This document shows positions 1 through 64,000 of a DNA stretch of 64,000 nucleotides, in pieces. How positions within the stretch are numbered: the stretch's first letter is position 1; every line of letters starts with the position of its first letter. The position numbers and the translations under genes were made by a program. Source of the stretch: Flavobacteriia bacterium (lineage in GTDB: Bacteria; Bacteroidota; Bacteroidia; Flavobacteriales_D; Crocinitomicaceae); assembly GCA_009924735.1 (NCBI GenBank), contig RFQZ01000009.1, positions 1-64,000 of the forward strand. The letters run 5' to 3'. The notes below the pieces were generated by a model, which ran no database searches, was not told the origin of the DNA, and saw nothing but the letters and a program-made list of their open reading frames with translations.

Positions 1-588
1 AGAATAGTTATTACTAATTCGATAGAAAGTAATTAGTGCGAAGATAACTAAGAAATAAAGTCCGCTCCATTTAGTTGCAGCCGCCAAACCAAATGCGAGC
101 CCAGCTAGCCAATGCCAATTTTTTTGCCAAGCCCAAAGTGCTAATGCAACGAAGAAAGTTAGAAATAAATCAAGGAGTGCGGTTCTCGAATGAACCAGAG
201 CTAATCCATCTAGAGCGATTAATCCACTTGCAAGAGCAGCCCAACTATCTGACTTAAATAGCTCTTTAGCAATCAAACCGACAATTACAATTAACAGCGA
301 ACCGAAGAAAGCAGCTGCAATTCGCCAGCCAAATTCCTGATCGCCAAAGAGCTTTATTCCAAGGGCAATTGCCCATTTACCGACTGGGGGATGGACAATG
401 AATTCGGGCTTAAGGCCATCGACTTCAACGCCATACTTCAAGTAATCTTGCGCCCCATTTACATAGTAGAGCTCATCGAAGATAAAGCCTTTTGGCTGAT
501 CTAAATGGAAGAGGCGCATGGCAAAGGCGATCAGCGAGATCAAATAGATTGCATATGGCGCTATTGCTGATCTGGCGAACTGCTTCAT
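1..588 (-). CDS. Dolichyl-phosphate-mannose--protein mannosyltransferase family (PMT/ArnT-like), 5'-part only, runs off the window edge; actinobacterial type
   Basis: Reverse complement from ATG at 588 reads MKQFARSAIAPYAIYLISLIAFAMRLFHLDQPKGFIFDELYYVNGAQDYLKYGVEVDGLKPEFIVHPPVGKWAIALG..., with the PMT N-terminal FDE-x-YY and HPP-x-GK motifs. Open to base 1, so missing from the ORF track. Confidence 0.85.
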   Translation of the reverse strand, partial: MKQFARSAIAPYAIYLISLIAFAMRLFHLDQPKGFIFDELYYVNGAQDYLKYGVEVDGLKPEFIVHPPVGKWAIALGIKLFGDQEFGWRIAAAFFGSLLIVIVGLIAKELFKSDSWAALASGLIALDGLALVHSRTALLDLFLTFFVALALWAWQKNWHWLAGLAFGLAAATKWSGLYFLVIFALITFYRISNNYS

Positions 589-599
589 GACGGTAGCGT

Positions 600-848
600 A
601 TGCGCGTGAGCTTAATTTTGGCAGCAACCCCACTTGGCAACCCAGGTGATGCGAGCGCGCGCTTAATTGCTGCGCTCACCGATGCTGATGTAATTGCCGC
701 CGAAGATTCTCGTCGGTTCCATCGCTTAGCTGCTGATTTAGGCGTGAGCTTTACCGCTCGAGTCCTGTCATTCTTTGAAGGAAATGAAGATGCTCGAACC
801 CAAGAAGTTTTAGAGTTACTTAAGTCTGGTTCAAAAATTGTTGTGGTT
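600..848 (+). CDS. rsmI: 16S rRNA 2'-O-ribose C1402 methyltransferase RsmI, N-terminal fragment truncated at a junction near 848
   Basis: MRVSLILAATPLGNPGDASARLIAALTDADVIAAEDSRRFHRLAADLGV... is a typical actinobacterial RsmI N-terminus. Homology stops after KIVVV, where TDAGMP is expected. Confidence 0.85.
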
Positions 849-1326
849 TGCTATTGACAACATTCGCTTTATTTTTGTATTTGTTTTTTACAAAGACAAG
901 CTTAATCGCATGCTTTTGAAAATAGGGAAATTGAACCTAAAGTTTTGTTTGTTAGCTTTTGTTTTGATCCTTATTTTTCACAATCAATTGATTCCCGACC
1001 ATACGGATGTTACGTTCATTTTTAAACCAACGATTATCGCCCTGGTTTTTTCCTTAATCATTTGCTTATTTGTTTCGGTAGAATCAGGCTTGGTTATTAA
1101 AAGTAAGTTTCTGAATTTTTTAGGGGTAAGAAGCTATGGGCTGTATGTTTTTCACATCATTTCCATTCACATGTTGTATCAATATTGTTTGTTGCATAAA
1201 ATTCGATTAGACACCGCTTTAACGGTTTGTATTTTTATGCTGGTCTCATTTTCTTTGACCGTTGCAGTCAGTATGCTTTCTTACCGTTTTTTCGAAAAGC
1301 CCATATTAAAATTAAGGCGGAATTAG
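848..1326 (+). CDS. Acyltransferase 3 (OafA/YrhL-like) family membrane protein, C-terminal fragment
   Basis: Hydrophobic helices with ...FLNFLGVRSYGLYVFHIISIHMLYQY...LSYRFFEKPILKLRRN, the C-terminal signature of acyltransferase-3 proteins. 5' part missing at the junction. Confidence 0.7.
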
Positions 1327-1338
1327 AAGGAGGTTTCC

Positions 1339-1974
1339 TTACTCGAAACCCTGCGAGTATTCGAGGAACATCGTTTTCAACTCACTTAATACCAATGCAG
1401 TGGCTCCCCAGATCCAATGTGGACTCACGTCAAAACCGGGTACATTTTTTTGAAAAAGTAAATTTCGCTCGTAAGGCAAGGCATGTTCGATGATTTGAAT
1501 GGTATAAGTGAGGTCGTACAGCGATAAAAAGATGATTTCTGAAACTTCCAAAGGGTTGAGGGTCAATACAGGCTGTCGATCGTGGTAGAAAACGAAAGGA
1601 TGCATATCGAAGTTTGAAATCGGAATGTAAACCTGGGTAAGTTGGGTGATGTATTCGCCTTCATTCATGCCAATCCCAATTTCTTCAAAACACTCCCTTC
1701 GAGCGGTTGCGATTAAATCTAGGTCTTCAGGTTCCATTTTACCGCCTGGAAACGCAATTTGACCGCTGTGTTTTCCCTCGTATTCAGTTCGTTTGATTAA
1801 AATCACTTCGGGGTGACCGTTTTCATTGTAGTATAAATGTATACCTACAGCCGCTTGTCTAGGTGAAATCGCATTTTTTCGGGCTTCACTTGAGGGTATC
1901 TTTCCGAAGGGTAAGAGCGGGAAGTGACGGGATTCGTCATTCTCATATTTTTTGAGGATGGAAATGAAATCCAT
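1339..1974 (-). CDS. NUDIX hydrolase, CoA pyrophosphatase-like
   Basis: Nudix box GGKMEPEDLDLIATARRECFEEIGI (GX5EX7REUXEEXGU) with upstream RTEYEGKHSGQIAFPGG. Confidence 0.9.
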   Translation of the reverse strand: MDFISILKKYENDESRHFPLLPFGKIPSSEARKNAISPRQAAVGIHLYYNENGHPEVILIKRTEYEGKHSGQIAFPGGKMEPEDLDLIATARRECFEEIGIGMNEGEYITQLTQVYIPISNFDMHPFVFYHDRQPVLTLNPLEVSEIIFLSLYDLTYTIQIIEHALPYERNLLFQKNVPGFDVSPHWIWGATALVLSELKTMFLEYSQGFE

Positions 1975-1979
1975 AAGAA

Positions 1980-2603
1980 TCAGTCAAATGAATAAACGAT
2001 TTTCATAAAATCATCTGCCAGGTAATTCATCGCATATTTGGTAGCATGAATTTTAATTACCCAATAGGCATCCTTTCTTTTTAAAAAGGCATACATCCCT
2101 GCCGTCGATGCGCTTTGTTTGTTGTTGACCATTTCAGCTTGGAAGATAAGTCCTTCATAACCATGCGTTGTCTTGATTGAGGTGGATTCCGAAATGGAAA
2201 AATGATAATTGTATACATCCGAGTTGTTCGAGCCTTCCAACGATAAGCGGTAGTGTTGCATCAAAGCTTTAAGTAGGGTAGGTGCCTGGTTGAAATATTG
2301 GTAATTCGAGAGTTGATTCTTTTGAAAGCGCTCAACCGTTACATATGTGTTCATGGGTTCAATTCCGTACATTGCTTTTTGATTCGAAAGCATGGACGAC
2401 TGCAACTGATAACTCTGGTAGTCCATGCTGTCTATTTCTTCGAACCATTTTGACATTTTCCATTTCGCTCCCATGTTACGGTAAGCAACGAATTCAGGTA
2501 AATTATGGTTGTTTTTTCTGAATTCCTTCAGTTTTACATCGAGGTCTGATGCACATCCCCAAAGCGTCAAAGTCAATAACCCGAAACAAATAAACCTTCG
2601 CAT
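1980..2603 (-). CDS. Hypothetical lipoprotein
   Basis: N-terminus MRRFICFGLLTLTLWGCASD has a lipobox-like LWGC. ATG at 2603 preferred over the TTG start at 2609. Confidence 0.55.
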   Translation of the reverse strand: MRRFICFGLLTLTLWGCASDLDVKLKEFRKNNHNLPEFVAYRNMGAKWKMSKWFEEIDSMDYQSYQLQSSMLSNQKAMYGIEPMNTYVTVERFQKNQLSNYQYFNQAPTLLKALMQHYRLSLEGSNNSDVYNYHFSISESTSIKTTHGYEGLIFQAEMVNNKQSASTAGMYAFLKRKDAYWVIKIHATKYAMNYLADDFMKIVYSFD

Positions 2604-2691
2604 GGTCAAAATTATTCATTATTTCTTGGCGAGGGCCGATTAAATAAAATTAGCTTAAATTATTTTCAGTGTGAAAATAGAGGAGGGGGCT

Positions 2692-2720
2692 CCCCTGTAA
2701 ATTTTAATAATTTTGTCAAA
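2692..2720 (+). promoter_or_regulatory. Promoter-region element cccctgtaaattttaataattttgtcaaa with TAnnTTTG -7 box (TAATTTTG, 2708-2715)
   Basis: 28/29 identical to 3309-3337; ends 8 nt before the ATG at 2729. Confidence 0.6.
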
Positions 2721-2728
2721 CTAAAACA

Positions 2729-3124
2729 ATGACCAAAGACATTCCCATCAAGGACCACATTCCCATGAAAATAAAAGATTTACTCCCCGAAATATTTTTT
2801 GATGAAAGCTTGATTACATCGGAAATAGAACTTTTTCAAAACAACCATTTAAGGGCAATTTTGAAATTTCACGACGGACGTTTTCGTGCACTCGTTGATC
2901 ATTATTGCTTGGAAGTAAACCCAAAATTCAACGAGCTATCAACCCAAAGCAAGAAAAATTTCTATGCGACACTGTTGCAGAAAAACCAGGCCTTTCGACA
3001 GCTATGCATCGGTATGGTCATCGGGTTTTTAGAAGAAGAACCATTTAAGAGATACCTAGTGCTTTCGGCCGAGATAAACCCAAGAATTATACAAATGCTG
3101 GGTAAAAGAATTGCGGATGTATAA
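2729..3124 (+). CDS. Hypothetical protein (131 aa)
   Basis: Intact ORF preceded by a promoter-like element nearly identical to the one upstream of glnN. Confidence 0.6.
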   Translation: MTKDIPIKDHIPMKIKDLLPEIFFDESLITSEIELFQNNHLRAILKFHDGRFRALVDHYCLEVNPKFNELSTQSKKNFYATLLQKNQAFRQLCIGMVIGFLEEEPFKRYLVLSAEINPRIIQMLGKRIADV

Positions 3125-3308
3125 AAGGCATAAGTTAATGTCTCTTAAGAGATCAAACGCAAAATAACCTGCGGTTTCAAATGGGTTGGGATTTCCTGGA
3201 TTTTGTGAAATCCATAAAATATCACCAGAATAGAAAATCAATCAAATTAATTTTTTGTGTAAAAAAGAAGGGGTTTGTGCATAAAAGATTATGTTATTTC
3301 GGTTCACC

Positions 3309-3337
3309 CCCCTGTAAATTTTGATAATTTTGTCAAA
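3309..3337 (+). promoter_or_regulatory. Promoter-region element cccctgtaaattttgataattttgtcaaa upstream of glnN (TAATTTTG at 3325-3332)
   Basis: 28/29 identity with 2692-2720; glnN ATG at 3349. Confidence 0.6.
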
Positions 3338-3348
3338 AAAAAAGTAAA

Positions 3349-5535
3349 ATGGCAACAAAACGACTAAATGCATATCACGATGTTTTAAACCGTACTCCAA
3401 AAATTGTTGAACACGAAGGAAGATTATCCGAATTGTTTGGAACGTTGGTTTTTCATGCTGAAGTGATGCAAGAATACTTGCCTTCACATACCTACAAATT
3501 CATGATGGAGTCCATTCACAATGGTGCCCGTTTGGATCGGAAAAATGCAGATCAAGTCGCCACAGCCATGAAGGATTGGGCCATTTCTAAAGGAGCAACC
3601 CATTACACCCATTGGTTTCAACCGCTCACAGGTACCACAGCTGAAAAGCACGATGCCTTTATGAAGCCCATTGGTCCAGGTCGGGCAATTGACCGTTTCG
3701 ATGGAGATATGCTTATCCAACAAGAACCTGATGCGTCCTCTTTTCCCAATGGAGGCATACGAAATACATTTGAAGCCCGAGGATATACCGCTTGGGATCC
3801 TTCTTCACCTGCTTTTATCATCGGTAAAACGCTGTGCATTCCAACCATTTTTATTTCATATACGGGCGAATCTTTGGATTATAAAATGCCTTTGCTTCGT
3901 GCGTTGCAAGTGGTTGACAAAGCTGCTGTAGGTGTTTGTCAATATTTTGATAAAAACGTCACCAAAGTAAATGCAACGTTGGGATGGGAGCAAGAATACT
4001 TTTTGGTGGATCAGGCCCTTTTCAATGCGCGTCCAGATTTATTATTAACAGGTAGGGCCTTGTTTGGTCATGCCCCTGCGAAAGGACAGCAGTTGGAAGA
4101 CCATTATTTCGGTTCCATTCCTGAAAGAGTGAATGCGTTTATGCGTGAATTTGAAATTGAATCACTGCGATTGGGAATACCTGTAACCACGCGTCACAAT
4201 GAAGTAGCGCCCAACCAATTTGAATGCGCACCCATTTTTGAAGAGTGTAATTTGGCAAACGATCACAATCTTTTGTTGATGGACCTCATGGAAAAAATTG
4301 CAAGAAAGCATGATTTTAGGGTTTTGTTGCATGAGAAGCCTTTCGCGGGCGTGAACGGTTCTGGAAAACACAACAACTGGTCCTTAAGTACCAATACAGG
4401 GGTGAATTTGTTAGCGCCGGGCAAAAACCCAAAAAGCAACCTTCAATTTCTAACCTTCTTTGTGAACACCATTATGGCCATTCATGAGAATGCTGACCTG
4501 TTGCGGGCCTCGATTGCAAGTGCAGGAAATGACCATCGTTTGGGTGCGAATGAGGCGCCACCAGCCATCATCTCTGTATTCATCGGTTCTCAGCTTACGG
4601 AGCTGTTGGACGACATTGAAAAAAATGTGAAAGCAGGAAAGATGACGCCGCAAGACAAAACCGAATTGAAATTGAACATCGGGAAAATTCCTCAAATTTT
4701 GTTGGACAATACGGACAGAAACAGGACCTCACCCTTTGCCTTTACAGGAAATAAATTTGAATTCAGGGCGGTAGGTTCCTCCGCAAATTGTGCCTCTTCA
4801 ATGATTGTGTTGAACACCATCGTTGCCAATCAATTGGAGCTGTTTAAAAAAGAAGTCGACGATAGAATTGCTAAAGGTGAAAGTAAGGATGAAGCCATTC
4901 TGAAGGAGCTACAAGCCATCATTAAAAAATCTAAAAAGATTCGCTTCGAAGGAAATGGTTACGGAGATGAGTGGGTAATTGAAGCGGAAAAACGTGGATT
5001 GTCGAATCATAAAGATACCCCAAGGGCCTTGGCGGTCTACCATAAGCCGGAAGTACAGGCGCTGTTTCAAAAAATGGGCGTGTTGAATGGAAGAGAATTG
5101 GAAGCAAGAAAGGAAATTGAATTCGAAAGTTATGTCTTGAAAATTCAAATTGAATCTCGTCTTATGGGGGATTTGGTAAACAATAATTTTATCCCTGCCG
5201 TTGTCACGTATCAAAACAAAATCATCCGAAACATAGAAGGAATGATTAACATCTTTGGTGAATTCGAAGGGAAAGAGATGGCAGCGACCCAAATCGCCTT
5301 GTTAAAGCAACTGAATGAGCATCTTAGCGTAATGAAGGCGGCTTCCGAAAAAATGTTAAAAGAGCGTAAAAAAGCGAATTTAATATCGGATGTAGAAACA
5401 AAAGCTTTGGCATATTGTGATGAGGTGAAAATCCATTTCGATGAAATTCGCTACCATGCGGACAAATTGGAATTGTTGGTTGAAGATGAGTTGTGGCCCT
5501 TGCCTAAATTTAGAGAGCTATTGTTTGTAAGGTAA
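3349..5535 (+). CDS. glnN: Glutamine synthetase type III
   Basis: 728 aa; GS III features such as ATHYTHWFQPLTGTTAEKHDAF, GWEQEYFLVD, TRHNEVAPNQFECAPIFEE, GVNGSGKHNNWS. Confidence 0.97.
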   Translation: MATKRLNAYHDVLNRTPKIVEHEGRLSELFGTLVFHAEVMQEYLPSHTYKFMMESIHNGARLDRKNADQVATAMKDWAISKGATHYTHWFQPLTGTTAEKHDAFMKPIGPGRAIDRFDGDMLIQQEPDASSFPNGGIRNTFEARGYTAWDPSSPAFIIGKTLCIPTIFISYTGESLDYKMPLLRALQVVDKAAVGVCQYFDKNVTKVNATLGWEQEYFLVDQALFNARPDLLLTGRALFGHAPAKGQQLEDHYFGSIPERVNAFMREFEIESLRLGIPVTTRHNEVAPNQFECAPIFEECNLANDHNLLLMDLMEKIARKHDFRVLLHEKPFAGVNGSGKHNNWSLSTNTGVNLLAPGKNPKSNLQFLTFFVNTIMAIHENADLLRASIASAGNDHRLGANEAPPAIISVFIGSQLTELLDDIEKNVKAGKMTPQDKTELKLNIGKIPQILLDNTDRNRTSPFAFTGNKFEFRAVGSSANCASSMIVLNTIVANQLELFKKEVDDRIAKGESKDEAILKELQAIIKKSKKIRFEGNGYGDEWVIEAEKRGLSNHKDTPRALAVYHKPEVQALFQKMGVLNGRELEARKEIEFESYVLKIQIESRLMGDLVNNNFIPAVVTYQNKIIRNIEGMINIFGEFEGKEMAATQIALLKQLNEHLSVMKAASEKMLKERKKANLISDVETKALAYCDEVKIHFDEIRYHADKLELLVEDELWPLPKFRELLFVR

Positions 5536-5574
5536 ATTTAAAATTAACCTAACAATATATATAATCTGTGCGTG

Positions 5575-5603
5575 TTGACTTTCCTTGGTTTTTAGTACAT
5601 TCG
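5575..5603 (+). promoter_or_regulatory. Putative Bacteroidota promoter of the giant gene: TTG (5575-5577), 18-bp spacer, TACATTCG (5596-5603)
   Basis: Resembles TTG-N17-20-TAnnTTTG; start codon at 5616 lies 12 nt downstream of the -7 box. Confidence 0.4.
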
Positions 5604-5615
5604 CACAAGAAGATT

Positions 5616-8600
5616 ATGCGTATTAAAAGCCTACTTTTTCTTGTTGTTCTGCTTACTTTTGGTTTTGCCTTCTCGCAAGTCGTCCCGGCTTTTAATGCTG
5701 TTCCCGCGGCCAATGGAAACAACACCATTGTTGTGTGTCAAGGCCAAACGGTTTTGTATACCAATGCATCTACCGGAACGAATAACCAAACCAATTACAA
5801 CTGGACATTTCAGGGTGGGAACCCGAACAATTCCAATCAAGTAGGTCCTCACAGTGTTACCTACAATAACGCCGGAAATTATACCACAACATTAAATCTT
5901 GGCAACGGAAATTCCACCCAGGTAAACGTGAACGTTGTTGCGAATAATTTTAATCCTACCCTAACGATTCCAAATGGAGGTCAGTTTTCCACAACCACGT
6001 ACAATGGGATTACCATTTTTAGAAAGTGTGGGGCAGGAAACAATGGGAACTTTACGTTTACGGATCCAAATTTAGCAACCTACCCAGCGGGAACGTCCTT
6101 TAATTATTCTTGGGGAGATGGAACCAGCGGAACAGGAAGTCCATCATCAATTAGCCATAACTATGTAGGTCAAGGGTATTATAACCTAACTTATTCCGTT
6201 ACCTTTCCTTCAGGATGTGTCTTTACGGTGAATTATCAGGTGTACGTAGGAAGCAATCCGCCTGCCATCACTTTATCTGGCTCAGGCAGTTCCTCGTGTT
6301 TGCCAAATCCTTATTCGTTTACATTAGGGACGCCTACCACCCCTCCTGCAGGGACTGTATTCCAGGTAATTTACAACGATGGAACCCCCACTACTTTTAT
6401 AAACAGCTTGTCGCCAAATCCTTTGACCATTAACCATGTATTTAGTCAAACCTCCTGTGGTATTAATTCAACCATTCAAAGCACAACCTACACCAATTCT
6501 TATGCAATTCAGGTCGTAGCTACCAACGGATGCAATCCACAAGGGACTTTTGCGGCAATTGGACCGATTTCGGCCGGGGGATCAGTAAACGCGGGTATAA
6601 CTACCAATCCAAATACAAATGTGATTTGTGTGAATTCTCCTATCACTTTTCAAGATGCTTCTAATCATGGAACCAATGTATACGGAGGTTCATGTGATTC
6701 CCTTTTTGGGAGGTATTGGACCATTTCTCCAAATGCTGGTTTTACTACCGCAGGAACATTGGGTTCGAGTAATGGTTTTCTTCCAAATACAGCTGCAGGG
6801 TATGATTGGTTATCTTGGACCAATGGATCGCAAAACTTGCCAGTAACGTGGACGGTTCCGGGGAATTATCAAGTTACCCTTCATCTTGGGAACGATTGCG
6901 GATTAGATTCTGTAGTGTACAATATTTGTGTTGTGGCAGCTACCGTTGCAAACTTCTCCTTACCTGTTGCTACTGCATGTGCGCCTGCACAAATTTCTCC
7001 CATCAATTCCTCAAGTACACCTGGATGTAATTTAACCAACGTATTCAGTTGGGCGGTGACATCTACAAATCCTCAAAATTGCAATTTTAATGGTGGAGCC
7101 TCCGTAACGCCTGCAAATTCAGCACTAGCCAATCCTACCTTTAATTTTAATGGTCCAGGTGTTTACAACATCCAACTCACGCTCGGATTAAACAATAATG
7201 TACTTGGCGCTTCTTGTGCTCAAACAACGTTCTCACAACAAATAACCATCAAAGGACCACCGCAGTTTTCGATAAATCCGGTAGGGCCTATCTGTGCAGG
7301 GGGTAGTATATCGCCTACCATCACATTGAACAATTGTTACGGATTGTCACTCGCTAGCTATGCTTGGAACTTTAATCCCAACAATAATATTCCTGCGGGT
7401 AGCATTCCAGCACCGCTAACCGCAAATACATTAAATCCTGGAAGCATAACCTATCCAAGCTCGGTGGGCAGTCCCTTTCCGTTTCAACTTACAGCAACCA
7501 ATGAATGCGGTCCCACCACGGTAACGCAAAACATAACCGTTCAAAATCCCGTTGTGGTTACCACAGGGTCTTACGGTCCCTTTTGTATCAATTCACCGGT
7601 GCCACTTTCTGGTACGGTTACCGGAGGTGTGTTAAATGGTAATTGGACAGCGAATGTTGCCGGAGGCTCTTTTAGTCCTGTAGGGGGTGTTGCAAATTCT
7701 GGAGCCCTCGTTTCAACCTACACACCACCCGCCGGATATTCAGGGAACATTGTTTTCACCCTTACTTCCAATGCGCCCCTTGCTCCTTGTCAAGTAGTAA
7801 CTGCACAAACCACTGTGACTTTTAATCAGGTTGCGACCGTAAATGCTGGCGCTTATCCGAACGGCGTTTGTATGAACCAACCTTTAACCCTGAATGGAAC
7901 CATAGGAGGGGCAGCTTCCAGTGCCACATGGACAACCAATTCCGGGGGTACTTTTTCCAATCCAAACGCTTTGAATTCCACATGGACGCCGCCTCTTGGA
8001 TTTACGGGTACAGCAACGTTGACCTTAACTACCAATGATCCTGCAGGACCCTGTAACGCAGCGGTCGCTACGACCAATGTTACGGTAAAACCTCTGCCTG
8101 TTGCTACTTCTCCCGTTACGGTTGGTCCCATTTGTTCAGGAGCAAATGGTGTATTCGCCTTAAGTTCTACGCTTACGCCTACCAATTACAATTGGGCGAT
8201 TACTTCGGTGCCTCCAGGAGTCGTTGCAACGGCAAGTGGAACGGTAAATTCAAATACCAATTCAGGAACCTTAACCACACCAATCACCAACAACACAAAC
8301 GCACCCCAAACGTTGACGTATGTTTTTACGCCTGTTTCCAATGGGTGTCCTGGTACGCCTTCGTCTACCCAAATTACCATTCAACCTGTAGCCACAATTT
8401 CTGCACTGAGCAACTTAACTGTTTGTCCGGGTGCCACCCTTACACCAACCTCATTTGTTTCCAATCCAAACGGCGCAACGTTTACATGGACCAATAACAA
8501 CGCGAACATTGGTCTTGCTTTAAGCGGCAGTGGGCAAATCACTCCTTGGACGGCACCGGTTAATAATTCCCTAGCGATTATTACAGGGACAGTTTCGGTT

Positions 8601-11600
8601 TCACCGACCTTTAATGCTTGTCCGGGCACCAACGCAACCTTTACGGTAAACATCAGTCAGACGCCATCCATTACCAATGCAAATTTAGCCCAAAGCATTT
8701 GTTCGGGTGCAAACACTACCGCTGTGACTTGGACTTCTGCCCTTGCAACAACGACCTATGCTTGGACGGGTGTAGCAAGTGCCGGAACCGTGACAGGTTT
8801 TACAGCAAGTGGAAATGGTGTGTTGCCATCAATGGCGATTGTGAACAGTGGAAATTCGCCTCAAACGGTTACGTACACGGTGACGCCCACGAGAAATGGA
8901 TGTCCAGGAACGCCAATTACCTATGTCATTACGATTAATCCTACTCCAATTTTAACATTATCTGCAAACCAAACCGTTTGTGGTGGAAGTCCGACCGCGG
9001 TAACCGGTTTTTCAAATTCTGTGGCTGGGGGTAGTTTTACCTTTGCTTTACAAAATCCAGCTTCGGTTCCAGTGACCATTACAGGTAATCCCGTCAATGG
9101 AACAGGTCAAATACCAGCGAGTACGATTAACAATGCCGGGGTAAATCCTTACACCTTGAATTACCTCATCACGCCAACTGCAGCGAATTGCCCAGGTGCT
9201 ACAGGTGTATTTTCAATTACCATAAATCCAGCGCCGGTAACCAATTTTTCAATTGCAAATCAATCCATTTGTACCGGAGGAAATACGGCCAGCGTAAACT
9301 TAAGCAGTGCAACACCTGGTGTGAGTTTTTCTTGGAGTGTTCAAGGAGCAATTCCAGCAGGGTTGCAAAACTTTAATCCTATCTCTGGCGCAAGCACCAT
9401 TCCTGTCTATTCCAATCTTATAAATTCAACCATTTCCCCCATTGTAATAACCATTATGGCGCAAGCTACGACAACGGGGCCATCCCAATGTCTTGGCTCC
9501 ATGATGCCTTACACCATTACCGTAAATCCTACCCCTACGGCCGTAGCGTCTTTTGTAAGCAACGATACCATTTGTTCCAATTCACAGATAAACATTGCAT
9601 TAACTTCAAATACACCCAATACCAATTTCACTTGGACAGCGGTGAATGGCAATGGGATAACAGGTGGGGCAGCCTCTTTAAATCCGGGGGTTTCAATTAC
9701 ACAAACTTTGGTAAATGCAACGGTGAATTTTGGAACGGTAACCTACACCATTACCCCCGTTGTGGCGGGCGCTTGTCCCGGTATTCCCATACAAGTGGTG
9801 GCGTATGTGAATCCTGTTTCTGTTGTGACGGGTTTAAATCCGTTGACTTTTTGTCCTGGCAGCATTGCAGTCGTGCCTCCGTTTACAAGTTCACCTTTAG
9901 GGGCTTCGTTTTCCTGGACGAATTCGAATGCGGTAATTGGATTGGCAGTTTCCGGTAATGGAAACATTCAAAACTTCACAGCCGGCGCCAACAATACGAA
10001 CCTTGCCATATCGGGAAATGTGGTGGTTACGCCTACCTTTAACGGTTGTCCAGGTACACCTTCAAATTTCAACATCACAATCAACCCAACACCAACGGTT
10101 ACAAATCCAGTGGTCACCCAAACCATTTGTTCTGGCGCTCCGACGCTTGGCGTTGTTTGGCAAAGTGGTGTGGCTGGAACGACCTATGCTTGGTCTGTAG
10201 CTTCAAACGGAAACAATGTAAGTGGGTTTCTTCAAAATGGTTCGGGTAACTTACCCATTCAAGCGAGCATCGTTAATTCAGGGAACAGCATTCAAAATGT
10301 TGTTTATACGGTGGTTCCAACTGCAAATGGATGTGTAGGTATTTCAAGTTCTTACACCATTCAAGTGAATCCCATTCCGGTTTTGACATTGTCAACGAAC
10401 CAAAATATTTGCAGTGGTACGGCAACCTTAGCAACGCAATTCACCAACAGTGTAGCAGGAGGGGGGTATGCTTGGAGCGTTACGAATGGGGCTCAAATTC
10501 CAAATACGGTAACGGGATTTGTTAACAGTGGTTCCAATCAGATTCCCGTGATGACCCTGAACAATGTTGGTACGGCCAACCAAGTGATAGCCTATTCAGT
10601 AACCCCGAATGCAAACGGTTGTAACGGTCAACCTGGTAGTTTTCAAGTAACTGTTTTTCCGAGCCCGACTTCGGCATTTTCCATTGCTCCACAAACGATT
10701 TGTAGCCAAGGAAATACGCAGGCTGTTACGATTACATCAACCACAGCCAATGCCACTTTCGCTTGGTCTGCGCCCAATCCTTTGCCAAATGGACTCACAA
10801 ATTTTAATCCTACTTCAGGAAATACTTCTACCATTCCCTCCTTTCAAAATTTAACGAACGCGACCAATCTTCCAATCTCTGTTGTACTTACAGCCATCGC
10901 AACTACATCAGGAAATGCCAATTGCCCTGGTCCACCAGCAAACTACACGATCATCATAAATCCAACCGTAATCGCTCAGTCCAATTTCGTGAGCAATGAT
11001 ACGATCTGCAGTGGAACGCAAATATCCATAGGTTTAACCTCCACGACTCCGAATGCACAATTTACTTGGACGGTGAATCAAGGAAATGGAATCAGTGGAG
11101 CTTCGCCGTCGGCCGTTTCCTCTGCTACCATTCAACAAACGTTAACAAACAATACAGGTGCTATTGGACAAGTAACTTACCTTGTCACCCCTCAGGTTGG
11201 TGCATGTTTAGGAACCCCTATTCAAGTTATTGCCTACGTAAAACCTGTAGCAACCCTTTCCCCTTTAAACAATTTAGCTGCTTGTCCGGGGGCTCCTCTC
11301 ACACCAAGCGTGTTTACATCCATTCCTGCGCAATCGACTTATTCATGGACAAATTCCAATGTTCAAGTTGGATTGTTGGCCTCAGGAATCGGAAACATTC
11401 CTACATGGAATGCACCTATAAACAATGGAGTTACAACACTCACTTCTGTTGTAAATGTGACCCCAAGCTATCAAGGTTGTAATGGTACGCCATCAAGTTT
11501 TACGATAACAGTCTACCCAACGCCGTCCATAACCACTTTACCATTGTCACAAACGGTGTGCGAGGGTCAACCAACGACACCGATTACTTTTACGAGTTCA

Positions 11601-14600
11601 TTGCCTGGTTCGAGCATTGCATGGGCATTTGGCAATGCAGGGCCTTCCTTGACAACTTTTAACGCTGGAAATGGCCAAAACCCATTGCCTTCGATGACTG
11701 TTTCTCATTCAGGAAATACAGCACAAAACATCATTTATCTGGTCCAAGCTACCAGTGCGAACAACTGTGTTGGTGTGAATGTAAATTACACCATTATCGT
11801 AAATCCGAACCCCATCGTAACGTCGGTTCAAGACCAAACCTTATGTTCTGGACAATCCACTGTGTTGACTTCCTACCAAAACTCGGTACAAGGTGGAGGG
11901 TTTACTTGGAGTTTGTTAAATGCAAACATTCCAAATGCGGTTACTGGGTATGTTTCTCCATCGGGTACGGGTCAAATACCTGCGGCACAAATCAGTAATT
12001 CTGGAACACAACCATACATCTTAAACTACCTTGTCACGCCAAACGCTTCAGGTTGCAATGGAATCCCTGATACCTTTTCAATTACTGTAATGCCTGCACC
12101 CACGGTTGTTTTCGCGGGAGGGAATACCCAAACGGTCTGTAGTGGGTTGATGTCAAACCCTGTTTCAATGAGTTCAACCACCCCTAATGTGATTTGGAGT
12201 TGGAATGTCACGAATGTGAATGGGGTAGTGGGAGCCAATCCGATCAGTGGAAATGGAGCTACGGTTCCTGCTTTTACATTAACTCAAAATACCAATACGT
12301 CTCAAAATGTTGTGATAACCGCGCAAGCAAGTACAACCAATGGGGGGTGTCAAGGAACTTTGGCGACGTATACCATCGTGGTAAATCCAATTCCTGTGGC
12401 AACCTTAACTTTAACGCCAGGAAACGTAGTCTGTTCCAATGGTACCGTTAATTTGAACTTGTCATCAAACGTGAATGGTTCGACTTTCAGTTGGACGTCA
12501 AATGCAACCGCAGGAATTACAGGAAATACAAATGCAAGTGGAGCCGTCATCACAAATACCTTGGTGAACTCAACAAGCAATGTTGGAACGGTTACCTATT
12601 CCATTACCCCAACGGCTTCAAATTGTCCAGGACTTCCCATTTCTCAAGTTGTTTCCGTTAACCCTGTTCCAATCGTAACTGGCCTTAGTAATCTAGCTGT
12701 TTGTCCAGGATCCTCAATTTCACCTGCAGCTTTCCAAAGTGTACCCGCAGGATCCACTTTTAGTTGGAGTAATTCCAATACAAACATTGGTTTGGTAGCT
12801 TCAGGTCTGTCGAACATTACTTCTTGGCAAGCGCCAGTTAACAATGGCAATTCGAGTCAAGTGGGTACGATAACGGTTACACCGACCTTCGGAAATGGAT
12901 GCGTAGGTACGCCAAGTTCATTTACGGTCACAGTTTACCCAACCCCACAAATCACTACCGTTCCATTGTCTCAAACCTTGTGTGAGAACGTTGCAAGTCA
13001 GGCAGTTAATTTCACATCAAACATTCCAAACAGTACCATAAATTGGTCCTTTGCTAATGCAGGAGCTGGATTGAGTGGGCATCCAACAGGGCAAGGTGTA
13101 AATCCGCTGCCCACGATTACTTTTTCCAATGCTTTAAGTACGACGCAAACGGCACAGTATACGGTAACAGCAACGTCCGCAAATCAATGTGTAGGAACGC
13201 CTGCAACTTATACTTTCACAGTGAATCCAATTCCTGTACTTACAGCACCAGGTGTTCAAACGGTCTGTAGCGGTCAGCCCACCACATCCGTAGCCTTTTT
13301 GGCAGATGTAATAGGTTCAGTGTATACGTGGACTGCCATTTCACCACCTGCGGGACTCTCAGGGTTTACGGCAAATGGCGCATCAAATTTAGGATCGATG
13401 ACGATAAGCAATGCCACTGCGAATCCATTGCAATTGGTATATTCTGTTACGCCATCCGCTGCGGGTTGTTCGGGCCTTAGTGGAAATTTCACCTTCACAG
13501 TTAATCCATCCCCAACGGTGTTGTTTTCTATTGGAAATCAAAGTCTTTGCTCGGGTAGTTTAACCAATCCAGTGAATTTAACGACCTCTACGAACAATGC
13601 AACCATTTCTTGGACAGTAGCTGTGCCTGGGGGAATTTTAGGACTGAATACTTTGTCGGGTAACAATTCCATACCTGCCTACAATTTAACCAACAATACC
13701 GCAGGAAATTTAACGGCCACGTTTACGGCAATTGCATCTACCGCTGGAAATACAGTTTGTCCTGGAACCCCTGCGATTTATACCCTAACCATAAGTCCTC
13801 AAAATGGAATCTCTGTTGTGGCCGTTGACAGCAGTTTATGTTCAGGAAGTTCGGTGCAAATCCAAATTTCTTCGAATACAGCCGGGTTAACTTATTCTAC
13901 CGTAGCAACCCCATCTCAAGGTGTTACCGGCGCATCCAATGTAAATGGCACCCAGATTTCTCAGGTTTTAGTGAACAATACCAATTCACAGGGCAATGTG
14001 ACTTACACCGTAACAGCATCGGCACCGCCAGGAAGTACCTGTCCCAGTCAAACGGTTTCCCTACCGATTACCGTCGAACCAGTTCCCACCGTTCAATATT
14101 CCATTGCAAACCAATCCCTATGTTCAGGAAATACCTCGCAAATTGTAAATTTAACAACCAATGTTGCAGGTGCTTCCATCGTATGGAATGCGAATGTTCC
14201 AGTTGGTATTATAGGGATGCAAGCATCGGGAAGTAATAGCATTCCAGGAATTGTTTTGAATAATGCCACAAATGCTTCTGGTGTTATTACCATCAATGCC
14301 TTAGCAACCGTTCAAGGATGTCCTGGCGTATCTAACCCATACCAAATAACTGTTTTCCCAAATCCGACCTTGACAATTAATCCACCAAACGATACAATCT
14401 GCAGCAATACAAATATTGCGGCATCATTCAGTTCCAATGTAGCAAATACAAATTATGCTTGGACCATTTCATCGAATCCGAACATAACCGGCGCGTCAAA
14501 TGGAAGTGGAAACACAATCAATCAGGTACTTAACAATGTTTCAGCGCAAATCCAATCCATTACATACAATGTGAATTCAACAGGTCCAGGGCCTAATGGT

Positions 14601-17600
14601 GGATGTCCGGGCCAGGTGGGTGCGTTAAATGTCTGGGTAAATCCTGTGGCATCGGTTACTTTCTCTTTGTTAAATCAAACCCTTTGTTCGGGATCAAGCA
14701 GTCAGGCTGTTTCCATTATCAGCCCAACTCCAAATGCACAAATATCTTGGACAGCAAGCATTCCTGCAGGAATTACCGGTACGGTAGCAAATGGTTTGAA
14801 TACAATTCCCGCACAGAATCTGGTAAACAATACAAACGGTCCATTAACCATTGTTTACACTACAAATGTAAGTACACCCGCTGGGAATTGTGCGGGACAA
14901 ATTTCTACGTATTCCATCACGGTGAATCCTATTCCCGTACTATCCTTTTCCGGTAACAACCAAGTGTTGTGCTCCGGGAATTCAACGGTGGCAATCAATC
15001 TTTTATCCAATCTATCTGCAGCTGCAGCGGCTGGCGTAACTTATTCTTGGTCATCAACCCAACCGAATGGAATGAGCGGGGTTTCAACATCCGGATTAAA
15101 TGCGATACCTGTTCAAACCCTTGTGAATGCAAGCTCAGCGCCAATAACCATTTCCTACATTGGTTCCATCACCTACACCAACAATGCTTTTGCTTGTCAG
15201 GGCAGCAATGCAACGTATCAGGTTACCGTAAATCCACTTCCCGTCGTAACTGCTACGGTTGCAAGTCCGACCATCTGTTCTGGAGATACGGCCATTGTTT
15301 GTTTCACATCTCCAGTGGTTGGGACTAATTTTGTTTTTACAGGAATCGCTAGCAATGGAATAACGGGGGTACAAAACGGAAATGGCAATTGTTTGAGTCA
15401 AATCTTGGTAAACGCGTTGTTAACCCAAGGAAATGCTACATATTCTGTGGTCGGAACTGCGAATGGTTGTACAGGCACACCTGTAACAGCAACGGTATTA
15501 ATCAATCCAAATCCTACAGTTACAGCGATGAATAATGCGGTCGTTTGTCCAGGACAAGCCATTCCGAATCAAACCTTTGCATCTACACCTGCAGGAGCAA
15601 CTTTTAGTTGGGTTAATTCAAATCCATCCATTGGACTCAATGCATCGGGGAATGGGGCGATTCCTGGTTGGGTTGCGCCGGTAAATTCAACCGGAGGATC
15701 TTTTGTTGGAAACATTTCCGTAAATGCGACCTTAAATGGTTGTGTCGGGTCAAACGTTTCCTTTTCAGTCACTGTTAGCCCAACACCAACTTTAACCGTT
15801 AATCCGCAATCCATTGTTATTTGTTCTGGAAGCAATGCCGTAATCAATTGTAATTCGAATGTTTCCAATGCCACCCTAAATTGGGTTGCTGCTGCGGTAA
15901 ATACCAATGGCGCAAGCAATGGAAACGGGAATGCAGTGAATGGAAATTTTTTAATCAGTCAAGCCCTAAGCACCTCAATAAACGCTGTCGGAAATGTCAC
16001 TTACACGATTACGCCTCAAGCAAATGGATGCGTGGGAAGTCCGGTTCAAGTTCCTGTTACAGTTAACCCCGTTCCCGTCGCTAACATCAATCCATTGGGT
16101 CAAACCATTTGCAGTGGAAATCCAACACTCCTGATCATCTCTGGAAACATACCGGGCATAAATTACGGATGGACCATAAGTAACAATCAAAACATTACAG
16201 GGGCCTCCGCCGGTTCAGGAGACACGATCGCTCAAGTGCTAACAAGTTCTTCAACAGGCGCTCAAACCTTAACTTACAGCGTTACGCCGTCCTTAAATGG
16301 ATGCAATGGAAACATCGTAAATGCTGTGGTAACGGTAAGCCCAACACCGGTGCTTACGCCTGTTGTCAATGGTGCAACCATATGCAGTGGCGCAAGTACG
16401 AACATTGTTTTAAACTCAAATGTATTAAACACTACGTATGCCTATACAGCCAATTCAAACAATGGCATCATCGGAGCGTCAAGTGGAACAACAACGCCAA
16501 TCGTTCAGCAATTGACCAATCCGAATTTATCTCCAGGTCAGGTGATTTACAACATAATCCCATCAGCCAATGCGTGCAATGGAGCACCGGTTTCGGTAAC
16601 AATCACTGTAAACCCAGTGGCGTCGGTAATTCCAAGCCAAAATACAATCGTAATTTGCAGTGGTCAAAGTGCAAATGTTCAGTTTTTAAGCAATGCGCCA
16701 GGCGCAACATTTAACTGGAGTGTTAGCCAAAATCCACAAGTTTCTGGGCAAGCCGCTGGAAGTGGAAATGCCATTTCTCAGGTATTAACGAATAACACGT
16801 TTGCGGTGCAGAATTTCAATTATTTGGTAGTCCCTGTTTTTGGGGTTTGTCCCGGGAATCAATTCACCATTCCCGTAACAGTCAATCCACTTCCACAAAT
16901 AGTTGCAGGACAATTGTTGAATACCTGTGCAAGTACAGCTCCGTTTAATTTGACGGGTTATTCGCCGGCCGGAGGAACTTGGTCTGGAACAGGAATTACG
17001 AATGGGCAATTGGGAACTTTTAGTCCACAAGTTTCGGGAATCGGACAGTTTCAGTTGACTTACAGTTATACAAATCCAATAACAGGTTGCATCAACTCGG
17101 GGATACGAACGGTTGTGGTAAATGCGCTGCCGGTTCCTCTTTTCACGATGGATACCTTAAAATGCACGAATACAACGGTAAGCATTGTAAACAATTCGAC
17201 AGGGGCAAGCACGTATAACTGGAATTTTGGAAATGGTGCGACCTCAACCCAAGTGAATCCATTGTATCAATATCCCCAAGGAGGAAATTATACAGTTTGG
17301 TTGACAGCTACATCTGCACAAGGATGCGTAGATTCAACATCACACGCCATACAAATCATTACCACGCCAACGCCGTCCTATGTTCCTTCTGTTTATTCTG
17401 GATGTGGTCCTTTGAGTGTGAATTTCAACAATACAACCACAGGGAGTTTCATCAATTCTTATTTTTGGAATTTTGGATTCCCAGCCAATGGACCCTTTTC
17501 AAATGCGCAAAATCCAGGAACCATTGTGTTTCCGGCGCCTTGGGTACAAGATACAAACTATGTCATTTCTTTATCAGCTACAAATCAGTGCGGAACGGCT

Positions 17601-19616
17601 AATTTCTTAGATACCATATTAGTACATCCCCTTCCGATTGCAGGTTTTGCAACTACGGTGAATACAGGTTGTTCTCCTTTGTCTGTTGGGTTCTTGAATA
17701 CATCAGCGGGAAGTCCTACGAATTATATCTGGAATTTTGGGGATGGAAGTTTTAGTACGCAAAACAGTCCCACTCATGTTTTTGTATACGGTCCAAACGA
17801 TACCATTTTTAATGTGAGTTTGATAGCCATTAACGCTTGTGGTTCTGATACCGCTTATTATCCAATTCATGTTTTTCCGAATACAGTCACCTCTTTCTTT
17901 AATACAACCCCTACTTCTGGATGTGCACCATTGAATGTTCAGTTTACAAATTTCTCGGTAGGTGCAAACAACTACTATTGGAATTTTGGCGACGGACAAG
18001 TAACCAATGCAACAAGTCCATCACATTTATATACCTCCTCAGGTACGTTCATCGCCCAGTTGATTGTAGATAATGGATGTTCGTTTGATACCTCTCAAAT
18101 TACCATTACTGTTTTGGCTAAACCAATGGTTTCGTTTACCGTAGCAAACGACACTCTTTGTACAAGTCAAGTCTTTTCATTCACAAATACGTCTTCTCAA
18201 TTGTCAAATGTTGTATGGAATTTTGGGAATGGAGCAACCAGCAATGTTTACAGTCCTTCATACACGTATCAAAATGGAGGTAGTTATATTGTTTCCATGA
18301 TTGGAACCTCGGCATCGAATGGTTGTGTAGATACTGCTTACCAATTTATACAAGCCATCCCAAGTCCAAATGTTGTTTATGATACCAATGTCTACGAAGG
18401 TTGTGTGAGTTTCTCTGCTTCTTTCAATGAGACTTCAGGTACGGCAAGCAGTGCGGTTTGGGACTATGGTGATGGAAACATAGGCATCAGTCCAAGTTCT
18501 TCTCATTATTATACAACAGCTGGGACCTATTACCCACAAGTAGTGGCGCAAAATGCTTTTGGATGTACCGACACCGCTGATTTTACAGTCGTGGTTCATC
18601 CAAAACCTTTAAGTGATTTCGACATTCCAATTAAAACATCTTGTACCGTACCGTTTAATGTCATCACCACCAATAATTCACAAGGGGCATTGATTTACAA
18701 CTGGAATTTTGGAAATGGAACCACGTCTAATCAGTTTTCTCCTGTAGGCACATACTTGCAGTCTGGATCGTATCAAATTGTCTTAATGGTCTACAACCAA
18801 TTCGGGTGCGGGGATACTTCGGTGCAAGCAGTTATTGTTCATCCCATTCCAATTGCTGGATTTACGCCTGATACGACCATAGGGTGTGAGGACTTAACTG
18901 TTGGTTTTACGAATAATTCGGTCAATTCAAACACCTACCTTTGGAACTTTGGGGATGGTACGTCCATACAAGCTCCGAACCCTATTCATACATATATGGA
19001 TCCTGGTTTTTACACCGTTACCTTGATTGCAACCAATATTTTCGGATGTACGGACACCTTGATTGATCCAAACTTGATACAGGTCTTACAGCGTCCCCAA
19101 GCGGCCTTTACAGTTTCTCCATCGATACTATATACAGAAGATGCTTTCGTGAATTTAACCAACCTGGCTACAAATTACCAGACGGGAGAATATGACTTTG
19201 GAAATGGGATTGTTTACAATATTAATACTGAAATTTATAACTATGGAACTGCGGATTCTGGTGATTATGTGATTACGCAAGTAGTCTATAATCAGTTTGG
19301 TTGTTCAGATACTGCGTACGCATATATTCATATAAATCTTTCTCCCACATTGTATGTTCCCAATGCATTTACACCAGATTTAGATGGGGAAAATGATGGT
19401 TGGATTCCTGTTGCTACGGGTGTAGGTGAAATTGAAGTAAGTGTTTTCAACCGATGGGGAGAGGAAATTTTTAATACCAAAGACCTTTCTGTCAAATGGG
19501 ATGGGACGTACCAAGGAAAAGATTGTCCGGTAGGCGTGTATTCCTGGAAAATAATCGCAAGAGACATCAACGCAGAGTTGATTGTGAAATCAGGTCACAT
19601 TGTATTGTTGAGGTAA
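5616..19616 (+). CDS. Giant T9SS type-B secreted adhesin: signal peptide, N-terminal PKD-type region, 31 PKD-like modules, about 9 PKD domains, CHU_C gliding-motility C-terminal domain
   Basis: Signal peptide MRIKSLLFLVVLLTFGFAFSQ; repeats of xICSG...W...VTYxVTPxxNGCxGxP...ITVNPxP; PKD motifs YLWNFGDGTS...HTYMDPGFYTVTLIATN; C-terminus NAFTPDLDGENDGWIP...VFNRWGEEIFNT...WDGTYQGKDCPVGVYSWKI. ORF track opens at 5568, but ATG 5616 gives the signal peptide. Confidence 0.95.
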   Translation: MRIKSLLFLVVLLTFGFAFSQVVPAFNAVPAANGNNTIVVCQGQTVLYTNASTGTNNQTNYNWTFQGGNPNNSNQVGPHSVTYNNAGNYTTTLNLGNGNSTQVNVNVVANNFNPTLTIPNGGQFSTTTYNGITIFRKCGAGNNGNFTFTDPNLATYPAGTSFNYSWGDGTSGTGSPSSISHNYVGQGYYNLTYSVTFPSGCVFTVNYQVYVGSNPPAITLSGSGSSSCLPNPYSFTLGTPTTPPAGTVFQVIYNDGTPTTFINSLSPNPLTINHVFSQTSCGINSTIQSTTYTNSYAIQVVATNGCNPQGTFAAIGPISAGGSVNAGITTNPNTNVICVNSPITFQDASNHGTNVYGGSCDSLFGRYWTISPNAGFTTAGTLGSSNGFLPNTAAGYDWLSWTNGSQNLPVTWTVPGNYQVTLHLGNDCGLDSVVYNICVVAATVANFSLPVATACAPAQISPINSSSTPGCNLTNVFSWAVTSTNPQNCNFNGGASVTPANSALANPTFNFNGPGVYNIQLTLGLNNNVLGASCAQTTFSQQITIKGPPQFSINPVGPICAGGSISPTITLNNCYGLSLASYAWNFNPNNNIPAGSIPAPLTANTLNPGSITYPSSVGSPFPFQLTATNECGPTTVTQNITVQNPVVVTTGSYGPFCINSPVPLSGTVTGGVLNGNWTANVAGGSFSPVGGVANSGALVSTYTPPAGYSGNIVFTLTSNAPLAPCQVVTAQTTVTFNQVATVNAGAYPNGVCMNQPLTLNGTIGGAASSATWTTNSGGTFSNPNALNSTWTPPLGFTGTATLTLTTNDPAGPCNAAVATTNVTVKPLPVATSPVTVGPICSGANGVFALSSTLTPTNYNWAITSVPPGVVATASGTVNSNTNSGTLTTPITNNTNAPQTLTYVFTPVSNGCPGTPSSTQITIQPVATISALSNLTVCPGATLTPTSFVSNPNGATFTWTNNNANIGLALSGSGQITPWTAPVNNSLAIITGTVSVSPTFNACPGTNATFTVNISQTPSITNANLAQSICSGANTTAVTWTSALATTTYAWTGVASAGTVTGFTASGNGVLPSMAIVNSGNSPQTVTYTVTPTRNGCPGTPITYVITINPTPILTLSANQTVCGGSPTAVTGFSNSVAGGSFTFALQNPASVPVTITGNPVNGTGQIPASTINNAGVNPYTLNYLITPTAANCPGATGVFSITINPAPVTNFSIANQSICTGGNTASVNLSSATPGVSFSWSVQGAIPAGLQNFNPISGASTIPVYSNLINSTISPIVITIMAQATTTGPSQCLGSMMPYTITVNPTPTAVASFVSNDTICSNSQINIALTSNTPNTNFTWTAVNGNGITGGAASLNPGVSITQTLVNATVNFGTVTYTITPVVAGACPGIPIQVVAYVNPVSVVTGLNPLTFCPGSIAVVPPFTSSPLGASFSWTNSNAVIGLAVSGNGNIQNFTAGANNTNLAISGNVVVTPTFNGCPGTPSNFNITINPTPTVTNPVVTQTICSGAPTLGVVWQSGVAGTTYAWSVASNGNNVSGFLQNGSGNLPIQASIVNSGNSIQNVVYTVVPTANGCVGISSSYTIQVNPIPVLTLSTNQNICSGTATLATQFTNSVAGGGYAWSVTNGAQIPNTVTGFVNSGSNQIPVMTLNNVGTANQVIAYSVTPNANGCNGQPGSFQVTVFPSPTSAFSIAPQTICSQGNTQAVTITSTTANATFAWSAPNPLPNGLTNFNPTSGNTSTIPSFQNLTNATNLPISVVLTAIATTSGNANCPGPPANYTIIINPTVIAQSNFVSNDTICSGTQISIGLTSTTPNAQFTWTVNQGNGISGASPSAVSSATIQQTLTNNTGAIGQVTYLVTPQVGACLGTPIQVIAYVKPVATLSPLNNLAACPGAPLTPSVFTSIPAQSTYSWTNSNVQVGLLASGIGNIPTWNAPINNGVTTLTSVVNVTPSYQGCNGTPSSFTITVYPTPSITTLPLSQTVCEGQPTTPITFTSSLPGSSIAWAFGNAGPSLTTFNAGNGQNPLPSMTVSHSGNTAQNIIYLVQATSANNCVGVNVNYTIIVNPNPIVTSVQDQTLCSGQSTVLTSYQNSVQGGGFTWSLLNANIPNAVTGYVSPSGTGQIPAAQISNSGTQPYILNYLVTPNASGCNGIPDTFSITVMPAPTVVFAGGNTQTVCSGLMSNPVSMSSTTPNVIWSWNVTNVNGVVGANPISGNGATVPAFTLTQNTNTSQNVVITAQASTTNGGCQGTLATYTIVVNPIPVATLTLTPGNVVCSNGTVNLNLSSNVNGSTFSWTSNATAGITGNTNASGAVITNTLVNSTSNVGTVTYSITPTASNCPGLPISQVVSVNPVPIVTGLSNLAVCPGSSISPAAFQSVPAGSTFSWSNSNTNIGLVASGLSNITSWQAPVNNGNSSQVGTITVTPTFGNGCVGTPSSFTVTVYPTPQITTVPLSQTLCENVASQAVNFTSNIPNSTINWSFANAGAGLSGHPTGQGVNPLPTITFSNALSTTQTAQYTVTATSANQCVGTPATYTFTVNPIPVLTAPGVQTVCSGQPTTSVAFLADVIGSVYTWTAISPPAGLSGFTANGASNLGSMTISNATANPLQLVYSVTPSAAGCSGLSGNFTFTVNPSPTVLFSIGNQSLCSGSLTNPVNLTTSTNNATISWTVAVPGGILGLNTLSGNNSIPAYNLTNNTAGNLTATFTAIASTAGNTVCPGTPAIYTLTISPQNGISVVAVDSSLCSGSSVQIQISSNTAGLTYSTVATPSQGVTGASNVNGTQISQVLVNNTNSQGNVTYTVTASAPPGSTCPSQTVSLPITVEPVPTVQYSIANQSLCSGNTSQIVNLTTNVAGASIVWNANVPVGIIGMQASGSNSIPGIVLNNATNASGVITINALATVQGCPGVSNPYQITVFPNPTLTINPPNDTICSNTNIAASFSSNVANTNYAWTISSNPNITGASNGSGNTINQVLNNVSAQIQSITYNVNSTGPGPNGGCPGQVGALNVWVNPVASVTFSLLNQTLCSGSSSQAVSIISPTPNAQISWTASIPAGITGTVANGLNTIPAQNLVNNTNGPLTIVYTTNVSTPAGNCAGQISTYSITVNPIPVLSFSGNNQVLCSGNSTVAINLLSNLSAAAAAGVTYSWSSTQPNGMSGVSTSGLNAIPVQTLVNASSAPITISYIGSITYTNNAFACQGSNATYQVTVNPLPVVTATVASPTICSGDTAIVCFTSPVVGTNFVFTGIASNGITGVQNGNGNCLSQILVNALLTQGNATYSVVGTANGCTGTPVTATVLINPNPTVTAMNNAVVCPGQAIPNQTFASTPAGATFSWVNSNPSIGLNASGNGAIPGWVAPVNSTGGSFVGNISVNATLNGCVGSNVSFSVTVSPTPTLTVNPQSIVICSGSNAVINCNSNVSNATLNWVAAAVNTNGASNGNGNAVNGNFLISQALSTSINAVGNVTYTITPQANGCVGSPVQVPVTVNPVPVANINPLGQTICSGNPTLLIISGNIPGINYGWTISNNQNITGASAGSGDTIAQVLTSSSTGAQTLTYSVTPSLNGCNGNIVNAVVTVSPTPVLTPVVNGATICSGASTNIVLNSNVLNTTYAYTANSNNGIIGASSGTTTPIVQQLTNPNLSPGQVIYNIIPSANACNGAPVSVTITVNPVASVIPSQNTIVICSGQSANVQFLSNAPGATFNWSVSQNPQVSGQAAGSGNAISQVLTNNTFAVQNFNYLVVPVFGVCPGNQFTIPVTVNPLPQIVAGQLLNTCASTAPFNLTGYSPAGGTWSGTGITNGQLGTFSPQVSGIGQFQLTYSYTNPITGCINSGIRTVVVNALPVPLFTMDTLKCTNTTVSIVNNSTGASTYNWNFGNGATSTQVNPLYQYPQGGNYTVWLTATSAQGCVDSTSHAIQIITTPTPSYVPSVYSGCGPLSVNFNNTTTGSFINSYFWNFGFPANGPFSNAQNPGTIVFPAPWVQDTNYVISLSATNQCGTANFLDTILVHPLPIAGFATTVNTGCSPLSVGFLNTSAGSPTNYIWNFGDGSFSTQNSPTHVFVYGPNDTIFNVSLIAINACGSDTAYYPIHVFPNTVTSFFNTTPTSGCAPLNVQFTNFSVGANNYYWNFGDGQVTNATSPSHLYTSSGTFIAQLIVDNGCSFDTSQITITVLAKPMVSFTVANDTLCTSQVFSFTNTSSQLSNVVWNFGNGATSNVYSPSYTYQNGGSYIVSMIGTSASNGCVDTAYQFIQAIPSPNVVYDTNVYEGCVSFSASFNETSGTASSAVWDYGDGNIGISPSSSHYYTTAGTYYPQVVAQNAFGCTDTADFTVVVHPKPLSDFDIPIKTSCTVPFNVITTNNSQGALIYNWNFGNGTTSNQFSPVGTYLQSGSYQIVLMVYNQFGCGDTSVQAVIVHPIPIAGFTPDTTIGCEDLTVGFTNNSVNSNTYLWNFGDGTSIQAPNPIHTYMDPGFYTVTLIATNIFGCTDTLIDPNLIQVLQRPQAAFTVSPSILYTEDAFVNLTNLATNYQTGEYDFGNGIVYNINTEIYNYGTADSGDYVITQVVYNQFGCSDTAYAYIHINLSPTLYVPNAFTPDLDGENDGWIPVATGVGEIEVSVFNRWGEEIFNTKDLSVKWDGTYQGKDCPVGVYSWKIIARDINAELIVKSGHIVLLR
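8133..16930 (+). repeat. 31 tandem PKD-like modules (270-306 bp each), organised in part as a five-module higher-order repeat
   Basis: Module-leading Cys codons read at 8133, 8424, 8700, 8979, 9270, 9573, 9852, 10128, 10410, 10701, 11007, 11283, 11559, 11844, 12138, 12432, 12702, 12981, 13266, 13548, 13839, 14121, 14400, 14685, 14970, 15276, 15546, 15822, 16110, 16383, 16656. Confidence 0.9.
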
Positions 19617-19617
19617 T

Positions 19618-20862
19618 TTACTTTGTAAATTGATATGCATTTGCCAAAGTTAGTAGAAAACGAAAAGTTTCCATTCTTGCATTGTTGTCCTTCTTAAAGG
19701 TAATCTCTATCGCATTCTTTTTTGGTCCTTCTTGAAGTTTAACGTTTTCAATGGAATTCGAAAAATCAACCAATGCCCTGTATTCAGGAATTAACTCCAA
19801 AACTGAACCCCTCCAACCCAAGTTTCGTACCTCTGTGAGTACTTTTGGATTTCCGTTCAATGAAAAAGCAGCAATCGATTTCTTAAGTTTTGGGGCATGT
19901 TTTCCTATGTAAATTGAGGAATCGTTGATTTGTTTTACAAGGTATTTTGCACCGCCAATGTTCAATCGGTTTTGAGAAAACGTAATTTCTTCATCCGTGA
20001 GGTTATTTAACAACGATTCCAAATCTGTCACTTTGGTTTTTTTTGAAAAGTTCAGGACCAAGTCAAACTTAGCATCAAAAAAGCTTGGATTTTCGTCATC
20101 TTGAATGTAATCAGCTCCAAAGTAATTAAGGGAAAAACTGTTAATGTTTTCTGACAATTCCCGAAGGTTTTGATACTTTTTAGGAAGGATGCTGCCTTTG
20201 TTTACGGCACTCGAAATTTGAAAATAATTACCCTCCGTTGGCTTTTTTAAAAATAACGCAGTTTTATTTGCTACAAATTGTATCGTGATTTTTCGCTCAC
20301 TCAAGGCAAATTCATATATGTTTTCACTTTTTCCTTGATTCAGCAATGCGTATTCAATGGGTTCTGTAGAATAAGTCAAAGCAATTGTATTCCTCCGTTT
20401 AAAAAGGGTTTTAAGTTCAATGTTTGTTAATTGAGCTTCAGGACTGATGATTTCATAATAAAATCCTTTGAATGTAAATCCATTGAAATCTTTCGTATGA
20501 GAAGTTTCCTTTAATTTACCGCCAACCATCCAAACGAATTTTGAATGATGTTTGATTTTAAGCAAGGTGAAATTCTGTTTAAAATCTATTGGGATTTTAA
20601 TCGCATTTGTATCCTGAACAAAGTTCTGATAGTATTCTGAGACGATTTTTAAAATTTTCGGGTCTTTATTTCGAAAGCTGAAATCAAACAATACATTACC
20701 GAAAATCTTTTTGGGACTGACTTTTATGGCGCCAACCGTTTGTTTAGGCACGGGGATGCTTTCATTGCCATCATTCTTAACCAAACCTCCTATGGATGAG
20801 AATACAAACATCCAAATCGCAAAGATTACCAAGACTGAAATGAAACGTTGAATGCTCCTCAT
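19618..20862 (-). CDS. Hypothetical protein with N-terminal membrane anchor (414 aa)
   Basis: Intact ORF; N-terminus MRSIQRFISVLVIFAIWMFVFSSIGGL is a single hydrophobic segment. Confidence 0.7.
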   Translation of the reverse strand: MRSIQRFISVLVIFAIWMFVFSSIGGLVKNDGNESIPVPKQTVGAIKVSPKKIFGNVLFDFSFRNKDPKILKIVSEYYQNFVQDTNAIKIPIDFKQNFTLLKIKHHSKFVWMVGGKLKETSHTKDFNGFTFKGFYYEIISPEAQLTNIELKTLFKRRNTIALTYSTEPIEYALLNQGKSENIYEFALSERKITIQFVANKTALFLKKPTEGNYFQISSAVNKGSILPKKYQNLRELSENINSFSLNYFGADYIQDDENPSFFDAKFDLVLNFSKKTKVTDLESLLNNLTDEEITFSQNRLNIGGAKYLVKQINDSSIYIGKHAPKLKKSIAAFSLNGNPKVLTEVRNLGWRGSVLELIPEYRALVDFSNSIENVKLQEGPKKNAIEITFKKDNNARMETFRFLLTLANAYQFTK

Positions 20863-20904
20863 GGATGCAAATTTATGGAAATCAGTTTTGATTATCTTTG
20901 TTAG

Positions 20905-21447
20905 ATGAATAAATTAGTGCTTCTGCTGTTTCGCTTGTTTGGATGGGAAATCCGAAACTCAAAACCGTCAGGGGTTCGTAAGTGTGTTGTCGTGATGGCG
21001 CCTCATACTTCCAACTGGGACTTTGTCATTGGGAGATTGGCATTTTACCTAATGGGTGTGAAAGGGTCGTTTCTGATAAAAAAAGAATTGTTCTTTTTTC
21101 CGCTCAATATTATCTTGAAAGCACTGGGCGGAATCCCTGTGGATCGAAAAGTTAAAAACAACATGGTCAAACTTGCGTCCGATTTATTTGCCAAATCGGA
21201 AGAATTGTACCTGGTTTTTACACCTGAAGGAACGCGAAAATACAATCCTAATTGGAAAAAAGGATTTTATTACATTGCTCAACAAGCAAAAGTACCAATC
21301 GCATTGGCCTACATCGATTACCCGAATAAAGTAGGTGGTTTTCACGGTGTTTTCATCCCAACCGGTGACGTTAACAAGGACATCGATGAAATCAAGAAAA
21401 TACTTAAAGTTTTTAAAGGAAAAAAACCGGAAAATGGAATTATTTAA
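20905..21447 (+). CDS. Lysophospholipid (1-acyl-glycerol-3-phosphate) acyltransferase family protein
   Basis: APHTSNWDFVIG (variant HX4D), GGIPVDR and TPEGTR motifs. Confidence 0.85.
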   Translation: MNKLVLLLFRLFGWEIRNSKPSGVRKCVVVMAPHTSNWDFVIGRLAFYLMGVKGSFLIKKELFFFPLNIILKALGGIPVDRKVKNNMVKLASDLFAKSEELYLVFTPEGTRKYNPNWKKGFYYIAQQAKVPIALAYIDYPNKVGGFHGVFIPTGDVNKDIDEIKKILKVFKGKKPENGII

Positions 21448-21640
21448 GGTTACCCGTCTTGGGATTGTATCCGTAAGGGCAATGTTTACAGTTGTTTTTG
21501 CAGCAATACCCTCGTTTCTGGTGGTAATTTTCTGTGTAGACAATGAAACCCTCCTCGCTGATGTAATAATCATCAGACGCCAGTTTAGAACGTGAACCAA
21601 AATCTGAGAAATCCATGTCTGAATCTTCTGTTTTTTCCAT
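21440..21640 (-). CDS. Small Cys-rich DUF5522-like protein (66 aa)
   Basis: MEKTEDSDMDFSDFG...YYISEEGFIVYTENYHQKRGYCCKNNCKHCPYGYNPKTGNLK; compact Cys cluster. Confidence 0.75.
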   Translation of the reverse strand: MEKTEDSDMDFSDFGSRSKLASDDYYISEEGFIVYTENYHQKRGYCCKNNCKHCPYGYNPKTGNLK

Positions 21641-22502
21641 GATAAAGCGACGAGTTGATGTTTTCGAACTTCAACCTAACATACAGGGACATGAATTGTT
21701 CATACTTCGTGACGATTTGATTCATCCGATTGTTTCAGGAAATAAATGGAGGAAATTAAAACATGCTTTCGCGTATGTTGTAAATCACAAACTCGATGGG
21801 ATTTTGACTTATGGAGGCGCTTATTCCAACCATTTAGTCGCCACAGCGGAAGCATGTAGAATGTTTGGCGTGGAATGTATGTTGGTCGTTAGAGGGGAAG
21901 AGTTGGGTATTCATTCGAATGTTTACCTGCGGTTTTGCCATGACGCCGGAGCGACCTTGATTTTTGAAAACCGAACGGATTTTGGTTTGCACAAACACGA
22001 TCAAGGTGTTAGATCGATCAATGGCAAATCATATCTTGTATTACCCGAGGGAGGGGCTTCCAATTTTGGAATTATGGGCGCTATGGAAATGACAGATCCG
22101 CTTGAAAATTATGATGTAATTGCACTTGCGCAAGGGACAACCACGACAAGTTTAGGGGTTTTGTTTAACAGTCATATGGATGCGGAGGTATGGTGTTTTC
22201 CCGTTTTGAAAGGATTTGATTCATTGAAGGAAATGGAAAAACTTTCAATGAATTCTGGATACGGTGCACTCTGGGAAAAGAATAAACACAGAATAAGGGT
22301 GTTTTCGGATTATTCCTTCGACGGCTATGCTAAGAAAAACATGGAATTGGTTTCTTTCATAGATGAAATACATCGGAAATATAACTTGAAACTGGATGCC
22401 GTTTACACAGGAAAATCTTTCTATGGATTGCTAAAAGAATTGGCCTTGGTCGAGCGAAAAAAGACAATGTTTATACACACTGGAGGGGTTCTCCCATTGT
22501 GA
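21639..22502 (+). CDS. 1-aminocyclopropane-1-carboxylate deaminase / D-cysteine desulfhydrase family PLP enzyme
   Basis: LFILRDDLIHPIVSGNKWRKLKHAF...GGAYSNHLVATA...GILTYGGAYSNH. ORF track opens at 21615; ATG 21639 is an equally good start. Confidence 0.85.
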   Translation: MIKRRVDVFELQPNIQGHELFILRDDLIHPIVSGNKWRKLKHAFAYVVNHKLDGILTYGGAYSNHLVATAEACRMFGVECMLVVRGEELGIHSNVYLRFCHDAGATLIFENRTDFGLHKHDQGVRSINGKSYLVLPEGGASNFGIMGAMEMTDPLENYDVIALAQGTTTTSLGVLFNSHMDAEVWCFPVLKGFDSLKEMEKLSMNSGYGALWEKNKHRIRVFSDYSFDGYAKKNMELVSFIDEIHRKYNLKLDAVYTGKSFYGLLKELALVERKKTMFIHTGGVLPL

Positions 22503-22508
22503 AGGGTC

Positions 22509-23537
22509 TTATCCGATCTTATTTTTTTTCTTACCGTAAAGGTGCATGGATTTAAAGAAAAGCTCAACAGAACCAAATCCTTTGTTTGCACTGCTTAACC
22601 TAGATGCTGTAACATCCAATGCAACGCCAAATCTAAAATGTGACACCTTGTAATTTAGGTTTATGCTGATTGCGTCTTTCCAACGGTAATAAGCACCGTA
22701 GTTGATGGATTTTGATTTTAAAATGTTCGTAATGTCAGAACCATTGGAGAGGATGTTCTCAAACATAACCCCCATGATAACGTTGCTGTTAGGGCCATTT
22801 TTGAAGGCCATGAATTGAGGTTGTACCCGTAAATCTCTGCGGCTTGTACTTAAATCAGCTCCCAAATTAACAACCATTTGCATGAACATTTTATCACTCG
22901 ATTCAGAGAAATTCATTTTCGGCTTATTGATGTGGTTAATGGCCAATCCACCATAATATTTGGACTTATTTCGGTTGGTGTATTGGTAATGCATACCCGT
23001 GTTTACATTAAAAGAAGCATATGAACTTCGGCTCAAACTTGAATTGATAAAGGTTGGATCTCCATAGGTCCAGTTAAACGAACTCCCGTTCCAATCTGAT
23101 TCCCAAGTTGGAAGCGTAGGGTCATAACTTTGTAAAATTAAACCCGGAGCAGCGCCAATGGTCAATTTTGCAAATTGATTCATTTGAATAGAGTAGTTGA
23201 TGGGAATGGCAATGTCTGTGGACATTAACTTGCTTTCACCCGTTTGCTCGTTAACGAGGTTTAACCCAATTCCGAAATGGTTTTTGCTCATAGGTCCGTC
23301 GGAAATTTTAAATTCCGTAACCAAAGTATTTGAACGCAATGGAGTTCCTGTTAGGGTAAGGTGTTGCATTTTGAAACTTGTACAAAATGACATGTCTTCT
23401 GCGCCAGTAGCTGTCGTCGCAACATTAAACAAACTCGGTGTTTGATTGAAAACACTTGAGTTAAATGCGTATTGAGAAAAAGCAATATTTCCCAAAATGA
23501 CTGTAAATAGCGTGATTAGTGTATATTTTATTTTCAT
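22509..23537 (-). CDS. Type IX secretion system membrane protein, PorP/SprF family
   Basis: Signal peptide, then YAFNSSVFNQTPSLFNVATTATG...; beta-barrel-like, NHFGIGLNLVNEQTGESKLMSTDIAIPINYSI; operon with an upstream CHU_C protein. Confidence 0.85.
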   Translation of the reverse strand: MKIKYTLITLFTVILGNIAFSQYAFNSSVFNQTPSLFNVATTATGAEDMSFCTSFKMQHLTLTGTPLRSNTLVTEFKISDGPMSKNHFGIGLNLVNEQTGESKLMSTDIAIPINYSIQMNQFAKLTIGAAPGLILQSYDPTLPTWESDWNGSSFNWTYGDPTFINSSLSRSSYASFNVNTGMHYQYTNRNKSKYYGGLAINHINKPKMNFSESSDKMFMQMVVNLGADLSTSRRDLRVQPQFMAFKNGPNSNVIMGVMFENILSNGSDITNILKSKSINYGAYYRWKDAISINLNYKVSHFRFGVALDVTASRLSSANKGFGSVELFFKSMHLYGKKKNKIG

Positions 23538-23541
23538 TTTC

Positions 23542-24486
23542 TTATCTGTAGAGGGTTACATTTCCATTCATGGCATAGGATAAGCCATTGATCAGTCTAT
23601 ATTCTAACTTAAACAAAAAGGTTCCAGGATTTAAGGGTTTTCCTTTGAATGTACCATCCCATCCCTCTTGAGGATTTGTGGTTCTAAATACCAATTGCCC
23701 ATATCGGTTGAAAATCTCGAAATTCATATTGGCAATCGCTCCACCTTCACCGTTATACCCATTGGCATAATTTGCATCGATGTCTACATTGGTAATTACC
23801 CTTAGCACATCGTTTTCACCGTCATCATTTGGCGAAAAAGCATCTGGCACACGTACCTTTAGGGAATCCCTAAATTTCACATCTACGAATACCGTATCAG
23901 ACGCAAGACATCCTTCCGGAGAGTAGTTGTTTAGGATGTAATAGGTTGCGTAAAAAGGAGATGCAATTACAGTATCGCAAGCACCTGTTACGTCGGCTAT
24001 ACAAGAAACGGTGTTAGGTACCCAGACCAAAGAATCACCAGCTACAAAACCTGTTGCGGTAATAACGGCTCCGGTTGTAATGGATCCTGCAGGATTCATT
24101 CCGCCATACATTGGGATAATTGTGTCAGGAATCACAACGCCACCAACGGTGTCTAACAATGAAATGCTAATGGATGGAACCGCTCCAACCGTTAATACTT
24201 GACTGGATGAACTTGTCGCACCCGTACCATCTGTTACGGTTAAGGTTAAGGTATACGTTCCTGCGACGTTGAAGCAAATTGCCCCAGGATTCATCCCGCT
24301 GTAAAACGAGGGAGTTCCGCTTGGAAAAGACCAGCTGGAAGAAACGACATCATTAGAAGAGGTGTTTTCTATGTCGATGCATTCGCCTTCGCAAATCACA
24401 TTATCGGATACAGAAAAACTTGCAGTAGGCTGTGCGAAAGCGAATAAATTCAAGCAAAGCACAAGGACAAAAAAAGCGTATTTCAT
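23542..24486 (-). CDS. PKD domain protein with gliding-motility-associated C-terminal (CHU_C, T9SS type B) domain
   Basis: SFSVSDNVICEGECIDIENTSSNDVVSSSWSFPSG...; C-terminus VPDAFSPNDDGENDVLRVI...FNRYGQLVFRTTNPQEGWDGTFKGKPLNPGTF. Confidence 0.92.
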   Translation of the reverse strand: MKYAFFVLVLCLNLFAFAQPTASFSVSDNVICEGECIDIENTSSNDVVSSSWSFPSGTPSFYSGMNPGAICFNVAGTYTLTLTVTDGTGATSSSSQVLTVGAVPSISISLLDTVGGVVIPDTIIPMYGGMNPAGSITTGAVITATGFVAGDSLVWVPNTVSCIADVTGACDTVIASPFYATYYILNNYSPEGCLASDTVFVDVKFRDSLKVRVPDAFSPNDDGENDVLRVITNVDIDANYANGYNGEGGAIANMNFEIFNRYGQLVFRTTNPQEGWDGTFKGKPLNPGTFLFKLEYRLINGLSYAMNGNVTLYR

Positions 24487-24547
24487 AGGTTTAACGACAT
24501 TTGATTGGGTACGAAGTTAACAAAAACCTTTCAAAAATAATACTTTT

Positions 24548-25408
24548 TTAATTGGTTTTAAGTAAGCTAAGAATTTGCCTAGCTTCCTTGGGATCATGGA
24601 CACGAAGAATGTCGCAACCTTGTGTTATGGCAAAGGTGTTCAAGACGGTCGTCCCGTTGAGGGCATCCTCAGGACCGATGTTGAGTTTCTTGTAAATCAT
24701 TGATTTTCTTGAAAAACCGCAAAGTATTGGTGTCTCAAACAATTGAAACAACTCCAAATTGGAAAGCAGTTCATAGTTTTGATCAAGTGTTTTTGAAAAA
24801 CCAAAACCCACATCGATAATAACATCATTTACCCCAGCTTTTCGAATGGAATCCAATAGGGTGGAGATTTCCAACAGGACTTCAGTTGTGATGTTTGGAG
24901 ATTTGAGTTCATCGGAACTGGCGTTGTGGTTCCCTTTTGAATGCGTCAATATGTATGGCGCGTTGTGTTTTGCGCATACGTCCCAAATCTCAGGGTAATT
25001 CCTACCGCCTTGTACATCGTTGATAATGTCAACACCCTTGGAAAGTGCCCAATCGGCAACCTCAGGGTAAAAGGTATCTATAGATAAAAGTAAATTTGGA
25101 TAATGTTCCTTTATATAAGTGAGCGAGGTGTTGATTCTTTCGATTTCTGTCTTCGCATCAACAGGTATTGCATCCGGACGACTTGAATTACCACCGATGT
25201 CAACGATGCTAACGTCATTTTCAATACACGATGAAAGGTAACGATCAATTTGGTCATTCGTATGTATCCGACTGTTTTCAAAAAAAGAATCCGGCGTAAT
25301 GTTTAGGATTCCCATGAGCAAAGGATGGTTTATTTCAATTAATTTATTCCGAATCCGAATAAACCTGTTTGAACGAAAATGTTTAATTTCAACCCCGAAT
25401 AATGACAT
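24548..25408 (-). CDS. folP: Dihydropteroate synthase
   Basis: MGILNITPDSFFENSR, DIGGNSSRPDA, IINDVQGG, DVGFGFSKTLDQN, GFSRKSM. ATG 25408 preferred over the track start at 25444 because of a -7 box at 25442-25449. Confidence 0.95.
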   Translation of the reverse strand: MSLFGVEIKHFRSNRFIRIRNKLIEINHPLLMGILNITPDSFFENSRIHTNDQIDRYLSSCIENDVSIVDIGGNSSRPDAIPVDAKTEIERINTSLTYIKEHYPNLLLSIDTFYPEVADWALSKGVDIINDVQGGRNYPEIWDVCAKHNAPYILTHSKGNHNASSDELKSPNITTEVLLEISTLLDSIRKAGVNDVIIDVGFGFSKTLDQNYELLSNLELFQLFETPILCGFSRKSMIYKKLNIGPEDALNGTTVLNTFAITQGCDILRVHDPKEARQILSLLKTN

Positions 25409-25416
25409 GTTGCTAA

Positions 25417-25956
25417 ATGAGTGATACCTTAACTTCTTACACAAATATACTCACAAATTGTCGTGAAGTATTTTTAAACAAAACCAAAGATTATGGGACC
25501 GCTTGGAGGATTCTACGCCCTGTGGCTTTGGCAGATCAGTTATACATCAAAGCCCATAGAATCCGAACCATTCAAGAGACGGGAGAGTCCAAAGTAGGGG
25601 ATGGGGTAGAAGGGGAATTTATGGCCATCATAAATTACTGTATCATTGCCCTTATTCAGATTAAAGACACCGAAGATTTGGGTTTAGACCTTCCTGTTGA
25701 ACTTGCTACAACCTTGTATGACAAATACAAAGACGAAGCGACTTCTTTGATGCTTAAGAAAAACCACGACTACGGAGAAGCTTGGCGTGACATGAGGGTT
25801 GAATCGCTTACCGACCTGATACTCATGAAAATTTTGAGGATAAAACAAATTGACAACAACAAAGGAGCAACCTTGATTTCTGAAGGAGTAGATGGAAATT
25901 ATTTCGACATGTTGAATTATGCCGTGTTTGCCTTGATTTTATTAGATGTTAAATAA
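25417..25956 (+). CDS. DUF1599 domain protein with two tandem copies of the domain
   Basis: KTKDYGTAWRILRPVALADQLYIKAHRIRTIQ and KNHDYGEAWRDMRVESLTDLILMKILRIKQI; next to folP, as commonly seen in Bacteroidota. Confidence 0.88.
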   Translation: MSDTLTSYTNILTNCREVFLNKTKDYGTAWRILRPVALADQLYIKAHRIRTIQETGESKVGDGVEGEFMAIINYCIIALIQIKDTEDLGLDLPVELATTLYDKYKDEATSLMLKKNHDYGEAWRDMRVESLTDLILMKILRIKQIDNNKGATLISEGVDGNYFDMLNYAVFALILLDVK

Positions 25957-26012
25957 TTGTTAGGGAAATTCTTCTCTTCCGGTATGCTTCTATTTTTAAT
26001 GAAAAAAAAATC

Positions 26013-27119
26013 ATGAGAACAGTAAAACAATATTTGCCCATGGCCATAAGGGTCCTAATTTCTTTCCTTTTTTTCCTTTCAGCGGTAGCGAAACTTTACC
26101 CAAATCCTTCCTATGCACTTACCTATTTTGAAGTCCATCAACTTGAACCCCTAGGCATTCCTTTGAATTATGCACACTATCTTTCACGCACATTGATAGG
26201 TGTTGAGTTCGCCATAGGATTTTTACTCCTGTTTCCCTTCCATCTTAAAAAAGTGGTCATCCCAGCCACCATTGGTATGTTGTTCGTTTTTTGTATTGAA
26301 CTTTTATTGGAAATAATCTATTCAGGAAACTCAGGAAACTGTGGTTGCTTCGGTAAATTAATCGAAATGACTCCCCTAGAAGCCCTGATTAAAAATGTGA
26401 TTTCCATTGGACTTCTGTTTTTGTATTATTATTTGGACAAAAAGCAAACGAACAATTCTTCTGTTTTGGATGAAAATCAAGGGGTCGGCTATCAAAAGAA
26501 TAAGTATAAATCATCCTTTCAACATTCTGCAATCGTGAACACCCTATTGTTATGTATACTCGGTGTTTTCCTTGCCGGTCCCATTCGATTTCAAAAGGAA
26601 GAGCCCGCATCGATTCCCTTGGAGGTCCAACCTCAAGAAGTTGTCGCTGTGAATGCGGTTGATACCGTGGAAACAATCCTTCCAAAAAAAGACAGCGTCT
26701 TAAACGTCGTAAAAGTTGATTTAGGTCCCAAAGCCAAACAATCAGGGTTCAGCAATATTTTCGTGGATATCGATCAAGATAAGAAGATTTTATGCTTTTT
26801 CTCCCCGAGTTGCGACCATTGTAGGGCAGCAGCCAAGGAATTAACCGAGATGAAGGCAAAGAACAAAAACATGCCTCCCATTCGCATCATTTTCATGGAT
26901 GAAGGTCCTGAAGAAATTCCTGATTTTTTCAAATTTGCCGGAGCAGAATATCCTTTTTATGTAATGGACATCATCACCTTTTGGAAAAAAATCGGCAAGA
27001 ATAACGATGTTCCAGGTGTGATGTATTTGTGGAATGGAAATGTCCAAAAATTCTATCAAGGCATAGATTCTGAGAAATTTAATGGTCCTGCATTCAAAAA
27101 AATCATCAACAAGAAATGA
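26013..27119 (+). CDS. DoxX-like membrane protein (BT_3928-like) fused to a C-terminal thioredoxin-like domain
   Basis: N-terminal four-helix DoxX-type region; C-terminal ILCFFSPSCDHCRAAAKELTEM CxxC motif; located between DUF1599 and tpiA. Confidence 0.82.
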   Translation: MRTVKQYLPMAIRVLISFLFFLSAVAKLYPNPSYALTYFEVHQLEPLGIPLNYAHYLSRTLIGVEFAIGFLLLFPFHLKKVVIPATIGMLFVFCIELLLEIIYSGNSGNCGCFGKLIEMTPLEALIKNVISIGLLFLYYYLDKKQTNNSSVLDENQGVGYQKNKYKSSFQHSAIVNTLLLCILGVFLAGPIRFQKEEPASIPLEVQPQEVVAVNAVDTVETILPKKDSVLNVVKVDLGPKAKQSGFSNIFVDIDQDKKILCFFSPSCDHCRAAAKELTEMKAKNKNMPPIRIIFMDEGPEEIPDFFKFAGAEYPFYVMDIITFWKKIGKNNDVPGVMYLWNGNVQKFYQGIDSEKFNGPAFKKIINKK

Positions 27120-27148
27120 TACCTCGATAATTTGCCATAAATTTATAT

Positions 27149-27898
27149 ATGCGCAAAAAAATAGTTGGGGCCAATTGGAAAATGAATCATTTTCGGCAAG
27201 ATGCTTTGGGATTGTATAATGAGATTTCTCAAGCTTTTCATTCAAATGAAAATTGTGATTTGGTCATCTTTCCATCACAGCCCTTTCTTTCAGAAGTAGC
27301 CTTGCATGAAGGTGTAAATGTAGGCGCCCAAAACTTTACCCATCTGGCAGATTTCGGCGCTTTTACAGGGGAAACATCCCTGGAGCAACTGAAAGACCTG
27401 GGTGTACGTTTCGTTTTGGTCGGACACAGCGAACGTCGACATTATTTTCAAGAAAACAACGCTACCTTGACGTTGAAAACGAAGATGGCATTGGAAAAAG
27501 ACTTCCAAGTTATTTTTTGTTGTGGTGAAGATGAAGCAGAAAGAAAAAAGGAGGCTCATTTCGATTTTGTCCGATCGCAAATTGAAGAAATTGTTGCCTT
27601 GCTCGAGGTACCCTATTTTGATGCTTTGACCATTGCTTACGAGCCTGTTTGGTCCATAGGCACTGGGCATACCCCAAGTTTGACAGAAATTCAGGACATG
27701 CATGCTTTCATAAGAAAGGTGCTTCGTGAAGTCAATTCTGAAACCTGCGCTGAACACGTAAGAATTATCTATGGAGGTAGTTGCAATGCTGAGAATTCAA
27801 AAGCAATCTTCGCATTAGAAGAAGTAGACGGCGGGCTGATTGGGGGGGCATCCATGCAATTAGATTCTTTCATGAAAATCCTTGAAGCCGCATGTTAA
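27149..27898 (+). CDS. tpiA: Triosephosphate isomerase
   Basis: GANWKMNHF, VLVGHSERR, AYEPVWSIGTG, IIYGGSCN, DGGLIGGAS. Confidence 0.98.
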   Translation: MRKKIVGANWKMNHFRQDALGLYNEISQAFHSNENCDLVIFPSQPFLSEVALHEGVNVGAQNFTHLADFGAFTGETSLEQLKDLGVRFVLVGHSERRHYFQENNATLTLKTKMALEKDFQVIFCCGEDEAERKKEAHFDFVRSQIEEIVALLEVPYFDALTIAYEPVWSIGTGHTPSLTEIQDMHAFIRKVLREVNSETCAEHVRIIYGGSCNAENSKAIFALEEVDGGLIGGASMQLDSFMKILEAAC

Positions 27899-28731
27899 CC
27901 TACGTAGAAGTATCCCTCGATTTAAAGCCTTTTCAACCCTGGAATGAAATCTTTGTAAGTCACCTGGCGGAATTAGGTTTTGAGAGTTTTGTTGAAGAAA
28001 ATCCACTGCTCAAAGCGTACATATCCGTTGAAGCATTCGATGAAGAAGCGGTAAATGATTTAATTGTTGCTTGCCTTGCTGAAGCATCGTTCGCCATACA
28101 ATGGTCCTTCGTCGAAATTCCCCCTGAAAATTGGAACGAGAACTGGGAAAACAGTTTTGATCCTGTTCATGTCGGCGAGCTTTCCATTGTTGCACCGTTT
28201 CATGGGGAAGAGCATCGAAGAAACCAGGTCATAGAAATTGAACCCAAAATGTCCTTCGGGACCGGGCATCACCAAACAACTTTTCTGATGTGTCAAACCA
28301 TGCGCTCGTTGGAATTCATAGGGAAAAAAGTACTCGACATGGGTTCAGGTACAGGTATTTTAGCGATTTATGCAGAAATGCTCGGTGCAAAAAAAGTTAT
28401 GGCTGTAGACATTGAGCCATGGGCCGTGGAAAATGCAATCGAAAACATTCAACGAAACCATTGCCATTTCATCGAAGTGGGCTTAGGAGATGTAACCGTT
28501 GTTACAGATTCTGATTATGACATCGTCCTTGCAAACATCAATAAAAACGTCTTAACTCTTCACTTACCGACCTATGCATCGAAGATGATGAGCGAAGGTG
28601 ATTTGCTGTTAAGCGGGTTTTTTACAACGGACAATCAAGAACTTATAGACCTCGCAAATACGCTGGATTTCACATTACAAAATACTTATGAAAAAGAAAA
28701 TTGGTCTTGCTTGCATTTTAAGAAACGCTAA
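27892..28731 (+). CDS. prmA: Ribosomal protein L11 methyltransferase
   Basis: MSFGTGHHQTTFLMCQTM, VLDMGSGTGILAIYAEMLGA, DIVLANINKNVL. Confidence 0.96.
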   Translation: MLTYVEVSLDLKPFQPWNEIFVSHLAELGFESFVEENPLLKAYISVEAFDEEAVNDLIVACLAEASFAIQWSFVEIPPENWNENWENSFDPVHVGELSIVAPFHGEEHRRNQVIEIEPKMSFGTGHHQTTFLMCQTMRSLEFIGKKVLDMGSGTGILAIYAEMLGAKKVMAVDIEPWAVENAIENIQRNHCHFIEVGLGDVTVVTDSDYDIVLANINKNVLTLHLPTYASKMMSEGDLLLSGFFTTDNQELIDLANTLDFTLQNTYEKENWSCLHFKKR

Positions 28732-31700
28732 AATCTATTTTTTACTTTTAGGAATCGGGATGCCTTTGCTTTCATTTTCCCAAACATTCAGCAAGGAGAA
28801 AGATAAATTTATTAAGGAGATTCAACGAACCTTTACGGAACCAGATATGGAAAACAACGTTCGCGTTATTTTTCCTCAAGTGATTTCATCAACAGGGTTT
28901 TCAGAATCTACCTTTGGTAAAATGGTGGATGGGGCCAATGCCATTTTCACCGCCAAAGGAGATGCCAGATTGACTTATTATTATGTTGCCAGTTTTATAT
29001 ACCAAAACAAAAACAAATTTGACAACGACTTTAGTTCAGCTTGGGCAGGATTGGAAAAAGAATATCGTAACAAAGAAGATGAAAAATATAGCGAATTCAT
29101 GCAGTTCTCCTATGGATTGTTTCGGTATAAAGCATTGCAGAAAAACGACAATGTCCTTTGGACATACAAAGGTTCAATGGAATGGAATCTCGAGAAGAAA
29201 CCGAAAATTATTTGTACCGATGGACAGCTTTCTGGCTATTCGGTTGGATTGAAGGAAAAAGACAGTGTCTTTGTCGCCGAAACGTTTGGGGTTTTCGATT
29301 TGGAAACAAAAAAATTCGTTGGGAGAAACGGCACCATCACATGGGAGAAGGTTGGTTTTTCCAAAGCAGAAACCTTTGCTGAACTCAAAGGATACCGCGT
29401 GGATATGAACAAAGTTGTCCTAAAAGCAGATACAGTTTCCCTTACCACTCCTTATTTCAAAACACCGATTCTTGGTGTGCTTTACGACAAGGCCATAGAT
29501 GAATTGAAGGAAGGGGAAGGCGGTGCGCCATTGTTTAACTCCTTTGAAAAACGGCTCAAAATACCTGCGTTGAGGGAAGGGATGGATTATGATGGTGGTT
29601 TTTCACTTGAAGGCAATCGATTTGTTGGTAAAGGAATCGAAGGGAATCCGGCTAAATTGATTTACAAAGAAAATGGAAAACCTTTAATCGAAATTTCCGG
29701 TCTTCTTTTCACCATTGACCCTAACCAAATTTTAGCCCGACAAGCAAGGTTTAAATTGAGTTACGCAAATGGGGATTCATTGATTCAATCGGATGGAATG
29801 TATCAGTTCAATGATGTAACCAAAGAAATGACCGTTTCCCCAAACAAAAAAGGGGGCGTTGTAGTTCCGTTCATTGATTATCACTTCACAGTTACTTGCA
29901 ATGCGCCGGTACTTAAATGGATCCAAGGCACCCCATTTCCTAAGTACACTTTTGAGATGGCTACCTCGCAAGCGCAAAAAATCATCCAATTTGAATCTTT
30001 CAATTATTTCGATGAAGCTTTGTATAATAAGCTTGGGAACAGTGGAGGTGGAAATCCATTGAATCAAATTGCAAATTATTGTAAAAAAAATAACCTAACC
30101 ACCTTAACAGAAGGACAAGCCAGCAGCGCCTTGGGTACCACCATTGAATACGCAAAAACAAGGTTGTTGGAATTGGCAAGTTTGAATTTTTTAAACTACA
30201 ATACTTTTGAAAAAACCATTATGCCTTTGCCAAAGTTATATTCCTTTTCCGAAGCGAAAACAGCGGGAAAAGATTACGATAACCTTTCTTTTGTTTGTGA
30301 CCTCACCCAAAGAAAAATTACTTTTTCCGAAGAATCTTTAGCGAAGAATCCACAATTGAAATCCGAAAAAAACAAATTGGAAATTCTCAATAATCGTTAC
30401 GCAAAACAAGACTATTTTGCTTTCATCGATTTGGCGAAAAATCAAATGTTCCTAACAGGAGTTGACGAGGTGGTGCTTTCTCAGGCTCAAAAAACCTTCC
30501 TTCAACCCGATTCTACTTACATCATTGTTAAACCTAACCTAGATTTAGATTTTAAAGGGAATTTGAATTGCGGAAAGTTTGTTGGACAGGTCCAAGAAGG
30601 CTATTTTTCTTACGTTGATTTCAAGATCAAATTAAACAAACTCTCCTATGCAGGTTTGGTGGTGAATCCACTGAGAAAGGAGGATGGACAAGATCCCATT
30701 GAATTGTTAAGTTCGTTTGCAAATCTGAAGGGAGAATTACTGATTGATCAACCTACGTCGCGAGCAGGACAAAGTAAAACAAATGGTAACTATCCAAAAT
30801 TATTGGTTCCGGGTATTTCAAAAGTAGTATACAACGACCCTTCCATTGTTAAGGGTGCTTACGATTCAGCAAGGTTTTACTATCGCCTTGATCCTTTTGA
30901 ATTGGATAGCTTGGATAATTTTAATGAGCTTGCGCTTCGCTTTAATGGGTCATTGATTTCTGGAGGAATCTTTCCGCCGATTAAGGAGCCTTTGAAAATC
31001 ATGAATGACTATGCCTTTGGTTTTTCGACCGTGGCACCCGAGGGTGGTCTTGCCTTCTATGGAGATAATTCTAAATACGAAAATAAAATCATCCTTTCTC
31101 ACAATGGGCTTCAAGGTGCGGGAACCATTAACTATAATACAGCAACAGCCATTTCGCAAAAGTTGACTTTTCTACCAGATTCAACCATCGGAATTGCTAA
31201 GTTTGAAAACAAAGAGTCGATTACAGGAATCAAAGTCCCACTGGTAAAATCCGAAGCAGCGTACATTACCTTCTTACCTAAAAAACAAGTACTCAAAGCA
31301 AGTGCTTGGCGAAATGTCAATCTTCAAATGTTCAACAACCAATGTGAAATGGAGGGAACGGTCGTGTTATCCAAGAATGGTATGAATGGAAATGGAAAAT
31401 TACTCTTTCCCGATGCTACTTTGGAATCCAAGAACTTCGTCTTTACCCATGAAGATATCCATGCCGATACCTCAGCCTTTGCGTTGAAAAATCGTTTCGT
31501 AACCCAAGGCGCTGCACCCATTGCCATGGAAACAAAAGATGTAAAAGCAGACGTCTCCTTCAAAACCAGAAAAGGTGAATTCAACTCCTTTGGAACCAAA
31601 CGTATTAAGTTCCCCCCAAATCAATACTATTGTACCATGGACAAGTTTTTTTGGTACATGGACCGTTCCGATGTAGATTTTGAAAAATCAAAATCCCAGC

Positions 31701-33367
31701 AAACAACCTTTGAAGCAGGAGCAGACCTTGATGAACCCAATTTCTTTTCCATGCACGACGATCAAGATACCTTGCAATTTAGGTCGTTGCTTGCGAGGTA
31801 CGATTTGAAGCTTCAGACCATTTTTTGTGGCAAAGTGGAATACATTCGGGTGGGAGACGCAAAAATATATCCGGATTCCATGAAAGTTACCATTCGAAAA
31901 GAGGCGAAGATGGATCCACTGTTAAATGCAAAAATTGTTGCGCCTTTTGTGACCAAGTACCATACGTTTACCCAAGCGAATGTGAACGTTACATCCCGGG
32001 TGAAATACGAGGGGACAGCAAAGTATCCCTACTATGACCGAGACAGCGTTTTGACCGTTTTAACGATGAAGACCATCAAATACCAAAATGCAGTTACACA
32101 AGCTGAAGGAGACGTCGCACAAAAGGACAACTTTAAATTGAGTACGGAATTCGACTATTATGGAAAAGTAAAAATTGTGGCGGCTAGCCCGGGTGTTTAT
32201 TGCGAAGGATCTACCCGTATTAACCATAATTGTACAAGTTTCGACCGTTCTTGGTTGTCCTTTAAGGATACCATTCTCGCAAAGAACATTCAGATTCCTA
32301 TATCAGAAAACCCGCTCAACGATGTCGGTAACAGGCTGGCTGTTGGGTTTTTATGGAAGAATTCTGAGTCAATGGACAGCGTTAAAGTGTATCCAGCATT
32401 TCTGTCAAAAATACAAGGTAAAGAAGATCCCATTGTTTTTCAATCTTCAGGATATGTGCAATTTAATCCCAAAGGAAATGTTTTTCAAATCGCATCAAAA
32501 GCAAGGTTAAATGACAATGCTTTTCCAGGGAATATGTTGACTTTGTATACAGAAACTTGCTCACTCTCAGGAATGGGTAAGATTGATTTTGGAGTAGACT
32601 TAGGCGAAGTAAAAGCCACGTCATACGGCGATATAAATTATGAATCTGTTACCAAAAAGATAAAACTAGACCTTACAACGCTGTTGAAATTTCCAATGCA
32701 AAAAGATGTGTTTGAGAACATTGGGAATGAACTTAAGGTTTTGGAAGGACAAAAAGCAGCAGACCTAAGGTCTAAGAAAATCAATTTCTCGATGTATGTC
32801 CGTCATTTCTTGTCAGAAGAAAAGGTGAACGATTTGTTCAAGGACTATGAAGAGGATAAATTGAAAAAATTGCCCGAAGAGTTGGACGTTACACTGCTTA
32901 TGTCGGGGGTAAAAATGGAATTCGCGCAGTTTAAAACCAAAACAAATGAGAGTGGATTTTCTCGAGGTTGGGTAACCAAAGTTTCAGCAGGCGATACGGA
33001 AACAGACAATGAAGGCGACGAGGTTAAATCCAAAAGCAGGGTGGCCATTCTGGGGATAGAGGGAAGGCCAGTACTAAAAGATGTTGAAATGAATTTTATG
33101 GTCGGACAAACTTCGATGGATGCTTCCTATCAAGGATTGATTCTCAATTTTAAAAATACGGCAGGTAAGGACTACTTTTTTGACTATTCAATGAATAAAA
33201 AAGATGGTAAATTGGCAGTGTTCTCAAATGAACCTACTTTAAAAACGATGATTACTGAAATGAAGCCTGATAAAAGAAAATCAAAAAATTTCTCCTTCGA
33301 ATGGGCAGATGATGTTACCCTTAAATTGGCCATGTCAAAGTTAAATGAATACCTCAAATCAAAATGA
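28688..33367 (+). CDS. Large secreted/envelope hypothetical protein (1559 aa)
   Basis: Continuous ORF; N-terminus has a signal-peptide-like segment (YFLLLGIGMPLLSFSQ); overlaps prmA by 44 bp and plsY by ATGA. Confidence 0.8.
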   Translation: MKKKIGLACILRNAKIYFLLLGIGMPLLSFSQTFSKEKDKFIKEIQRTFTEPDMENNVRVIFPQVISSTGFSESTFGKMVDGANAIFTAKGDARLTYYYVASFIYQNKNKFDNDFSSAWAGLEKEYRNKEDEKYSEFMQFSYGLFRYKALQKNDNVLWTYKGSMEWNLEKKPKIICTDGQLSGYSVGLKEKDSVFVAETFGVFDLETKKFVGRNGTITWEKVGFSKAETFAELKGYRVDMNKVVLKADTVSLTTPYFKTPILGVLYDKAIDELKEGEGGAPLFNSFEKRLKIPALREGMDYDGGFSLEGNRFVGKGIEGNPAKLIYKENGKPLIEISGLLFTIDPNQILARQARFKLSYANGDSLIQSDGMYQFNDVTKEMTVSPNKKGGVVVPFIDYHFTVTCNAPVLKWIQGTPFPKYTFEMATSQAQKIIQFESFNYFDEALYNKLGNSGGGNPLNQIANYCKKNNLTTLTEGQASSALGTTIEYAKTRLLELASLNFLNYNTFEKTIMPLPKLYSFSEAKTAGKDYDNLSFVCDLTQRKITFSEESLAKNPQLKSEKNKLEILNNRYAKQDYFAFIDLAKNQMFLTGVDEVVLSQAQKTFLQPDSTYIIVKPNLDLDFKGNLNCGKFVGQVQEGYFSYVDFKIKLNKLSYAGLVVNPLRKEDGQDPIELLSSFANLKGELLIDQPTSRAGQSKTNGNYPKLLVPGISKVVYNDPSIVKGAYDSARFYYRLDPFELDSLDNFNELALRFNGSLISGGIFPPIKEPLKIMNDYAFGFSTVAPEGGLAFYGDNSKYENKIILSHNGLQGAGTINYNTATAISQKLTFLPDSTIGIAKFENKESITGIKVPLVKSEAAYITFLPKKQVLKASAWRNVNLQMFNNQCEMEGTVVLSKNGMNGNGKLLFPDATLESKNFVFTHEDIHADTSAFALKNRFVTQGAAPIAMETKDVKADVSFKTRKGEFNSFGTKRIKFPPNQYYCTMDKFFWYMDRSDVDFEKSKSQQTTFEAGADLDEPNFFSMHDDQDTLQFRSLLARYDLKLQTIFCGKVEYIRVGDAKIYPDSMKVTIRKEAKMDPLLNAKIVAPFVTKYHTFTQANVNVTSRVKYEGTAKYPYYDRDSVLTVLTMKTIKYQNAVTQAEGDVAQKDNFKLSTEFDYYGKVKIVAASPGVYCEGSTRINHNCTSFDRSWLSFKDTILAKNIQIPISENPLNDVGNRLAVGFLWKNSESMDSVKVYPAFLSKIQGKEDPIVFQSSGYVQFNPKGNVFQIASKARLNDNAFPGNMLTLYTETCSLSGMGKIDFGVDLGEVKATSYGDINYESVTKKIKLDLTTLLKFPMQKDVFENIGNELKVLEGQKAADLRSKKINFSMYVRHFLSEEKVNDLFKDYEEDKLKKLPEELDVTLLMSGVKMEFAQFKTKTNESGFSRGWVTKVSAGDTETDNEGDEVKSKSRVAILGIEGRPVLKDVEMNFMVGQTSMDASYQGLILNFKNTAGKDYFFDYSMNKKDGKLAVFSNEPTLKTMITEMKPDKRKSKNFSFEWADDVTLKLAMSKLNEYLKSK

Positions 33368-33996
33368 TGGTATACCTCTCCTATATGCTAATCGCTTACC
33401 TGTTGGGATCCATTCCTTCCGCTGTTTGGATTGGGAAAAGATTTCACGGAAAGGATGTGCGAGAATTCGGGAGCAAAAATGCGGGAGCTACCAATACTTT
33501 TCGTGTTTTGGGTAAGAAAACGGGAGTGGTTGTTCTGCTGTTGGACATCGCCAAAGGACTGTTGACTTCAATGATCTCTTACCCTCTGTTTTCGTCGTTT
33601 TTTGAAGAGCCTTCGACCCTGTATTCCTTGCAAGTCATCGGTGCCACGGCCTGTGTGTTGGGACATGTGTTTCCACTGTTTGCAGGTTTCAGAGGAGGGA
33701 AAGGCGTAGCAACTTCACTCGGGTTGTACATCGGTATCAATCCCCTTGTGTCCCTCGTTGTCTTAGGCATTTTTGTGGTCGTATTTCTTTTGAGTCACTA
33801 TGTGTCCCTTGGCTCACTTTGTGCGGCATTTGCGCTGCCTTTTTTGAGTTATTTGGTGTTTCATCAAAATGAGCAAACGTTGATTTTACTGAATTGCACA
33901 TTGACAGTCATCGTGTTTATTGCACACCGTAAAAATGTGGTTAGACTCCTACACGGGGTAGAAAATAAAATGAACCTTAAGCCACCCAAAGCGTAA
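33364..33996 (+). CDS. plsY: Acyl-phosphate glycerol-3-phosphate acyltransferase
   Basis: YLLGSIPSAVWIGK, DVREFGSKNAGATNTFRVLGKKTG, FRGGKGVATSLG. Confidence 0.96.
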   Translation: MMVYLSYMLIAYLLGSIPSAVWIGKRFHGKDVREFGSKNAGATNTFRVLGKKTGVVVLLLDIAKGLLTSMISYPLFSSFFEEPSTLYSLQVIGATACVLGHVFPLFAGFRGGKGVATSLGLYIGINPLVSLVVLGIFVVVFLLSHYVSLGSLCAAFALPFLSYLVFHQNEQTLILLNCTLTVIVFIAHRKNVVRLLHGVENKMNLKPPKA

Positions 33997-34016
33997 ACCC
34001 GCCTAAATGATGTACA

Positions 34017-37000
34017 TTGTTCGGAAAATACAGTTTAAGTGAAATGTGGAAAATATATTTTTTTATATGCATATCATTCTTTTCACTGGAAAAAATTTCA
34101 GGTCAGTCGGTTCTTCAAATTGAAAAAAGGGCAAATCTCGCTTTTACCAACAAATCCTATGATTTAGCCCGTGTTGATTTTCAACAATTATTGGCCAGAG
34201 ACCCAGCTTCTATAGATTATAACTTTAAATATGGCGTATGTTTGTTTTATTCAGACGAACGACTTAATTCCAAAAAATACTTTGATTTCGTAGCAAAACA
34301 AGTGAATCCGCCGTGCGAGAATCAATATTTTATAGGAAAATTACACCAGACTGTTTACAATTTCGATAAAGCCATTTCCGCTTTTAAGGTTTACCTCAGT
34401 TGCGATCCAAAAGACATAAAGTCGGCAACCAAGGAAGTGGCCTATTGCAACAACGGTAAAAATCTGCTCGGCCAACCTAAATCCCTTGCCGTAAAAGCGC
34501 GAACAACGGTAAACCAAATTGGTTTTCAACAAAAAATGGACCTAGACCAAATTGAAGGGATGGTTTTTACTGATGTAGCCCTTCAGACCAAAATGGACAA
34601 AAAAAAGAACCATGTCCCAACCTATTATTTTAAACGTGGAAACAAGTACAAGTTTTTCAGCAGTTATGGTGACGTAGGATCTCATTTGGATTTATACTAC
34701 ATTGAGAAAATCACAACGGATACATGGTCAACGCCAAAGAAAATAGCGGGTTCAATTTCTCCTCCGTCGGACGAAGATTTTCCGTTTTATGATGTAAAGC
34801 ACAAAATGCTTTATTTCTCCTCAAATGGATTCAGTTCAATGGGAGGGTTTGATTTATTCAAGGTGGAGTTTGATCCAGAGACAAATGTGTCGGGTACAGT
34901 TGAGAACATGGATTTTCCTTATTCCTCTGCAGCCGATGATGTGTTTTTTATTCCTTTAGATTCTCTTGGTAAGATGGCTTCGTTTGCCACCAATCGATCG
35001 GTAGGGGTGGGAAAGATGGAAATCTTAAAGGTTCAAATGTCCAATGTGCCTAACGAAATGGTACTCATACAAGGTCAACTCAAAGACAAGGTGGATGTCA
35101 AAAATTTCAACATGCAAATCACCGTTTTAGACGAGACCGATGGTACTGTTTATGGTCCTTTTACCAGCGATGAAAGTGGGAAGTATCTACTGTCGTTGCC
35201 AGGGGCCGGGAAGTATACGTTTACGGCGACCATAAACGGAACACAAAAGATTTTTAAAGATGCTAAGCAAATTCCAACGCAAAAATCGAATGTGGTTTTC
35301 AAGCAGGTTTTGGATTATGCAATGGTTGAATCTGAAGAGTACGTAAAGTTTTCTTACGATTTCAACGGAGGAATGGATGAAGGGCTTAGCAGTTTGAAAT
35401 ACAATGCGATGGCAAACCTAAACACCAACCAGCGATTGGCGAAAGTGGCTAAGTCAAATGAGGATAAAACAGAGACGGATGAAATAAATCCAGCATCACT
35501 TGAAAATGATTTGCTTGCCTTGGGTTTTGCGCAAAAGGGCATTGTGAACCAAGCAGATGCGTTGTCAGAAAAATTGCTTGAAATTTCTATGATAGGTGAG
35601 GACCTTTTCGATGACATCGAAGTGCTTAAATCAGATGAAAAAGGGTTCCAAGTAATTCAAAATAAACTCGAGTCTGAAATCAATACGCTTTCTGAAAAAA
35701 GCAAGAATGAAAAAAATACCTACCTGCAATCCTATTACAATGCTTTGATTCAAAAAAAACAGGATTCACTCGCTAGGATTTCAACTACGCTGCTTGCTTT
35801 TGAACAAACCCTGCTGCAAAAAAATGAAGCTTTAGCACAATGGAAGTTGGGTAACAACGAAGCAAAGGCAAACGAATTAAGCGATAAAATCAAATTACAG
35901 AGTTTACAAGCCAATGAGGATTCTCTGAGAAACGTATTGCAAAGCAACAAAGAAGCAATAACACAGCTGATTCAATCTACCCAGAAAAATACATCACAAA
36001 CGAAAACGACTGTTCCAAATTACCAAGGAGATTTAGCGACCATGAAAGCAGAGCAGGTGTCGCTTGAAAAAGACCTTGAAACAATGGAAAATCGCAAAGC
36101 TGCATTGTCGTCTCAACTTCCCAATGCTACTAAAAAGGATAAACAAAGTTTAACCCTTCAAATTTCTGAACTCGAAAACAAAATCAAAGATACCAAAACT
36201 TTATTGGAGCTTAAAAAAGATGAGATCATTTCCTTAACCATGGTTTCAGAAGTAGAAAAGGAAAGAAACAAAATTCTCTCCTTTCATGGTATGGAAGATT
36301 TTTCGTTTGAAAAGTCCGTCCCATTCACTGCCGCAAACAATGAGAAATTCCAAGCGTTGGTAGCCCTTCAATCACAAGTAAATTCAAGCCAAACAGCACC
36401 CTCTAAGAATCAAGTAAATGGATTGAAAGCATTAGAAGCCTTTCCTGAATCGACCGAAAAACTTGAGGCACAGCGTGAAATCATACGGGCAGAAATTGCC
36501 TCGCTAAAGCAAAATATCAATACCGGTAGTGAAGAGGATAAAGAAAGGGTTGCTGAACAAATCCAAAAGTATGAAGGCGAGTTGGACGCCATTCAGCAAC
36601 GTGAGACAGCCTACTTGGCTACTCAAAACGTCCAACAACCCAAAGATACAGTCCCCGTTGCAACGAATGACCCCACTAAGACAACTGCGCAAGTCCCTGT
36701 TGTAACGAATGATCCCACTAAGACAACTGTGCAAGATCCCGTTGCAACGAATGATCCCACCAAGACAAGTGCGCAAGATCCCATTGCAACGAATGATCCC
36801 ACCAAAACAAGCGCGCAAGACCCCGTTGCTACGAATGATCCCACCAAGACCACTACGCAAAATCCCATTGCAACGAATGATCCCACCAAGACAAGCGCGC
36901 AAGACCCCGTTGCCATGAATGATCCCACCAAGACAAGCTCGCAAGACCCCGTTGCTACGAATGATCCCACCAAGTCAAGCGCGCAAGATCCCGTTGCAAC

Positions 37001-39461
37001 GAATGACCCTGCCAAGTCAACCACGCAAGATCCCATTGCATCGAATGACCCCACCAAGTCAAGCGTGCAAGATCCCGTTGCTACGAATGACCCTACCAAG
37101 ACAAGCACGCAAGACCCCGTTTCTACGAATGACCCAACAAAGACAAGCGCACAAGACCCTGTTGCTACGAATGACCCCACCAATACAACCACCCAAGATC
37201 CTGTTGCTACGAATGATCCCACCAAGTCAAGCGCGCAAGACCCTGTTGTAACGAATGATCCCACTAAGACAACTGCGCAAGATCCCGTTTCTACGAATGA
37301 CCCCACCAAGACAACTGCGCAAGATCCCGTTGCTACGAATGACCCAATTGGCTTAAAAACGCAAGGGGAACCAATTCAAAATGGGAATGATGAATTTAAC
37401 GAAAATCAAATTGCACAAGAGAATAACCCTGATCCCAACGTTGAATCTGGGCAAGGAAAAGAGAATCAATCAAACCCGTCCGATGTACCCTTCGAGGGTA
37501 GCAATTCTCAAAAAGGAATGGCCAGCGTAACCATGCACAATGAAGAATGGGTGGCTGATCATGAGGAGAAAATAAAGGCGTTGGATCAAAAAAAGGAAGC
37601 GATTGAAGGATTGCAATCAACGGAAAAAGACGCAGATAAACTTCGGGTGCTCAATGCCTTGGCCCAACAAAATCGCTTGGCGTTTCAAGTACTTCGTTTG
37701 TCAGAAAATTTGACTGACTCCGTTTTTGCGGAAATTTTCTCGCCTCAAGAATTACAACGATGGAACCTTGCCGAAATCAATGCGCTGCAAAACATAAAAT
37801 CCGATGACAGCCTTGGTTCTAAAGTGAATGCAGAGAATGTCCTTGTTGTATCAAGTACTCCGGAAAGTAAGGTAAGAGATGAAAAACGCAATGCTGTGTT
37901 TGACACCACAAGTGTTTCCATGGAAGCGCAGCAGGAGCTGAAAGTTGATCCGGCATATTCCCTTTATGTGAGCGAAAGAAAAGCCTTAGTGGAATTGGAT
38001 AAGAACAAGCAAAATCAAGAAAAGGAGTTGATGCTCATTAAGTCGAAATACATTCGAGCGCTTAACAACGACGTTTCTAAGGAAGATCTTTTGGTGTTGG
38101 AAAACCAACTGAAGGATTTGGCGGTTAAGGGATTGCAGATACAAGCCTTGTTGGACAGAAGGATCGAAAAAATCCAAAGTTTTGAGAAACACCTTGCGTT
38201 TTCTACGTTGATTTCACGTAACATCGCACCAGAAGTTGGTGGAAAGGTGGAGCAACCAGTCATGGCTGCGAACATGGCTTTTTCCATCAATGAGCAAAAT
38301 AATTTCCCAGTCAATCAAGCATTTCCTGTTACAGATAAGATGCCCAATGGATTGATTTTTCGTGTGCAAGTAGGTGCATTCAGAGAAGCCGTTCCAAGTT
38401 ATTTCTTTCGTGAATTTTCGCCTGTAAGTGGTGAGAAAAGACCCAATGGGTTAACTTGCTACATGGCTGGTTATTTTGTGGCTTCCAACGAAGCTTTTGT
38501 TGCCCAAAAAAACATTCGTACAGCTGGATACGCCGACGCATATTTGGTAGCGTATTGTGATGGCAAGCGTATTTCCATTCAAGAAGGATTGGTCCTCGAA
38601 AAAAATGGAACGTGCACCAAAAGAAATGCGGATGAAGTATTTGCAGAGGTCAGTGCGATATACAATGGATCCATCCAAACGGATGCGCCTGTATTGAATG
38701 TTCCAAAGGAAATATATTACACCGTACAGGTCGCTGCAATCAAAACCCCCATAAAAGCAGGGCAATTGAAAGACATTCCAGACTTGATTTACAACCTTTC
38801 GAAAACGGGAATGTATAAATATTCAAGCGGTAAGTTTTTAGATGTTAACGAGGCGAAAAAACGAAAAAATGAAATTCAAGCAATGGGAATCACTGATGCA
38901 TACATCGTAGCGTACCGTGATGGTTTACCGATTTCTTTTGCAGAAGCTGCTCTTGCCATTAACCATTTGAACAAACAACAGCCAGCGCCAATAGAAAATT
39001 CGGTGGTTGAAGCCCAAGATCTAACGGGTACTTCGCGCGTACTTCTGGAGAATTTACCGCAAATTGTTTTTCAAAAATCAGTTGCACAGTACAAACGAAT
39101 GGACTTTGAATACCTCAACCAGTTTGAATCTTTTGTGTTTGATTCCATCAAAAAAACATACGAGACCAATCCACTGGATGTCTCAATGATTTCGCCACTT
39201 GAGTACATCTATTATGCGGATATGACCGCAACAAGCATCGATAGCAATGCAAATGACCTACTAAAGATAACGGTACCTAAAAACAACATGAAAGAGGCTG
39301 TTATGCATGATTTTGCGCTTCATGCCAACATTCCATATGTGTTGCAACGCACGGAGCCTGGACTTTCGTTTTCGTTTACCCCTAGAAATGAGAAGGAGAG
39401 GAGTCAATTGGAAACGATTGCACAGACAAATCAATTTGAAATCAATATCCCTTTGAAATGA
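34017..39461 (+). CDS. Large envelope-associated protein (1814 aa): TPR-like N-terminus, PD40-like segment, coiled coil, 17 x 14-aa tandem repeat, two C-terminal SPOR-like domains
   Basis: TPR-like SYDLARVDFQQLLARDPASIDYNFKYGVCLF; KMLYFSSNGFSSMGGFDLFKVEF; Gln/Lys/Glu-rich helical region; DPVATNDPTKTSAQ repeats; FRVQVGAF... and YTVQVAAI... SPOR-like segments. ATG 34044 is an alternative start. Confidence 0.85.
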   Translation: MFGKYSLSEMWKIYFFICISFFSLEKISGQSVLQIEKRANLAFTNKSYDLARVDFQQLLARDPASIDYNFKYGVCLFYSDERLNSKKYFDFVAKQVNPPCENQYFIGKLHQTVYNFDKAISAFKVYLSCDPKDIKSATKEVAYCNNGKNLLGQPKSLAVKARTTVNQIGFQQKMDLDQIEGMVFTDVALQTKMDKKKNHVPTYYFKRGNKYKFFSSYGDVGSHLDLYYIEKITTDTWSTPKKIAGSISPPSDEDFPFYDVKHKMLYFSSNGFSSMGGFDLFKVEFDPETNVSGTVENMDFPYSSAADDVFFIPLDSLGKMASFATNRSVGVGKMEILKVQMSNVPNEMVLIQGQLKDKVDVKNFNMQITVLDETDGTVYGPFTSDESGKYLLSLPGAGKYTFTATINGTQKIFKDAKQIPTQKSNVVFKQVLDYAMVESEEYVKFSYDFNGGMDEGLSSLKYNAMANLNTNQRLAKVAKSNEDKTETDEINPASLENDLLALGFAQKGIVNQADALSEKLLEISMIGEDLFDDIEVLKSDEKGFQVIQNKLESEINTLSEKSKNEKNTYLQSYYNALIQKKQDSLARISTTLLAFEQTLLQKNEALAQWKLGNNEAKANELSDKIKLQSLQANEDSLRNVLQSNKEAITQLIQSTQKNTSQTKTTVPNYQGDLATMKAEQVSLEKDLETMENRKAALSSQLPNATKKDKQSLTLQISELENKIKDTKTLLELKKDEIISLTMVSEVEKERNKILSFHGMEDFSFEKSVPFTAANNEKFQALVALQSQVNSSQTAPSKNQVNGLKALEAFPESTEKLEAQREIIRAEIASLKQNINTGSEEDKERVAEQIQKYEGELDAIQQRETAYLATQNVQQPKDTVPVATNDPTKTTAQVPVVTNDPTKTTVQDPVATNDPTKTSAQDPIATNDPTKTSAQDPVATNDPTKTTTQNPIATNDPTKTSAQDPVAMNDPTKTSSQDPVATNDPTKSSAQDPVATNDPAKSTTQDPIASNDPTKSSVQDPVATNDPTKTSTQDPVSTNDPTKTSAQDPVATNDPTNTTTQDPVATNDPTKSSAQDPVVTNDPTKTTAQDPVSTNDPTKTTAQDPVATNDPIGLKTQGEPIQNGNDEFNENQIAQENNPDPNVESGQGKENQSNPSDVPFEGSNSQKGMASVTMHNEEWVADHEEKIKALDQKKEAIEGLQSTEKDADKLRVLNALAQQNRLAFQVLRLSENLTDSVFAEIFSPQELQRWNLAEINALQNIKSDDSLGSKVNAENVLVVSSTPESKVRDEKRNAVFDTTSVSMEAQQELKVDPAYSLYVSERKALVELDKNKQNQEKELMLIKSKYIRALNNDVSKEDLLVLENQLKDLAVKGLQIQALLDRRIEKIQSFEKHLAFSTLISRNIAPEVGGKVEQPVMAANMAFSINEQNNFPVNQAFPVTDKMPNGLIFRVQVGAFREAVPSYFFREFSPVSGEKRPNGLTCYMAGYFVASNEAFVAQKNIRTAGYADAYLVAYCDGKRISIQEGLVLEKNGTCTKRNADEVFAEVSAIYNGSIQTDAPVLNVPKEIYYTVQVAAIKTPIKAGQLKDIPDLIYNLSKTGMYKYSSGKFLDVNEAKKRKNEIQAMGITDAYIVAYRDGLPISFAEAALAINHLNKQQPAPIENSVVEAQDLTGTSRVLLENLPQIVFQKSVAQYKRMDFEYLNQFESFVFDSIKKTYETNPLDVSMISPLEYIYYADMTATSIDSNANDLLKITVPKNNMKEAVMHDFALHANIPYVLQRTEPGLSFSFTPRNEKERSQLETIAQTNQFEINIPLK
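36651..37364 (+). repeat. 17 tandem in-frame copies of a 42-bp unit encoding DPVATNDPTK(T/S)(T/S)(A/T)Q
   Basis: Unit 1 starts at 36651 (VPVATNDPTKTTAQ), unit 17 at 37323 (DPVATNDPIGLKTQ). The interval is exactly 16 x 42 bp. Confidence 0.95.
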
Positions 39462-39727
39462 AAGAAAAATACCAAGAAGAATTAAGTGAAGATACCGCTG
39501 TAATGGACAAAGCTTCCATCATCTTGTACAACGATGATTACAATACCTTTGATCATGTGATTCATTGCCTGGTAACCATATGTGGACATGAAGTGATTGC
39601 GGCAGAACAATGCGCCTACATTGTGCATACAACAGGTAAGTGCGTTGTGAAATATGGTTATCCAGAAGATTTGACGCCGAAATGTGTTTCTTTACGCGAT
39701 CGAGGTTTGACGGCGGCGATTGAATAG
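39458..39727 (+). CDS. clpS: ATP-dependent Clp protease adaptor ClpS
   Basis: SIILYNDDYNTFDHVIHCLVTICGHEVIAAEQCAYIVHTTGKCVVKYG; ATGA overlap with the upstream gene. Confidence 0.93.
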   Translation: MKEKYQEELSEDTAVMDKASIILYNDDYNTFDHVIHCLVTICGHEVIAAEQCAYIVHTTGKCVVKYGYPEDLTPKCVSLRDRGLTAAIE

Positions 39728-39730
39728 AAA

Positions 39731-41128
39731 CTAAGGTTTACTCAATTCAAAGAAGGTTTTCTCAATGGTTTCATAGGTGCCATTTGGTGATGGAGATAGG
39801 GCAGGAGAGGCCTGGACTATGTATTCCTTGTCTACCAAAATGTAAAATGGAAAAGTATAAATCCCCATATTGGTCCACAATGGGTCTTCTAGGGATAGCC
39901 CAATTTTTTTCCATGTAATGGCGTTTAAGTTTCGTTTTTCGGTATCTGTTAGGTCGGGTTTGTCCACGTAAAATGTAACAAATTCAATTTTAGAACCATA
40001 GTTTTTTTGTAATTTCTTCAAAGCACCTAACTCGCTGATGCAATTTGTATTGGAAGGATTAAATGCGTGAACATAGAGCGTTTTCCCGAGGGATTTGTTG
40101 AGCGTAAAAACACCAGTCGAAGTCGCCAAATTCAAGTTAAGAAACTCATTTCCCACTTGGATTTGATTCATGGTACCCAAAATGTTTTGCGCCATTGATT
40201 TCTGGTTCGGGTAGGTTGATCGGGATGCGAATTGTTTTAAATTGGATGCAATGACAGATTTTGGAATGAAATTATCCGTAATGGCTTGCTTCAAGATGAA
40301 GAGTAGAACCATGGATCGCAACTCTGCGTTTGAACAAAGGCTTTGTTTTCCCAACAATTCATCACATTTTTCTAACTCATTTCCCGCCAAGAGTTGGAAA
40401 ATTTGATTCGCAGTTGCTGCATCTAACTGGTAAATGTATTGGTCGTAAAACGATTTAAAATAGGTCATGTAGGTATCGTTTGTATATCGAACCGGCGCAT
40501 TTTCAAGGTAAATCCTGTATTTATCTGTGTTGGAAGGTGAGCCAACATACCTGATGTTGTCCACATTCATCGCCATGGTGTAGGTGATAAAGTCCTTAAA
40601 ATAAACCGACGTATCCTTTTGATAATCATTGTTGACGGATAATTTCATTAAGGCGATTTTGCGAATAAAATCATTGGAGTTAACGTCTTTTTCTATGTAG
40701 ATATCGCCTAAATAGGAATCCAACCATGTCTCAAATCCGAGGATTTTAAAATTGATGTCGTTGCTGTCTAAATCAAAAAAGGTCATCTCGATTTCCTCTT
40801 TTAGGTTGTAACTAAGGTTTTGGGGATTGTCGGAAAGAAATTCGAGGTTGTATTTCGCTTTGGGTTGGATGTAGAGGAAGCCATTGAAGTCCTCGGTGCC
40901 GATTACAATTTTCTCAATTTGGGTGCATGGAAGTTGAAAGCGGAAAATTCCCAAAGAATCCACTTTGTAGGTTTGAATAAGGGTTTTATGGTTGTTTAAA
41001 AAATCATCTATCCGCCAAGCTGAAAATGTTTGACCAGTAAATTCAGGAGCGATGCCAATGATTTTAACCTGTGCGTCAAAACAGTTAGCTTTCAAAAGAA
41101 CAAACAGTAAGAAACACAGTTTTTTCAT
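39731..41128 (-). CDS. Thioredoxin-fold (TlpA/redoxin-like) secreted protein
   Basis: Signal peptide MKKLCFLLFVLLKANCFDAQ; C-terminal GKTLYVHAFNPSNTNCISELGALKKLQKNYGSKIEFVTFYVDK resembles a thioredoxin fold with only one Cys of the CxxC. Confidence 0.65.
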   Translation of the reverse strand: MKKLCFLLFVLLKANCFDAQVKIIGIAPEFTGQTFSAWRIDDFLNNHKTLIQTYKVDSLGIFRFQLPCTQIEKIVIGTEDFNGFLYIQPKAKYNLEFLSDNPQNLSYNLKEEIEMTFFDLDSNDINFKILGFETWLDSYLGDIYIEKDVNSNDFIRKIALMKLSVNNDYQKDTSVYFKDFITYTMAMNVDNIRYVGSPSNTDKYRIYLENAPVRYTNDTYMTYFKSFYDQYIYQLDAATANQIFQLLAGNELEKCDELLGKQSLCSNAELRSMVLLFILKQAITDNFIPKSVIASNLKQFASRSTYPNQKSMAQNILGTMNQIQVGNEFLNLNLATSTGVFTLNKSLGKTLYVHAFNPSNTNCISELGALKKLQKNYGSKIEFVTFYVDKPDLTDTEKRNLNAITWKKIGLSLEDPLWTNMGIYTFPFYILVDKEYIVQASPALSPSPNGTYETIEKTFFELSKP

Positions 41129-41595
41129 GTTGTTTTGTGAACTAATTTTTCGGGGTTGGTTACAAAGTCTCCAATCTCACCGCCGTTGATGATGATTTCC
41201 CTCACAATGGAAGAATTGATTGCTGAGTACGACAACTCTGTAAGAAGGAAAACGGTTTCTATTTTTTTCAAAGAAAAATTCATGTGCGCAATGGACCTTT
41301 CGTATTGAAAATCTTTGGTGTCCCTTAACCCCCGAAGAATAAATTCACATTGTTCCCTTTGGCAAGCATCTACCGTAAGTCCTTGAAATGTAATGAGCTT
41401 AACCGCTTTCTCTTGAAACAATGATTCAATGTGTTCAATCCTGCTTTCTAGGGTGAAATATGATCGCTTGTTCGAGTTTACGCCAATGGCGATGATTACT
41501 TCGTCGAACAAAGTAAGTCCTTTGCGGACAATGGCTTCATGTCCTTTGGTAAAAGGGTCAAACGACCCTGGAAACATTGCTCTCTTTATACCCAT
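41125..41595 (-). CDS. coaD: Phosphopantetheine adenylyltransferase
   Basis: RAMFPGSFDPFTKGHEAIVRKGLTLFDEVIIAIGVN; LRGLRDTKDFQYE. Confidence 0.97.
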   Translation of the reverse strand: MGIKRAMFPGSFDPFTKGHEAIVRKGLTLFDEVIIAIGVNSNKRSYFTLESRIEHIESLFQEKAVKLITFQGLTVDACQREQCEFILRGLRDTKDFQYERSIAHMNFSLKKIETVFLLTELSYSAINSSIVREIIINGGEIGDFVTNPEKLVHKTT

Positions 41596-42125
41596 TGAAA
41601 AAAACTAAAATGAACGTTGCCAAACTTACGTGTGTACTGAAAATTTGTTTCTTTGGATAGGTCGGTTTGCTTCCCGTGTTCGATGATGCAAAGCCCTTCT
41701 TTTTTTAAATGATTTCCTGTGAAAATGGACTCGACCAACGCTTTGTGAATGTCCAAGTCATAAGGCGGGTCTGCTATGATGATGTCAAAGCTTTTTTGGC
41801 TCTTGGTTAAAAACAAAAGGCAATCCATAAAGGTAACGGACATTTGTTTCTCAATGGATAGTTTTTGCGCATTGCTTTGTATCCATTTACAAGCTTTTGG
41901 ATTTTTATCTACTGCGGAAACAAAAGCGGCTCCACGCGAAATAAATTCAAATGAAAGATTTCCTGTACCTGCACATAGGTCCAAGACTTCCAGCTCATCA
42001 AAATCTACCAAATTGTTCAAAACGTTAAACAACCCTTCTTTGGCGTAATTTGTTGTCGGTCGGGAAGGGAAACCTGTTGGTACCTGAAAATTTCTGCTTT
42101 TTAACGATCCACTTATGATTCTCAT
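41586..42125 (-). CDS. rsmD: 16S rRNA (guanine966-N2)-methyltransferase RsmD
   Basis: MRIISGSLKSR, RPTTNYAKEGLFNVL, VLDLCAGTGNLSFEFISRGA, DIIIADPPYDL. Confidence 0.95.
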   Translation of the reverse strand: MRIISGSLKSRNFQVPTGFPSRPTTNYAKEGLFNVLNNLVDFDELEVLDLCAGTGNLSFEFISRGAAFVSAVDKNPKACKWIQSNAQKLSIEKQMSVTFMDCLLFLTKSQKSFDIIIADPPYDLDIHKALVESIFTGNHLKKEGLCIIEHGKQTDLSKETNFQYTRKFGNVHFSFFQWV

Positions 42126-42131
42126 CTGCTA

Positions 42132-42869
42132 TTATTTGAAATACATCGTTCTTTCCAATTCTTGGTAAGTGAAAGCAGCGAAATCTTGTATCTTGGTTAG
42201 GCTATCTTGTAGGTTTTCTTTAATGTTATTATCGGATATCTCCCCAAACCAGAGCGTCCCTTTTGCCATCGATAGTCCATTTTTTTGAAGTACATTCAAC
42301 AATGTATAAAGGATGTCGTCACTGTTTTGATACGTTAAAGCTTCTGCATACAATAACTTACTGTCATGCACCAATCCCAAAAAATAGGTGTCTGCAAAAA
42401 GGGTAAGTAAAAATGTCGTTTCCTTAGTTTTAAAATCAGCCATTAGGTTTAGGTGGAATTCAAAGAGGGAAAATGAATTTTGGTGGTTGAATGTCTCCTT
42501 TGTAAATGATTTTGCCCAATTTGGATGTGCTTCCAATGAATGCACTGCGAAGGATGGAATGGAAGCGATTGACAACGCTTTATCTTCTGGCAAATCCATA
42601 AACATTCTTTCGAAATAAGATTGCGCAAGGTCTTTTTCAAACACGCCAGATGGAATCAATAGGTTTTGCTCGCCAAAGTATACATGCTTAAATTCAGGAG
42701 CATATAAAAACGAAGCGCCTGTAATTTCTTTCAGCGTTTCTTTTGCCTCTTCTAACAATGCACTGGGTATTTTTGAGACCAATTGTCGGGTGACAGGGAT
42801 AGCGTCCAAGTCGTTTTTAAGGACTGTGAGTGCATTTTGAAAATAAAAAATACAGAATTTTTGTTGCAT
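42132..42869 (-). CDS. DUF3822 family protein
   Basis: 245 aa; position upstream of rsmD/coaD and divergent from a RecD-like helicase matches Bacteroidota synteny. Confidence 0.7.
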   Translation of the reverse strand: MQQKFCIFYFQNALTVLKNDLDAIPVTRQLVSKIPSALLEEAKETLKEITGASFLYAPEFKHVYFGEQNLLIPSGVFEKDLAQSYFERMFMDLPEDKALSIASIPSFAVHSLEAHPNWAKSFTKETFNHQNSFSLFEFHLNLMADFKTKETTFLLTLFADTYFLGLVHDSKLLYAEALTYQNSDDILYTLLNVLQKNGLSMAKGTLWFGEISDNNIKENLQDSLTKIQDFAAFTYQELERTMYFK

Positions 42870-42958
42870 GTTCTTTTACAAAACTACAATTTTCTGTGAA
42901 TGATTAAGGATGTCAAATTATAAAGGTGGGTTAGCGTTTATTTCGTCAAATTTGTACT

Positions 42959-44344
42959 ATGAAATTTACAACGGACCAGATTCGCGCTTTGGAGTTATTT
43001 AAAACGTTTCATTTGGATGAAAATACCAAGAAATGTTTAATTCTTCAAGGGTATGCTGGGACAGGGAAGACCACATTGATTTCCTACATTGTGCAGTATT
43101 TTCAGCGTGAAAAGAAAAAGGTTCGTCTGATGGCACCCACGGGTAGGGCAGCAAAAGTCATGTCCAATTATGCCCAATTTCCTGCGTCAACCATTCACAA
43201 ACAAATCTATTTTGTAGGAAATGAATTTGGCGGTGGGGGCTTGGTTAAGGCAAAAAACATGTACAAGGACACCTTGTTTATCGTGGACGAATCTTCAATG
43301 ATTGGTGCTGAGGAAAGTACTTCTGAGTTTAATTTACTCGAAGATCTTATGAATTTTGTTTTCACTGGGGATGGATGTTATTTGATGTTGGTGGGTGACC
43401 CAGGACAGCTACCGCCCGTGGGACAGGAGGATTCTCCTGCCTTGCAAGAAGCTTATCTGAATCACCATTTTCCAAGCATACAAGTTTATTTTCACCGTTT
43501 GACGCAAGTGGTTCGACAGGCTGAGGCCTCGCAAATCACTTTAAACGCTACGTATATTCGGAATTTAACCAACTACCAAACGCCTTACTTTATTGAGACC
43601 GGAAAGGAAGTCAAACGGATTCAAGGAGGTGAATTATTAGAATGCATGGAAGTCGAATTAAGTCACGGTTCAGATTCCTTTATCATTTTAACCATGTCAA
43701 ATAAACGCGCAAATCTTTGGAATCAACAGATTCGAAACCGTTTGTTTTTGTATGAAGAGGAACTTGTCCGAGGCGAAGATTTGATGGTCGTAAAAAATAA
43801 CTATCACTGGGCGGCCGAAACGAAAATGGGGTTCATTGCCAATGGCGAAATCGTTCGGGTCGTCAAAGTGATTCGTCACGAGCATCTGTACGAAATGGAT
43901 TTCATCCGCGCAAGAATTGCGTTTCAGCATGAAGATGGACTGGAATTGGATGTGATTTTATTTAAGGATGCCCTGCTAACAGATGCACCTTCCATAGATC
44001 GCAATGTGCTGAAGAAGTTGTTTTATGAGATTGAGAAAGATTTTTTACATGAGAAAAGCAAAAAGAAACGGTACCAACAAATTTTAAAAAGTCCTTATTT
44101 TAATGCCCTTCAGGTGAAGTACGCGCAGGCTGTTACCGCACATAAATCGCAAGGGGGCCAATGGGAAAGTGTATTTGTTGATTATGGTTTTATTCCTGAG
44201 AACATGGACAAGGCAGGGTATTTAAGATGGCTTTACACCTGTATAACCCGAGCGAAGAAAAGATTGTACTTGATCAATTTTCCTGCGGATTTCTTCCTTA
44301 ATACTTTTGTTTTGGGAGTTTTACTTCTTTGTCACCCACTTTGA
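42959..44344 (+). CDS. ATP-dependent RecD-like/UvrD-family helicase
   Basis: Walker A GYAGTGKTTLISYIV; MAPTGRAAKVM; DESSMIG; LVGDPGQLPPV; AVTAHKSQGGQWESVFVD; YTCITRAKKRLYLI. Confidence 0.93.
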   Translation: MKFTTDQIRALELFKTFHLDENTKKCLILQGYAGTGKTTLISYIVQYFQREKKKVRLMAPTGRAAKVMSNYAQFPASTIHKQIYFVGNEFGGGGLVKAKNMYKDTLFIVDESSMIGAEESTSEFNLLEDLMNFVFTGDGCYLMLVGDPGQLPPVGQEDSPALQEAYLNHHFPSIQVYFHRLTQVVRQAEASQITLNATYIRNLTNYQTPYFIETGKEVKRIQGGELLECMEVELSHGSDSFIILTMSNKRANLWNQQIRNRLFLYEEELVRGEDLMVVKNNYHWAAETKMGFIANGEIVRVVKVIRHEHLYEMDFIRARIAFQHEDGLELDVILFKDALLTDAPSIDRNVLKKLFYEIEKDFLHEKSKKKRYQQILKSPYFNALQVKYAQAVTAHKSQGGQWESVFVDYGFIPENMDKAGYLRWLYTCITRAKKRLYLINFPADFFLNTFVLGVLLLCHPL

Positions 44345-46568
44345 TTTTTGCTTTTTGGAAGGCTAAATCCAATGTATCAATGAACTTTTTAGCCTCCGTG
44401 GTATTCAAATACTTTGGCGCTGCCTTGGTGAGTTCTTTCTTCAGTTGTAGTAAAATGGTACGGGTTCTTAATGCCGACAGCAATTCATTTTTTGTAATCC
44501 CATTTTCAGTCGTAAACGCTTCCGTCTCAAATTCTTCAGAAACAAGATTGGATTTCACTGGATCCGTTGCGCTGTTGATTTGAATTTGCATCGAACGGTT
44601 CATTTTTATGTACAAAGCCGATTGACGTAAAGATTTGTATTCAGCGCTTTCGCGCGCTTTTTGTCGCGCCTCTTGGTTTTCTCCCGGGTAAGAAGATTGT
44701 TCTGATTGCTCTGGGTCCCTGATCAACACGCTGTCAACCCATTTTCCAACCCCAAAGCCAGCTAAGTTAAGTTCAAAAGCATAAGGCGTCTTTTTAAATT
44801 CAGCGAAAATTTGCTTTAGGAAAGAGGTGTCTTTGGTTACAAAAAGTTCGTTTTTGTATTGAAAATCATCCGATTTAAAAACATCTTGAAAGGTCAGTTC
44901 AAAATCTGCATCATAAAAGGGAACTGCGTCGACATAAGATAGGTGCAACATGATTTCATCAGCGCTTTTTCCCTCAAAATCTTCAGGTATTGAAAGCAGT
45001 TTCACTTGAAAAAAATCTTCGGTCGAAGAGGGAGGAAAGGTGAAGTCTTGGGTATAAATATCGAAGGTAGCTCCGTCAATAAAAGTATAAAGTCCGTCCT
45101 TCTCTGTAAACGGGCACCAATTTTTCCCTAACAATGATTCGTAGTAATGGTAGATTTTATCTCTGTGGGTATAGTCTTCCGCCACCAAGGAACGCTCGTC
45201 AATTAAATCTTGCAGTTCCACATTGGTATCATCGAACAATCCGTACAAGTCTACCAAATCCCATTGGTGTTTGTTCTTGGCTTTCTTTTGCGCTTTTGTT
45301 GTGGTTTTAAGCACCAAGGTTTGATCTTGTGCTTTCTTCCGTTTGCGCATCTCTCGATTCGTCTTGTTCTTGGTTTTGTAATCTTGTTTGTAAAGCTCAC
45401 CAAGGTCTCCTTCCTTTTGGTTGATTATGGTTTCAATTTCCCCTAGTTGTTTATAGGCTGCGTTGATTCTGTCGTTGTATCCTCCTTTTCCTTCAATTTG
45501 CATGCGAAGGTTTTTATAGGTGATGTCATTCAAATCGTTAAGGACTTTCATGAAAGTATTTCCTTTTGAAAAGGTGGAGTCTGGTGTTAAAAATCTCGTG
45601 GTTTGGGATCCAAAGAGGGGGTATTGGTAAGGCCCCTTTTCAATAATTACGGTGGTTTGGTTCGAACTGTTGTATCCCCAAATGTCAAAGTGAAGTTGCG
45701 TCTGTTTGTCGTTACCCACCGTTTTGAAATCGCTTACGATGATGCGTTTCGATTTCAATTCATTTTTCTTTGTCCCAACAATTTCCATCGTGTAAGGAAA
45801 CAATCCAATGGCTTTTGGCAATCCTTTGTTCCATTCTCCATTTTCATCTTTGTCTCGCTCCTCCATCATTCCGCCGGTATAACTTCCGTCTCCGGCAGCA
45901 ATCAACATGCTTTCGAAGTGTTTGGATTCGCCGCCGAGGACGTGAAATAATTTAAGGGTACGGTCGTAAATTGTCTGGTTGATTGCTTTGTGCTGGGCAT
46001 CTAAAATTGCTTTTAAATCCTGGGGTTTGGTAATGCCCAGTCGTTGCATTTCAAAAATACGGTCATTCAAAGAGAAGTTGGTGTGAAGCAATGGGCTTTC
46101 AACGGGATCTAAAAAAGCTTCGTAGTATTTGCCTCGAAGAAATTCATTTGGAACCGTGTTGAAAACAATCGAAAAATATTGGTCCAATAAAGGCAAGGCA
46201 GAGGTCTCTTCGCCCTTTGAATAGCGTTGAATCTGGCGACACATCTCTTGTATGGCCGTTTTGTTACTTACCTCAACCAACACGCCTTTTGGACATTTTG
46301 CCATCTCATCGGTTCGGATGACAAGGTATTGTGGGTTATTGATTAGAATTTTCTCAATCGAGTCGTAATTGATCGTTTTGTCCGGAAGGTAAACCAACGG
46401 TCCTTTGTATTCGAAAGCCTTGCCGATGTTTCGCTCCAAAATGGGACTCTTGCGTACAACGTGGAAAAGATACGCGCGAATGTCAGGCGTGATGTCTTGG
46501 TTTAGCTGGGCAACAAACGAAAACGTAATGAATTGAACAAGAACGAAAATTGCGAATCTAAACGCCAC
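44298..46568 (-). CDS. Hypothetical secreted protein (756 aa)
   Basis: Signal-peptide-like N-terminus MAFRFAIFVLVQFITFSFVAQ; no family recognised. Confidence 0.75.
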   Translation of the reverse strand: MAFRFAIFVLVQFITFSFVAQLNQDITPDIRAYLFHVVRKSPILERNIGKAFEYKGPLVYLPDKTINYDSIEKILINNPQYLVIRTDEMAKCPKGVLVEVSNKTAIQEMCRQIQRYSKGEETSALPLLDQYFSIVFNTVPNEFLRGKYYEAFLDPVESPLLHTNFSLNDRIFEMQRLGITKPQDLKAILDAQHKAINQTIYDRTLKLFHVLGGESKHFESMLIAAGDGSYTGGMMEERDKDENGEWNKGLPKAIGLFPYTMEIVGTKKNELKSKRIIVSDFKTVGNDKQTQLHFDIWGYNSSNQTTVIIEKGPYQYPLFGSQTTRFLTPDSTFSKGNTFMKVLNDLNDITYKNLRMQIEGKGGYNDRINAAYKQLGEIETIINQKEGDLGELYKQDYKTKNKTNREMRKRKKAQDQTLVLKTTTKAQKKAKNKHQWDLVDLYGLFDDTNVELQDLIDERSLVAEDYTHRDKIYHYYESLLGKNWCPFTEKDGLYTFIDGATFDIYTQDFTFPPSSTEDFFQVKLLSIPEDFEGKSADEIMLHLSYVDAVPFYDADFELTFQDVFKSDDFQYKNELFVTKDTSFLKQIFAEFKKTPYAFELNLAGFGVGKWVDSVLIRDPEQSEQSSYPGENQEARQKARESAEYKSLRQSALYIKMNRSMQIQINSATDPVKSNLVSEEFETEAFTTENGITKNELLSALRTRTILLQLKKELTKAAPKYLNTTEAKKFIDTLDLAFQKAKIKVGDKEVKLPKQKY

Positions 46569-46571
46569 AAG

Positions 46572-47579
46572 TTAGTTTTTTACAAAGGAGAATACTTGTT
46601 GGTCCATTTGCAAAAAGTAAACTCCGTTCTCTAAATTGGTTACGTCAAGGGACTCAGTGTATACGCCGCTTGCAACGGTAGCACCAAGGGGATTGATGAT
46701 GTTAAAAGAATGTCCTAAGGCTTCGCTGCTTAAAGATAAGGTCGCGTTGGTAGGATTTGGGTAGAGTTTAAGGTTGGTTAATTTAACATCTTCCAATCCT
46801 ACAAAAGTGGTTGGCATGTCCTTACTTAAAACCAAAGTACTTTGATTTGTGAAAATTGCAGAGTTGACATCCACAGCGAGGACAACGAAAATAGGTAAGT
46901 TGGAAAGTGTTAAATCATAATATTCAAAAGCTTCTCTTACAAATGCAACAGGGGTACCGAAAACCAATGCAGTAGCAGAGTCTTTTAAATGGTAACGCAA
47001 AACATTGTTGTAGGTATTGTTGCCAGGTAGAAGCAAAGTCCCTTTACCGTCGAAAGTGGCAAAACTGGTTCCTGTAGCAGGTACAATTCCTGTAGCAGTA
47101 CTGTTGACATCACCAGAAAATTGGTCGGAAACTGAATTAGAATAAGCAAAAGGGTAGCTCATGATGTTTTCTTGGTTTGTTGTCCAACTTGCGATAACGG
47201 CGCCAAGGCTTACTTCGTTGAATACAAATCCTTGAGAAATACGTCCGACCGCGTTTGAGCTGAAAAATGTTTGAAAAGTGCCTCCTACGTCATACATCTT
47301 TGTAGCACCTGGAAAAGAAGCGAAATTAACATCCAAAGAAGCGTCTTTTACTTCAATGTCTTTGGTTACCCCAAATATTCCTGCCAACTGGCTGTAATCC
47401 CAAGTGACATTGTTTCCAACAACATTTGCATAATGGTTTGCATTTGAATCACATAAGTGTAAGGAAGCAAGGGCACCAATTGCAGGCTCATTGCTTTGGT
47501 CGAATACCTGTGCAGAATTAAAAATCGGTAAAAAAGCGAGAAGTAGTAAAGCTGTTTTCATGGTAATTGTTTTCTTCAA
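46572..47579 (-). CDS. Secreted protein with T9SS type A sorting domain
   Basis: C-terminus LKLYPNPTNATLSLSSEALGHSFNIINPLGATVASGVY...LDVTNLENGVYFLQMDQQVFSFVKN. Confidence 0.9.
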   Translation of the reverse strand: MKKTITMKTALLLLAFLPIFNSAQVFDQSNEPAIGALASLHLCDSNANHYANVVGNNVTWDYSQLAGIFGVTKDIEVKDASLDVNFASFPGATKMYDVGGTFQTFFSSNAVGRISQGFVFNEVSLGAVIASWTTNQENIMSYPFAYSNSVSDQFSGDVNSTATGIVPATGTSFATFDGKGTLLLPGNNTYNNVLRYHLKDSATALVFGTPVAFVREAFEYYDLTLSNLPIFVVLAVDVNSAIFTNQSTLVLSKDMPTTFVGLEDVKLTNLKLYPNPTNATLSLSSEALGHSFNIINPLGATVASGVYTESLDVTNLENGVYFLQMDQQVFSFVKN

Positions 47580-47609
47580 ATTTATAGATTTTTTGTTGTT
47601 TTTGAGAAA

Positions 47610-49337
47610 TTATTTTGCTGTTTCCCAACCAAAACTTTCCCTGTTGCGAATGATTTTTGGCGAAAGGTCTTCAGCCGAATACATCAATTTGTAATTTGTG
47701 TTGAAAGTCCTTTGGACTTCGGGAAGGATAACGTTCATTAAATTTCCGTTGCGGGAAATGAGCATGTTTTTCTCCTCCGAAGCAAAAAACCTTAACCATT
47801 CTTCAATGTCTCCTTGAATTTCTTTTTGGTTGATGCCAATGATTACATCGTTTTCTGAGAGTCCACCCATTTCACTTGGGCTTCCCAAGGCAATGGATTG
47901 CACCACAATTTTACCCCTTATTTGTTGGGTTTTTAATCCCAACTTGGAAACGCTGTAGGCAGGATTCTCTTGGGTATTCATTTCAATGCCATAGTACGCC
48001 AACGCATTTGAAAGTATGGATTCGAATCCTTGGTTTCCATGAATGTAATCCTTGAAAAATGCATCAAAAGGTTCGCCGCTGTTTTCGTGTAAAATCCTCA
48101 AAAAGTCTTCTTCTTTGTACCCAATGTTTTGCATTCCAAAATCAACGTACAAACGATTCATCACTGTTTGAAGGCTAAAATGATTGTTGGTACATTCCCT
48201 GATTTTGGTATCGATGACGAGTGCCAACAAGGCTCCTTCATTGTAAATCGAAACTTTTCTACCCGGTGTTCCCTTGACATACCCGTCTACCCATGTATCA
48301 ACCGATGCTTCTGCCACTGAGGTGTGGAACCTTGCAGGATTGTCAAAATGCGATTGGATTTGGGATTCCAAGATGGAAAGGTATTTTTTGGCATCCACTA
48401 ACTTGGAACGAAGCAAATGATAATCTCCCATGAAAGTGGTGATTCCTTCGTAGATGTAGCCTGTTTCCGCATAATTTAATGCCTGAAATCGATACGGCAA
48501 CATCTCTGCAGGACGAATGGTTTTTACATTCCAAACATGGTACAATTCATGGGATGCGATGCTAAGCAATTCTGTATAACTTTCCGTCATCCATTTGGAC
48601 ACAGGCCCCAAAACAATCACAGTGCTGTTGAGGTGCTCAACGCCGTGATGATAGGGTAGGTTTACAGCCAATAGAATGAAGTAATATTTTTTTGTTGGAA
48701 TGTCACCGAAGGCAAAAAGCTGAGATTCTGTAAATTTTTTAAAGTCAACCATTACCTTCTCGATGTCTAAAAGGTCTTGTTGGTTGTGAAGCACATGAAA
48801 TTGGGTGTCTTCAACTTTGTAGGATCCTTCCAATAAAGTAGGAGAAGCGATAAATGGGGTGTCAAACAGCGTTTCTAAATCCTTGCAGCTGTATTGGTTA
48901 TTTGCGATTCCTTCTGCACCTCCTAACCTCCAAGTGCTTGGCAAATGAAACGTGATGTCTGCTTGTGTTTGGAAATGCGTCGGATTGTAAATCAAGGCAT
49001 TAACAGGATTGAGTAGCATCATTTGGGAATCAACGTAGGTATTTCCTGCGGTGAGGTCCTTGGCATAATACAAATACTCCACGATAAGATAAGTGTGACC
49101 GATTGTATCGATTTCCCAGGTGTTTTTTTCGGTTTTGCGAACCGTTAACTTTTGATGGTCAGGCGAAAAAGCCTTAAGGCTGGAAATGTTTTTAGCGAAA
49201 TTCCCTTCTTCGTATCTTCCGGGACGCCAAGCGGCAATGTGCAAGGTTGTATCCCCCGTATTCAATGGGATGCGGGCTTCTATTTTTAGAAAATTTCTCG
49301 CGTGATTGCTTAGGGAAATGGAATATTGATGGGTCAT
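47610..49337 (-). CDS. M61 family glycyl aminopeptidase-like protease with PDZ domain
   Basis: Zinc motif SHELYHVWNVKTIRP, GITTFMGDY, C-terminal PDZ-like SLGSPSEMGGLSENDVIIGINQKEI. Confidence 0.93.
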   Translation of the reverse strand: MTHQYSISLSNHARNFLKIEARIPLNTGDTTLHIAAWRPGRYEEGNFAKNISSLKAFSPDHQKLTVRKTEKNTWEIDTIGHTYLIVEYLYYAKDLTAGNTYVDSQMMLLNPVNALIYNPTHFQTQADITFHLPSTWRLGGAEGIANNQYSCKDLETLFDTPFIASPTLLEGSYKVEDTQFHVLHNQQDLLDIEKVMVDFKKFTESQLFAFGDIPTKKYYFILLAVNLPYHHGVEHLNSTVIVLGPVSKWMTESYTELLSIASHELYHVWNVKTIRPAEMLPYRFQALNYAETGYIYEGITTFMGDYHLLRSKLVDAKKYLSILESQIQSHFDNPARFHTSVAEASVDTWVDGYVKGTPGRKVSIYNEGALLALVIDTKIRECTNNHFSLQTVMNRLYVDFGMQNIGYKEEDFLRILHENSGEPFDAFFKDYIHGNQGFESILSNALAYYGIEMNTQENPAYSVSKLGLKTQQIRGKIVVQSIALGSPSEMGGLSENDVIIGINQKEIQGDIEEWLRFFASEEKNMLISRNGNLMNVILPEVQRTFNTNYKLMYSAEDLSPKIIRNRESFGWETAK

Positions 49338-50956
49338 GCGTACATTTCCTGCTGAAGCGTTATGATTTTTGGATCCTTGATGTATGCGTCAAAAGGCATC
49401 ATTTTATCGATGAGTCCTTTCGGGGTTAATTCAATGATTCTGTTGGAAACCGTATTCACCAATTCTTGGTCATGTGATGTAAAAATCAAGGTTCCTTGAA
49501 AGTCTTTCATGGCATTGTTAAGTGCCGTAATGGATTCCAAATCTAGGTGATTGGTAGGTTCATCCATCATAAGGAAGTTTGCTTTCGCAAGCATCATTTT
49601 TGAAAGCATACAACGTACTTTTTCCCCTCCGGATAATACATTTGAAGTTTTCATTGCTTCCTCACCTGTAAAAAGCATTCGTCCCAAAAAGGTTCGTAAA
49701 TAGACTTCTTCTCTTTCCTCGTCTGTATCGGCATAATTTCGAAGCCAATCTATCAATGGAGTTTTATCAGAAAAGTAATGGTGGTTGTCATTGGGTAAGT
49801 AGGCAGTGGAAATGGTCGTTCCGAAAATGAATTCCCCAGTATCTGGCTTGATTTCTTTGTTTAGTATTTGGTAAAATTGAGACAGCGCGACAGAATTTTT
49901 AGATATGAGCGCAATTCGATCTCCTTTGTTCACTGTGAAATTGGCATCTTTAAAGAGCATTTTCCCATCGTGTGATTTGGAAAGGTTTTCAATTTGTAGG
50001 ATTTGATTTCCTGCATCTCTGTCTTGGTGAAACGTAATGCCAGGATATCTCCTTGAAGAAGGTTTGATTTCTTCTAAATCCAAGTTATCCAACATTTTAC
50101 GTCTACTGGTTGCTTGTTTAGATTTAGCTGCATTGGCAGAGAACCTTGAGATAAAATCCATGAGCTCCTTCTTTTTCTCTTCAGCTTTTTTGTTTTTATC
50201 AGAGCGTTGACGGGTTGCGAGTTGCGAGCTTTCGTACCAGAAGGAGTAATTTCCTGTAAACAAATTGATTTTACTGAAATCGATGTCGCAAATGTGGGTG
50301 CAAACGGTATCCAAAAAGTGCCTGTCATGCGAAACAACAATCACCGTGTTTTTGAAGTCTAATAGAAAATCTTCGAGCCAAGTAATGGTGTTTAAATCCA
50401 AGTCATTGGTTGGCTCATCGAGGATCAATACATCTGGATTGCCAAAAAGGGCTTGTGCCAGCAATACCCGAACCTTTAATTCATTGGGTATTTCTTTCAT
50501 TTTTAGTTCGTGATTGCTTTCAAAAATACCGAGGTTGCTGAGTAGGGTGGCAGCATCTGTTTCGGCATTCCAGCCTTCCAAATCAGCAAATTCTGCTTCT
50601 AAGTCTGCAGTGCGCATTCCGTCCTTTTCCGTAAAATCTTCTTTGGAATACAACATGTCCTTCTCTTGCATGATTTCATACAGTCGGTGGTGGCCCATGA
50701 TTACCGTTTGAAGCACTGGGAACTCATCGAATTCAAAGTGATTTTGTCGCAAAAACGCAATCCTCTTGCCTGGTTCTAACTCAATTCTTCCGGTCGTTGG
50801 ATCTTGTTCTCCAATTAAAATTTTAAGAAAGGTAGATTTTCCTGCACCATTGGCGCCGATGACACCGTAGCAATTTCCTTGAACAAACTTTGCGTTGACT
50901 TCATCGAATAATATTCTTTTGCCAAATTGTAAGGAGAGATTTTGAACCGATAACAT
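49334..50956 (-). CDS. ABC-F family ATPase (YbiT-like)
   Basis: Two ABC cassettes: GANGAGKSTFLKI, LDEPTNDLDL, LSGGEKVRCMLSKMML, MDEPTNHLDLESI. Confidence 0.95.
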   Translation of the reverse strand: MLSVQNLSLQFGKRILFDEVNAKFVQGNCYGVIGANGAGKSTFLKILIGEQDPTTGRIELEPGKRIAFLRQNHFEFDEFPVLQTVIMGHHRLYEIMQEKDMLYSKEDFTEKDGMRTADLEAEFADLEGWNAETDAATLLSNLGIFESNHELKMKEIPNELKVRVLLAQALFGNPDVLILDEPTNDLDLNTITWLEDFLLDFKNTVIVVSHDRHFLDTVCTHICDIDFSKINLFTGNYSFWYESSQLATRQRSDKNKKAEEKKKELMDFISRFSANAAKSKQATSRRKMLDNLDLEEIKPSSRRYPGITFHQDRDAGNQILQIENLSKSHDGKMLFKDANFTVNKGDRIALISKNSVALSQFYQILNKEIKPDTGEFIFGTTISTAYLPNDNHHYFSDKTPLIDWLRNYADTDEEREEVYLRTFLGRMLFTGEEAMKTSNVLSGGEKVRCMLSKMMLAKANFLMMDEPTNHLDLESITALNNAMKDFQGTLIFTSHDQELVNTVSNRIIELTPKGLIDKMMPFDAYIKDPKIITLQQEMYA

Positions 50957-50972
50957 GATGTAATTTTTTTTG

Positions 50973-50980
50973 CAAAGATA
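50973..50980 (-). promoter_or_regulatory. TATCTTTG -7 box upstream of the ABC-F gene
   Basis: CAAAGATA on + strand; matches Bacteroidota TAnnTTTG, 17 nt from the start codon. Confidence 0.45.
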
Positions 50981-51000
50981 AAGAGATTAATTCTCTTGCC

Positions 51001-51555
51001 CTATTTTTCACATGTGTATACGAACGCGGGAGGGAAGTTCAGCGCTGTATAATCAACTTTTACATCGGAAAAAATTTGCTTCATCGCTCCTTTGGATTGC
51101 AGGGAATATTGGAATTGGACAAATTTCCCTTTGTTTTTCAAGCAACCATGAGCTGTTTGTAGGATTTCGTCTCTCAAGGTTAATGGGAAAAATGCAAGGG
51201 GTAAGGAAGAAACTACGCAATCTGCTTTGGATAATCCCCTTTTGCTCAGTATTTCCCCTAAGTCTAAGGCAGAACCTTGAATGACTTCAATTTGTGGGTT
51301 GTTGAGTTTTTTGGATATTTCTTCACAGAAAATAGGGTTGAGTTCAATTAGAATGATTTTTGTCGTTGGGTTTATTCTACGTTGCATTGCTTCAGTGAAA
51401 ACACCCGTTCCGGGACCAAATTCGACAATGAGGTCATAGGTTTCGATCTCCAAATTTCGAAGCATTTTCTTGGCTAAAAAACGTGAGCTGGGGGTAATCG
51501 AGCCCACCATTTTTGTTTTGCTAAAAAACTCTTTTAAAAAGGTGATTTTCCCCAC
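51001..51555 (-). CDS. Class I SAM-dependent methyltransferase (phospholipid N-methyltransferase / KsgA-like fold)
   Basis: GSITPSSRFLAKKMLRNL...DLIVEFGPGTGVFTEAM...IILIELNPIF...VVSSLPLAFFP. Confidence 0.8.
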   Translation of the reverse strand: MGKITFLKEFFSKTKMVGSITPSSRFLAKKMLRNLEIETYDLIVEFGPGTGVFTEAMQRRINPTTKIILIELNPIFCEEISKKLNNPQIEVIQGSALDLGEILSKRGLSKADCVVSSLPLAFFPLTLRDEILQTAHGCLKNKGKFVQFQYSLQSKGAMKQIFSDVKVDYTALNFPPAFVYTCEK

Positions 51556-52827
51556 TTAATTTTCTTTCAAAATGGATTGGTTGCCGTTGATGATACCATA
51601 AACTTGTCCTTTCAGTTCATTGTGGGTAAAAGGGTTTGTTTTGTTGAAGGACAAAAGTTCGTTCGGTTCAACTTTCCATAGCGAGTCCGGATTGTACAAT
51701 GTGATGTCTGCCATTGCTCCTTCAGCGATGGGGTGGAAAGGAATTTCAAAGGTTTCCCTGTTTCGTATGGAAAGCATTTCAACGACCTGGTCTGTATCCA
51801 ATCCTGTGAATGTATTCAAGGCTGAAAACATGGTTTGGAGTTGTGTGGACCCGAAGTTGGCTTGGTCAAATTCAATCTCTTTTTCATCCTCGTGCATCGG
51901 TCGGTGGTCGGATACAATGCCATCAAGGATTCGATTTTCCAGTCCACCAATTAATGCCAAGCGATCCTCTTCACTTCGTAAAACTGGAAGTACTTTGAAC
52001 TGGGTGTCAAAATCCAACACCGCGGTTTCGTTAAAGCAAAGGTTCATAACATTCACGTCGGCAGTGATGTTTACCCCTTCTTTTTTTGCTTGACCAATGA
52101 TTTCAACGGAATCCTTGCAGGAAATTCCTGTAATGTGAATAGGGCAGGAGGTGTATTTTGAAATGGCAATTGCCTTGTTGATTTCAATGGTTTCACCCAT
52201 GGATATGTCTCCTTTGAGTCCAGTGTATACAGAGGCTTCCCCGTCGTTGACAGAGGCGTCATTGGATACGTTTTTAGACCTCGGAAAGAATATGAGTTTA
52301 CCATTAAAATCTTTAATGTAAAGCGAAGCACGGTAAAGCATACCTTCATTCAAAGTTTCCAAATCATCAGAAAACCAGCGGCTTCCTGAATTAAACATGT
52401 CGAACATTTCAGCCAATTCTTTTCCCTCTTGTTTCTTGGTGATGGCGCCAATGGGATGGAGCGTAACTGCGTGACTTTCGGCGTGGCGAATCTTGTATTC
52501 AATCGCAGACTTTTTATCGGCAATGGGAGATTCTGATGAAAGCGCACCAATGTGGGTGAATCCACCCAAGGCTGCAGTGTCAAGTCCGTTGGTCAACGTT
52601 TCACGGTATTCAAACCCAGGGTCGAAAAAATTGGATTTGAAATCCACCCATCCTTGGGAGATGTGTAAATTCGGAAAGGATAAGTTAAGCGCATCTTTTT
52701 CCTCTATGCTCGGTGCTATTTTTTGGATGACCCCATTTTCAATAAATACATCCTGCGTGGTCGCATGAAAAGGCGATTTGGGATCTGTGATTCGAGCAGA
52801 TTTAAGAACAATTTTCATTATTTCCAA
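51556..52827 (-). CDS. Dihydroorotase-like amidohydrolase lacking the canonical N-terminal metal-ligand histidines
   Basis: Dihydroorotase-like architecture (GWVDFKSNFFDPGFEYRETLTNGLDTAALGGFTHI...; DGIVSDHRPMHEDEKEIEFDQANFGSTQLQT), but DxHxHxREPG reads DFKSNFFDPG. Confidence 0.85.
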   Translation of the reverse strand: MEIMKIVLKSARITDPKSPFHATTQDVFIENGVIQKIAPSIEEKDALNLSFPNLHISQGWVDFKSNFFDPGFEYRETLTNGLDTAALGGFTHIGALSSESPIADKKSAIEYKIRHAESHAVTLHPIGAITKKQEGKELAEMFDMFNSGSRWFSDDLETLNEGMLYRASLYIKDFNGKLIFFPRSKNVSNDASVNDGEASVYTGLKGDISMGETIEINKAIAISKYTSCPIHITGISCKDSVEIIGQAKKEGVNITADVNVMNLCFNETAVLDFDTQFKVLPVLRSEEDRLALIGGLENRILDGIVSDHRPMHEDEKEIEFDQANFGSTQLQTMFSALNTFTGLDTDQVVEMLSIRNRETFEIPFHPIAEGAMADITLYNPDSLWKVEPNELLSFNKTNPFTHNELKGQVYGIINGNQSILKEN

Positions 52828-54869
52828 AATTTAAGGATGGCCATTTCTGTCAACAAAAACAACACGGAAAGCCATACAAATATACGCCAATAGGTGCTTG
52901 GTTTGTCAAGGGTGACCTCCATGGCACTGGGACCATTTTTTAAGGTGCTGAAGGACATGTTTTTCACGCCTTTTTTCTCAAGCATGCTTTCAATTTCTTC
53001 TTGGGTAAAAGTTTGCATGTCCGACTCCAGTCGATTTAAGTTGAGGGCTATTTTGGCAAAAGGATTTTCGTCTTTCAATGCGTAAATTCCTTCTTTCAGA
53101 ATTTCATTTGCGATTGGATTGTTGAGTTGGATTTGGGTGATGCCATTGTCTTGAACCTGTCTGGGAATGAATGCGGATTTGTTTTGATCCAATAAGGTTA
53201 TAGGTAAATCATCGGTTGCCATGCTTTCGATGCTAAAGCCAGCGGATTTCCCGATGGTGAAATAAAGGGGGAGGGCTTTAAGGCTCAACTCAGCGCTGCG
53301 AAGCAATATGGATGGAAAAATCGCATTGTCAGTGATGGAACCAAATTCAGGTTGTAAGGGAGTGGTTAACATGAAGAAATTTCCTTTATCCTTTGTTTGT
53401 AAAAACAAAGGGAGGTTGTTGCGCATTTTGAGAAGAACTTTAGCCTCTGATTGCTTGATGTTTCGAATGGAATAGGCTTTTTTGATGAGAGGGAGGTTTA
53501 GGTTTTTTCTTTCGTTTTCAAACATTCCTTTGAAGAAAATGCTCTTGTAGTCTATGTCTGCCACTTGATTTCCATTGGAAGTAAACGTTTGCAGGTTTGG
53601 CAATCCAAATTGTGATAGAAATGTTTTGTAATCTGATGGGTTAATTTGATTTCCAGGAATTAAAAACACACTGCCACCATTCTTGTAAAATTGATGAATC
53701 ATTTCGCCAAAGCCACTCGGGAGTTTATTTAGCCCATTCAAGACAAGCAAGTCAACTTGTCGAAGGTCTCTTTGGTTGCATTGAAATTGATTGAGCTCTT
53801 TGTATTTATAGAATCCTTCGACATCGTATACTTTTCCTATTTTTTCGACTGCATTTTCTCCATTTACAACGAGGATGTTTCCAAAGCTGGAAATTTGATT
53901 TACAAAATAGAAGTCATCATCCCAAAGTACGTTTCTGTCTGAGATGGAAATTTTCCCTTCAATGTAGCCATTGTTGTTTGGTGTGAAATAGATGCTTCCA
54001 ATGGCATTTGAATGGGCGAGAATGTCCAAGTTTGCCATGCGTTTTTGGTTTCCGAAAGTCACATTGATGTTGCAATCTTTGCTGTCCTCATCGCCTTCAT
54101 TTACAGCCCGGTAAAAGATTTGACACTGTTGACCAGCACGGTGAACGGGACTTTCCATCCATACGGAATCAATGTAAAGGTTGTCTTGTTTTTGGGGCAC
54201 GCATTGAATCAGGTGGTATTTTGAGGGATGGGATGGGTTTAATTCATTTACAAGTGTTGTAGATTGTTGAAAATCGGATAAAATCACCTTGTCAATGCTT
54301 CCAATGCGCATTTCTTCAGCGTGGTATTGGTCGAGAAATTCATCTTGCCAGTTGAGAACTTCTCCCAATTTTCGAGGGGATCTGTTGTAATCAATTTTAT
54401 CTAAGTATTGAAAGGCGGTGGCTTTGGTGTGTAGGATTCTTTCTTCTCCGGACAAGGCATTCGTAAAAATTAGAAATCGGGTGTTTGAATTGCTTTGTTC
54501 TACAATGTTTTTGGCATATTCCCGGATTTCTGACAGCAATTCCCCTTCGGTTCCTTTTGCGCTCATTGAGTATGAGTTGTCAAGGTAAATGGATACGACT
54601 GGAATTCCTTGTGTAGATGTTTGTTGGGTGTCGTTAACGTAAGGTTGTGCAAAGGCGAATACAATGCAAGCGAAGGCAAGGATTCTGGTGGCGAGGATAA
54701 GCCAACGTTTGATTTTTTTTACCGATTTTTTTTTCTCATCTAATTGGAGGATAAACTTTAAGGAAGGGAAATAAAGCTTTTTATACCTCCTAAAATGAAA
54801 CAAGTGGATAATGATGGGTATGCCTATTAAACTGAGGAACCATAAGTAGCTTGGGTGGACAAAAGACAT
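52818..54869 (-). CDS. BatA-domain/VWA-like membrane protein
   Basis: N-terminus MSFVHPSYLWFLSLIGIPIIIHLFHFRRYKKLYFPSLKFI..., BatA-type double-TM signature, then VSIYLDNSYSMSAKGTEGELL, a VWA MIDAS-like segment. Confidence 0.85.
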   Translation of the reverse strand: MSFVHPSYLWFLSLIGIPIIIHLFHFRRYKKLYFPSLKFILQLDEKKKSVKKIKRWLILATRILAFACIVFAFAQPYVNDTQQTSTQGIPVVSIYLDNSYSMSAKGTEGELLSEIREYAKNIVEQSNSNTRFLIFTNALSGEERILHTKATAFQYLDKIDYNRSPRKLGEVLNWQDEFLDQYHAEEMRIGSIDKVILSDFQQSTTLVNELNPSHPSKYHLIQCVPQKQDNLYIDSVWMESPVHRAGQQCQIFYRAVNEGDEDSKDCNINVTFGNQKRMANLDILAHSNAIGSIYFTPNNNGYIEGKISISDRNVLWDDDFYFVNQISSFGNILVVNGENAVEKIGKVYDVEGFYKYKELNQFQCNQRDLRQVDLLVLNGLNKLPSGFGEMIHQFYKNGGSVFLIPGNQINPSDYKTFLSQFGLPNLQTFTSNGNQVADIDYKSIFFKGMFENERKNLNLPLIKKAYSIRNIKQSEAKVLLKMRNNLPLFLQTKDKGNFFMLTTPLQPEFGSITDNAIFPSILLRSAELSLKALPLYFTIGKSAGFSIESMATDDLPITLLDQNKSAFIPRQVQDNGITQIQLNNPIANEILKEGIYALKDENPFAKIALNLNRLESDMQTFTQEEIESMLEKKGVKNMSFSTLKNGPSAMEVTLDKPSTYWRIFVWLSVLFLLTEMAILKFWK

Positions 54870-54922
54870 CGTTCAAAAATACAAAAATGAAATCGTTTCG
54901 TAACAACTAATTTATGCGAAAT

Positions 54923-54950
54923 AAAAAACCCTGATGCAATGACCAGGGTT
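54923..54950 (-). terminator. Intrinsic terminator for the minus-strand TPR gene
   Basis: AACCCTG(54927-54933)-atgcaatgac-CAGGGTT(54944-54950); A-tract at 54923-54928 is a U-tract on the minus strand. Confidence 0.75.
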
Positions 54951-54958
54951 GAATTTGA

Positions 54959-56086
54959 TTATTTTAAGGCTTCCCACTGTTTTTTGAGGGCTGCCGATTT
55001 CACTTCGTCCTCAAGCAAGTAGTAGGTTTTCCATGCTACTTCGAGTGCCATTTTATCTTCAGGGAATCTTTTGATAAAAGGGTCGAGTTTTGTTGTGATG
55101 CGGATTAGGATGTCTTTTGACATTTTATACAAAACATCAATCTTAGGGTCATTCATTTTTAGATCGCTAGCCTCGTTTGAAACATCACGAGACCAGTTAA
55201 ACATAAACGTACCGTATTGATTGATTGCGTCCGAATTGTTTGTGTCAAGTTTGATTGCGCGAAGGTACGCTTCTTCAGCTCTTGTGTATTGTTTCATGTC
55301 ATGTAATGAATTTCCAAGTACAAGGTAGATTTGAAGGTTTGTAGAATCAAGGTTGATGGCATCCGTTAGGTATTTTTCCAAATTGGCATTGTCTTTTTTC
55401 TGAATGTTCAGATTGATCATTGGAATGATGATGTCAATGTTTTTCGGGATGGTTTGAAATACTTCATTTCCTAAGACTGTAGCAGCTTCGTACTCCTTCA
55501 TTTTCATCAATGTGTCCATAGCTCTATAAAAGCTGAGGGTTGTATTTGATGCATATTCAGGAATCGTCAATGAAGCGTATTTGGCAATGCTATAAGCCTC
55601 CATAAAGGTTTTTGTAGCATCGACAAATTGTTTTTTGTTGAATTCGTCGTTTCCTCTTTCTGAGACTACGATCGCACTGTTATTGAAAAAATCAATCAAA
55701 CCTTTCTTTTCTTTCGCTTTTGGATTGTTCATAACGGCTTGCGTGCTTTCAATCACTTTGGATTCGTACTCCATCATGGTTTTAGCTTCAGGAACGCTTT
55801 TGTTGATTTTAGCTTCAATTCGATTTATTTCCATTAAAGAATAATAAATCTTAGCCCTGATGTCATGCATGTTAGATTTAGTGGCTGTTTCTGTGTTTAC
55901 AGCGGCCAAATCAATGTATGCTTTTGCTTCATTAAGAATCTTTTTTGAAGGTTCCAATCCATCTGCAAGGTTGAGTTTTTTGAACTTCAAAATGGCATCG
56001 GTGACGTTTGAACCTTGCGCAAAAAAAGCTTGGTTAAAAACCAAAGAGGCCAAAAAGAGAAGGGCAAAAAATTTGAGGTTTTTCAT
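54959..56086 (-). CDS. Tetratricopeptide repeat secreted protein
   Basis: ATG at 56086 gives signal peptide MKNLKFFALLFLASLVFNQAFFAQG; TPR motifs (LQIYLVLGNSLHDMKQYTRAEEAYLRAIKLDTNN). The ORF-track upstream extension overlaps gyrA and is not supported. Confidence 0.88.
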   Translation of the reverse strand: MKNLKFFALLFLASLVFNQAFFAQGSNVTDAILKFKKLNLADGLEPSKKILNEAKAYIDLAAVNTETATKSNMHDIRAKIYYSLMEINRIEAKINKSVPEAKTMMEYESKVIESTQAVMNNPKAKEKKGLIDFFNNSAIVVSERGNDEFNKKQFVDATKTFMEAYSIAKYASLTIPEYASNTTLSFYRAMDTLMKMKEYEAATVLGNEVFQTIPKNIDIIIPMINLNIQKKDNANLEKYLTDAINLDSTNLQIYLVLGNSLHDMKQYTRAEEAYLRAIKLDTNNSDAINQYGTFMFNWSRDVSNEASDLKMNDPKIDVLYKMSKDILIRITTKLDPFIKRFPEDKMALEVAWKTYYLLEDEVKSAALKKQWEALK

Positions 56087-56087
56087 G

Positions 56088-58664
56088 TTATTCATTTTCG
56101 TTGTTTTCAATGTTTTCATCTGTCTCTTCAACATCCGTTCCATCTTCTTCTTCCAAAACAATTCCCGTGTTGTCAGCTTCGATGATTTCTTCATCTTCGG
56201 CGTCTTCGCTTCTTGGAACATGTGCTATGGCTGCAATTTCTGCAGAGCCTTTGAGGTTGATTAATTTCACTCCTTGTGCTGCCCTTCCCATCGTTCGGAT
56301 GGTATCGATGTGCATTCTAATGGTAACCCCGCTTTTGGTGATTATCATTAAATCATCTTCATCAAATACATTCTGAATCGAGAGCAATTTACCCGTTTTA
56401 TCTGTAATATTCAAAGTTTTCACCCCTTTTCCACCGCGGTTTGTGATGCGATAAACAGGTTCTTTGTCCTCCGGATCATTCAAATAGGTGCGTTTTCCAA
56501 ATCCTTTTTCCGACACCACCAAGATGGTTGAGAATACATCCTCTACGCAAATCATTCCAATAACTTCATCGGTTTCAGTAGTTAACGTAACCCCACGTAC
56601 ACCAGAGGCATTTCTTCCCATAGGTCTTACATTGGCTTCGTTGAATCGAATGGCTCTTCCTGCTGAAGTTGCCAATACAATCTCGTTCGTTCCATTGGTA
56701 AGTTTTGCTTCGAGTAATTCATCGTTTTCACGGATGGAGATGGCATTGATGCCATTTGTTCTTGGTCGAGAGTACGCTTCCAAGGATGTCTTTTTGATAA
56801 CCCCTTGTTTGGTACACATGATAATGAAGTTGTTGTTGATGTACTCACTGTCTGTCAGGTCTTGCACTTTGACATAGGCTTTAACCTTGTCGTCTTGAGG
56901 AATGTGTATCAAGTTTTGAATGGCTCTTCCTTTTGCAAGTTTGTTCCCTTCAGGAATTTCGTATACACGCATCCAGAAACAACGTCCTTTCTCGGTGAAG
57001 ATCAATAGGTAATTGTGATTGGTAGCTACAAAAAGATGTTCCAAGAAGTCTTTGTCGCGTGTGGTGGATCCTTTAGATCCCATTCCGCCACGGTTTTGAA
57101 CCTTGTATTCTGCTAAATTGGTACGTTTAATATAACCTGCATGCGAAATGGTAATGACTACTTCTTCGTCTGCAATTAAATCCTCCATTCTCATTTCTGA
57201 GGCTGCGTATTCAATTCTAGAGCGACGGGCATCTCCATATTTGTTTCGAATGTCAATCAATTCATCCTTGATGATTTGCATTCTTCGGTCTTCGTTTGCC
57301 AGAATGTCTTTCAAGTCAGTAATCAACAACATTAACTCATCAAATTCTGCACGAAGTTTATCTTGCTCGAGTCCTGTTAACTGACGAAGTCTCATGTCGA
57401 CTATCGCACGTGTTTGAATTTCACTCAACCCAAAACGTTCAGAAAGTCGCTCACGAGCGTGATCTGGACTGTCGGATGCCTTAATGATTTCAATGACTTC
57501 ATCTATGTTATCGGAGGCAATGATCAATCCTTCTAAGATGTGCGCGCGTTCTTCCGCTTTTCGCAATTCAAACTTTGTACGTCGAACCACGACTTCATGT
57601 CTGAAAAGTATGAATTGGTCGATGATTTGACGCAAGTTGAGCATGCGCGGTCTTCCGTCAACCAAACAAATGTTATTAACTGAAAAAGAGGTTTGTAGGG
57701 CAGAAAACTTGTATAATTTATTCAGTACAACGTTCGCAATTGCCTCTCTTTTGATTTCAACCACGATGCGCATTCCGTTTCGGTCGGATTCATCTCTTAA
57801 ATCGGAGATTCCTTCAATCTTTTTGTCGTTTACCAATTCGGCGATTTTCTTAATCATCTCCGCCTTGTTCACTTGGTAAGGAATTTCGGTAATGATGATT
57901 TGTTCGCGACCATTGGCCTCTTCAATCTCCGCTTTTCCACGGATGACAATTCTTCCACGTCCCGTAAGTAAAGCATCACGCACCCCTTCGTATCCGTAAA
58001 TGATACCTCCTGTTGGGAAATCTGGTGCTTTTACATAGGTAATAAGTGTCTCGTCATCGAGTTCTTTGTTCTCAATTACCGCGATGATTCCGTCCACGAC
58101 TTCGGTTAAGTTGTGCGGTGCCATGTTTGTGGCCATACCAACCGCAATACCCGATGCACCGTTGATCAATAGATTCGGTATTTTGGTAGGCATAACACTT
58201 GGCTCCTCCAAACTGTCGTCAAAATTCGGTCTGAAGTCGACGGTTTCTTTGTCCAAATCTTCCAACATCTCCTCGGCAATCTTTTTAAGCCTTGCTTCCG
58301 TGTAACGCATCGCCGCTGGACTGTCTCCATCTACAGAACCGAAGTTTCCTTGTCCGTCTACCAATGGGTAACGCAACGACCACTCTTGGGCCATCCTTAC
58401 CATTGTGTCATATACTGAGCTGTCACCATGTGGGTGGTATTTACCCAAAACTTCCCCCACGATTCTCGCTGATTTCTTGTGTGGACGATTGGAGTATACC
58501 CCTAAATCTTGCATCCCATAAAGTACCCTTCTGTGTACAGGTTTAAAACCATCTCTTACATCTGGCAACGCCCTTGAAACAATTACCGACATCGAATAAT
58601 CGATGTAAGCAGATTTCATTTCATCTTCAATGTTTATTTGAATTATTTTCTCTCCTTCTGCCAT
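56088..58664 (-). CDS. gyrA: DNA gyrase subunit A
   Basis: [76 protein letters not shown] Ser and Asp retained. Confidence 0.98.
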
Positions 58665-58701
58665 GTTATTTAATATTCCGTGTTCATTATTTTGTAAAAA
58701 G

Positions 58702-58709
58702 CAAAGATA
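58702..58709 (-). promoter_or_regulatory. TATCTTTG -7 box upstream of gyrA
   Basis: CAAAGATA on + strand in the divergent gyrA/clpC intergenic region; matches TAnnTTTG. Confidence 0.45.
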
Positions 58710-58843
58710 ACCATATCGCTAAGGATAAAATCAATGTTAAGAATAAATTACTAACAAAAAGAGACTTTTTATGTGGAAAAGTTGGGATTAAAAACCCTTC
58801 GATTTACTTGTTGGCTAAACGTACCGTAAATAAAATTTAACCT

Positions 58844-58851
58844 TATATTTG
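58844..58851 (+). promoter_or_regulatory. TATATTTG -7 box upstream of clpC
   Basis: Matches TAnnTTTG, 17 nt upstream of the ATG at 58869. Confidence 0.45.
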
Positions 58852-58868
58852 TCGATATTTACATTATT

Positions 58869-61134
58869 ATGGAAGCTAAGTTTTCACCACGCGTGAAAGA
58901 TTTGATTCGGATCAGTAGGGAAGAGGCGATTCGTCTTAAGAGTGAATTTGTAGCTCCTGAACATTTGTTGTTGGCTTTGCTCAAATTAAATGAAGGCAAG
59001 GGACATAAATTATTGGTGGAATTCGACATCTCCTTTGAAGTTTTGGAGAAAGAGCTTACCAAGATTTTAAAACAAACGGGGCATCCAACGGGTTTTGTGC
59101 CCACGAGTCTTCCTCTTCTAAAACAAACTGAGAAAATCATTAAACAATCCTTCCTTGAATCGAAACTGTTTAAAGCACAGGTTATTGGTACAGAGCACAT
59201 TTTGCTAACCATTTTAAAACACGAGGATTGTGCGGCTTGTAAAATATTAAACAAGTACGGAATCCTTTATGAGAACACGAAAGATGAATATGAAACCATG
59301 ATAGACGAAAAAAAGACACCTAGGGCAGAATTCCCTGGAAGCAATGATGAGGATGAAACGACTTCCACACCGAGAAAACCGACAGATTCAAAATCCAAAA
59401 CACCTGTGTTGGATAATTTTGGTCGCGATTTAACAAAAATGGCTGAGTTGGGAAGACTTGATCCCATTGTTGGAAGAGAAAAGGAGATTGAGCGCGTAAG
59501 TCAAATCTTATCGAGAAGAAAAAAGAACAATCCCATACTTATTGGTGAACCGGGCGTTGGTAAAAGTGCCATCGCAGAAGGTCTTGCCTTGCGAATCGTT
59601 CAGCGCAAAGTTTCAAGAATCCTATTCGACAAAAGGGTGGTTTCGTTGGACTTGGCTTCGTTGGTCGCGGGTACAAAATACCGTGGTCAATTTGAAGAGC
59701 GTGTAAAAGCAGTCATGCAAGAGTTGGAAAAAAATCCAGACATCATTTTGTTCATCGATGAAATCCATACCATTATTGGCGCGGGAAGTGCCAGTGGATC
59801 GCTCGACGCTTCAAATATGTTTAAGCCAGCGTTGGCAAGAGGAGAGCTTCAAGCAATTGGCGCGACAACCTTAGACGAATACCGTCAATACATTGAGAAG
59901 GATGGCGCATTGGAGCGAAGGTTTCAAAAAGTAATTGTTGAACCAACCTCCATTGAGGAAACCATTCAGATTCTAACGAACATCAAAGAAAAGTATGAAG
60001 ACCACCATTCGGTAACCTACACTCCGGAAGCCATCGCTGCCTGTGTGAAGTTAACCGAACGTTACATTACCGATCGTCATTTGCCAGACAAAGCCATCGA
60101 TGCATTGGACGAAGTGGGATCAAGGGTACACATTACCAACATCAATGTTCCTAAAGAAATTGTAGCGCTTGAAGCGGAAATAGAAAGCATAAAAGCAAAG
60201 AAAAGTGAGGTTATCAAAGCTTCCCAATATGAAAAAGCCGTAGAATACCGCGACGCTGAAAAGAAATTGACTGATGTATTAGAAGAGGAGAAGAAAAAAT
60301 GGGCAGAGGCTTCTAAAAACAACAAAATCACGATTACCGAAGAGGATGTCGCAGAAGTTGTTTCCATGATGAGTGGGATTCCATTGACTAAAGTGAATCA
60401 ATCCGAATCAGGGAGATTGGTAAACATGGCCGATTCGCTGAAAGGAAAAGTAATTGGACAAGATGAGGCCGTCGCAAAAGTCGTTAAGGCGATACAAAGA
60501 AACCGAGCAGGACTTAAAGATCCCAACAAACCCATTGGTTCATTCTTTTTCCTTGGACCCACAGGTGTTGGAAAAACACAATTGGCAAAAGTACTTGCGA
60601 AATATTTGTTTGATTCCGACGACGCTTTGATCCGAATCGACATGTCAGAGTACATGGAGAAATTTAGCATTTCTCGTTTGGTAGGAGCACCTCCAGGGTA
60701 TGTCGGTTATGAAGAAGGCGGGCAATTAACTGAGAAAGTTAGAAGAAAACCATATTCCATCATCTTATTAGATGAAATCGAAAAAGCTCATCCTGATGTA
60801 TTCAATTTGTTATTGCAAGTTTTGGATGACGGACACATGACAGATGGTATTGGAGAAATTGTACATCCGTATCAAGTCACTTGGTTATACTGTTGTATTG
60901 TCCGAAAAAGCCAAGGATTTTATATTAGAGCGGGGATACGATGAGAAGTTTGGTGCACGTCCCTTGAAAAGAGCCATTCAAAAATTCATCGAAGACCCAC
61001 TTGCTGAAGGCATTATCAACTCGGATTTACACGATGGTGATGTAATTGAATTGGATAAAGAAGATGGCAAAGAGGAGCTAACCTTGAATGTAAAGAAGGT
61101 TAAGCCTAAGAAGCCAAGTTCCAAAAAGGATTGA
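58869..61134 (+). pseudogene. clpC: ATP-dependent Clp protease ATP-binding subunit ClpC, disrupted by an internal deletion plus frameshift near 60840-60855
   Basis: 58869-60944 encodes Clp_N and AAA1 plus AAA2 up to [29 protein letters not shown]-terminal [52 protein letters not shown] lies in another frame (60844-61134). The AAA2 segment with sensor 1 and the arginine finger is absent. Confidence 0.85.
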
Positions 61135-61162
61135 TTGCAGTAACTGCAAATGTTAGTATATA

Positions 61163-61190
61163 AAAAAAGGGGTCGTAAGACCCCTTTTTT
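61163..61190. terminator. Bidirectional intrinsic terminator between clpC and a convergent PLP-enzyme gene
   Basis: Perfect 12-bp stem AAAAAAGGGGTC-GTAA-GACCCCTTTTTT. Confidence 0.92.
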
Positions 61191-61210
61191 AATGCTTAAA
61201 AATCCTAAGG

Positions 61211-62458
61211 TTATACCTTGGCGATTTCATCGCTCATGTATTCTCCAGCTTTTAGTTTTCCAACAATTTTCGAAAAACATTCAATGGTATACCTTACGTC
61301 TTCAAGTGTATGAACTGCGGTCGGAATCAATCGTAAAATGATCATTCCTTTCGGTACAACAGGATACACTACCATGGAGCAGAATACATTGTAATTTTCT
61401 CGTAAGTCATAAATCAAGTTGGTTGACTCAGGAATAGACCCGTTTAAATAAACCGGTGTTACGCAGGTGTTTGTTGGTCCGATGTCAAATCCTTCAGCTT
61501 TCAATCCGCTTTGCAACGCACGGGTAATTTCCCAAAGTTTGTCTTTTAGCTCGGGCATGGTGCGCATGAGTTCCAATCTTTTCAAGGCACCAACGACCAA
61601 AGGCAGGGGCAAAGCTTTTGCAAAGATTTGTGAACGCATGTTGTATCGTAAATATTCAACGACTTGGGCATCGCTTGCTACGAATCCTCCAATTAATGCA
61701 AATGATTTTGCAAACGTTCCAAAGTAGATGTCAATCTCATCTTGAACGCCTTGTTCTTCACCTGTACCAGCACCTGTAGCACCTAAGGTTCCGATGCCAT
61801 GGGCATCGTCTACGAATAATCTGAAGTTGAACTTTTGTTTCAAGGCAGCAATCTCTTTCAATTTTCCTTGGTCACCGCGCATTCCAAATACACCTTCGGT
61901 GATTACTAAGATTGCCCCACCTGTTTCATTTGTTAATTTCGTTGCGCGTTCCAATTGTTTCTCACAATCTTCAACGTCGTTGTGTTTGAATACAAATCGT
62001 TTACCCATGTGAAGACGAACACCGTCCAAAATACAAGCGTGGGATTCTGCATCGTATACAATCACATCGTGGCGGTCCACCAAACAGTCAATGGCTGAAA
62101 CCACCGCTTGGTATCCGAAATTTACAAGAATGGCATCTTCTTTAGATTCGAAATCTGCCAATTCACGTTCAAGTTGCTCGTGATAATTCGAATTCCCGCT
62201 CATCATTCTTGCGCCCATGGGCATTGCGAAACCAAAGGATTTGGCTGCCATTTCATCTGCTTGACGAACTTCAGGGTGATTCGCAAGCCCAAGGTAATTG
62301 TTCAATGACCAATTCAATTTTTCAACCCCTCGAAACACCATGTGCGGACCAATGTCACCCTCTAATTTAGGGAATGTAAAATAGCCATGAGATGCCTTTG
62401 CATGCATTCCAATGGGACCTCTGTTCGCTTTGATTTTTTCAAAAATATCGGCTGCCAT
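61211..62458 (-). CDS. Alpha-oxoamine synthase family PLP enzyme (serine palmitoyltransferase / 2-amino-3-ketobutyrate CoA ligase-like)
   Basis: NWSLNNYLGLANHPEVR, GARMMSGNSNYHEQLE, VDDAHGIGTLG, FGTFAKSFALIGGFVA. ATG at 62458 (MAADIFEKIKANRGPIG) preferred over the track start at 62491. Confidence 0.9.
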   Translation of the reverse strand: MAADIFEKIKANRGPIGMHAKASHGYFTFPKLEGDIGPHMVFRGVEKLNWSLNNYLGLANHPEVRQADEMAAKSFGFAMPMGARMMSGNSNYHEQLERELADFESKEDAILVNFGYQAVVSAIDCLVDRHDVIVYDAESHACILDGVRLHMGKRFVFKHNDVEDCEKQLERATKLTNETGGAILVITEGVFGMRGDQGKLKEIAALKQKFNFRLFVDDAHGIGTLGATGAGTGEEQGVQDEIDIYFGTFAKSFALIGGFVASDAQVVEYLRYNMRSQIFAKALPLPLVVGALKRLELMRTMPELKDKLWEITRALQSGLKAEGFDIGPTNTCVTPVYLNGSIPESTNLIYDLRENYNVFCSMVVYPVVPKGMIILRLIPTAVHTLEDVRYTIECFSKIVGKLKAGEYMSDEIAKV

Positions 62459-62562
62459 AATGTATAGACGTGTTAAAGTAAGTTTCAGCAAAAATAAGGC
62501 TAATGAGTATTTAAGACAAAGACCGAAGTTTATTTTATCAACACCAATCGTCTGAAAACGTC

Positions 62563-64000
62563 TTAATAATAGATTGCCCGACGAACCTTACTCACGTATT
62601 TCGCTAGTCGGATCACTTGTTTTGTGTAGCCAAATTCATTGTCATACCATGTATACAAAACGATGTTCTTCCCATTCTTTGAAACGATGGTGGCATTGGA
62701 ATCAAATACAGAGCAACAGGTATTGCCAATAATGTCTGAAGATACCATTTCTGGGTCAAATGAGTAATATATTTGATTCACCAAATCACCATTTAAGGCT
62801 GCATTTTTAATGGTTTCGTTGATGCTCTCAAGGGTGGTTTCTTTTTCAATCTCTAGGCTTAAGATGGCCAAAGACCCATTGGGCGTCGGTACGCGAACTG
62901 CATTGGCAGTCAGCTTATCTTGAAGGGAAGGGATTACTTTTGTAACTGCATTTCCAGCCCCTGTAGAAGTGATTACCATGTTGATCGCTGCAGACCTTCC
63001 TCTACGTACTTTTTTATGCATATTGTCCAAAAGATTTTGGTCGTTGGTATATGCGTGAACCGTTTCGATGTGTCCTTTAACTACGCCAAATTTGTCGTTC
63101 ACCACTTTCAGTATTGGACTGATTGCATTGGTTGTACAAGAAGCGGCAGAATATATTTTTTCATTTTCCAAATCCAAGGTTCCTTGGTTGATTCCAAAAA
63201 CGATGTTAGGGATTTCTTTTCCAGGAGCTGTTAATATGACCCTTGAAACACCTTTGGATTGAAGGTGGCGACTAAGCGCCGTTTTGTCTGTAAAAACACC
63301 TGTATTGTCAATTACCAGCGCGTTTTCAATTCCATAAAGGGTGTAATCAATTTGTTCGGGAGCAGATGCTTCAATCATATGCACCACTTGTCCATTGATG
63401 ATTAAACATTTGTTTTCAAAATCAGCATTTACGGTTCCTTTGAATGCACCATGCACGGAGTCGTTGCTAAGCAAAGAAGCACGTTTGATGATTTCTTTTT
63501 CAGAAGCGCCACGGGTGACAATGGCTCTCAAGCGCAGTTGCTGTCCTTTTCCGGCTTGGCGAATAAGTTCTCTCGCAGCGAGTCTTCCAATCCTACCAAA
63601 TCCATATAAAATCACGTCGCGTGGATTGAGTTCTCTGGAGGATTCAAATTGGAATCCTTTAAGTTTGCTTTGAAGGAAATCAGACTTAGAAGTTTCCTTG
63701 GCTTCATTTTGCCATTCATTGGCAAGTTTCCCGATGTCTAATTTTGCAGGAGCGAGGTCCATTTTGGCAATTTCACTTGCGATTTCCGAGGTGGTGAAAA
63801 TATCGATGGGTTTGTTTACCACTTTCGCCGCATAATCGTGAAGGTTCAAGATTTCGGAGATGGTAATGTCAATGAGGTGGTTTCTGAATAGCACCAGTTC
63901 AATTCCTTTTTCATAGAGTAATTCACCGACCTTAGATTGGAGTTTTACGGCTTCTCTTTCTTGTTCTATGTGATTTTTAAGTGCTTGTTCGTAACCGAGT
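62563..64000 (-). CDS. Glyceraldehyde-3-phosphate dehydrogenase, long form with N-terminal extension; continues past the window end
   Basis: VILYGFGRIGRLAARELI, YSAASCTTNAISPILKVV, HAYTNDQNLLDNMHKKVRRGRSAAINMV, WYDNEFGYTKQVIRLAKYV. Frame stays open upstream of 63894 to 64000 (...LGYEQALKNHIEQEREAVKLQSKVGELLYEKGIELVLFRNHL). Confidence 0.93.
   Translation of the reverse strand, partial: LGYEQALKNHIEQEREAVKLQSKVGELLYEKGIELVLFRNHLIDITISEILNLHDYAAKVVNKPIDIFTTSEIASEIAKMDLAPAKLDIGKLANEWQNEAKETSKSDFLQSKLKGFQFESSRELNPRDVILYGFGRIGRLAARELIRQAGKGQQLRLRAIVTRGASEKEIIKRASLLSNDSVHGAFKGTVNADFENKCLIINGQVVHMIEASAPEQIDYTLYGIENALVIDNTGVFTDKTALSRHLQSKGVSRVILTAPGKEIPNIVFGINQGTLDLENEKIYSAASCTTNAISPILKVVNDKFGVVKGHIETVHAYTNDQNLLDNMHKKVRRGRSAAINMVITSTGAGNAVTKVIPSLQDKLTANAVRVPTPNGSLAILSLEIEKETTLESINETIKNAALNGDLVNQIYYSFDPEMVSSDIIGNTCCSVFDSNATIVSKNGKNIVLYTWYDNEFGYTKQVIRLAKYVSKVRRAIYY

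Follow-up and report, generated by a model that had tools for sequence, protein, structure and literature searches.

Five-module blocks in the PKD_5-like array of a giant type IX secreted surface protein from a member of the Crocinitomicaceae, and signs of in-register recombination between them

The window analyzed here, i.e., the whole stretch of 64,000 nucleotides from contig RFQZ01000009.1 of a flavobacterial assembly assigned to the family Crocinitomicaceae, carries on its forward strand an open reading frame (ORF; positions 5568 to 19616) that encodes 4682 residues (Table 1). Translation likely starts at ATG 5616, judging from the signal-peptide-like stretch MRIKSLLFLVVLLTFGFAFSQ that follows this codon. 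The product contains 31 consecutive PKD_5-like modules, each with a pair of Cys residues. It scores above the Pfam cut-off for PKD_5 (PF19406; 597 bits, 23 scoring stretches), and its C terminus matches both the type B sorting domain TIGR04131 (43.5 bits against a cut-off of 35) and CHU_C (49.3 bits against a cut-off of 27). The protein is very probably a type B cargo of the type IX secretion system (T9SS) that resides on the cell surface and has a shaft consisting of a chain of Ig-like PKD_5 modules. Among proteins of solved structure, the relatives of its N-terminal region are limited to weak matches to collagenase PKD domains. Since no ligand-binding domain was found in this protein, the label "adhesin" attached to it in the initial annotation is a presumptive one; a long surface stalk or adhesin is the most likely assignment.

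Table 1. Features of the giant gene and of the genes downstream of it (positions in the window)
Feature	Position	Strand	Remarks
Giant type IX secreted surface protein	5616..19616	+	ORF opens at GTG 5568
N-terminal region with PKD/PKD_4 matches	5616..8081	+	
Module x0 (M01)	8082..8375	+	Single conserved PKD_5-like module ahead of the blocks
Block 1, P T L F D (M02-M06)	8376..9803	+	
Block 2, P T L F D (M07-M11)	9804..11234	+	
Block 3, P T L F D (M12-M16)	11235..12653	+	Orthologous in two genera
Block 4, P T L F D (M17-M21)	12654..14069	+	Orthologous in two genera
Fixed tail of ten modules, F D F F D P D D D D (M22-M31)	14070..16877	+	End approximate
PKD_4 domains, at least 7	16920..19340	+	Follow the tail and precede the sorting signal; limits approximate
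T9SS type B C-terminal sorting domain (TIGR04131, CHU_C)	19356..19613	+	
PorP/SprF family outer-membrane protein	22509..23537	-	PF11751, 1.2e-22
Small PKD_4 + CHU_C type B cargo	23542..24486	-	Adjoins the PorP/SprF gene

The genome encodes SprA (SprA_N, 1.4e-151), and a gene of the PorP/SprF family is located 2.9 kb downstream of the giant gene. Type B cargo proteins are known to bind PorP-like proteins (PMC9143113), and by analogy the product of this gene is a candidate anchor or shuttle for such cargo. The gliding adhesin SprB, whose partner is SprF (PMC9143113), is likewise a giant type B T9SS cargo with a PorP/SprF gene nearby. In such an arrangement, the module chain would be an exposed stalk that carries the N-terminal region at its tip and is held at the C terminus by the PorP/SprF partner. 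Further downstream, the ORFs at 28688-33367 (1559 aa) and 34017-39461 (1814 aa) have no Pfam match at an E value of 0.001. The second of these, on the forward strand, includes a 42-bp tandem repeat (36654-37346; 16.5 copies) that encodes a 14-aa unit like DPVATNDPTKTSAQ. Higher scores are obtained with periods of 84 and 126 bp, so that this repeat may have a higher-order layout, too.

The AlphaFold2 prediction for block 1, made on 47 blocks, is an all-beta chain with pLDDT of 92 and pTM of 0.59, that is, with confidently predicted modules in uncertain mutual orientation. Each module of a block has two Cys residues, and all ten of these are invariant throughout the 47 blocks, which suggests one disulfide bond in each module. 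A search of a viral structure library yielded only generic Ig-like matches. The nearest solved protein, by both sequence and fold, is GhpA of Aureispira sp. CCB-QB1 (PDB 9flp, 9flv, and others), which matches the full-length protein with an E value of 4e-18 and the block profile with 1.6e-21, in 11 stretches. Like the window's protein, GhpA is a T9SS-secreted giant with Ig-like modules of the PKD type, and a weak match is also present at the C terminus. The hooks of Aureispira are a T9SS-secreted heptamer that is used in predation (PMC11205867). GhpA forms these heptameric hooks, which act together with the type VI secretion system (T6SS). In phmmer searches, which compare sequences only, residues 1 to 838 had no match to GhpA up to an E value of 10, and VipB was not found in the window's genome. 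These data support a stalk of similar build; they do not support a grappling hook employed in T6SS-dependent predation.

Modules 2 to 21 (M02 to M21) run four times through the subtype order P-T-L-F-D. The initial annotation had recognized this order, at modules 2-6, 7-11, 12-16, and 17-21, from the sequence context of the lead Cys residues, and both pairwise identities and a module tree now confirm it. Within M02-M21, mean pairwise identity is 46.2% for modules five positions apart, 44.4% at offset 10, and 42.6% at offset 15. Nearly all other offsets give 33 to 37% (35% at offset 1); the lowest value, 27%, comes from the single pair at offset 19. When the order of the modules was permuted, the observed value of 44.57 (permutation mean, 35.92; s.d., 0.99) was not reached in any of 20,000 trials. 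Autocorrelation of the protein sequence inside the module region peaks at lags of 1426, 477, and 953 aa, and the second of these fits the period of about 475 aa that had been predicted. In the maximum-likelihood tree, the P (100/100), F (96/92), T (92/96), and D (93/90) modules each fall on one side of a branch, as do three of the four L modules (97/94), with only M19 outside. The modules therefore group by subtype and not with their neighbors, although M19 and M21 fit their own subtypes weakly. Adjacent modules in this gene are no more than 48% identical.

The measurements behind this description hold to the base pair. This applies to all lead Cys coordinates, to the spacings of 276/279/291/303/279, 276/282/291/306/276, and 276/285/294/294/270 bp in the first three units, to the unit lengths of 1428, 1431, 1419, and 1419 bp, and to the distance of 2844 bp between position 12702 and the P module at 15546. 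The spacings of the fourth unit, which had not been quoted, are 279/285/282/291/282 bp and thus drift. The motifs used to name the subtypes are strict for P (CPG in 5/5 modules) and looser than proposed for the others: QTxC is seen in 3/4 T modules, FSI in 3/4 F modules, and GGGxxW and SNDTICS in only 2/4 of the L and D modules, respectively. An additional module, M01 (lead Cys at 8133), stands ahead of the blocks and is conserved as well. Tandem Repeats Finder, which covers periods of up to 500 bp, does not list the array, whose copies have also diverged too far. With the longest exact repeat being just 20 bp, the window's gene gives no sign of present-day exchange in this strain.

Relatives were searched for in 60 near genomes and 240 genomes of the family, and the arrays of the orthologues were segmented with the module profile. 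Their common layout is x0 + (PTLFD)n + FDFFDPDDDD. Nine complete genes from two genera have n = 4 and the same ten-module tail: six in the window's genus (G000, which is the window's genome, G250, G001, G215, G236, and G233) and three in another genus of the family (G137, G142, and G159). The tails of G142 and G159 begin with a module whose nearest subtype by score is T and not F. G025 has exactly five blocks (protein of 5139 aa); in G004, at least four are present, and a fifth is cut off by the contig end. Orthologues thus differ by exactly one five-module block, in line with the expectation that copy number would change in multiples of five. The last modules of the window's array had been viewed as one more unit with a scrambled subtype order. 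This interpretation is rejected, as the region from 14070 onward is a separate tail that is conserved in complete orthologues and has no period-five peak of its own. In the tree of blocks, those numbered 3 and 4 cluster according to their position in both genera (95/91 and 100/100, respectively), except for block 3 of G233, whereas blocks 1 and 2 group partly by lineage; the P-T-L part of block 2 is the portion of the window's array that is most divergent from the relatives. Among the relatives, the four contigs of L040, L098, L099, and L100 break off within the array, in three cases close to where block 1 meets block 2, as would be expected if near-identical blocks failed to assemble there. 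A scan of genome contigs gave three loci only.

Several of these genes bear traces of exchange between blocks. Block 1 of G001, G215, and G236 is a chimera in which the P module resembles block 1 of G025 and the rest resembles block 2 of G025. Diagnostic sites in P favor block 1 by 95:11, 82:12, and 75:13 in the three genomes, respectively, and the remaining sites favor block 2 by 344:31, 266:71, and 226:91. The best breakpoint lies at nucleotides 275 to 300 of the block, i.e., at the P/T boundary, which means that the four- and five-block alleles differ by one unit joined in register. In G004, blocks 2 and 3 share 90 to 99% DNA identity over P-T-L and approximately 40 to 65% from F on. Blocks 1 to 3 of G233 contain patches of 85 to 97% amino acid identity. 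In G156, blocks 1 and 2 are 88 to 96% identical at the DNA level and are followed by a third, partial P-T-L and then by modules of another kind. In G001, G025, G004, G233, G137, G142, G159, and G156, the copies of the longest exact repeat are spaced one block apart (1413 to 1434 bp).

Taken together, the chimeric block, the homogenized tracts, the difference between four and five blocks, and the orthology of individual blocks indicate that blocks are gained, lost, and homogenized by in-register recombination between them. An old block duplication with subsequent homologous recombination in register, busiest in the N-terminal part, is the simplest account and one that we hold with high confidence. 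On this account, the stretch P-T-L-F-D was duplicated as a unit before the two genera split. Later recombination between neighboring blocks, aligned P with P and T with T and probably carried out by ordinary RecA-type enzymes, then added or removed whole five-module units and copied sequence between modules of the same subtype in successive blocks. This happened mainly among the N-terminal blocks; the C-terminal two blocks and the tail are stable. The original proposal of growth by blocks of five domains is thus upheld by the tree, the 477-aa autocorrelation, the four versus five blocks, and a junction at the equivalent point of neighboring blocks. It has to be widened to include loss and in-register homogenization, and the ten-module tail did not follow it. 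The difference between four and five blocks could be a loss or a gain. Blocks 2 to 4 pair G001 with the five-block G025, yet G001 shares the four-block junction with G215 and G236, so that transfer of alleles between lineages may be involved.

The extra block of G025 and G004 could alternatively have come from a paralogous gene of the G236p/G215p type and not from inside the array. The first blocks of G025 and G004 do group with the first block of these paralogues (100/99). However, the branches leading to the paralogues are long, and in its N-terminal region G025 shares 85% identity with the four-block G001 versus 49% with the paralogues. We consider such a donor unlikely, and the junction would be in register even so. 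It is far less probable still that modules were duplicated singly and that selection for a functional unit of five domains later made the five subtypes converge. Lengths and Cys spacings that are specific to each subtype could indeed reflect positional function, but identity at offset 1 is at background (35%, versus 46% at offset 5), relatives are set apart by an entire block at a single junction, and the same-subtype tracts are 90 to 99% identical in DNA, third codon positions included, which convergence does not produce. Finally, block numbers are most improbable as artefacts of metagenome assembly, even with the contigs of G004, G007, G252, G241, and G229 ending inside the array, as exact repeats in the window, G001, and G025 reach no more than 20 to 32 bp, which is too short to mislead assembly, and the four-block form recurs in nine complete genes from two genera.

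Other unit sizes are found in related arrays. A paralogue in the window's genome (L050, contig G000:C20; ORF of 3624 aa) has a PKD_5 array with a period of nine, and the arrays of G003, G030, and G015 also peak at nine modules. In G015, modules spaced nine apart are 99 to 100% identical, with units of two and four modules elsewhere; loci L046 and L047 (G015:C10; ORF of 9016 aa) contain 66 modules, near-identical ones being found at offsets nine, four, and two. Locus L101 (G192:C6) has, at residues 901 to 2106 of its ORF, a seven-module unit of 1947 bp with an exact repeat of 1484 bp, which is either a very recent duplication or an assembly copy. A period of five as a general rule for PKD_5 arrays is therefore rejected by the peaks at nine and seven and by the two- and four-module units in part of G015. 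Five is thus a historical feature of the window's gene and is not special to the fold.

In the 35 arrays that were found with the window's query, identity of 70% or higher is seen in 2 of 964 pairs of adjacent modules, although near-identical neighbors may be under-represented there because short-read assemblies break at such places. Neighbors that are more than 62% identical occur in G002 only, whereas partners at offsets 2, 4, 5, 7, and 9 reach 91 to 100% identity. Arrays from other families show no such difference between adjacent and more distant modules; 11 of 213 neighboring pairs have identities of at least 70%, with values of up to 80%, so that divergence of neighbors is rejected as a general rule for PKD_5 outside the family.

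Growth by several domains at a time inside an array has been described for many proteins, with similarity peaks at a fixed offset of seven modules in nebulin, five in cadherin, and four in fibronectin-3 (Bjorklund et al. 2006, PMC1553488). The window's array similarly peaks at a fixed offset and its multiples. Unlike nebulin, it is bacterial and has no exons, and its orthologues differ by exactly one unit with a mapped in-register junction. The A-band super-repeats of titin, made of Ig-like modules with position-specific subtypes, have undergone recursive duplication and are discussed as matching the periodicity of the thick filament (PMC10665226). The window's protein shares the Ig-like modules, the position-specific subtypes, and the recursive duplication of super-repeats; it differs in its unit of five PKD_5 modules and in having no known partner comparable to the thick filament. 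Periscope proteins vary in length through near-identical neighbors (PMC8201768). They resemble the present case in being stalks on bacterial surfaces that change in length when their repeats recombine; in the orthologues described here, however, neighbors are no more than about 49% identical, and high identity is seen only five modules apart. Block-wise domain growth is already known from nebulin and titin, and the window's gene is a well-resolved bacterial example. No earlier account of bacterial five-domain blocks was found in the open-licence literature.

The gene and its relatives are a clear bacterial example of block-wise growth that can be followed in closely related genomes. A single gene shows gain or loss of a unit with a mapped junction, a fresh duplication, and stable old blocks, and its conversion tracts stop near module edges. 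Near-identical neighboring domains are thought to carry a misfolding cost. Tentatively, the higher-order layout could allow a bacterial stalk to vary in length by recombination while its neighboring domains are kept divergent and this cost is avoided, which would make it a neighbor-divergent kind of Periscope protein. The layout also points to a way in which the length of a large surface protein could change while similar domains are not placed side by side.
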